A stretch of 32,726 nt of DNA from an uncultured Verrucomicrobia subdivision 3 bacterium (GTDB lineage Bacteria; Verrucomicrobiota; Verrucomicrobiia; Limisphaerales; UBA11358), in contig CAIXFY010000037.1 of NCBI GenBank assembly GCA_903918885.1, positions 1-32,726 on the forward strand, read 5' to 3'. Shown piece by piece: positions 1 through 32,726 of this stretch. A program made the translations under genes and the position numbers. Position 1 is the stretch's first letter, and each line of letters opens with the position of its first letter. The notes under the pieces are model-generated. The model saw only the letters and a program-made list of their open reading frames with translations, searched no databases and was not told where the DNA came from.

Positions 1-525
1 CGAGACGAAGCGGAAAATATAGCCCTCAAATTTGAAGCCTTCACAATAGGATGAAATCATGCCCTCGCCGGAAACTTTAGACGCGGCGTAAAGTGAAGTC
101 TGAATCGGAAACGGCGCGTCCTCGGGCGTGGGAATCACCGCTGATTCACCATAAACGCTGCCAGTCGAAGAAAACGCGATGCGCTTGATGCCATTGGCGC
201 GCATGGCTTCGAGCACGTTGAAAGTGGCGACGGTGTTTTGCTGCAAATCTTTCGAGGGATGTTCGAGGCCGAAACGCACATCGGCGTTAGCAGCAAGATG
301 GAACACCGTGTCGCAACCCGCCATCGCCTTGGTCAGCGCGGGCAAATCCAAATTGTCACCTTCAATCAATTTGAAGTTGTTATTTTGCAGCGCACCGTCG
401 AGAAACTTGCGCTGGCCGGTGGAAAAATTATCCCAACCGACCACGGTTTTGCCATTCGCCAGCAGACGGTCAACAAGATTACTGCCGATAAAGCCAGCGG
501 CGCCGGTGATAAAAACAACATTCAT
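1..525 (-). CDS. NAD-dependent epimerase/dehydratase, UDP-glucose 4-epimerase-like (3' end cut by window edge)
   Basis: This minus-strand gene starts with ATG at 525-523 and stays open for 175 codons to the window edge, so the C-terminal half is missing. The protein begins MNVVFITGAAGFIGSNL, with the Rossmann GxxGxxG motif at about residues 8-14. Further on it has FHLAANADV, SSTGSVYG and an SDR catalytic YAASK (Tyr-x3-Lys) near residue 150. This is the extended SDR layout used by UDP-glucose 4-epimerase (GalE) and related nucleotide-sugar epimerases and decarboxylases. Its position beside a flippase and sugar-nucleotide genes points to precursor supply for a surface polysaccharide. It is divergent from the flippase gene, with about 137 bp between the two starts. 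The exact sugar substrate cannot be told from the visible half. Confidence 0.88.
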   Translation of the reverse strand, partial: MNVVFITGAAGFIGSNLVDRLLANGKTVVGWDNFSTGQRKFLDGALQNNNFKLIEGDNLDLPALTKAMAGCDTVFHLAANADVRFGLEHPSKDLQQNTVATFNVLEAMRANGIKRIAFSSTGSVYGESAVIPTPEDAPFPIQTSLYAASKVSGEGMISSYCEGFKFEGYIFRFVS

Positions 526-662
526 CTGGAGCCCGAAGCTTAATTATTTTCACCGTCCACCGCCAGCAATTCTCACAGTAACTGCCGGTGGACAAGACCG
601 GAAATGGCCACTAACATCCGCGGCGTCACCGGAAAATTTTTCCGGGCATCCCAATTTTACCG

Positions 663-1970
663 ATGGAAAACAAAGTTACAGACCGCCCGGTTTCCGAGAA
701 CGCCCAGCCAGCGGCTTCGCGCACAAGAAAACTGTTGCAGAGCGGCATTGTTTTTTCGGCAGTAAGTTTCCTGACCGGTCTGGGAAACCTAGCGTTTCAA
801 GCCATCATCGGCAACCGGCTTAAGGAAAGCGGCGAGTATAGCCTAGCGAACAATACGCTCAACGGTTTCATGGGATTACTAGGGTTGCCGCTGGCTATCG
901 CCACGACCGCTATTACGCATTACATCGCCCGATTTCATTTCAGCGGTGACGACGCGCGGCTACAGGGGCTGCTGGCAGGCTGCCGGAAATTTCTTTTTCA
1001 TCTGACGCTGGCTGGTTCGGCGTTGGCCGTGACCGCCATCTTTCTGGCGCACCCCTTGAGCCACTTGTTTAACTTTCCACGAATCAGTCTGACGTTCATG
1101 GCACTGGGCTGTGTGCTGGCCGGACTTTGGGGCGGTCTGGCGACCGCACTGTGTCAGGGTCTCTCATGGTTCAAACGGCTCGCGCTCATCGGTTTTACGG
1201 GCGTGTGTCTGCGGCTGGCGTTCGGGTGGTTCATCATGCTGAAATTTCCCACGGCGGAAATGGTCATCCTGGCTTCAGGCATCATGGCTCTGGCCAATCT
1301 GGTGCTCTTATACTGGCGAAAAGATTTGGTGCGCCCCACGCCTGCCATCTCGCCATGGAACCGTGAATTCGTCGGATTTTTGATTTTGAGCGCGGCCTGC
1401 ATCGGTGGCAACTACTGCTTCATCCAGAGCGACCAGTTGGTGGCGCAAAAATATTTTCCTGCCGCCGCGCGGGATGCTTATTCCGCCGCTGGGTTATTTG
1501 CGCGCGCACTGCCCATCACGGTAGGGCCGCTATTGACGGTGTTATTCACCCACCGCTCAACGGCGCACACGGGCGATGCGTTGAGGGAGCAATTGAAATT
1601 GATTGGCCTTTACGCTGCCGGTTTAGTTTGCGGCCTCATCGGACTGCTCGTACTAAAAGTAATTTGCTTGAAAGCCATCGGCCGCTACACGCCAGAATCG
1701 GCGGCGATGATGGGACATCTGGCCACTACGATGGTCTTCGTCGGCTTGTTGCAAGCCTTGAGTCTGTGGGCGCTAGCGAGCCGCTGGGTTAAGATTGCGC
1801 TACTCTACGGCTGCTTGGGCTTGGCTTACTGGCTAACGCTGTTCGCGCTTGGAAAAACGCCGACGGCGCTGTTGACCCTGATGCCGTTGGCGGCAGGAAT
1901 CGCGTTTGCCCTCCTGTTGACCGTCTGGTTGCTGGCCATGCGCCGACACTCATCAAAAGAGCAAGCCTGA
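663..1970 (+). CDS. Polysaccharide biosynthesis protein, MOP-superfamily (Wzx/MurJ-like) flippase
   Basis: A 435-residue, strongly hydrophobic protein with a short polar N-terminus (about 25 residues rich in Asn, Arg and Pro) and roughly 12 predicted membrane segments along its length. Early motifs resembling GLGNLAFQAIIGNRL and a later segment on dimerisation-like polar residues (FIQSDQLVAQKYFP) fit the MOP exporter superfamily, whose Wzx members flip undecaprenyl-linked glycans across the inner membrane. The length is normal for the family (about 400-500). It lies in a glycan island and is divergent from the epimerase gene. The stop falls 24 bp before the convergent radical SAM gene. Other possibilities are a MATE-like transporter or a general oligosaccharide exporter. 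Family is likely; the substrate is inferred from context only. Confidence 0.75.
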   Translation: MENKVTDRPVSENAQPAASRTRKLLQSGIVFSAVSFLTGLGNLAFQAIIGNRLKESGEYSLANNTLNGFMGLLGLPLAIATTAITHYIARFHFSGDDARLQGLLAGCRKFLFHLTLAGSALAVTAIFLAHPLSHLFNFPRISLTFMALGCVLAGLWGGLATALCQGLSWFKRLALIGFTGVCLRLAFGWFIMLKFPTAEMVILASGIMALANLVLLYWRKDLVRPTPAISPWNREFVGFLILSAACIGGNYCFIQSDQLVAQKYFPAAARDAYSAAGLFARALPITVGPLLTVLFTHRSTAHTGDALREQLKLIGLYAAGLVCGLIGLLVLKVICLKAIGRYTPESAAMMGHLATTMVFVGLLQALSLWALASRWVKIALLYGCLGLAYWLTLFALGKTPTALLTLMPLAAGIAFALLLTVWLLAMRRHSSKEQA

Positions 1971-1994
1971 TTTGAATCCGCCGTCGAAGCAGTA

Positions 1995-3158
1995 TCAGTA
2001 AGACGCCGGGTTTATGGATGTCTCTTCGTGATTAGCCGCCGCCAGATTTTCCGTCCGGCCTTTTAGCCACTGGCGATTGATTGGATGATATTGCGTGCAG
2101 CCACGGCAGGTTTCGGGGCGTTTGCCGGAGTAGAAACCCTTGATGATTTCCCAGGCTTCCGGACTTCTTGAGATTTCCTGCAGCGATTTGTCGCGGAGGT
2201 TGCCCACGACCAGATCATCCATGTCATTGCGGATGAGTCGGCAACCACAAAGCCGGACGTTGCCATCGTGTCGAACCACCAGGCCGAAAAGCGCCATACA
2301 GGGCAAGTTCAGCGCGGGCGGCAATTTCCGCAGTTTCATGAAGCCGCTCATATCCTCCGGCGTGATGGTTCCGCCCCAGTTGTCAAAATCCACGGTGTAA
2401 TTGACGCGGACGCGCGCCGATAAAAACGGCTGGATATATATTTTGAAATCCGGCGAGCGAATGATCGCGCTCGGCTTTTCGTGGTTACGAAAGCGGACAA
2501 CGATGCGCGCCGGCTCACCCTTCGAGCGGTTGTATTCCATCAGATTGCGAATGCCAGACATCGCTTCGTCGTAATGTTTCACGCCATAAATTTTTTCGTA
2601 AGCTTCCTTGCTCGCACCTTGGGTGCTGATAAAGACCGCCGCAATGCCGAGGTCGATCAGCTTTTTATAGGTGTCGTTTTTATTAATGAGAATGGCGTTG
2701 GTGGTCAGGAATACATTCTTTAGGCCGGCTTGGTTGACGGCATAATCCACCTTTTCCAAAATGCCGGGATCCACCAGCGGGTCGCCGACAACCGGCGTGA
2801 GATCGAGACTCTTGCCGCCCATCGCTACCCATTCATCCACGGCCCTTTTGAAAATTTCAAACGTCATGACGCCGGTCTGAAGGGTCTTATTGGCGACGAC
2901 CTTCGGATAGGCGCAGAAGGTGCATTTGGCATTGCAGATGTTCGTCACGCCGGTCTGCAAATTGCCGCCGTTTTGCAATCCGTGATAGTGCCCCAGTTCT
3001 TCGGGCGTGATATTATCCCGTTTCGCCCGCCGGTAGGCTAAGCGCCGGGTAATCTGGAAATAGTAATAAGCCCCCGAATAAACCGCATCGGCCAAAAGTC
3101 CATTGGCATGAACCGCACGATAAACGCGCCAGCCAATCTGGTGTAAGAAATTATTCAT
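1995..3158 (-). CDS. Radical SAM protein with C-terminal SPASM-like cysteine domain
   Basis: The 387-residue product carries the radical SAM signature CxxxCxxC at C75-C79-C82 (CNAKCTFC), which holds the 4Fe-4S cluster that cleaves S-adenosylmethionine. A TIM-barrel-like region follows, with GGKSLDLTPVVGDPLVDP in the place of the GGEP-type SAM-binding loop. The C-terminal third has a SPASM-like cluster-binding region: LPCMALFG, then VRLCGCR, then ETCRGC. The substrate is unknown. SPASM proteins modify peptides, but many members in glycan islands act on sugars or lipids, and the neighbours here (flippase, methyltransferases, glycosyltransferases) favour envelope glycan chemistry. It is transcribed away from the plus-strand operon starting at 3290, leaving a divergent 131-bp intergenic region. 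The start is ATG at 3158; no Shine-Dalgarno motif is visible. Confidence 0.87.
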   Translation of the reverse strand: MNNFLHQIGWRVYRAVHANGLLADAVYSGAYYYFQITRRLAYRRAKRDNITPEELGHYHGLQNGGNLQTGVTNICNAKCTFCAYPKVVANKTLQTGVMTFEIFKRAVDEWVAMGGKSLDLTPVVGDPLVDPGILEKVDYAVNQAGLKNVFLTTNAILINKNDTYKKLIDLGIAAVFISTQGASKEAYEKIYGVKHYDEAMSGIRNLMEYNRSKGEPARIVVRFRNHEKPSAIIRSPDFKIYIQPFLSARVRVNYTVDFDNWGGTITPEDMSGFMKLRKLPPALNLPCMALFGLVVRHDGNVRLCGCRLIRNDMDDLVVGNLRDKSLQEISRSPEAWEIIKGFYSGKRPETCRGCTQYHPINRQWLKGRTENLAAANHEETSINPASY

Positions 3159-3289
3159 TTAACAATAAGTGACTGGCTACTATGTAATTTTAAGACTTCT
3201 AAAAGTCAATCATCCTTCAGTGCGCCGCTAATTAAATTGCCACCGCCGGCCCGCTTTGTTATGTGTGGGCGGCAACAGCTTGATTGAAC

Positions 3290-4051
3290 ATGAGCAAGAA
3301 TTTCCTCCTAAAACGACTGCATGATTTTGGTGCCCGGCAACGTGAGTTGGGCATTGAACGCTCCAATGACTGGGCGGGACAAACGGCGGCAGCACTGAAA
3401 CCAGACTCCATTTTGGATGTGGGTTGTTTTGATGGTTCCATGTTGGCTCGCTATTTCAAAACGCCACCGCAGGAATATCATGGGATCGAATGCGCCCCGG
3501 ATTTCAAGGCCAAAGCGGAGCAGCGCGGCATGAAGGTGTCTGATTTCGACCTGAATGGGCGCTGGCCTTATCCGGATGATAAATTTGATGTTGTTTTCAG
3601 CTCGCAAGTCATCGAACACCTACACAACACGCGCCTGTTCGTGGAGGAAATGTTTCGGGTGCTCAAGCCCGGCGGCACGGTCATCGTAACTTCTGAAAAC
3701 TTGTGTAGCCTGCTGAACTGTTCCGCCCTGTTGCTCGGCTACACCCCTTTTTCACTGATGCAGGTTTGCGGCCGCTTCTATGGCAACCCGTTGGGACTTC
3801 ATTCGGGCGAGGCCATCAAGGAATATTTGCCGGTCGACCATCCGGCCTTCGCGGGGGTCGCCGGCCACATCCGGGTATTGACGGTGCGCCAGGCGAAGGA
3901 GATTTTTGCGCAGGCGGGCTTTGTTGATGTGGATGCCCATTCGGTGAGCATCTTGCCGCTGCCCGACGGCTTGAGCCGTTTTCTGGAAACCTTCATCCGC
4001 CAGCGCGGCCACTATCTAAATGTTAAAGCGCGCAAGCCGGCTAAAATTTAA
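3290..4051 (+). CDS. Class I SAM-dependent methyltransferase (Methyltransf_11 type)
   Basis: A soluble protein of about 253 residues. Motif I is SILDVGCFDGSM near residue 41. Motif II region is FDVVFSSQVIEHLHN, and the post-motif EEMFRVLKPGGTVIVTSEN is typical of the UbiE/Methyltransf_11 group. The frame is open to a TTG at 3284, but the ATG at 3290 (MSKNFLL) is the more natural start. No ribosome-binding site decides between them. It is the first gene of a long plus-strand run that continues through glycosyltransferases and CDP-sugar genes. It probably methylates a sugar or another glycan-linked group, though no residue seen here identifies the acceptor. The 3' neighbour, the FkbM methyltransferase, begins about 90 bp downstream. 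Confidence 0.85.
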   Translation: MSKNFLLKRLHDFGARQRELGIERSNDWAGQTAAALKPDSILDVGCFDGSMLARYFKTPPQEYHGIECAPDFKAKAEQRGMKVSDFDLNGRWPYPDDKFDVVFSSQVIEHLHNTRLFVEEMFRVLKPGGTVIVTSENLCSLLNCSALLLGYTPFSLMQVCGRFYGNPLGLHSGEAIKEYLPVDHPAFAGVAGHIRVLTVRQAKEIFAQAGFVDVDAHSVSILPLPDGLSRFLETFIRQRGHYLNVKARKPAKI

Positions 4052-4142
4052 AAATCACGTTATTGCGCTGGCAGTCGCCGTCCTTTTAGCTTGAAAATAA
4101 ACGGGGCATTTGTTTTTTGTGCCCGACACTTGCCCGACGACC

Positions 4143-4760
4143 ATGATGCACTACATAAATAAATTTGCCTGGTGGCTGAATCTTTTTATTCGGCGAAATC
4201 CCTCCCGCTTCCTGTTCACGGATGCCCTGCTCGGAAAATTTCTCGACGGGCCGGAAGTCGAATTTTTCAGCCAGAATCGTGGCTCGGCCGTCATCTGGGA
4301 TGTGGGGGCTTCCATTGGTAAATTGACCACCATCATGGCCAAAAACAGTCCCGGGGCCACGGTTTTTGCGTTCGAGCCAAACCTGAACTCGCTCTATTTT
4401 TTGGCGTATCGTGCCGCCCGATATTCCAACGTCGTCATCGTTCCCTGTGCCTTGACGACCGATGGAAAAACCTTGTCCGGAACTTATGATCCCGATTTTG
4501 GCGCCCCCCCCACCGGCCCGCGCGTGGCCAGCCTTTCCCTTGCCGAGGCCATCGCCAAATCCGGCGTGCCGCAGTTCGTCAAAATGGACATCGAGGGCGC
4601 GGAATTTGCTTTCTTTGAAAGCGCGGAATCCGAACGCCTCCACTCGTCTACCATCCTGGTTTCCTGGCATTCGGATTTCGTCCACAAACCCATCCCCACC
4701 GTCAAAGGCTGGAACAACCAGCTCGTCGCGCCCAACCTGACGTTGCTGACGCCGCTGTGA
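4143..4760 (+). CDS. FkbM family methyltransferase
   Basis: About 205 residues. The SAM-binding motif I is IWDVGASIGKLTTIM, followed by the acidic-loop motif VFAFEPNLNSL. The FkbM hallmark FVKMDIEGAEFAFF lies near residue 150. FkbM-type enzymes O-methylate sugars and polyketides, and they are frequent in exopolysaccharide and LPS loci. The frame extends upstream to a TTG at 4110, but the tandem ATG codons at 4143 and 4146 give an N-terminus (MMHYINKF) closer to the family, so 4143 is used. The gene ends 12 bp before the next ATG, consistent with co-transcription with the following glycosyltransferase. The protein is at the short end of the family. Confidence 0.85.
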   Translation: MMHYINKFAWWLNLFIRRNPSRFLFTDALLGKFLDGPEVEFFSQNRGSAVIWDVGASIGKLTTIMAKNSPGATVFAFEPNLNSLYFLAYRAARYSNVVIVPCALTTDGKTLSGTYDPDFGAPPTGPRVASLSLAEAIAKSGVPQFVKMDIEGAEFAFFESAESERLHSSTILVSWHSDFVHKPIPTVKGWNNQLVAPNLTLLTPL

Positions 4761-4772
4761 ATTTTGCGCGCT

Positions 4773-5816
4773 ATGCGCCCCCCTTCCGTCCATCCCGAAA
4801 GCAATTCTCCCGCGGCCGCAAGGCTCCGTCCGCTGGTGAGCGTCATCATGCCGACGCTGAACGTCGAGCCGTTGCTGGACAACGTCCTATCCTCCCTCGC
4901 GCGGCAGACGTATCCGCAGGCCAAAATTGAAATCATTCTGGCGGACGCGCACTCGACCGACGGCACGCGGGAAATCGCCAGGAAATTCGGCGCCATCGTC
5001 CTGGACGACAACGGTAAAAACATGGAGGAAGGCAAACGCCTCGCCCTGCAGCGCGCCGTCGGCGAATACATTTTGTTCGTGGATGCGGACAACGAAATTA
5101 CGCACGCCGATTATCTCGAACTCGCCGTGACCGCGCTGGCGAACAATCCCCAGGCGCTCGGCGTGGAGGGTTATTACTTGCCTTCGCCGAAGATGAGTTC
5201 CTTTTGCGCCTACTTGTCGCATTTGCTGCACATCAGCGACCCGATTTGTTGGCTGATGAGTTCCAATCCCAAGCTGGTCGCGCGCGATGGCGAAACGGAA
5301 CGCTGGCGGTTGCCGGACGGAACCTATTCGTATCCCCTCGGCGCCAACGGCTTTGTCTATCGCCGCGTGGATTTGCAGTCGGTGCAGGCGAACGAAAAAT
5401 TCCAGGATACGCACGTCGCCCTGTTCCTGATGAAAAGCGGGAAACGCGAATGGCTGCGGATTCGCGGCCGGGGCGTGCATCATTATTACGTCCAGACACT
5501 CTGGCAATTCATCCAGAAACGCCGCCGCGCCACGGTGCATTTTCTCCGCGTGCAGGAAGAAATGCCGGTGAATTGGATGAAGGAAAAACCGCCCGTGCCG
5601 CTGTGGCTGGCGGCGATTTATTGCGTCACGTTTTTCGGCCCGTTGTGGCACACGCTGCGCGGCATCATTCGCGACGGTGATTTCCGCTGGCTCTGGCATC
5701 TGCCCGCCTGTCCGGCGAGCGTGCTGGGCAACGCGTGGGGCGTGCTGACCTACAAACGACGCGGCAAGGATAAAAAACTGATCGCCGACTTGCTGGTGAA
5801 ACAGACCTTGAAATGA
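4773..5816 (+). CDS. Glycosyltransferase family 2 with C-terminal membrane segments
   Basis: A 347-residue GT-A fold enzyme. The N-terminal pattern LVSVIMPTLNVEP, then IEIILADAHSTDGT and the metal-binding DxD motif in LFVDADNEIT (about residue 105) are standard for GT2 inverting glycosyltransferases. A hydrophobic stretch near residues 270-295 (VPLWLAAIYCVTFFGPLW) suggests association with the inner membrane. The ATG at 4773 is preferred over an in-frame TTG at 4764. The TGA stop overlaps the next ATG (ATGA at 5813-5816), so translational coupling with the next glycosyltransferase is likely. Donor and acceptor sugars are unknown; transfer to a lipid-linked oligosaccharide is inferred from the island. 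Confidence 0.88.
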   Translation: MRPPSVHPESNSPAAARLRPLVSVIMPTLNVEPLLDNVLSSLARQTYPQAKIEIILADAHSTDGTREIARKFGAIVLDDNGKNMEEGKRLALQRAVGEYILFVDADNEITHADYLELAVTALANNPQALGVEGYYLPSPKMSSFCAYLSHLLHISDPICWLMSSNPKLVARDGETERWRLPDGTYSYPLGANGFVYRRVDLQSVQANEKFQDTHVALFLMKSGKREWLRIRGRGVHHYYVQTLWQFIQKRRRATVHFLRVQEEMPVNWMKEKPPVPLWLAAIYCVTFFGPLWHTLRGIIRDGDFRWLWHLPACPASVLGNAWGVLTYKRRGKDKKLIADLLVKQTLK

Positions 5817-6892
5817 CCGCCGCACCCCAAATCGAACGGTTTGGCCATGCGGAAACCCCGCCCCTAGTCAGCATCATCGTCCTAAATTACAACGGCGAAA
5901 AATGGCTAGCCAAATGTTTTGAATCCATAAAAGCCCAGACCATTGCCAGCCAGATTGAAACGGTTTTTGCCGACAATGACTCCAGCGATTCCTCGCTGAT
6001 CACCGCCCGCGAATGGCTGGCCGATTTTCCGATGGCCGCGGTGGTTCAGACGGGCGGGAACCTGGGATTCTGCGCCGGCAACAACGTCGCCGCCGGCTTT
6101 GCGCGCGGCCAATGCTTATTTTTTTTGAACAGCGACGCCTGGCTGGAGCCGGATTGCCTTGAACAGCTGGTGGCGGAAATCCGCCGAACCGGCGCCGCGG
6201 CGGCTTCGCCGTGGGTTTTGAATTATGCCGATGACACGCATCAGGATTTGGGGTTTTTCGGCTTCGATATTTTTGGCCTGGCCAGCACCTCGAAGCCTTC
6301 CTCCGCAACCCGGGAGATTTTCATCGCTTCCGGCTGCGCCTATTTTATCGCTGCGGAAGTCTTCCGCCGGGTGGGAATGTTTGACCCCGAGTTTTTTATG
6401 TATGCCGACGAGGTGGATCTGTCGTGGCGGGTATGGATTGCCGGCCAGAAAATCGTGGGCGTGCCCGGTGCCCGCGTCCATCACCGGGGCGCGGCGGCGG
6501 CTAACCCCGCCGGCGGGATACGCACAGTGGAATTCCGCACCACCGACCAAAAGCGGTTTTTCACCAACCGGAACTGTCTGCTCACATTGTTAAAAAACGG
6601 GCAACATCTCATTGCGTTGGCCGTTGTTCCCCAGATGTTACTACTGGTGTTGGAAACCATGGTGACCTGTGGATTGCTCCGCCGGTGGTCATTTGCGAAG
6701 ACGACGTTCTGGTCGGCCCTCAAAGATTGCTGGCGGTTGCGGGCGCATATTATCGCCGAGCGTAAACGCATTGCTACCTTTCGCCAGCACAGCGATTTCT
6801 GGATGTTGCGATTTCTGCAATGGCGGCTGAACCGCTGGTTTGAAATCAAACGGCTGCTTCGATTCGGATCCCCGCGGGTGGATGCAAAATGA
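5813..6892 (+). CDS. Glycosyltransferase family 2 (rhamnosyltransferase/WbbL-like)
   Basis: A 359-residue GT2 enzyme. The signature elements are LVSIIVLNYNGEKWL at the N-terminus, FADNDSSDSS, then GNLGFCAGNN and LFFLNSDAWLEPDCL, where NSDA takes the place of the DxD motif. FDPEFFMYADEVDLSWR is the usual acceptor/catalytic-base region of WbbL-like enzymes, which transfer deoxysugars such as rhamnose. The start overlaps the previous gene by four bases. A following 92-bp gap contains an imperfect inverted repeat near 6943-6962 and precedes rfbF. Because the genes right behind it make a CDP-deoxysugar, this enzyme is a plausible user of that donor; this is inference from position. Confidence 0.88.
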   Translation: MTAAPQIERFGHAETPPLVSIIVLNYNGEKWLAKCFESIKAQTIASQIETVFADNDSSDSSLITAREWLADFPMAAVVQTGGNLGFCAGNNVAAGFARGQCLFFLNSDAWLEPDCLEQLVAEIRRTGAAAASPWVLNYADDTHQDLGFFGFDIFGLASTSKPSSATREIFIASGCAYFIAAEVFRRVGMFDPEFFMYADEVDLSWRVWIAGQKIVGVPGARVHHRGAAAANPAGGIRTVEFRTTDQKRFFTNRNCLLTLLKNGQHLIALAVVPQMLLLVLETMVTCGLLRRWSFAKTTFWSALKDCWRLRAHIIAERKRIATFRQHSDFWMLRFLQWRLNRWFEIKRLLRFGSPRVDAK

Positions 6893-6984
6893 ACTCTGGA
6901 TTTCTTTGCGGGCATATTCCAAATTGTAGTCACGATTATTGGTCCTCCCGGTCATCCGGAGGCTTAAATTTCTAATTAAATATT

Positions 6985-7770
6985 ATGCAAGTAATGATTT
7001 TATGCGGCGGCTTAGGCACCCGGCTTCGGGAGGAGACGGAATACCGGCCCAAACCGATGGTGGAAGTCGGTGGGCGGCCAATTCTCTGGCACATCATGAA
7101 AGGCTACGCCACGCATGGTTTTAATGAGTTTGTCCTGTGCCTTGGCTACAAGGGCGCGACAATCAAGGATTACTTTCTGAACTACGAAACTTTCGCCAAC
7201 GATTTCACGCTGACGTTGGGTGCCAAAAAGAAATTAAAATTTCACAATGCGCATACCGAGGATGGTTGGAAAATCACGTTTGTGGAAACGGGCGCGGCCG
7301 CGATGACCGGGGCACGGGTTTTGAGCGCATTGCCACACATCACCTCCGATAACTTTGCGCTCACTTACGGCGATGGTTTAGCAGATATCGACACCAAAGC
7401 GGAATTGGCTTTTCATAAAAAACACGGTCGCCAAGCGACGGTCGCCGCGGTCATCCCGCCCTCCCGTTTCGGCGAAATGGCCATCGACGGGCTTGAGCAG
7501 GTGAATAACTTCGAGGAAAAACCCGAGACGACCGCGGGACGTATCAACGGCGGCTTTTTTATTTTGAAACGCGCGGGTTTGGAAAAATACCTCCAGCCAG
7601 CCGACGATAATCTGATTTGGGAGCGACAGCCGCTAGAAAAGCTGGCCCAAGCAAAACAACTCAAAGCCTTTCAGCATTCCGGCTATTGGCAGCCGATGGA
7701 CACTTACCGCGAGTTCGAATTGCTGAATAAACTGTGGGCTGGCGGCAAGGCTCCATGGAAAACTTGGTGA
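6985..7770 (+). CDS. rfbF: Glucose-1-phosphate cytidylyltransferase
   Basis: A 261-residue nucleotidyltransferase. It starts MQVMILCGGLGTRLREETE, followed by RPKPMVEVGGRPILWHIMKGYATHG, the combination typical of RfbF/DdhA (CTP + glucose-1-phosphate to CDP-glucose + PPi). Later elements FALTYGDGLADID and NFEEKPETTAGRINGGFF are the metal- and sugar-binding segments of the family. Length is normal (about 257-260). This is the first step of the CDP-3,6-dideoxyhexose pathway, and the next two genes encode the next two steps, which makes the assignment firm. The coding end is only 2 bp from the preferred start of rfbG. The GGAGG at 6958-6962 is about 22 nt upstream, too far to act as a ribosome-binding site. 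Confidence 0.96.
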   Translation: MQVMILCGGLGTRLREETEYRPKPMVEVGGRPILWHIMKGYATHGFNEFVLCLGYKGATIKDYFLNYETFANDFTLTLGAKKKLKFHNAHTEDGWKITFVETGAAAMTGARVLSALPHITSDNFALTYGDGLADIDTKAELAFHKKHGRQATVAAVIPPSRFGEMAIDGLEQVNNFEEKPETTAGRINGGFFILKRAGLEKYLQPADDNLIWERQPLEKLAQAKQLKAFQHSGYWQPMDTYREFELLNKLWAGGKAPWKTW

Positions 7771-7772
7771 CT

Positions 7773-8876
7773 ATGTTCGCCGGAGACTATCGTAAAAAAA
7801 AAGTGTGGCTGTCCGGGCACACGGGATTCAAGGGTGCTTGGCTGGCGCAATGGTTGCTGGAGCTAGGCGCGGAAGTTCATGGCTTTGCCTTGGAGCCGCT
7901 CACCGATCCCGCAGTGTTCAACCAACTGAAACTAACTCACCATTTGCACCATGAAATTGGCGACGTGCGCGATGCTCATGCCGTCAAAAAATCCATTCAC
8001 GCCACGCAGCCTGATTTTGTTTTCCACCTCGCGGCGCAGGCGCTGGTGCGCTATTCCTACGAGCAGCCGTTGGAAACTTATACGACGAATGTCATGGGCA
8101 CGGCGCATGTTTTGGAGGCATTACGTTCATTGGAAAAATCTTGCGCCGCTGTTATGGTCACCACGGACAAGTGTTACGAAAACCGCGAAATGGATTACGC
8201 CTACGCCGAGGAGGATCCTCTCGGCGGACACGACCCGTACAGTTCCAGTAAAGGCGCGGCGGAAATCGTCATCAGCGCGTATCGCCGCTCATTCTTCAGC
8301 CAGTCGCCCGTGCGCATTGCCAGCGCGCGCGCTGGCAACGTCATCGGCGGCGGCGACTGGGCGCGCGACCGGATCGTGCCTGACTGCATCCGCGCGTTAC
8401 AACGCGGCGACGCGATTCCCGTGCGCAATCCACACGCCACGCGCCCGTGGCAACATGTGCTGGAACCCTTAAGCGGTTATCTCTGGCTCGCCGCCACGCT
8501 GGCCAAGCCCGAACTCGTAAATGCGGAGGCGAAGGAAATTTGCAGCGCGTTCAACTTCGGCCCAGAGAAGGAGGCCAACCGCAGCGTCGGTAACTTGGTG
8601 CGCGAAGTGTTGAAAAACTGGTCCGGCCGGTGGGAAGACCAGAGCCATCTCAACGCACCGCACGAGGCGAAACTGCTTATGCTTTCCACGGTCAAGGCAA
8701 GAAAAAAATTGCGCTGGCAACCAGCCTGGAAATTTCAAACCGCCATTGCCAACACCGTGAACTGGTATCATGGCGTGAATATAAACGCCGCCGTCGCCGT
8801 AAATCTGACGCTCCGACAAATCGCCGAATACGAAGTCGCCGCCCGCGCCGCGAAAATTGCGTGGGCGGAAAAATAA
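7773..8876 (+). CDS. rfbG: CDP-glucose 4,6-dehydratase
   Basis: An extended SDR of about 367 residues. The N-terminus KVWLSGHTGFKGAWLAQWL holds the NAD-binding GxxGxxG with the GHTGFKG sequence that is characteristic of RfbG/DdhB. The active-site region has MVTTDKCYEN and DPYSSSKGAAE (Tyr-x3-Lys), followed by ARAGNVIGGGDWARDRI. It converts CDP-glucose to CDP-4-keto-6-deoxyglucose. The frame is open to GTG 7734 and ATG 7755, both overlapping the end of rfbF; ATG 7773 gives the length nearest to known enzymes (about 357) and a start 2 bp after the rfbF stop. The C-terminal extension ARAAKIAWAEK is unremarkable. Confidence in function is high, in the exact start moderate. Confidence 0.95.
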   Translation: MFAGDYRKKKVWLSGHTGFKGAWLAQWLLELGAEVHGFALEPLTDPAVFNQLKLTHHLHHEIGDVRDAHAVKKSIHATQPDFVFHLAAQALVRYSYEQPLETYTTNVMGTAHVLEALRSLEKSCAAVMVTTDKCYENREMDYAYAEEDPLGGHDPYSSSKGAAEIVISAYRRSFFSQSPVRIASARAGNVIGGGDWARDRIVPDCIRALQRGDAIPVRNPHATRPWQHVLEPLSGYLWLAATLAKPELVNAEAKEICSAFNFGPEKEANRSVGNLVREVLKNWSGRWEDQSHLNAPHEAKLLMLSTVKARKKLRWQPAWKFQTAIANTVNWYHGVNINAAVAVNLTLRQIAEYEVAARAAKIAWAEK

Positions 8877-8882
8877 TCTTTC

Positions 8883-10298
8883 ATGCCGAAGTCACCTGCC
8901 GAAATCAAAGCCGAAATCCTCAAGCTAACGCGCGAGTTTTCCGCCGCCACCCACGCCGCGAACCGCCCGGGTAACGATGCCAAGCACGCCGTCTTCGTGC
9001 CCGGCCAAAGCATAGTCCCGTATGCCGGACGCGTGTTCACGGAGGATGAAGTAGAAGCCGCTATTTCATCCACGTTGGATTTCTGGCTCACGCTTGGGCC
9101 GGAAGGCGATGCGTTTGAAAATGAACTCGCGGCTTTTCTTGGCGTCAAAAAATCGTTGCTCGTCAATTCCGGTTCGTCCGCAAACTTGCTTGCGCTCTCT
9201 GCGCTGACCAGCGACAAGCTCGGCGAACGGCATTTGCGGCAGGGCGACGAAGTTATCACTGTCGCTGCCGGTTTTCCCACGACGGTTGCACCGATCATTC
9301 AAAACGGTTGCGTGCCCGTGTTCATTGACAATGATCCGGTGACGCTCAACGGCCGCGTGGATCAACTGGAAGACGCGTTCGTTCCCAGAAAAACCAAGGC
9401 GGTGATGATGGCGCATACGTTGGGCAATCCGTTCGACCTCGCCGCCGTCACCGAATTTTGCCAGCGCCATAACCTCTGGCTCATCGAGGACAATTGCGAT
9501 GCGCTGGGCTGTCGCTACGATGGAAAAATCACCGGAACCTTTGGCGATCTCTCAACGCAAAGTTTTTATCCGCCGCACCATTTGACGATGGGCGAGGGCG
9601 GCGCGGTGAGTGTCGTCCGCGACATGAAATTAAAAGTGCTGGTGGAAAGTTTTCGCGACTGGGGCCGGGATTGCTGGTGCGCGAGCGGCAAGGACGACAC
9701 CTGCCACAAACGTTTCGGCTGGAAACTGGGCGAGCTGCCCGAAGGCTACGACCACAAATATATCTACTCGCACCTCGGCTACAACCTGAAGCCGCTTGAT
9801 CCGCAGGCTGCCATTGGCCGGCAGCAGTTGAAAAAATTGCCGGCGTTCATCCAGGCGCGCATCGACAATTGGAATCATCTCCGCTCCGCGCTTCAGGAAT
9901 TGGAGGAATTCATCCAGTTCCAGCTCCCGACCCACGCGACCGGCTGGACGCCTCAGGGTTTCACTTGGGACAACTCTGGTCATCGCAGCGAGTGCTCTTG
10001 GTTCGGCTTCATGATGCTGGTGAAGAAAAACGCGCCGTTCACGCGCCGTGAATTTGCCCAGCATCTCGACGCGGCGAAGATTGGCAACCGGATGCTGTTT
10101 GGCGGCAATCTCGTGCGCCAGCCCGCTTTCGTCAGCCTGAAGAAACAGCAGCCGAATGCGTTCCGCGTGGTGGGAGATTTGGCCGGGGCTGACCGCATCA
10201 TGAACGAAGCGGTGTTCATCGGCACCTATCCCGGCCTGACGCCGGCCATGCTGGATTACATGGTGGCGACCATCCGCCATTTCGTGCGGTCCCGGTAA
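8883..10298 (+). CDS. rfbH: CDP-6-deoxy-4-hexulose-3-dehydrase (E1), lipopolysaccharide biosynthesis RfbH
   Basis: A 471-residue PMP-dependent enzyme of the aminotransferase fold I family. The decisive site is SFYPPHHLTMGEGG, where His replaces the PLP-anchoring Lys of ordinary sugar aminotransferases. That substitution defines E1 (AscC/DdhC/RfbH), which performs C3 dehydration rather than transamination. A cysteine group, DCWCASGKDDTCHKRFGW, is the [2Fe-2S] ligand region unique to E1. GSSANLLALSAL and LIEDNCDALG are further cofactor-binding segments. The enzyme acts on CDP-4-keto-6-deoxyglucose and normally needs a flavin/iron-sulphur reductase partner (E3, AscD/DdhD) to finish C3 deoxygenation; no such gene is in this window. 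It starts 6 bp after rfbG and ends 1 bp before the next gene. Confidence 0.96.
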   Translation: MPKSPAEIKAEILKLTREFSAATHAANRPGNDAKHAVFVPGQSIVPYAGRVFTEDEVEAAISSTLDFWLTLGPEGDAFENELAAFLGVKKSLLVNSGSSANLLALSALTSDKLGERHLRQGDEVITVAAGFPTTVAPIIQNGCVPVFIDNDPVTLNGRVDQLEDAFVPRKTKAVMMAHTLGNPFDLAAVTEFCQRHNLWLIEDNCDALGCRYDGKITGTFGDLSTQSFYPPHHLTMGEGGAVSVVRDMKLKVLVESFRDWGRDCWCASGKDDTCHKRFGWKLGELPEGYDHKYIYSHLGYNLKPLDPQAAIGRQQLKKLPAFIQARIDNWNHLRSALQELEEFIQFQLPTHATGWTPQGFTWDNSGHRSECSWFGFMMLVKKNAPFTRREFAQHLDAAKIGNRMLFGGNLVRQPAFVSLKKQQPNAFRVVGDLAGADRIMNEAVFIGTYPGLTPAMLDYMVATIRHFVRSR

Positions 10299-10299
10299 A

Positions 10300-11217
10300 A
10301 TGGCTGGCATGAAAATTCTAATCACTGGCGTGACGGGATTTATTGGTAGTCACATTGCCCGTTCGGTGTTGGCGGCTGGCTGTGAAGTCGTAGCACTCCG
10401 TCGCGAAAAATCCAGTCTGGCCCGCTGCACTGATTTTCAAAACCAAGTCACCTGGCTGAACCATGATATTTCGGATTGGGCGCAACGAGCCATCACGGAA
10501 AAACCTGAGGTCATCATTCATGCGGCGTGGATTGGAGTCACCGCTGTCGAGCGGGTGGAACTGAAGTTACAAGCCGCCAATTTGGATCTTTTTGACGAGC
10601 TGTTGGAGATCGCCGGCAGCGTGAATCTCAAGCAGTTCATTGCGCTTGGGTCGCAGGCGGAATATGGCCCCATCAACGGCCGGGTGGATGAAGATTATCC
10701 CTGCCAGCCGGACACCGCCTACGGGGTGACGAAACTGGATTGTCTGGCCCGGTTAGAAAATGTCGCGCGGCAAAAAAAAATGGCTTACGTCTGGCTGCGC
10801 CTCTTTTCGGTGTATGGTCCGGGCGAGGGCGGGCAATGGTTCATTCCCAGTCTGATCCGGCAGATGAAACTGGGCCAGTCGCCGCCATTGTCCGGCTGCG
10901 AGCAGCGCTACGATTACCTGCACGTCCAGGATCTGGCCGCGGGTATTCTGGCCGTGTTGCGCCAGCCGGACACCAGCGGTGTGTTTAATTTGAGTTCCAA
11001 CGCTTCGCTGCCCCTGAAACAGGTGGTGCAACTGATTCAGCAATATACCGGCGGGCGCGTGGAGCCGGCATTTGGCGCGCTGCCCTACCGCCCGGGTCAG
11101 TCCATGCATCTGGAAGGCGATAGCTCCCGCTTCAATCAGACCTTTGCTTTCCGGCCGCAAATCAACATCATGGACGGGTTGCGCCAACTGGTCGAAGCCA
11201 CCGGGGCGACCACCTGA
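10300..11217 (+). CDS. NAD(P)-dependent SDR epimerase/reductase acting on a CDP-dideoxysugar
   Basis: A 305-residue extended SDR. The N-terminus MKILITGVTGFIGSHIARSVL contains the Rossmann GxxGxxG. The catalytic Tyr-x3-Lys is in AYGVTKLDCLARL, and the substrate-side VWLRLFSVYGPGEGG is typical of nucleotide-sugar SDRs. Immediately downstream of rfbH, relatives are 4-ketoreductases such as CDP-abequose or CDP-paratose synthase. Because an acetolactate-synthase-like gene follows, a second option is reduction of the acetyl branch, as needed to finish a yersiniose-type sugar. ATG at 10300 lies 1 bp after the rfbH stop; ATG at 10309 (MKILITG) is equally possible. Family is clear, the precise reaction is inferred from neighbours. 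Confidence 0.85.
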   Translation: MAGMKILITGVTGFIGSHIARSVLAAGCEVVALRREKSSLARCTDFQNQVTWLNHDISDWAQRAITEKPEVIIHAAWIGVTAVERVELKLQAANLDLFDELLEIAGSVNLKQFIALGSQAEYGPINGRVDEDYPCQPDTAYGVTKLDCLARLENVARQKKMAYVWLRLFSVYGPGEGGQWFIPSLIRQMKLGQSPPLSGCEQRYDYLHVQDLAAGILAVLRQPDTSGVFNLSSNASLPLKQVVQLIQQYTGGRVEPAFGALPYRPGQSMHLEGDSSRFNQTFAFRPQINIMDGLRQLVEATGATT

Positions 11218-11246
11218 ACCTTGGTGTTTAATGAATTGATATCCGG

Positions 11247-12968
11247 ATGAAAGTTTCTGACTACATCGCTAATTTTTTGGAACGCAAAGGCGTCACCTGT
11301 GTCTTTGAATTGTCCGGCGGCATGATCGCGCATCTGCTGGATTCCTTCGGGTCGCTGAAGAAAATTCAAGTGGTCAGCATGCACCATGAGCAGGGGGCTG
11401 CCTTTGCCGCTGAAGCGTATGGCCGCATGACCGGCGTGCCCGGCGTGGCGCTCGCCACCAGCGGACCCGGTGCCACCAATCTGCTGACCGGCGTTGGTAG
11501 TTGCCACTTCGATTCCTCGCCGGCGGTCTTCATCACCGGTCAGGTGAACCGGCACGAACAAAAAGGTGACCGGCCCATCCGGCAGCTCGGTTTTCAGGAG
11601 ACGGACATTGTCAACATGGTCGGGCCAATCACCAAGGCCGCGTGGAAGATCCAAACTCCGGAAGAAATTCCCGCGATGTTTGAAAAGGCTTTTAACGTGG
11701 CCTCGGGCGGACGTCCCGGACCGGTGCTGCTGGATGTGCCGATGGATGTTCAGCGGGCTGATATTCCAGAGGCTCCACCGTCCCCGCTCGCCTCGCCGTC
11801 GGTCCCCGCGCCCGCCGAATCTTTCTGGCAGCGGCTGGGGGAACAGATGCGTCGGGCGCAGCGCCCGTTGATTTTGGTCGGCGGTGGCATCCGTTCTGGT
11901 CGGGCTGCTGAACTGCTCCGGAATTTTGCCGACCGCTGCGGCGTGCCGGTGGTGCATTCCCTCATGGGCGTGGATGTGCTGCCCTACGCCCATCCCCTGC
12001 GGGTGGGTATGATTGGCAGCTATGGCAACCGCTGGGCCAATTGGGCCGTTGGCACCTCGGATTTTCTGCTGGTGCTGGGCAGCCGGCTGGATGTGCGGCA
12101 AACCGGGTCAGAGATTGAATCGTTCAAGGGCGGGCGCGTTATTTTTCACGTTGATTGCGACTCGGGTGAAGTCAACAACCGGATCAGTGGCTGCGAATCC
12201 GCCGTCTGCCAGATATCTGATTTTCTGAGGGTCGCCATAAAAAAGCTGCCATCCTTCCAGCTGGCAGAACCGATGGGCTGGGGGGCGCAAATCACGGCCA
12301 AACGCCAGGAATGGCCGGATGTGCGCGAAAGCACCGGCGTCACCGGCTTGAACCCGAATGAATTTATGCACGCGTTGTCCCAGGCCTCCGGCCAAGCGTG
12401 TGCGTATGTGGCGGATGTCGGCCAGCACCAGATGTGGGCGGCGCAGTCGTTGGAGTTGACCGGGTCGCAGCGCTTTCTCACCTCCGGCGGCATGGGGTCA
12501 ATGGGTTTTGCTTTGCCGGCAGCAATTGGTGCCGCTTTTGCCTGCCCTCAAAAACCGGTCGTGGTCATCGCGGGCGATGGCGCATTCCAGTGCAACATTC
12601 AGGAATTGCAGACCGTGAAGCGGAACCATCTGCCCTTGAAGCTTGTCATCATCAATAACCACAGTCTCGGCATGGTGCGGCAGTTCCAGGAAAGCTATTT
12701 TGATTCTCGTTTTCAATCTACCGTGTGGGGCTATTCCGCCCCGGATTTTGTGAAGGTGGCGGAAGCTTACGGCATCCCGGCTCGGCGCATTTCCGTCGCC
12801 GGTGAAGTGGCCGAGGCGTTGCGCTGGTTGTGGTCGGATCCGCTTGCCCCGATGCTGCTGGAAGTGGACATCGCCACCACGGCCAATGTTTATCCCAAGA
12901 TGGCGTTTGGGCGACCGGTCACGGAAATGGAGCCGTTTTGCAAGCCAAGGGAAATGGAAGGCACTTGA
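11247..12968 (+). CDS. Acetolactate synthase-like TPP-dependent enzyme, candidate YerE-type branched-sugar synthase
   Basis: A 573-residue protein with the three-domain thiamine-pyrophosphate enzyme layout. The N-terminal PYR domain contains the catalytic Glu in MHHEQGAAFAAEAYGRMTG (about residue 49) and LATSGPGATNLLTGV. A central domain follows with LILVGGGIRSGRAAELL. The C-terminal domain has the TPP/Mg motif VIAGDGAFQ through IINNHSLGM (GDG-x25-30-NN). Ordinary acetolactate synthase (IlvB) has the same plan, but here it directly follows rfbF-rfbG-rfbH and an SDR with no ilvN partner. That is the setting of Yersinia YerE, which adds a two-carbon unit from pyruvate to C4 of a CDP-3,6-dideoxy-4-ketohexose. 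I infer that role; a misplaced IlvB-like enzyme is the alternative. Confidence 0.8.
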   Translation: MKVSDYIANFLERKGVTCVFELSGGMIAHLLDSFGSLKKIQVVSMHHEQGAAFAAEAYGRMTGVPGVALATSGPGATNLLTGVGSCHFDSSPAVFITGQVNRHEQKGDRPIRQLGFQETDIVNMVGPITKAAWKIQTPEEIPAMFEKAFNVASGGRPGPVLLDVPMDVQRADIPEAPPSPLASPSVPAPAESFWQRLGEQMRRAQRPLILVGGGIRSGRAAELLRNFADRCGVPVVHSLMGVDVLPYAHPLRVGMIGSYGNRWANWAVGTSDFLLVLGSRLDVRQTGSEIESFKGGRVIFHVDCDSGEVNNRISGCESAVCQISDFLRVAIKKLPSFQLAEPMGWGAQITAKRQEWPDVRESTGVTGLNPNEFMHALSQASGQACAYVADVGQHQMWAAQSLELTGSQRFLTSGGMGSMGFALPAAIGAAFACPQKPVVVIAGDGAFQCNIQELQTVKRNHLPLKLVIINNHSLGMVRQFQESYFDSRFQSTVWGYSAPDFVKVAEAYGIPARRISVAGEVAEALRWLWSDPLAPMLLEVDIATTANVYPKMAFGRPVTEMEPFCKPREMEGT

Positions 12969-13004
12969 TTCACAACCTTGCCCCGGCTTCCCTCCATCAA
13001 GCTA

Positions 13005-13889
13005 TTAATCTTTTTGGGCTTCCGATTTGATGGCAGCGATGTGTCTTTGAAATTCATTCTGCCAATCAATACCCGGGGCTAAAAGTTTAGCGTCCATGTG
13101 CGTGGCCAGAGTCGGACGGGCAACCCAAAGGGTGTAGCGGCGGCCAAACAATACCTGCCGCCCGCAATAATACCACGCCATTACAATGCTCGCCGCCCAA
13201 AACCACCGGCGCGTCAGTCCCCAGCGCACTAGCTTAAAGGGGTTAAAAACTCTTTTCTTGGTCAACGCCATCCAAAACGGCAGGTCATGCGCGCCCACGT
13301 CTTTGAATTTCTTAAACATATCCCAATACATGCCCTGAATCTCGATCATCACGGAGCGGCGGGTGAGGTAGGTGTGGCAGGTGCTGAGGCAGGAGCACCA
13401 GTTTTGGCCCGCCATGGTTAGGGTTTGAATGGGGAGCTTGTGTAAATCCGTGTTGTAACCATCGGGATGATCGTGCAGTGTCACAAAATCAGCCTCGGGA
13501 TTCTGTCTTAAGAAATCCACCGCGCGGTGAAATTGCCCTGGCCGATAGAAATAATCGTCGTCACTGAGGCAGACCAGTTCCGCGTCTGTTTGGGTAATCA
13601 GATTGCGTATCTGCTCCGTGGTCGTAACCATATTGCCAACTCCCGGAAAATGAGTAATCGTCAAATCTTCCGAACCCCAAATGCGCCGGATCATGGCTTC
13701 GTATTCTGGTGGGCAATCATTCAGAACGACCCATAATTTGACCCGCAATCCAGTCAGTGAATGTTTAAGGGAATAAAAACACAGTTCGGCCAGTTTGAAT
13801 TTATTGTCAGGGAAAATCGGCGGCGGATTTTTGGACATCTTAGAGTAAATCCGATAGGCCACCGCTACGTCATAACTAAACTGCTTCAT
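13005..13889 (-). CDS. Glycosyltransferase-like protein (GT-A fold), probable
   Basis: A 294-residue protein on the minus strand, convergent with the TPP enzyme (36 bp apart). A GT-A-like pattern is seen: an N-terminal strand and helix region, then ITHFPGVGNMVTTTEQIRN, and a DxD-type metal site in LVCLSDDDYFYRPGQF (about residue 115). HDHPDGYN and GAHDLPFWMALTKKRVFNP lie in the position of acceptor and catalytic-base loops. A short hydrophobic stretch (RWFWAASIVMAWYY) occurs near residue 230. I do not recognise a specific named family, but the fold pattern and the setting support a glycosyltransferase of this glycan locus. Upstream of its start is the decayed methyltransferase fragment in the same orientation, which may once have been its operon partner. 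Confidence 0.65.
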   Translation of the reverse strand: MKQFSYDVAVAYRIYSKMSKNPPPIFPDNKFKLAELCFYSLKHSLTGLRVKLWVVLNDCPPEYEAMIRRIWGSEDLTITHFPGVGNMVTTTEQIRNLITQTDAELVCLSDDDYFYRPGQFHRAVDFLRQNPEADFVTLHDHPDGYNTDLHKLPIQTLTMAGQNWCSCLSTCHTYLTRRSVMIEIQGMYWDMFKKFKDVGAHDLPFWMALTKKRVFNPFKLVRWGLTRRWFWAASIVMAWYYCGRQVLFGRRYTLWVARPTLATHMDAKLLAPGIDWQNEFQRHIAAIKSEAQKD

Positions 13890-13957
13890 GTTATTTCAAA
13901 TGGAATGAAAGTTGCGTTGAAAGGCTCAAATTGGGAGTGCTGGCGGGCAAAGTCAAG

Positions 13958-14118
13958 CGCCGGATATCTTCTTAACGCACAAAATGGGCGCGGTGTCTCT
14001 GGGTTTCGTTTACTCCACAAAACCTGACCGGCGAAGGAAATCGTGCCCTGTAAAATGTCCGGCGATGCTTCAGTCGATGGTATTCTCCCCGTAGCTTTTT
14101 GGGGCCAAGCAAGCGGTG
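13958..14118 (-). pseudogene. Decayed duplicate of the 3' end of the methyltransferase gene at 16871-17530
   Basis: About 160 bp match the last 53 or so codons of the methyltransferase gene at 16871-17530, in the same orientation. On the minus strand it reads LGPKKLRGEYHRLKHR exactly like the intact gene. It then loses one base (in the codon for the following Pro), later recovers FAGQVLWSKR, and loses another base before the region matching the intact C-terminus. It therefore cannot encode the domain. The similarity stops near 14118, where the intact gene continues. The rest of the 13890-14276 gap shows only a small hairpin at 14238-14256 and no convincing ORF. This is a remnant of duplication or of recombination that placed the LamG pair between two copies. 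Confidence 0.85.
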
Positions 14119-14276
14119 TCTCGGTAGTCGATAGCCGTTCACAATGACATTGGCGTAATGGGTTTGAATGGTGGGACGTTCGCCTCGGGCAGGGGCATAG
14201 GCAAGGAGTTGAGGATTGGATATGTCAGAGAGAAGTTCAGCTTGACGGCAAAGCTGGACGGGCGCAGGCTGCCGGC

Positions 14277-15374
14277 ATGAAAGCTTTTCTGGGTTCGGTC
14301 TTTGGGTGTTCCATTCTTGTTTTTCTTTCCGCCATTTTCTCCATCGCCAGCGCTGCCGACACGAATCCGCCGCCGCGCTTGACAGTGGAACTGCGCGACG
14401 GTTCCCGCGTGGTCGGCGAGAGTGTTGAAAAATACTTCAAGTTCCACTCCTCGTTACCGAGTGAAATTAAACTCGCCCTGAAAGACATCCGTTCGCTTGA
14501 ATGCGTCTCCAGCAACTCGGCAAAATTGTCCACCGTCAATGGTGATACGTTGACCGTTGCCTTCCTAGATTCCAAAATCACCGTCAAGACGAGTTTTGGT
14601 CAGGTGGATTTGCCGGTGAATTCAGTGCGCAAATTTTCCGTGTCGGCGGGCGGCAAGGGTTCGCATCCGCCGGGTTTGGTGGCTTTGTGGTCGGGCGATA
14701 GCGATGGCAATGATGCCGTCGGCGGTCACACGGCGACGTTGATGGACATTACGTTTGCCGAGGGCAAAGTGGGTCAGGCTTTTTCTTTCAATGGAACGAG
14801 TTCGAGCATCCGGATTCCAGCCAGTCCGGCGCTGAATGTGGGCGTGGGCGACGGCTTTACCATCACGGCATGGATTAAGCCGTCGAATGTTGATGGTCTT
14901 CATCCAATCCTTTACTGGTCGAATCCAGATCAAGTTCAATTATGGATTAGCGCCCGGCCTGACGAAACGGGTGTCTTGCGGGGCAATATTATGCCCGGAA
15001 AGAACGGCGGATGGTTGGTTTCGCAGCAAGGGGTGCTCGCCAGCGGTGTTTTCCAGCATATTGCCATGACCTATGATAAAGCCAGCAGCATGAGCATGCT
15101 GTATGTGAATGGTGCGATGGTGGCCCAACACCAATTGAGTCCTCAGATGGCTGCCGATACGAAAGGCGACTTTTGGTTCAGCAAGATTGATCGGCTTCCG
15201 GGCAGTTGGTCAACCAACCGCGCTTTTGTCGGTTTGATGGATGAAGTTGCCATCTACAATCGGGCGCTCTCCGCTGAAGAAATTCAGACCCTCTGCACCG
15301 AGCAAAATAACGGTCAACCGCTGCCACAGCCAACGCCCTCGACCGGCTGGCGCGAATTGATGTTTGTCAATTGA
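14277..15374 (+). CDS. Secreted LamG-like jellyroll fold domain protein
   Basis: A 365-residue protein with a clear signal peptide (MKAFLGSV, hydrophobic core to about residue 25, cleavage probably after SIASA). Residues about 34-116 form a module, LTVELRDGSRVVGESV through FGQVDLPVNSVRKFSV, also present twice in the next gene. Residues about 130-350 look like a concanavalin A/LamG jellyroll: GLVALWSGDSDGNDAVGGH, FNGTSSSIRI, FTITAWIKPSN, HIAMTYDKASSMSMLYVNG and the typical terminal MDEVAIYNRALSAEEIQ. LamG domains bind carbohydrate or mediate adhesion, and the protein should be periplasmic or at the surface. It ends 41 bp before its paralogue. The ligand is unknown. Confidence 0.85.
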   Translation: MKAFLGSVFGCSILVFLSAIFSIASAADTNPPPRLTVELRDGSRVVGESVEKYFKFHSSLPSEIKLALKDIRSLECVSSNSAKLSTVNGDTLTVAFLDSKITVKTSFGQVDLPVNSVRKFSVSAGGKGSHPPGLVALWSGDSDGNDAVGGHTATLMDITFAEGKVGQAFSFNGTSSSIRIPASPALNVGVGDGFTITAWIKPSNVDGLHPILYWSNPDQVQLWISARPDETGVLRGNIMPGKNGGWLVSQQGVLASGVFQHIAMTYDKASSMSMLYVNGAMVAQHQLSPQMAADTKGDFWFSKIDRLPGSWSTNRAFVGLMDEVAIYNRALSAEEIQTLCTEQNNGQPLPQPTPSTGWRELMFVN

Positions 15375-15415
15375 TGTTTTGACAAATTGCGCTTCCAATG
15401 ACTGATTCAAATCGA

Positions 15416-16762
15416 ATGAAAACACTGTTTCAACTTTTCAGCGTCCTGTGTGTCTCGCATTTTTGCGTCATTCAAGGTTGGGCTGGTTCCGCCGACACGG
15501 ATCGGCTTCGACGCCTGACGGTGGAACTGCGCGACGGTTCGCGCGTGGTCGGCCAAAGCGTGGAGAACACCGTGAGCGTTCACTCCGCCGCCATGGGCGA
15601 CTTAAAATTGGCTTGGGCGGGCATCCGCTCCATCGAATATGCCGCTAGCACCGACGCCGCCCGGTTGACGGCGACCAACGGCGACGGGTTCGCCGTGCAA
15701 CTTAACGTGGATACGCTCCGCCTTGAAACCGACTTCGGCAAAACTGAGTTGCCGGTAAAACTGATTCGTAGCATCAAAGTCACGCCGGAGCCAAAACGTA
15801 AAATCGCCTCGGCCACGCCGGCGGTGAACGCCACCGGCTTTCGCCTGACCATTGAGCTGCGTGATGGTTCGCATCTTGTCGGGAAAGGCTTGGACGACGC
15901 GCTGAATTTTCATTCTTCGACGATGGGCGATTTGAAACTGGGTTGGGCGGGCATTCGCTCGGTCATTTATGCGTCCGAGCAGTCACCGGCGGCGCGTTTG
16001 ACGACGACTAATGGGGATGCGTATGAAGTCGAGTTTGTGACTCCCGCTGTGCGGGTGGAAACCAGTTTCGGCAAAAATGAACTGCCGGTGAAAGCCATCC
16101 GCAGCCTCAAAGTCTCGGCGCTGGGCGGGCGGAGACAATTGCCATCTGGCTTGGTGGCACTTTGGTCGGGCGAAGGGAATGCCGACGACAGCGTGACCGG
16201 AAACATTGGCACATTAAATGGCGGTGCGACCTTTTCCGAGGGCGAGGTGGGGCAGGCATTTAAGTTTCACAACATCGGCGACTCGGTGACCGCCCCGGCT
16301 ACCGGACTTCTGGTGGGAGCCGAAGATAGGACCATCGCCTGTTGGATTTATGTCGAATCTTTTATTCCCGGAGCGGAAGCCACCATCGCCGTCTATGGGG
16401 ATTTTAGTGCGGCCAATCAAGCCTATTTAATTTATTTCGATAACCAGCCCGACCACCGGCTGCGTTTTTCCTCATGGGGGAACGCACTGGTTGGGCCATC
16501 GCTGGACGCTGACCGCTGGCATCACGTTGCCGTGACCAGCACCGGAACAGGTTCTACCACGCTCTATGCGGATGGCATTCGAGTGGCCAGCGGTTCATTT
16601 AACTTAAACACGCCGCCAGACAGTATATTTCGCATCGGCCAAATTGCTGAACCGGATTGCATCCGGCAATTCATCGGACGGATTGACGAAGTAGCCGTCT
16701 TTAACCGCGCCTTGTCCGCCGAGGAAATCCGAAAGGAATACGAGGCCGGTAACAAAAACTGA
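15416..16762 (+). CDS. Secreted LamG-like protein with duplicated N-terminal module
   Basis: About 448 residues from the ATG at 15416, which gives a good signal peptide (MKTLFQLFSVLC to about WAGSA). The frame is also open from ATG 15398. Two tandem copies of the same roughly 80-residue module follow: LTVELRDGSRVVGQSV through LPVKLIRSIKV, and LTIELRDGSHLVGKGL through LPVKAIRSLKV. A C-terminal LamG/ConA-like domain ends in IDEVAVFNRALSAEEIRKEYEAGN. It is a paralogue of the preceding gene with an extra module, and the DNA encoding ELRDGSRVVG is nearly identical in the two genes, so the duplication looks fairly recent. An extracellular carbohydrate-binding or adhesive role is likely. The function of the module is unknown. 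Confidence 0.84.
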   Translation: MKTLFQLFSVLCVSHFCVIQGWAGSADTDRLRRLTVELRDGSRVVGQSVENTVSVHSAAMGDLKLAWAGIRSIEYAASTDAARLTATNGDGFAVQLNVDTLRLETDFGKTELPVKLIRSIKVTPEPKRKIASATPAVNATGFRLTIELRDGSHLVGKGLDDALNFHSSTMGDLKLGWAGIRSVIYASEQSPAARLTTTNGDAYEVEFVTPAVRVETSFGKNELPVKAIRSLKVSALGGRRQLPSGLVALWSGEGNADDSVTGNIGTLNGGATFSEGEVGQAFKFHNIGDSVTAPATGLLVGAEDRTIACWIYVESFIPGAEATIAVYGDFSAANQAYLIYFDNQPDHRLRFSSWGNALVGPSLDADRWHHVAVTSTGTGSTTLYADGIRVASGSFNLNTPPDSIFRIGQIAEPDCIRQFIGRIDEVAVFNRALSAEEIRKEYEAGNKN

Positions 16763-16870
16763 CCGGCAATCGTTTGATACTTTTTGGGGAATTTTTGAAC
16801 TAATTTTTGAAATTTGTGAGGAGACGTGAAAAAGTGATTTCCGATTTTCGAGACAGATTCAAGAGTTGTT

Positions 16871-17530
16871 TTAGCCGGAAATTTCTTTAACGCACAAAAT
16901 GGCTGCAGCGCTTTTGGGGTGTCGTTTACTCCACAAAACCTGACCGGCGAAGGAAATCATCCCCCAGAAAATATCCGGACGATGCTTCAGCCGATGGTAT
17001 TCTCCCCTTAGTTTTTTTGGGCCGAGCAAGCCGATCACCTGATAACCGAGCTGTTTCATTTCTTCCGGTTCCCAGCCGGAATGATGAGCCTGCAAATCAC
17101 CGGCTTCTGTATTTCCCTGCGGTAAAAATCCGCTGGGCGTTAGAAAAATCACGCGGCGGCGGGCGATCCGCTCCATGTCGGCGATGAGTTTTAATCCGCT
17201 CTTTTTGTCGAGATGTTCGATCAAGTCCAAGGCGATGCACGCATCAAATTGGCCGGCTTGAAAATTTTCGTCCAACTTACGCACATCACATGGAACGTAT
17301 TCATCATGCGTATTTTGGCTGCGGGCGGTTTCCAAGGCGGGCAGATAACCTTCGGCACCCACGGCATGCTCCACGCCCAGTTCCCGCATCGTGTGCGCCA
17401 CGCCGGAGCCGACATCCAGCACGCTTTTACACCCCATCAACGCCTGTCGTAATGCCAGTTTTACAGCGATGGCATTAGGATCAGAGCCGAGCCGCGCCAG
17501 ATGAAAAATCAGGTCAAGTTTGCCACGCAT
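16871..17530 (-). CDS. Class I SAM-dependent methyltransferase
   Basis: A 219-residue methyltransferase. Motif I is SVLDVGSGVAHTMREL (about residue 37), and the acidic-loop region is AVGAEGYLPALETA. FDACIALDLIEHLDKKSG is the motif II area of Methyltransf_11/12-type enzymes, followed by RRRVIFLTPSGFLPQGNTE. Its last 53 or so codons are duplicated as a decayed fragment at 13958-14118. The gene is divergent from the YfhO-like gene, with a 133-bp intergenic region. Given the nearby glycosyltransferases it probably methylates a sugar or lipid-linked glycan, but no acceptor is visible. The start at ATG 17530 gives a normal length for a small member of the family. Confidence 0.82.
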   Translation of the reverse strand: MRGKLDLIFHLARLGSDPNAIAVKLALRQALMGCKSVLDVGSGVAHTMRELGVEHAVGAEGYLPALETARSQNTHDEYVPCDVRKLDENFQAGQFDACIALDLIEHLDKKSGLKLIADMERIARRRVIFLTPSGFLPQGNTEAGDLQAHHSGWEPEEMKQLGYQVIGLLGPKKLRGEYHRLKHRPDIFWGMISFAGQVLWSKRHPKSAAAILCVKEISG

Positions 17531-17600
17531 CGGGATAATCTAATCAAAGCTGGAAACCGCGACGACATTTTTTTCCTAACGTTCATCGGCTGCGGCTGTC

Positions 17601-17629
17601 TTGACACGGTTGGCATGCCCAACCAGAAT
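17601..17629 (+). promoter_or_regulatory. Candidate sigma-70 promoter with a palindrome in the spacer, upstream of the YfhO-like gene
   Basis: A perfect -35 box TTGACA (17601-17606) is followed by a 17-bp spacer and CAGAAT (17624-17629, four of six positions of TATAAT). The predicted transcript would start near 17636, leaving a leader of about 28 nt to the ATG at 17664. The spacer contains the inverted repeat GGTTGG-CATGC-CCAACC (17608-17624), an operator-like placement. Spacing and boxes are seen directly; promoter activity and operator function are inferred. Confidence 0.4.
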
Positions 17630-17663
17630 GATACTTTATTGACCGCACTTTTCTTGAAAAGAC

Positions 17664-20399
17664 ATGAATAATCCCAAAAACGCTCCGGCGGCCAAACTAT
17701 TATGGCTTGCTCCCGCCGCACTGGCCATCGTTCTGACCATGCTGTTTTGGCGCAGCTTTCTGCCTGATTTCGTCCATTTTTCCAATGATGGGCCGTTAGG
17801 GCAACAGAATTCTGCTTGGCGCGCGGTTCCAGCTGCTTTCACGGGAAGCTTTTACGATTTAAACGATGTGGGTGCTGGTATGGGTGTGCAACCAATCAGC
17901 CCAGTTGTGTTCCTACTTATGATGCTAGGACCGCTAGGGTATGCAAAATTTCTGGCTCCCATCGCGTTATTTATTTTGGGCTTCGGAGCTTGGACTTTTT
18001 TCCGATCCTTAAAACTCGCGCCACTGGCCGCCATGCTTGGGGCTTTGGCTGCCATGCTCAATTCCTGTGCTTTTGGTGACGCTTGCTGGGGCACTGCCTC
18101 GCATCAAATTGCCGAAGGCTTTGATTTTTTGGCGTTGGCACTTATCGTCAGCAACACTGGGGAAACTTCTGGTCATATCCGGTGGACACGACTGGCGTTG
18201 GCTGGCCTCTGCGTGGGCATGAACGTAATTGAGGCGGCGGATATTGGTGCGCTTTACAGTCTAGTCATCGCGGCGTTTGTATTTTACAAGTCCGTGACGG
18301 AAACGGACGACACTGTTCTGACAAAAACCGTCCGGGGCGTCAGCCGGGTGGGAGTCATCGCGGTTTTTGCTGGGTTCATTGCATTTCAAACCATTACCTC
18401 ACTCATCAGCACATCAATACAAGGTGTGTCTGGCACGGCGCAGAATACGGAAACCAAGGCACAGCGTTGGGACTTTGCCACTCAATGGAGTCTACCAAAA
18501 AAAGAAACACTGGGGCTTATCATCCCTGGTCTGTTTGGCTACAAGATGGACACCCCCAACAACATGATGCCGCAATTTCAGGACGCCTATCGAGGTGGGG
18601 TTTATTGGGGTGGCGTTGGACGCGATCCTGGTCTGGACCGGTTTCTTGATGCGGGCGGCCAAGGCACACCGCCGCCGGGCTCCATGCGTTTTTCCGGCTA
18701 TGGCTATTACTGCGGCATTCTGGTGGCACTCATCGCCGCATGGTCCATGGCTCAATCTTTCCGACGGCAAAATTCCCCGTTCAACGACGCGCAAAAAAAA
18801 CCACTTTGGTTCTGGTCGGCGGTGATGTTGATTTCCTTGCCGCTGGCGTGGGGAAGATTTGCGCCATTCTCGCATACCGCTGATTCACCGCTGTTTTACG
18901 CGTTGCTATATAAACTACCGTATTTTTCAACCATCCGTAATCCCAACAAATTCCTCTATTTCTTCTCCATGGCGATCGTCATTTTGTTTACCTACGGCGT
19001 TCACATGCTGAATCGCCGCTTTCTGGATCCAGCCGCGCCAAAGACAGCCGGCTTTGCCACACATCTGCAATTGTGGTGGGCTAAAGCAGGTATCTTTGAC
19101 CGCAAATGGACCTTAACCAGCATCGGACTTTTGGGTTTTGGAATTTTGGGTAATCTGATTTATTTCGGCCAAAAGAATATTCTCGTGCATTACCTCCAGA
19201 CGATGGGCTATTCCAATGAAGAATTAGCTCGCCAGATTGCCGCCTTCAGCCTTGGACAATTGGCCTGGGGACTGGCCTCGTTCGCCGTTGCCATTGGATT
19301 GGTCATTGCCATCATCACGGGTTATTTCACCGGACCACGCGCAAAAATCGGCGGGCTGTTGCTCGGCGGGTTTTTGATTTTTGACCTCGTCCGCGCCGAT
19401 TTGCCTTACATCATCCACTGGGATTACAAACAAAAATACGAAGTCGGCACGCTGAACCCTGTCGTGGATTTTCTTCGGAACAAACCCTACGAACACCGCG
19501 TGGTCGGTCTGCCCTTCCGCGCGCCACAGGGACTGGAATTATTGGATGAAGTTTACCGCATAGAATGGATGCAGCACCACTTTCCGTATTACAACATACA
19601 ATGCTTGGACTGGATTCAGCTGTCGCGCCTCCCGGAGGATTTGAAAATGTATGTGGAAGCATTTACTCCGCGCGGCACGCCGGAATCCGCCCGGCTGTTT
19701 GCCCGCCGCTGGGAGTTGTCCAACACGTCATATTTGCTCGGCGCGGCTGGATTTCTAGATGCGCTGAACCAGCAGCTCGACCCAGTGCAAAAGCGCTTCC
19801 GCATCGTGCAGCGTTTTGAAATCGTCCCCAAGCCCGGCATCCTCAATCCGCAACGGCTCGAAGAACTCACCGCCGCGCCGGACGCCAACGGACGCTACGC
19901 GCTGTTCGACTTCACCGGCGCACTGCCGCGGGCCAAACTTTATTCCAACTGGCAGGTCAACACCAACGATCCAGTCAATCTGAAAACGTTGGCTGATCTG
20001 AACTTTGATCCGGCCAAAACCGTTTTGATTTCCACGCCGCAAAAAAACCTGCCAGCGATAGCGACCAACGAAAATTCGGGCTCGGTTGAATTTAAAGATT
20101 ACGCGCCCAAACACATTGTCTTCGCCGCCAACGCCACCGCGCCCTCCGTGCTGCTGCTTAATGACAAATACGATTCCAACTGGCACGTCACCGTGGACGG
20201 CAAACCCGCTGAACTGCTACGCTGCAATTTTCTTATGCGCGGCGTGCAGGTTCCTCCCGGCGTGCACGAGGTGGTATTTGATTTTAGTCTGCCGCATAAG
20301 CCGCTCTTCGTCACACTCGCTGCCATCGGCGTCGGACTGCTGCTGTGCGGCATCCTGTTTCTTGCGCGCGGCAAACCGGAAGAAAAAACCACAGCCTGA
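17664..20399 (+). CDS. Large polytopic membrane protein, YfhO family-like
   Basis: A 911-residue protein with at least 10-12 membrane segments in the first two thirds (for example LAPAALAIVLTMLFW at the N-terminus and LFVTLAAIGVGLLLCGILFL at the C-terminus). The soluble C-terminal part ends in a YfhO-like region: VLLLNDKYDSNWHVTVDGKP, then MRGVQVPPGVHEVVFDF, then a last membrane helix. The N-terminal FSNDGPLGQQNSAW and DLNDVGAGMG resemble the lumenal/periplasmic loops of GT-C-type polyprenol-linked sugar transferases, a group to which YfhO proteins are thought related. It may transfer a glycan to a lipid or wall polymer. The coding end is 21 bp from the convergent Nif3-family gene. Family assignment is good, activity uncertain. 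Confidence 0.75.
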   Translation: MNNPKNAPAAKLLWLAPAALAIVLTMLFWRSFLPDFVHFSNDGPLGQQNSAWRAVPAAFTGSFYDLNDVGAGMGVQPISPVVFLLMMLGPLGYAKFLAPIALFILGFGAWTFFRSLKLAPLAAMLGALAAMLNSCAFGDACWGTASHQIAEGFDFLALALIVSNTGETSGHIRWTRLALAGLCVGMNVIEAADIGALYSLVIAAFVFYKSVTETDDTVLTKTVRGVSRVGVIAVFAGFIAFQTITSLISTSIQGVSGTAQNTETKAQRWDFATQWSLPKKETLGLIIPGLFGYKMDTPNNMMPQFQDAYRGGVYWGGVGRDPGLDRFLDAGGQGTPPPGSMRFSGYGYYCGILVALIAAWSMAQSFRRQNSPFNDAQKKPLWFWSAVMLISLPLAWGRFAPFSHTADSPLFYALLYKLPYFSTIRNPNKFLYFFSMAIVILFTYGVHMLNRRFLDPAAPKTAGFATHLQLWWAKAGIFDRKWTLTSIGLLGFGILGNLIYFGQKNILVHYLQTMGYSNEELARQIAAFSLGQLAWGLASFAVAIGLVIAIITGYFTGPRAKIGGLLLGGFLIFDLVRADLPYIIHWDYKQKYEVGTLNPVVDFLRNKPYEHRVVGLPFRAPQGLELLDEVYRIEWMQHHFPYYNIQCLDWIQLSRLPEDLKMYVEAFTPRGTPESARLFARRWELSNTSYLLGAAGFLDALNQQLDPVQKRFRIVQRFEIVPKPGILNPQRLEELTAAPDANGRYALFDFTGALPRAKLYSNWQVNTNDPVNLKTLADLNFDPAKTVLISTPQKNLPAIATNENSGSVEFKDYAPKHIVFAANATAPSVLLLNDKYDSNWHVTVDGKPAELLRCNFLMRGVQVPPGVHEVVFDFSLPHKPLFVTLAAIGVGLLLCGILFLARGKPEEKTTA

Positions 20400-20420
20400 C
20401 CGTCCGCTTCCGCCAGAAAA

Positions 20421-21182
20421 TCACAAGCCCGTCGGGTGATTCAAAAAAACCCACGGGAGCTTGAATTTTTTGGCCAGCTCCGCCGCCAGCGCCTGCACGC
20501 CAAAAGTCTCCGTCGCGTAGTGGCCGCCGTAGAAAACATTCACGCCCAACTCCTCGGCCAACGCATAAGTCCAGTGCGGCCCTTCGCCGGTGATGAAAGT
20601 ATCCACGCCCGCGGCGGCGACCCGCGCCAGCTCGCCGCCCGCGCCGCCGGTGACGATGCCGATGCGCTCGCAAGTTTCCTTTCCGCCGAGAATCAACTTC
20701 GGCTTCGCGCCGGTCGCTCGCTCCAGTTTTTTTGCCAGTTCCGCGCGGGAAATTTTCCGCCGCGTTTGCAGGCCGATTTTCTGGCCGTGGCTTTCAAAAA
20801 ATGGCTTCAGCTTTTTCAAGCCCAGCGCGGCGGCGAGCCGCGCGTTGTTGCCGAGCTTCGGGTGCAAGTCGAGCGGCAGGTGCGAACTGTAAACGGCCAG
20901 ATTGTTTTCCACCAGCAGCCGGAGCAGCTCGTATTTTTTGCCGGTCCACGGATGCGTTTTTGACCAGAACAATCCGTGATGGACAACCAGCAAATCCGCT
21001 TTCGCGGCCACGGCCATTTTTACGGTGGCGAGACTGGCGTCCACCGTCGCGGCGATGCGCGAGATTGTTCCGGAATTTTCCGCCTGCAAGCCGTTCGCCG
21101 CGCCGTCGTAGTCCCCAATTTCGGCGGTGCGCAGAATCTTGTCGCAATGTTTGACGATGGCGGCGAGTGGAACTTTCTGCAT
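20421..21182 (-). CDS. Nif3-like dinuclear metal centre hexameric protein (YbgI/DUF34 family)
   Basis: About 253 residues from the ATG at 21182; the frame is also open to a TTG at 21209, but the former gives MQKVPLAAIVKHCDKIL, which suits the family. Features are GDYDGAANGLQ near the start, LLVVHHGLFWSK (the HHG metal-ligand motif), VYSSHLPLDLHPKLGNNARLA and the C-terminal VFYGGHYATETFGVQALAAEL with conserved GH and E ligands. The Nif3 family forms toroidal hexamers with two metals per subunit. Its biological role is poorly known; GTP cyclohydrolase-like and metal-chaperone functions have been proposed. It converges on the YfhO-like gene. Length is normal for the single-domain members. Confidence 0.92.
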   Translation of the reverse strand: MQKVPLAAIVKHCDKILRTAEIGDYDGAANGLQAENSGTISRIAATVDASLATVKMAVAAKADLLVVHHGLFWSKTHPWTGKKYELLRLLVENNLAVYSSHLPLDLHPKLGNNARLAAALGLKKLKPFFESHGQKIGLQTRRKISRAELAKKLERATGAKPKLILGGKETCERIGIVTGGAGGELARVAAAGVDTFITGEGPHWTYALAEELGVNVFYGGHYATETFGVQALAAELAKKFKLPWVFLNHPTGL

Positions 21183-21224
21183 GGCGCGATGAAAGCAAAT
21201 TGCCGCCAAACTTCAAGCGGCTAA

Positions 21225-21488
21225 TCAACCGTGGTAGCCAGCGGCCTTCATGAACATCGTCGTCTCGCTGGTCACCGGCGCGTCCGCCGAACGAAACATT
21301 GCTTGGCACAGCGTCTTTTCGACGTTGAACGGCTGGCCGTGCAATTGGTAACCGGCGCGGAGTTTGCGGTTCACCTTTTCCGCGAACAGATGATAACCGG
21401 AGTGGTAGTCGTCATCTGAACTGGCCACGATGATGAAGTCGGCCGAGCCGTGCGCGGGCGCGTGGGTTCCGTGTGTGGAATGGTGCAT
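21225..21488 (-). CDS. Small DUF1737-like protein
   Basis: An 87-residue protein from ATG 21488, running MHHSTHGTHAP and then a compact region: FIIVASSDDDYH, then FAEKVNRKLRAGYQLHGQPF, ending near ETTMFMKAAGYHG. The pattern of a beta strand, a helix with VNRKLRAGY and a final strand with LCQAMFR resembles DUF1737 proteins, small domains seen often in bacteria without known activity. The frame is open to ATG 21584, which would give 119 residues and overlap the tonB start by two bases on the other strand; the extra 32 residues do not look like the family, so the shorter start is used. The protein is probably cytoplasmic. Confidence 0.55.
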   Translation of the reverse strand: MHHSTHGTHAPAHGSADFIIVASSDDDYHSGYHLFAEKVNRKLRAGYQLHGQPFNVEKTLCQAMFRSADAPVTSETTMFMKAAGYHG

Positions 21489-21582
21489 AACGGTGACAAC
21501 GCAATCTAGCACCGCCGCCGAAAACTCCAAATAAAAATCTAGCAGTTGCCCACTCCACAAGCGTGCGGCAAAATAATTCGTC

Positions 21583-22548
21583 ATGGTTCGCCCGCGCGCC
21601 GAGCATGGTTCCCTGCGTTTAAGTCGTGTTGAAAAAAAACGGCTGCTCGCCGCGCTTTTGCTTTCCCTGCTCGCGCACCTCGGCGCCTGGGGCGGTTACG
21701 AAGCCGGCAAAAAATCCGGTCTGTGGGAAAAGCTGCATTGGCCGGATCACAAAAAACTTTCCGTCACGCCGCCAAAACCGGTCGCGCAAAATGCTGAACC
21801 GACCATTTTCATTGATGTTTCGCAAGCCGCGACCGAAGCGCCGAAAAACGCCAAATATTATTCCGATAAAAATTCCCGCGCCGCGAATCCCGACGACGAA
21901 AAAGATTCCAGCCAGCCCAAGTTAAACGGCCATCAACGCGACATTCCGAAAACCGAGGACACGCCCAAACCAGCCAAGACCAAACCCGCCGCGACGCAAA
22001 AACCGATTGAAGCCAAACCGGAACAAACCAAAGCCGCCCAAGCGCTCAACCCCGGCGCGTTGCAGCCCGGCAAGCCCGCTGAAATCGAAACGCCGGAGCA
22101 AAATCCCGCGCCGGAACCGCGCCCACGCACCGTGCGCGAAGCGCTGGCGCAGCAGTCCAAACAGCTTCCTGGCTTGCAATTGCAGCAAGACGGCGGCGTG
22201 CGCCGCCGCGCGCTCAGCTCTTCGCTGGATGCGATGGCCACGCCGTTCGGCGCCTACGACCGCGCCATCATCGAAGCCATCAGCCAGCGTTGGTATGATT
22301 TGCTCGACCGGCAGCAGTTCGCACAGAACCGCACCGGCAAGGTCACGGTTTATTTTCACTTGAATCCCGACGGCTCCGTCACCGAAATGAAAATCAACGA
22401 GACGACCGTCGGCGATTTGTTCGCCTACCTTTGCCGCGACGCCATCGAGCAGGCTGCGCCGTTTGGCCCGTGGCCATCGGACATGCGACGGCTCGTGGGC
22501 GCGAATTTCCGGGAAATCGCCTTCACGTTTTACTATATTGCGGATTAG
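21583..22548 (+). CDS. TonB-like energy transducer protein
   Basis: A 321-residue protein with a short cytoplasmic tail, one N-terminal membrane segment (about residues 20-38, LLAALLLSLLAHLGAWGG), then a Pro/Lys/Glu-rich spacer (about 65-190, for example TPKPAKTKPAATQKPIEAKP) and a C-terminal domain (from about residue 225) with TGKVTVYFHLNPDGSVTEMKI, the TonB_C-like strand pattern. It should span the periplasm and pass proton-motive force to outer-membrane receptors. ExbB- and ExbD-like genes follow with 18- and 4-bp gaps, so the three form an operon. The start codon at 21583 lies next to the divergent small gene region. It could also be a TolA-like protein; the spacer and C-terminus suit both. 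Confidence 0.82.
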   Translation: MVRPRAEHGSLRLSRVEKKRLLAALLLSLLAHLGAWGGYEAGKKSGLWEKLHWPDHKKLSVTPPKPVAQNAEPTIFIDVSQAATEAPKNAKYYSDKNSRAANPDDEKDSSQPKLNGHQRDIPKTEDTPKPAKTKPAATQKPIEAKPEQTKAAQALNPGALQPGKPAEIETPEQNPAPEPRPRTVREALAQQSKQLPGLQLQQDGGVRRRALSSSLDAMATPFGAYDRAIIEAISQRWYDLLDRQQFAQNRTGKVTVYFHLNPDGSVTEMKINETTVGDLFAYLCRDAIEQAAPFGPWPSDMRRLVGANFREIAFTFYYIAD

Positions 22549-22566
22549 ACTATCACCACTGATTTT

Positions 22567-23154
22567 ATGGAAAAAACCGTTTATCTTTTGCTGGGAATCA
22601 CTTCGGTGGTCTGCGTCGCCGTCATCATCTGGCGCGCGTGGATGCTGCGCTGGAACAGCGTCGTCCCGGCGAAAATCGCCAACGCGCTGGAAAGCTACCG
22701 CACGCGCGATGACGCCAAAAATCTCCAGCGCGCCTGCACGGAAAATCCCTCGCCGCTCGGTCGGCTCATCAGCCTCGCGGCGGAACGCGCGGACTGGCCG
22801 AAGGCGGACAACATGGATTCGCTCGAAACCGCCGCGCGCCACGAAGTCGTCCAACTCGAGCGCGGACTCGTCGTGCTGGAAGTCATCGTCGGCATCGCGC
22901 CGCTGCTGGGATTGGTCGGGACGATTGCCGGCATGATGACGGTGTTCGGCGATCTCGGCCAGACCGGCTTGAACGATGCCACCAAGCTGGCGCAGGGCAT
23001 CGCGCTGATTTTGCGCGCGACGCTGGCGGGTTTGCTTATTGCCATCCCGTCGCTAATTTTCTGGAGTTATTTCAGCAAAAAAGTCGAGGTGCTCGCGGTG
23101 GAAATGGAAACGCTCTGCGACGAATTTATCCGCAAGCAATACCGCGACCAATAA
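22567..23154 (+). CDS. exbB: MotA/TolQ/ExbB proton channel family protein
   Basis: A 195-residue protein. An N-terminal membrane segment (YLLLGITSVVCVAVIIW) precedes a cytoplasmic helical region. The family core is in the C-terminal half: GLVVLEVIVGIAPLLGLVGTIAGMM followed by LAQGIALILRATLAGLLIAIPSLIFW, giving the usual three membrane helices. It builds the proton channel with ExbD and powers the TonB protein encoded just upstream. Order tonB-exbB-exbD with short gaps supports a single transcript. TolQ is the alternative name; the TonB-like partner with no Pal/TolB in the window favours ExbB. Confidence 0.9.
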   Translation: MEKTVYLLLGITSVVCVAVIIWRAWMLRWNSVVPAKIANALESYRTRDDAKNLQRACTENPSPLGRLISLAAERADWPKADNMDSLETAARHEVVQLERGLVVLEVIVGIAPLLGLVGTIAGMMTVFGDLGQTGLNDATKLAQGIALILRATLAGLLIAIPSLIFWSYFSKKVEVLAVEMETLCDEFIRKQYRDQ

Positions 23155-23158
23155 TGCC

Positions 23159-23584
23159 ATGCGCTTTTCCGTCCGCAAACGCCGCACCGCGCCCGCCGTC
23201 ATCATCGTCGCGCTGATTGACGTGCTGGTGGTGCTGCTGATTTTCCTGATGGTGACGACGACTTTTCGCCAGCAGCCCGCACTCAAATTGACGCTGCCGG
23301 ATTCCGCGCAGGGCAAAAAATCCGGCGCAGAGGAACATCCGCCGCTGGTCGTGAGCATCGACAAGGACGGGAATTTCCGTTTCGACAAAAATGATTTGCC
23401 GGTGACGCTCGACCAATTGCGCAGCCGCCTGGTTGAACGCGTCAATCAGGAACCCGACTTGAAGCTCGCCATCCGCGCGGACAAGAACGCGCCGTGGTTC
23501 CGCATCGTGAATGTGATGGATCTCGCCAAGGAGGCGAAGGTCAAAACGCTGACCGCGTTCACCAGGGACGCGGCCAAGCCATAA
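23159..23584 (+). CDS. exbD: ExbD/TolR family biopolymer transport protein
   Basis: A 141-residue protein with a single N-terminal membrane helix (about residues 14-36). The conserved proton-carrying Asp lies in that helix in IIVALIDVLVVLLIFLMV (D21). The periplasmic part has the family strand-helix pattern PPLVVSIDKDGNFRFDKNDLPVTLDQLRSRL and LAIRADKNAPWFRIVNVMDLAKEAKV. It starts 4 bp after exbB, so translation is probably coupled. The stop is 4 bp before a double-hairpin element (23588-23648) that separates it from the convergent asd gene. Length is normal for the family. Confidence 0.92.
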   Translation: MRFSVRKRRTAPAVIIVALIDVLVVLLIFLMVTTTFRQQPALKLTLPDSAQGKKSGAEEHPPLVVSIDKDGNFRFDKNDLPVTLDQLRSRLVERVNQEPDLKLAIRADKNAPWFRIVNVMDLAKEAKVKTLTAFTRDAAKP

Positions 23585-23587
23585 AAA

Positions 23588-23648
23588 GGTAGGGCGGCGC
23601 TGCTGCGCCGCCCTAGATAATTTGGCTGCGGAGCACCGCAGCCCTACC
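23588..23648. repeat. Double-hairpin palindromic element between convergent exbD and asd
   Basis: Two adjacent strong stems are visible: AGGGCGGCG (23591-23599) with CGCCGCCCT (23606-23614), and GGCTGCGG (23624-23631) with CCGCAGCC (23636-23643). The outer ends GGTAGGG and CCCTACC (23588-23594 and 23642-23648) can also pair, giving a cloverleaf or cruciform shape. It fills nearly all of the 73 bp between two convergent stop codons, so it may end transcription from both sides, though no clear T-run follows either stem. It resembles REP-type dispersed palindromes; whether other copies exist in the genome cannot be seen here. Confidence 0.75.
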
Positions 23649-23657
23649 GGTTCAATT

Positions 23658-24662
23658 TTACTTCAGCAATTCTTCCGCGATCTGCACCGCGTTCAGCGCC
23701 GCGCCTTTGAGCAACTGATCGCCGGCCACCCAAAACGCGAGACCGTTGTCCAGCGCGCAGTCAATGCGGATGCGGCCGACTTCGCAATTGTATTTCTCGG
23801 AAGTGAAGAGCGGCATCGGATACTTTTTATTTTCCGGCTCGTCCACGAGGTCAAGGCCGGGCGCGGTTTTCAGCACTTCGCGCGCGGCGGCCACGGTGAC
23901 GGGCTTGACGAATTCCGCGCTCACGGCCACGGAATGCGAGCGGTAGACCGGCACGCGCACGCACGTCACGCTGGCGCGGAACGCCGGATGGTGCATGATT
24001 TTGCGGCCTTCGTTTTCCATCTTCATTTCTTCCTTCGTGTAACCGCTCGGCAAAAATGAATCCACGTGCGGAATCACGTTGAACGCAATTTGGTGCGGGT
24101 AAACTTCCTTCGTCACCGGTTGCTTGTGGACAATTTGGTCAACTTGCTTTTCAAGTTCTTCCAACGCCTTTGCGCCCGTGCCGGAAACGGCCTGATAGCT
24201 GGAGGCAAAAATGCGCTTCACGCCGAACGCCTTGTGCAGCGGATACAGCGCCATCAGCGTGATGGCCGTGGTGCAATTCGGATTGGCGATGATGCCCTTG
24301 TGGTTCTTGACGTCGGACGCGTTGATTTCCGGCACGACGAGCGGCACGTTGTCGTCCTGACGGAACGCGCTGGAATTGTCCACCACCACGCAGCCGGCCT
24401 TGGCCGCGATGGGCGCAAACTCCTTCGAGATGCCGCCGCCCGCGCTGAACAGCGCGATGTCAATGCCCGCGAACGAATCCTTCGTCAATTCCGTCACGGT
24501 GATGTCCTGTCCGCGAAATTTCAATTTCTTGCCCACCGAACGGGCGGACGCGAGCAAGGTCAGCTTGCCCACGGGAAAATTTCTTTTTTCCAGAGTCTTG
24601 ATCATCTCGATGCCGACTGCGCCAGTGGCACCGACAACTGCGACGTGCGGATTACGATTCAT
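23658..24662 (-). CDS. asd: Aspartate-semialdehyde dehydrogenase
   Basis: A 334-residue enzyme that makes aspartate-semialdehyde from aspartyl phosphate with NADPH, feeding lysine, diaminopimelate, methionine and threonine synthesis. The N-terminal VAVVGATGAVG is the nucleotide-binding loop. The catalytic Cys is C130 in GIIANPNCTTAI. SSYQAVSGTGAKALEEL and the C-terminal RIRIDCALDNGLAFWVAGDQLLKGAALNAVQIAEEL are typical of the gram-positive-like/short Asd group. It converges on exbD. Its upstream region (24663-24758) carries short ACACGAATT repeats, and a weak promoter-like pair (TTGACG, TAAATT) lies too close to the ATG to be trusted. Length is normal. Confidence 0.96.
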   Translation of the reverse strand: MNRNPHVAVVGATGAVGIEMIKTLEKRNFPVGKLTLLASARSVGKKLKFRGQDITVTELTKDSFAGIDIALFSAGGGISKEFAPIAAKAGCVVVDNSSAFRQDDNVPLVVPEINASDVKNHKGIIANPNCTTAITLMALYPLHKAFGVKRIFASSYQAVSGTGAKALEELEKQVDQIVHKQPVTKEVYPHQIAFNVIPHVDSFLPSGYTKEEMKMENEGRKIMHHPAFRASVTCVRVPVYRSHSVAVSAEFVKPVTVAAAREVLKTAPGLDLVDEPENKKYPMPLFTSEKYNCEVGRIRIDCALDNGLAFWVAGDQLLKGAALNAVQIAEELLK

Positions 24663-24725
24663 AATTGGCCGAGCAATTTATCAGAAAACCGGCAACCGTC
24701 AATCGCAGTGCCGGGCAAAACATTG

Positions 24726-24753
24726 ACACGAATTACACGAATTATCGCGAATT
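24726..24753. repeat. Short tandem ACACGAATT repeats upstream of asd
   Basis: Two exact 9-bp units, ACACGAATT at 24726-24734 and 24735-24743, are followed by a degenerate ATCGCGAATT at 24744-24753. They lie just before the left copy of the structured repeat (24760-24890). I recall similar iterated sequences from intergenic DNA of related bacteria, but that is from memory only. No regulatory role is shown. Confidence 0.6.
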
Positions 24754-24759
24754 CAAATA

Positions 24760-24890
24760 CGCTGAAGGCGTAATGGAAATTAGCCCAGGGTTGGAGCAAC
24801 GCGACTACCCTGGGGAATCGTCCCACAAAATAATTCTCCCTCTCCGCGTTCGCTTCGGCAGCGAATGGGGAGAGGGCCGGGGTGAGGTGC
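24760..24890 (+). repeat. Left copy of an inverted structured repeat flanking the restriction-modification genes
   Basis: About 131 bp that matches the reverse complement of 30657-30805. It holds two hairpins: CCCAGGGT (24784-24791) with ACCCTGGG (24807-24814), and a larger palindrome in the CCCTCTCC...GGAGAGGG segment (about 24837-24875) with inner stem TTCGCT/AGCGAA. The first stem differs from the right copy by a paired change (C:G here, T:A there), so the structure, not only the sequence, has been kept. It lies directly downstream of the res stop codon and might also act as a transcription end. Confidence 0.85.
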
Positions 24891-24907
24891 CTCAAGTTCT
24901 AAACCAA

Positions 24908-27900
24908 TCACCCGTGCAGTTTCCAAATCCGCCGTAACCCGCTTGCCCATTCTTCAAGGGCTTTTCGCGCCAACGTCGAATCTGTCAGTTCCTTGTCTTG
25001 ATGCGCGACGTAATCGTTTCGGAATGTGTTGATGTTGCTAACCAGTTTATAGATTTCCGAAGGCACGCCGACAAAGCGTTGTTTCACGACACCGAAGACC
25101 GCTTCCGTCGGCCCCTTTGATTCGACCGCATATTGCAGACACCAACGCAGCAATCCAATTGGACTCATGCCGTTGCGATCCACCAGCGTCCGCCTCAAAT
25201 CTTTTCCGCGCCGCAGGCACATCTCCGCCTCTTTCTTCGGCAAATGACTGACATCCGGCTGGAAAAACTTTTGCTGTGCTTCGCGTTCCGTAGGAATGTC
25301 CGCGCCCAAGAATTTTAACATGACCGCGCGTGATGCTTCATCTAGCGGGCCGAGCAGCGGCGTGAACACCGGCGCGAAGGATTGGCCGGATTTCTTAGCC
25401 AGAAATTGAAACAGGCTGATGGCCTGCTGCACCATCTTCTGATGCGCGGGCGGCAATGCTGCAAGGTCTGCCTTGCTGATAAATAATTCGGTTTCATCTT
25501 CGCGCACTTCATCGAACACCAAAGTGAGTTGTGGCACTTGCGCTTCTTCAATCAAATCTTGCAACGCCGGTTCGCACGAGCGCATGAGCACATCCAGACG
25601 GTTATCGCTGAACACCTCGAACGTCTGTTGCGGCACATAAAGAAAATCCCATTTCGTTTTGCCTTTTGATGCGGCCTTGCACCATGCCGCCGCCGCGCGT
25701 GATTTCAACGGCACGTCTTTGTCCACACGCCCCTTGGTTTCCGCGAGGACGTAGTTGCCGTCGCCCAGCCGCACCAAAAAATCCGGCGTGTAAAACGCAA
25801 GCTGTCCGTTGCCGGTCAGATAATCCACCCGCAACGACTGCGGTCCGGCGTTCTTGCAAAATGCGGCCACATCCGGCGCACGGTCGAGAAACTGGCTCAT
25901 CGCCACTTCCAAATCGCGGTTGCATGGCGCGAGATTGAATAACGTCCGTTTGGCGGGAATGGCGGGACGATGCGCCGAGTGCGTCACCTGAAACGGTTTC
26001 CACAAAGAAACCGACTGGCTTGCGCTGCTGGCTTTGCGCTCTTCCTTGATGGTCGTGTGCTTGAGAATCAGCGGCACAAACGTGGCGCGAATATTTTCGC
26101 GCACATCCACATCGCTGATCCGGCTCAACAGCCGCTGGTCGTAGAGCGTCAGCTTTTCTTCAAACAAGATTTCCGTGATGAAAGTTTCTAGCAACGGCGC
26201 CAGCACCTGATGCGTGCCGCGCAATCCGCAGACGCGTTCCATCTCCTCACGATAAAACGAAATCGCACCATGTCCGCTTTCCAACAATGGCAGACGAATC
26301 TTCATCTGCTCGACGAGTTCATTCGTGATGAGATGTCGTCCCTCGTAATGAATTTCTTCCGAGCGCACTTCGCCGACGGGCAAAGGCCGGTAGCGCGCAA
26401 ATTGTTTGCGGACATCTTCCAGCGTCAGCCCGGCCAGCGACGCCGTCCGGCTAAATCCGCCGCTCACTTCCGGCAGCACGATGTCCAGCGCGGCGAAATC
26501 CTTGTGCTCTTTATCGGGGAAAATCGTGACGGTCGTCTTCGGAATATTTTCAACGTCCATCGTCTCGATGAACAAACCCTCTTGCTCCAACTCTTCCGCG
26601 TAAAGACTGACAAATGCCGGATGTTCGATGACCGTCACCAATTCTGCCGCTTCGCCCGGTGGCGTCATGCGCCGCAGACCGCGCCCTAGGGTTTGCTCCG
26701 GCAGAATGTTTGCCTTGGACGTGTAAGGCCGCAGCGGGACGATGGTCGTCACGTTCCGCACATCCCAGCCTTCGCGCAGCATCAGCACCGACACGATGCA
26801 CGAATAAGGATTCTGGTCGGAATCAATCTGCCGGGACAATTCGCGTAACGCCTTCAAGTCATCGTCGCTGATGTCGCTCTCACTTTCCTCAAAAACTGGG
26901 TAGCCGTTTTTCTTGCCGCCAATCCATTTGACCTTGCCCTTGAGATTCGTGTGCAGGTTCGTCGTCTTGCCATTTAACTCTTTGAACACTGGATCGGTGT
27001 TCAGCCGATGAGCAATCTGGTTGGCATCCGTCGTGTCCTCGGTCATCACGAAGAGCAGCGGTTTCTTCCCACTCTTTAGCCATTCCTCTTTTGACTTTTT
27101 CCAGCGTTCGTAACCGACTCGCAACTGCTCTTCAAATCTTTCCGACGCATCGGTGCTGGTGCGTTCCATCCATTTCTTGCCGCGACCGATGATTGGCGTC
27201 TTCACGATGCCGCCGTCCACCGCTTCACCCAGCGGCGTGTCGCAAACGACGTGCTGAAAAACCTGCCCCTTGTTGTCTTTGGGTGTGGCCGAGAAATCCA
27301 GTTGCGCCACCAGTCCCGCGCCCGTCCGGCTGGCAATCGTTTCGTGCAAGAATGCTATCGCCTCGTTTGCCGCCGAACCCGGATCCCACAAATGATGCGC
27401 CTCGTCATTCAGCACCATCACGCGCGCATGGCCCGTGATGCGCTTGCGCAGTTCTGCGCCCGTGTCCAACGCCTTGGCCTTTGACACCGTCGGCCCCATC
27501 CAATCGTAAGTCTCCGTCTCTTTCTTCCGCCGCTCGTTGTCATAAAGCCGGTGGATGTTTGTCAGGTAAAGTGTCCCGCCTGTTGCCGCGCCGCTCGCCT
27601 CGTCCTGCAACACGACAGACATATTCCAATCGCCGCGCCACGCGACGGGTATCAGCGGGTCGGTATCAAATATGTCCTTGCCGCCTTCCGCCGGTTTGAA
27701 ATCTGTTTTCAACCGCTCAAACACCGTGAGGTTCGGCGCGGTGACGACAAAATGTTTTGCCATCGGCGAATCGCTTTCGCGCAGCGCGTGAAAATAACTC
27801 CACACCATCGCGAGGCTCATTACCTTGGTCTTGCCCGCGCCCGTCGCCAGCTTGAACGCATATTTCGCCCAGCGGTCATCATCGGGATTCACGCCCAGCG

Positions 27901-28303
27901 CCGCCGTCTCCGCGCTTGGCCCGGCAAACTCGGCCATGAGCGGCGTCAGCGAACGGATGCTGCGCACTTCATGGAGATAAATCATCGTCTCCATCGCCTC
28001 GCGCTGGCAGAAATAATAACGGAACGGAACCCGCTGGCCGCCGCCCGCTTCAATCAGGTGATCTCGCCCGAACCAATGATGCAATAATTCCCGCGTCGTG
28101 TCTGACGCGCCCGGATAATCCGTCTCGCGCCACTGCTTCACATGCGAACGCAGCGATTGCGCGATGGCTATTTTGGAAGGACGACGCCCTTTCTTGGTCT
28201 GTGCCGGTTGGTCGCCTTGCGCTCGCGCACGATGCAAATTCGGCTCTTCATGCGGAGCGAACAGCGGTTCAACGGCGGCGAGATTGATGATGGGATCGGC
28301 CAT
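24908..28303 (-). CDS. Type III-like restriction endonuclease Res subunit (helicase-nuclease)
   Basis: An 1131-residue protein. Superfamily 2 helicase motifs are in order: Walker A ATGAGKTK (153-160), DEAH box NDEAHHLW (D300-H303), SAT in LDFSATPKDN (338-340), SVLMLREGWDVRNV (about 505-518) and motif VI QTLGRGLRRM (537-546). A PD-(D/E)xK nuclease site follows: YTPDFLVRL (D841) and LAETKGR (E855, K857). The remaining 270 or so residues form a helical extension ending near FRNDYVAHQDKEL, which contains an RxxxxxH pattern. It cleaves foreign DNA after ATP-driven movement, together with the Mod protein encoded 68 bp upstream in the same direction. All core motifs are intact, so the nuclease should be functional even though mod is interrupted. 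Confidence 0.93.
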   Translation of the reverse strand: MADPIINLAAVEPLFAPHEEPNLHRARAQGDQPAQTKKGRRPSKIAIAQSLRSHVKQWRETDYPGASDTTRELLHHWFGRDHLIEAGGGQRVPFRYYFCQREAMETMIYLHEVRSIRSLTPLMAEFAGPSAETAALGVNPDDDRWAKYAFKLATGAGKTKVMSLAMVWSYFHALRESDSPMAKHFVVTAPNLTVFERLKTDFKPAEGGKDIFDTDPLIPVAWRGDWNMSVVLQDEASGAATGGTLYLTNIHRLYDNERRKKETETYDWMGPTVSKAKALDTGAELRKRITGHARVMVLNDEAHHLWDPGSAANEAIAFLHETIASRTGAGLVAQLDFSATPKDNKGQVFQHVVCDTPLGEAVDGGIVKTPIIGRGKKWMERTSTDASERFEEQLRVGYERWKKSKEEWLKSGKKPLLFVMTEDTTDANQIAHRLNTDPVFKELNGKTTNLHTNLKGKVKWIGGKKNGYPVFEESESDISDDDLKALRELSRQIDSDQNPYSCIVSVLMLREGWDVRNVTTIVPLRPYTSKANILPEQTLGRGLRRMTPPGEAAELVTVIEHPAFVSLYAEELEQEGLFIETMDVENIPKTTVTIFPDKEHKDFAALDIVLPEVSGGFSRTASLAGLTLEDVRKQFARYRPLPVGEVRSEEIHYEGRHLITNELVEQMKIRLPLLESGHGAISFYREEMERVCGLRGTHQVLAPLLETFITEILFEEKLTLYDQRLLSRISDVDVRENIRATFVPLILKHTTIKEERKASSASQSVSLWKPFQVTHSAHRPAIPAKRTLFNLAPCNRDLEVAMSQFLDRAPDVAAFCKNAGPQSLRVDYLTGNGQLAFYTPDFLVRLGDGNYVLAETKGRVDKDVPLKSRAAAAWCKAASKGKTKWDFLYVPQQTFEVFSDNRLDVLMRSCEPALQDLIEEAQVPQLTLVFDEVREDETELFISKADLAALPPAHQKMVQQAISLFQFLAKKSGQSFAPVFTPLLGPLDEASRAVMLKFLGADIPTEREAQQKFFQPDVSHLPKKEAEMCLRRGKDLRRTLVDRNGMSPIGLLRWCLQYAVESKGPTEAVFGVVKQRFVGVPSEIYKLVSNINTFRNDYVAHQDKELTDSTLARKALEEWASGLRRIWKLHG

Positions 28304-28371
28304 TGGATATTATTCTCTTAGTGCCGTCCAAATTAGCAGCGCAGTAATGATTAAGATCAACAGCATATCAA

Positions 28372-30078
28372 TTACACCTTCACCTCCACCGTGATGCTGG
28401 TGTCGCAGCCGAATACGTCCACAACTTTCACGCATGCAGTATATTTGCCGGGCTTTGGATATTTATCGAAACCCGCGTCGCTCACGGTTTTCAAAGAACG
28501 GTCTTTGCGCGTGCGATAATCCTGCCAGTGATGCTCAAACGGTTTGCCGTCGTGCCAGTTGAAATCCACCGCCCAAAAATCTATGAAATCGAATCCGCTT
28601 TTCACCGCGCGCTCTTTCAAGGCTTCCAATTCCTTGCTCGGCACTTCGGCGAGCGACGGAAGAAATTTTGTCAGCTTGATGTCAACGTGCGTTCCGCCTT
28701 TAACTTTCCGATAAATCGGCTCGGCTTCCAGCACCGCCACTTCCAAAAACGGCGGCGGGCTGGTGCGGTTCTTCTCCATGATCTCACGCGGGATGGGAAT
28801 GAGTTTGATCAGCACGCCTTCGCTTGCCTCCAACTCGTGACAGACCAGCCGCAAATCCATTTCAAATTCCCAAGCCATGCAATGAACCTCTTTCGCGCCC
28901 GCTTCGCGTGCGGCCTTCGCGACGGCGCGCACCTCGTCTCGCGTGAGGATGCTGTCAATACCGTCCACATAAATGAACGCCCGGCCTTTGCGGCCGTGGA
29001 GATACACGCCCGCGTTGGGCAACACTTCCGCCTTGTAAAAACCGAGCACCACTTTGCGATGCTCCTCATCCGCGCCTTTGAGCCGTTCCTTCTGCCACCA
29101 CTGGCGCTCGTAACGGCCTAGATTGTGAACGTCAAACGCGCGATATGGCTTGCCCTCGTCATGCAACGTGCGCTGCACATCAATCAACCGCTTGCGGCTG
29201 GTGTGAATAGAAAAGCGGCCAAGGTCAGACATAATCCAGCGACGACCCAACCGCTCTGCTACCGCGCCCGTTGTGCCGCTGCCGCAAAAAAGGTCGGCTA
29301 CGAGATCGCCTTCTTTGCTGCTGGCTGTGATAACTCGCTCAAGTAACTCTTCAGGCTTTTGAGTAGCATAAGCTGTGTCTTGATCTGCCTGTGAATTAAC
29401 GGGGGCTATGTCCGTCCAGATATTGTCAATCAATATGCCCTTGCCCTCGTGAAGATAATTTTTCATCCGAGGCTTTGCGTTTGGGTTTTTGGGGAACCTG
29501 ATTCTATTTTCCTTGATGAGATCCTGTAAGCGTTCTTCAGAATATGTGCCGATGTTGTCCCAGTAATAAATACCCCGCTCGTCCTTTTCCGTGAAACGCT
29601 TTTTATACTCTTCCGAATACGGCAGGTATTGCGGCTCATATTTTTTGCCACTCATTCGGTAGAAGAGAAGCACATCGTCCACCGACAGCCATTTGTTTGC
29701 TTTGGCTTTGCGACCGCTCTGCATCCGCTTCCAAATGATTTGACACATGAATCGCTCGCGCCCAAAGACGTCATCGGCGACGGCTTTCAAATAGTGAAGC
29801 ATTCTTGCGTCGCAGTGGATATAGATACTTCCCTCTGGGTTCGCTAATTCTCGCATCAGAGAAAAGCGTTCATACATCATGTAAAGATAGGAGTCATTAC
29901 CTTTGCCCCACATATCTCGGTAGGCCACCATTTCGAGGGTGGACTGGTCTTTCTCAATGGTTTCCTCCTCGTCGCCAATCGGCACGTCCATCGTGAAATC
30001 CGCGCCTACGTCAAACGGCGGGTCAATGTAGATGAGGTCAATCTTGCCTTTGAATTCGGCCAGCAAGCTGGCCATCAC
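28372..30078 (-). CDS. Type III-like adenine DNA methyltransferase Mod, main open part (5' end cut off by an in-frame stop)
   Basis: A 568-residue reading frame with DNA N6-adenine methyltransferase motifs in beta-class order: catalytic motif [13 protein letters not shown] (D19-F22 counted from GTG 30078), then [12 protein letters not shown] (239-250) and the SAM-binding motif [11 protein letters not shown] (262-271). The region between is where the target-recognition part should lie. The same frame continues upstream through [19 protein letters not shown] to a TAG at 30133-30135, and beyond that to the N-terminal fragment 30133-30366. The start at 30078 (GTG-ATG) therefore probably is not natural, since conserved [12 protein letters not shown] lies before it. 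It pairs with the Res gene downstream. Either internal initiation gives a shortened enzyme or the gene is broken. Confidence 0.88.
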
Positions 30079-30132
30079 CAGCTTGTTGTCGCCCCAGATG
30101 AGCCGGTTGCGGAAATCGTCGCGGCGTTTTTT

Positions 30133-30366
30133 CTATTTATCGAACAATTCCAGATTGCCGACGGCGGCGGCTCGACTGCGCGGCTCGTCAATCGTCTCAA
30201 TTTTTTGCAGCGGCATCGCGCACCCGGCAATGTCCACTTCGCGCCGATTGCCATACTCGTCGTATTTCCCATCCCATACCAACTCAGTTTTGAGTTGTGA
30301 AAGCGGGTGCGGATTGTCGAGTCCGTAGCGGACAGTCGGAGATTTTTGTTTGTGGTTTTCAGCCAT
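30133..30366 (-). pseudogene. N-terminal fragment of the type III-like mod gene, ended by an in-frame TAG
   Basis: From ATG 30366 the frame reads MAENHKQKSPTVRYGLDNPH, then LKTELVWDGKYDEYGNRREV, which is the conserved start of type III-like Mod proteins. It ends NLELFDK then TAG (30133-30135). Codons after the stop remain in the same frame and give [19 protein letters not shown], leading straight into the main mod frame, so this is one gene of about 665 codons with a single nonsense codon at position 78. A six-base A run follows the stop on the coding strand, but slippage there would not remove the TAG. A sequencing error, a true nonsense mutation and stop readthrough are all possible. Confidence 0.8.
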
Positions 30367-30459
30367 TGCGCTGGGCGCAACCGCAACCACGGGAAATTCA
30401 AAAAACGAAAAAGGCGCGAACTCGTCGCACCCTGGTCCGAGGCACCGCGAAGCGCCTTG

Positions 30460-30519
30460 CACAGAAGCACGCCAAGCCGCGCCCATTTGGGCGCGCTCGG
30501 TCGGTTCTGTGCGGCTTGG
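30460..30519 (-). promoter_or_regulatory. Competing inverted repeats in the region upstream of mod
   Basis: Within the gap upstream of mod two mutually exclusive structures can form. One pairs CACAGAA (30460-30466) with TTCTGTG (30505-30511) and CGCGCCC (30478-30484) with GGGCGCG (30489-30495). The other pairs CCAAGCCGC (30472-30480) with GCGGCTTGG (30511-30519). They lie about 95-150 nt before the mod ATG (30366) and would be in its leader if transcription begins beyond them. Overlapping alternative stems are a pattern seen in attenuators and controller-protein sites; a role here is speculative. The rest of 30367-30656 shows no gene I can support. Confidence 0.4.
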
Positions 30520-30656
30520 AAAATTCGCGGTTTTCGGACCAGCCCGTAGCCGTAGCTACGCAAAATTGTTTTGGTTAAATAATAATCGTCGTTTGGTTTT
30601 TTCTAACGCGGGCAGTGTGCGCCGGAAAATTAGCAGAGGCAAGAAACAGTTGAGTT

Positions 30657-30805
30657 GCACCTCACCCCAGCCCTCTCCCCATTCGCTTCCGAAGCGAACG
30701 CGGAGAGGGAGAAAAATATTTTGTGGGACGATTTCCTAGGGTAGGTGCTTGCGCACGGCGCACCATCGCTCCAACCCTAGGCTAATTTCCGTAGCGCCTT
30801 CAGCG
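30657..30805 (-). repeat. Right copy of the inverted structured repeat flanking the restriction-modification genes
   Basis: About 149 bp, the reverse complement of the left copy at 24760-24890. Stem 1 is CCTAGGGT (30735-30742) with ACCCTAGG (30774-30781). Its loop is about 18 bp longer than in the left copy and carries its own small stem, GGTGC (30744-30748) with GCACC (30760-30764). Stem 2 is the GGAGAGGG/CCCTCTCC palindrome with inner TTCGCTT/AAGCGAA. The two copies bracket mod and res exactly, like ends of a cassette, though no transposase is present. Confidence 0.85.
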
Positions 30806-30838
30806 CAAAAAAACAGCCTCCATTTCTGGAGGCTGTCG
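30805..30838 (-). terminator. Intrinsic terminator for the hypothetical gene 30874-31605
   Basis: On the minus strand the stem ACAGCCTCC (30836-30828) pairs with GGAGGCTGT (30821-30813) around a 6-nt loop and is followed at once by a run of seven T (30813-30807). It lies about 40 bp after the stop codon of the gene. This is the clearest rho-independent terminator in the window. It abuts the end of the right structured repeat. Confidence 0.88.
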
Positions 30839-30873
30839 CGTTTTCGGATTTAATGCCCGCCGTGGCTCACGGC

Positions 30874-31605
30874 TTACGGATGCGGTGGCGCGGGCGGCGT
30901 GGGCGGCGTGGGCGGGGTGCCGCCGTTGCTGTGGCCGCCGCCGGTGTCCACGATGATGCGGGCACGTTTCCACGCTTCAATAAACCGTTTGCCGGCATCG
31001 GTGCCATCGAATTGCAACACCAGATCATCCAAGTCAGCGACTTGCTGCATCAGGCCAGCGGTGTCGGTGTCCACTTCCTTGAGGAGCGTGCTGCGGTTCA
31101 CAATCTGCCCGCGCGGATTATTCATCACGCCGGTAAAAGCAGTGATGGCGTTGGTCAACGTGGTGATGCGCACGGCGGTCACACCACGGTCGGCAGCGTT
31201 GGGTTCGGCCACGGTGGCGGCGGCGAGGTCGCGGATGGCGGTGGTTTTGTCGAGCAGGTTTTGCTGGCGGAGTTTCACAATCTCGGATTTGGTCAAATCC
31301 ACTTGGGCGAGTTTGTCGAGGTTGTTGGTTTTCTTGAAGTGGTTCGCCAGCGCGCGGGCGAGAATGTAGGCGGCATCTTCCAGCGCGGCTTCGGCCTGCG
31401 CCTTGGCATCGCCCGCGCCGCCGGTCGCGCCATCGGCCAGCGCGGCCTTGGCGGTGACGGCGGTGTAGCCGGTCGCGAGCGCGGCAATGTCCGTGGTGAA
31501 ATCCAGCGGGGGATTGCCATTCCAGACGGCCTTGTTTTCGGTGGTGTTGGCGACGTTGATACACGCGCCAACCATGTTGATTTGGTTTGTTAGTCGAATG
31601 TTCAT
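30874..31605 (-). CDS. Hypothetical protein, mostly helical, with a Thr/Ala-Pro-Pro C-terminal tail
   Basis: A 243-residue protein without a signal peptide or membrane segment, beginning MNIRLTNQINMVGACINVAN. The middle is Ala-rich and helical (for example AKAQAEAALEDAAYILARALANHF and KSEIVKLRQQNLLDKTTAIRDLAAATVA), suggestive of helical bundles. The C-terminal part has FIEAWKRARIIVDTGGG, then a low-complexity tail of TPP/APP triplets encoded by a GGC-rich repeat at about 30880-30925. I do not recognise the family. It stands alone, with a strong terminator downstream and hairpins upstream (a 13-bp palindrome AGTTGG-A-CCAACT at 31658-31670). Codon use looks normal, and the frame shows clean amino-acid composition, so it should be real. 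Confidence 0.72.
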   Translation of the reverse strand: MNIRLTNQINMVGACINVANTTENKAVWNGNPPLDFTTDIAALATGYTAVTAKAALADGATGGAGDAKAQAEAALEDAAYILARALANHFKKTNNLDKLAQVDLTKSEIVKLRQQNLLDKTTAIRDLAAATVAEPNAADRGVTAVRITTLTNAITAFTGVMNNPRGQIVNRSTLLKEVDTDTAGLMQQVADLDDLVLQFDGTDAGKRFIEAWKRARIIVDTGGGHSNGGTPPTPPTPPAPPHP

Positions 31606-31621
31606 GGTAGTTATTGGTTAG

Positions 31622-32092
31622 TTGAGTGGGAACGGGCGATTTTTGATTGAAGCGACCAGTTGGACCAACTCGTTTGTGGCTAAAAACCATACTTTTATTG
31701 GTTTTTTAGAAGGTTTTGCGCGTCTGAACCGGCGGCGAATGCGTTTAACGAGTTGGCGCGGGGGGTTATTGAAGTCGCGAGGTCGTCTGGCGAACTGGCG
31801 GGCGCATTTATGGGCTGTTTGCAGGGATTTAACGCTTGTCGGTGGTCATTTATCGCCAGTTGATGCCGCTTTATCGGATGTTGAAGCATGTTTATTGATT
31901 GCGAAAACGCCTTCAACGGATGTCGGCACGGGTCTGGCGAAAGTGGAAACGGCTCGAAGGAATGTCGGTCTGACTCCGGCAGTTGCGCGAATGGCTCCGG
32001 CGGATGCGTCTCCCGCCACCATTACCCGACCAAAAAACTTTTCATTTCCGATTGACCGGCCAAGCGGCTTATGTCGAAATGGTAGAACCTAG
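31622..32092 (+). CDS. Possible heptad-repeat protein (uncertain)
   Basis: A 156-residue frame from GTG 31622 that crosses the 21-bp repeat array. In this frame the array reads as heptads with Leu at the last position in most units (TSWRGGL, LKSRGRL, ANWRAHL, WAVCRDL, TLVGGHL, SPVDAAL, SDVEACL), then degenerates (TDVGTGL, AKVETAR). Perfect preservation of unit length argues for translation. Against it are the lack of a good start, the biased and cysteine-containing sequence, and partly open alternative frames, including a minus-strand frame at 31695-31916 with Ile-Asn heptads. The function is unknown; it could also be a non-coding remnant of a former heptad protein. Confidence 0.28.
   Translation: MSGNGRFLIEATSWTNSFVAKNHTFIGFLEGFARLNRRRMRLTSWRGGLLKSRGRLANWRAHLWAVCRDLTLVGGHLSPVDAALSDVEACLLIAKTPSTDVGTGLAKVETARRNVGLTPAVARMAPADASPATITRPKNFSFPIDRPSGLCRNGRT
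31680..31709. other. Hairpin before the 21-bp repeat array
   Basis: CTAAAAACC (31680-31688) pairs with GGTTTTTTAG (31700-31709), with one extra T and an 11-nt loop. It is AT-rich and lies in the region upstream of the minus-strand hypothetical gene (start 31605). It could be a weak bidirectional terminator or an operator; neither is shown. Confidence 0.4.
31714..32007. repeat. Fourteen degenerate 21-bp tandem units
   Basis: The sequence divides into 14 consecutive 21-bp units with no insertion or deletion. The loose consensus has GCG-like first bases, a TTT/TCT/CTC around positions 10-12, and GNATGT/GAACTG-like ends, for example units 31735-31755, 31756-31776 and 31777-31797. Units are strongly diverged from each other at other positions. 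Keeping a multiple of three with no indels suggests that a seven-residue repeat has been, or is, translated. Several frames are partly open across it, so the coding strand is not settled. Confidence 0.72.
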
Positions 32093-32105
32093 TTATTTTG
32101 TCCAG

Positions 32106-32726
32106 ATGCCGAGAACTCCTGCCAACAACGGAAATGGCGCGACCCGCACGGGCGCGAGCAAATACGACGCCCACCACAAGGTTTTGTCGCAAACTTACGG
32201 CGCTTTCGCCGACTTGCGCCGCGAACTTTCGGATTCCAAAACCACCGTCAACGGGCGTGAAGATCTTCTAAAAAGTTTTGCCACCTGCCCCGATTCACAG
32301 CGCGCGTGGCTGCTGCTCGAAGATTATTTCGAGAAGCTTTCCCTCTCGCGCCGCGATTTTCCCGCGACCGACTGGTGGCCGAAAATGCTCGCCGCCAACG
32401 GCAAGGCGCGGCTCGAAGAACTCGCGTTTCTGTTTCTCCGCGCCAAGCGTTCCGTGCCGCCGGAATTGCAGCCGCACGCGAGTCCCGACCGTTTCGCCCG
32501 CGCCGAGGAAGCCGAGCAGGAACTGCGCCTCGTCAAGGAATTGGAAAACTGGCTTTCGCCGCCCGCGCCGCTGCACCTCGACACGCCGCGCGCGACCTTG
32601 CGCGTCGTCTGCAAACCGCAGCCGGACGAACAGGAGCCGTCGCGCTTCCGCCTCGCCGTGCAATTTCCCCTGCTCCGTCCGCGCACCGGCGAGAAGCCGC
32701 GCTCGCTGCACGACCTCGTGGACCTC
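32106..32726 (+). CDS. Start of a large ORF, possibly a SNF2/DEAD-box type helicase (3' end cut by window edge)
   Basis: From ATG 32106 the frame is open for 207 codons to the end of the window. The protein starts MPRTPANNGNGATRTGASKY and has a charged, helical N-terminal region (AWLLLEDYFEKLSLSRRDFP, EELAFLFLRAKRSVPPEL). The last visible part, FRLAVQFPLLRPRTGEKPRS followed by LHDLVDL, reminds me of the region before the helicase core in SNF2-family proteins of related bacteria. No helicase motif is reached within the window, so the name is tentative. The codon use is GC-rich with strong third-position bias, which supports a real gene. It could instead be an unrelated DNA-associated protein. 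Confidence 0.6.
   Translation, partial: MPRTPANNGNGATRTGASKYDAHHKVLSQTYGAFADLRRELSDSKTTVNGREDLLKSFATCPDSQRAWLLLEDYFEKLSLSRRDFPATDWWPKMLAANGKARLEELAFLFLRAKRSVPPELQPHASPDRFARAEEAEQELRLVKELENWLSPPAPLHLDTPRATLRVVCKPQPDEQEPSRFRLAVQFPLLRPRTGEKPRSLHDLVDL

Follow-up and report, generated by a model that had tools for sequence, protein, structure and literature searches.

A Probable Gene Cassette for a CDP-Activated 4-C-Branched 3,6-Dideoxyhexose, with a YerE-Type ThDP Enzyme, in a Probable Verrucomicrobium

Organization of the Cassette

The window analyzed here (the whole stretch of DNA, 32,726 nt) carries, from the reading of its ORFs, five contiguous genes, all on the + strand, at 6985..12968. These are rfbF (ddhA), encoding a glucose-1-phosphate cytidylyltransferase (6985..7770); rfbG (ddhB), encoding a CDP-glucose 4,6-dehydratase (7755..8876, with a start maybe at 7773); rfbH (ddhC), encoding a CDP-4-keto-6-deoxyglucose-3-dehydrase, or E1 (8883..10298); an extended SDR gene (10300..11217), whose product we propose as the reductase of an exocyclic ketone; and the gene of a TPP (ThDP) enzyme predicted to be a YerE-type carboligase, i.e., the C4 branching enzyme (11247..12968). 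rfbF and rfbG are spaced by −16 nt with the ATG at 7755 or by +2 nt with the ATG at 7773 (the ORF list gives a GTG start at 7734); the following gaps are of 6 nt (rfbG-rfbH), 1 nt (rfbH-SDR), and 29 nt (SDR-TPP gene). An earlier, sequence-only reading had placed the five ORFs at these coordinates and described them as one contiguous run, and both statements are borne out. Since these genes co-occur in other organisms too, their grouping is not due to chance.

Two GT2 glycosyltransferase genes, also on the + strand, precede the cassette. The first one (4764..5816; PF00535, 70.8 bits) encodes a possible transferase of the sugar, and the second one (5813..6892; PF00535, 81.8 bits), immediately 5′ of rfbF, may be linked to it as well. 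Further upstream, on the same strand, lies the gene of a membrane protein (663..1970) with about 10 hydrophobic segments by hydropathy count and no Pfam or NCBIfam match, for which a polysaccharide flippase is a weak guess. The ORF located 3′ of the TPP gene is on the opposite strand and weakly GT2-like; hence, no ilvN adjoins the TPP gene. The promoter scan gave 0 (3.8 in shuffles) and the terminator scan 13 (11.1 in shuffles).

RfbF, RfbG, and RfbH each score above the curated NCBIfam cut-off, with 329.4 bits for TIGR02623 (cut-off 300.25), 476.5 bits for TIGR02622 (cut-off 278.45), and 666.5 bits for NF011936 (cut-off 423), respectively. When RfbH is aligned with the E1 of Y. pseudotuberculosis (3bcx), H220, which we take to be the catalytic histidine, corresponds to H232, and C193, C251, C253, and C261, presumably the Fe-S ligands, correspond to C205, C264, C266, and C274. 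The histidine site previously pointed out in RfbH is thus confirmed.

Electron Supply to RfbH

Judging from its genes, the window has the RfbF, RfbG, and RfbH expected of a CDP-3,6-dideoxyhexose pathway and lacks the dedicated E3. Indeed, no E3 (RfbI/AscD/DdhD) was found in the cluster or in the 91%-complete source genome, and the Fer2 domain has no match in that genome. The DdhD of Yersinia vastinensis (L009) matches there only residues 143–313 of an FNR-like ORF (contig C9), and full-length E3-like matches are found elsewhere in two other genomes with a YerE-class enzyme (G098, E 2e-33; G101, E 3e-29). Because no dedicated E3 is present, RfbH would probably receive its electrons from general carriers, i.e., ferredoxin or flavodoxin together with an FNR-type reductase.

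The ThDP Enzyme Belongs to the YerE Class

The protein encoded at 11247..12968 contains three TPP-enzyme Pfam domains. The 25 NCBIfam models listed for it all score below their cut-off, and the best ones are models of acetolactate synthase (AHAS), TIGR00118 (large subunit) reaching 461.8 bits for a cut-off of 538.35. Its best solved relative is 5ahk (459 bits, with AHAS reaching at most 330 bits), which is presumably the Pseudomonas YerE (PpYerE). The PDB entry is labelled acetolactate synthase II, and databases also name the relatives of the TPP protein acetolactate synthase.

We built a broad and a careful tree. The broad one took 12 of the at least 120 TPP relatives (among the matches listed), 15 of the 16 rfbH-linked JanthE-type genes and, as AHAS rows, 14 of the 74 AHAS-like loci plus the genome's own paralogue, E. 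coli IlvB and IlvI, and six rows from the phylum. The TPP protein falls there in a 25-row clade with 5ahk and the Yersinia enzyme (support 96), while the other TPP paralogue of the source genome sits in the AHAS clade. Three of the phylum rows initially labelled AHAS (L091, L092, and L106) fell beside the JanthE class, and were dropped from the AHAS set for the AU test, the class columns, and the pocket comparison. In the careful tree, which took 5 of the TPP relatives and 7 of the rfbH-linked JanthE-type genes, the TPP protein groups with 5ahk and the rfb-linked Yersinia enzyme (95/94), AHAS stands apart (100/100), and L006 and L008 join YerE weakly (83/71). The YerE and JanthE classes together form a ketone-branching superclade (100/100), within which the JanthE clade (100/100) excludes our protein, so a JanthE-type identity was rejected. 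An AU test, chosen after the first tree had been seen, rejects joining the protein's family to AHAS (p 3.6e-5). Phylogeny against YerE and IlvB had been named beforehand as the test able to refute the proposal, and it places the protein on the YerE side.

The residues agree with the trees. At the 21 class columns, which were defined with the TPP protein itself among the rows, it carries the YerE letter 21 times, 5ahk 18 times, and the AHAS paralogue of the source genome never. AHAS large subunits (IlvB/IlvI) share its domains, the HEQ glutamate region, and the GDG motif, but they belong to a different clade and differ at these columns; F480 stands where 19 of 20 AHAS rows carry Trp, and a stretch at 104–109 is additional relative to them. 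Moreover, the window enzyme has no small subunit: TIGR00119 finds nothing in the source genome (91% complete) but does match in 13 of 14 control genomes, in agreement with the missing ilvN partner reported before. The trees, the AU test, the class residues, and the TIGR00118 score below cut-off lead us to reject an AHAS identity, and the protein is of the YerE type.

Inside the class, F116 and R284 are identical in all 25 YerE-class rows and, with Y259, are the residues of 5ahk and of the Yersinia enzyme, whereas these positions vary among JanthE-class rows (the JanthE pocket was mapped with a numbering offset of 1, which fits 8 of 8 named residues). The match to 5ahk is of 44% identity over the alignment, and two pocket-lining positions differ (S288/A and K551/R). 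JanthE itself (PDB 8rph, PMC12188165) is 31% identical, with CDG instead of GDG and other pocket residues. The pocket positions make pyruvate the more likely donor.

We also looked at the neighborhood of related enzymes, and the YerE class is linked to rfb genes: RfbH is nearby in 12 of 14 YerE-class loci and in none of 74 AHAS-like loci. The two exceptions, within the stretches available, are L117 and L118, and no RfbH was found at threshold in genome G101, which has a YerE-class enzyme. The order F-G-H-SDR-TPP recurs in Pelosinus (L006), in Deinococcales (L005), and in G163 (L114). The yersiniose genes of Yersinia are, as we take it, ddhDABC-yerE-yerF. In Y. vastinensis, RfbF/G/H and a YerE-type enzyme (43% identical to ours) likewise lie in one cluster, but an E3 gene (Fer2, FAD, and NAD domains) stands 5′ of rfbF and the SDR located downstream of the TPP gene is unlike that of the window.

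The SDR between rfbH and the TPP Gene

Against the SDR that takes the YerF position in Yersinia (L009:9713-10642), the window SDR (PF01370, 145 bits) gives a BLASTP E of 0.14, with 18% identity over 192 residues, and the comparison of SDR sets shows no link between the two; a YerF identity is therefore unsupported. The cofactor Gly motif and Tyr141/Lys145 are present in 115 of 115 relatives compared, and Ser118 in 114 (4 of 119 relatives, shorter than 285 aa, were excluded). These motifs do not decide the role, because reductases and epimerases have them in common. Family libraries return names at superfamily level only, their best family-level models being epimerases, all below cut-off, and the best solved relative is MoeE5 (E 8.7e-21). 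As a proxy, and among the matches listed, 21 of 92 SDR relatives at 48% identity or more lie on contigs equal in length to those of TPP relatives, against 0 of 26 at 41–46%. An SDR gene occupies the same place between rfbH and the TPP gene in L005, L006, L114, and L115. The window SDR is, however, outside the SDR set of L005, L113b, L114, L115, L116, and L119, i.e., that of most other loci. In L113, a member of this common set adjoins a distant relative (25%) of the window SDR, and, with both kinds side by side there, the window SDR may have another role.

A Proposed Pathway and Its Alternatives

Taken together, the cassette probably directs the synthesis of a CDP-activated, 4-C-branched 3,6-dideoxyhexose of the yersiniose kind, a route indicated by the RfbF/G/H scores, the E1 residues, the tree and AU test that place the TPP enzyme, and its linkage to RfbH. 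Yersiniose-type branched sugars are rare; Yersinia and a small number of other bacteria are known to carry them in their outer coat. This kind of pathway is already known, and the window is a further example, in a probable verrucomicrobium. RfbF would produce CDP-glucose, which RfbG would convert to CDP-4-keto-6-deoxyglucose, and RfbH, with PMP and its Fe-S center, would remove the C3 hydroxyl. The YerE-type enzyme would then decarboxylate a small 2-keto acid (pyruvate being the likeliest) and, by analogy with its class, transfer the acetyl unit to the ketone at C4, which would become a tertiary alcohol. The SDR would reduce the new exocyclic ketone, and a glycosyltransferase would bring the sugar into a surface glycan. 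We infer this last reduction, since the SDR has no detectable similarity to the one in the YerF position, and likewise we infer the stereochemistry and final glycan of the product. The branched-dideoxysugar proposal made from the sequence is thus supported, and qualified by an SDR without YerF similarity and by the lack of a canonical E3 gene.

The step most exposed to another explanation is the exocyclic reduction. The SDR could be a different enzyme, for instance an epimerase, the branch remaining acetyl or being reduced by an enzyme encoded elsewhere; the lack of YerF similarity, the position outside the common SDR set, the coexistence of both kinds in L113, and the epimerase names make this a serious though minority possibility, which the shared rfbH-to-TPP position counters. 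The exocyclic reduction of yersiniose A and B was itself termed uncharacterised in a passage of a 2016 paper (PMC4753412). It is unlikely that the TPP enzyme, while YerE-like, takes a 2-keto acid that is longer or hydroxylated as its donor, which would extend the branch beyond two carbons (as in sugars resembling erwiniose, gastriose, or caryophyllose). According to a section of a 2025 review (PMC12247030), the YerE-like enzymes ErwE, MMAR_2332, and MygE vary in donor, and our protein is just 44% identical to 5ahk; on the other side, the pocket residues F116, R284, and Y259 are those of 5ahk and Yersinia, in a comparison made with JanthE-class rows.

Two further readings would dissociate the TPP enzyme from the sugar. 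Plain CDP-3,6-dideoxyhexose pathways have an SDR as their final enzyme, and 17 of 90 RfbH genomes of the phylum encode neither ThDP class at the thresholds used, so the SDR might reduce the C4 ketone directly, giving an abequose- or paratose-like sugar, with the TPP enzyme acting elsewhere. With the TPP gene starting 29 nt after the SDR gene, and its class tied to rfbH in other organisms, we consider this improbable. Less probable still is an ordinary acetolactate synthase located by chance behind a 3,6-dideoxyhexose operon: the names of the relatives and the top NCBIfam models point that way, but those models stay below cut-off, and the trees, the AU test, F480, the extra stretch, the absence of ilvN, and a separate paralogue in the AHAS clade all argue against it.

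Possible Branched Sugars in the Phylum

RfbH was found in 90 of the 387 genomes sampled in the phylum, and 73 of these 90 also encode a ThDP enzyme of YerE type (6) or JanthE type (67). Hence, RfbH products in the phylum may usually end up branched, which extends what had been proposed for the single cluster. In the open-licence literature searched, we found no paper whose listing ties such branched sugars to Verrucomicrobiota. More tentatively, at slightly less than even chances, we picture a phylum where organisms with RfbH make C-branched 3,6-dideoxysugars as a rule, where two separate ThDP classes, the YerE and JanthE types, perform the branching, where the loci rely on three or more SDR sets that show no clear orthology and may set differing branch stereochemistry, and where RfbH commonly has no adjacent E3; the window cassette would be a version with its own SDR set.

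YerE-like enzymes are wanted as catalysts for chiral tertiary alcohols. The 2025 review (PMC12247030) mentions, in part of its text, more than 200 of them found by gene-cluster similarity, most of them without a known sugar. With its E3 missing and its SDR unrelated, the window's pathway offers two testable steps, namely the electron source of an E1 without E3 and the reductase that sets the exocyclic stereocenter. The co-occurrence in 73 of 90 genomes, for its part, predicts the kind of sugar to seek in the surface glycans of the phylum.

A Probable YerE-Type Cassette and Its Enzyme

The cassette is a further example of an already known pathway type, from which it departs by a different SDR and by the lack of any E3 (RfbI/DdhD reductase) found. 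It belongs to a genome of 2.46 Mb (85 contigs, 91% complete), of which the window, at 32,726 bases, is the entire contig C37. As the sequence-only reading had it, rfbF (6985..7770), rfbG (7755..8876), and rfbH (8883..10298) are present, their products all scoring above the curated scores of the respective NCBIfam equivalogs, and they are directly followed by the SDR gene (10300..11217) and the TPP gene (11247..12968), all on the (+) strand, with successive gaps of -16 or +2, 6, 1, and 29 nt. The TPP gene, also as proposed, is without an ilvN partner. Indeed, the next ORF lies in the opposite orientation and is weakly GT2-like, and ilvN gave 0 matches in this 91%-complete genome, whereas 13 of 14 control genomes were matched.

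The TPP protein falls outside the AHAS enzymes. Among solved structures, its top relative is 5ahk (459 bits), which we take to be YerE of Pseudomonas protegens and whose entry is titled acetolactate synthase II; plant, E. coli, and yeast AHAS reach at most 330 bits. In a quick tree (69 rows), the protein shares a clade of 25 rows (support 96) with 5ahk and with the rfb-linked enzyme of Yersinia vastinensis, and 20 AHAS rows, including E. coli IlvB, IlvI, and the genome's second paralogue, form a separate clade (97). A careful tree (36 rows, long branches removed) recovers AHAS (100/100), the YerE and JanthE classes together (100/100), and the query with 5ahk and Yersinia (95/94). The Pelosinus and Paenibacillus loci (L006 and L008) stand weakly on the YerE side in this tree (83/71), and the quick tree does not settle their placement. 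Constraining the query family with AHAS, apart from 5ahk and Yersinia, was rejected by an AU test whose hypothesis was chosen after the tree was seen (p 3.6e-5). Among 21 columns dividing YerE-class from AHAS rows, defined on 25 rows that include the query itself, the YerE letter occurs in 21 for the query, 18 for 5ahk, and 0 for the genome's AHAS paralogue (e.g., F480, shared by 25/25 YerE-class rows, with Trp in 19/20 AHAS rows). Both trees, the AU test, and the class columns reject the AHAS reading, and the phylogeny by which the YerE-like assignment was to stand or fall places the protein on the YerE side. The AHAS paralogue itself lies at 30936-32726 (-) of contig C15, in the same 91%-complete genome that gave no ilvN match.

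The gene neighbourhood agrees with this placement. Profiling of contigs for TPP relatives gave at least 597 matching stretches, and 80 loci were kept. Genes of the rfb type stand alongside in all six loci at least 43% identical (Peregrinibacteria, Deinococcales, Pelosinus, Actinomycetota, Paenibacillus, and Yersinia) and in none of the 74 at most 40% identical. Within the phylum, the YerE-type class occurs in 8 of 387 sampled genomes (at least 51% identity; next match 42%). RfbH was found within the collected stretch in 12 of the 14 class loci (i.e., these 8 and the 6 named), being truncated by the contig end in L115, or in 10 of 12 when the weakly placed L006 and L008 are excluded; L117 has RfbF only, and L118 neither. 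In the actinomycetotal locus L007, a single rfbF and rfbH have two ThDP genes nearby, one JanthE-like (2222-3991, (-)) and one of the YerE type (7968-9665, (+)).

Two query residues at positions of the JanthE pocket, F116 and R284, are common to all compared YerE-class and AHAS rows, and these positions vary in JanthE-class rows. This likeness makes a small donor, for example pyruvate, the likelier one. Longer donors are described for ErwE, MMAR_2332, and MygE in PMC12247030.

Verrucomicrobiota-labelled close relatives of the TPP protein and SDR, which suggest this phylum for the genome, were P0009 and P0013 (83%), P0126, and P0142; P0080, a 67% relative, is labelled Acidobacteria. The cassette looks accessory, since TPP, SDR, and RfbH were all without a match, at the thresholds applied, in the same-genus genome G295.

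Departures from the Yersinia Arrangement

RfbH aligns with Yersinia pseudotuberculosis E1 (3bcx) at 468 bits. His220 and cysteines 193, 251, 253, and 261 of 3bcx, presumably the catalytic His and the Fe-S ligands, correspond to His232, which bears out the predicted His-for-Lys site, and to cysteines 205, 264, 266, and 274. In Yersinia (L009), a gene of the E3 type (Fer2, FAD, and NAD domains) precedes rfbF, unlike in the window. The Fer2 domain gave 0 matches across the 91%-complete genome, and a single weak FAD_binding_6 match lies within an FNR-like ORF on contig C9. Similarly, tblastn of Yersinia E3 against the loci then collected gave 0 matches in RfbH loci of the phylum. An FNR-like gene stands near rfbH in three phylum loci (L119, L116, and L166); in L119, the one scanned with Pfam, it shows no Fer2 domain. 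Full-length E3-like matches (29-31%) found elsewhere in genomes G098 and G101 count against a general rule of no E3. SpnQ receives electrons from general carriers, and by analogy the RfbH of the window probably does so too.

For some RfbH homologues, the alignment breaks into two pieces near residue 213-217 of the window RfbH, around an insert of ~25 to 56 residues that contains no stop and lies shortly N-terminal of the catalytic His (e.g., L165:7132-8646 and L113:2345-3994). Both pieces were listed for G122, G181, G243, G189, and G316, and one piece for G140, G292, G268, G085, and G354; the window RfbH is without this insert.

The window SDR has the usual SDR motifs and differs from the SDR downstream of the Yersinia TPP gene, to which it shows no detectable similarity (E 0.14). 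Sequence comparison divides the SDRs of the compared loci into three sets: that of the window, weakly linked to L006 (27%) and L113a (25%); that of L005, L113b, L114, L115, L116, and L119 (30-47% mutually alike); and that of Yersinia and Paenibacillus (35%). At E <=1e-40, the window SDR is matched in 1 of 387 genomes, its own. Locus L113 encodes one SDR from each of the first two sets, an argument against assuming one shared job.

YerE chemistry has been described along with more than 200 candidates (PMC12247030). O-antigens of several Gram-negative genera contain yersiniose A and B, whose ketoreduction had yet to be characterised as of 2016 (PMC4753412). Our search of open-licence literature, which may have missed spellings with a comma, turned up no paper that, judged by its listing, links branched sugars to Verrucomicrobiota; a food review (PMC8620815) contains Verrucomicrobi and branched sugars once each.

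JanthE-Type Enzymes across the Phylum

RfbH (E <=1e-90) occurs in 90 of the 387 genomes and a JanthE-type match (E <=1e-95) in 77. JanthE is a YerE-like enzyme described as accepting ketones (PMC12188165). The RfbH genomes comprise 67 with the JanthE type, 6 more with the YerE type, and 17 with neither, three of which (G040, G135, and G358) have a TPP gene beside rfbH truncated by the stretch or contig end. This co-occurrence gave a Fisher p of 5e-44 (kinship of genomes ignored), and the JanthE-type gene lies at most 10 kb from rfbH in 45 of the 90. Across the phylum's rfbH loci (L134-L158 and L160-L185), it follows or neighbours rfbH in many genomes. In 22 loci with wider flanks (L160-L166 and L171-L185), chosen mostly from the highest RfbH scores, 16 have a TPP gene; all 16 score better with JanthE than with the query, and the 7 included in the careful tree all group with JanthE (100/100). 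From class and linkage, we infer that the JanthE-type enzymes of these RfbH genomes branch sugars.

A ThDP side group adjoins the JanthE class (L091, L092, and L106, in G078, G216, and G371). At least G078 and G216 are among the 77 genomes, neither being among the 67, and the wide stretches around L091 and L092 hold no RfbH. These enzymes may branch other sugars.

Other Genes in the Window

A radical SAM protein with a SPASM domain (1995-3158, (-)) is encoded amid polysaccharide genes, and two neighbouring proteins (14277-16762, (+)) each end in a C-terminal LamG-type (Laminin_G_3) domain. Finally, a ResIII-domain protein adjoining an N6/N4 DNA methylase (24908-30078, (-)) resembles a type III restriction-modification pair.
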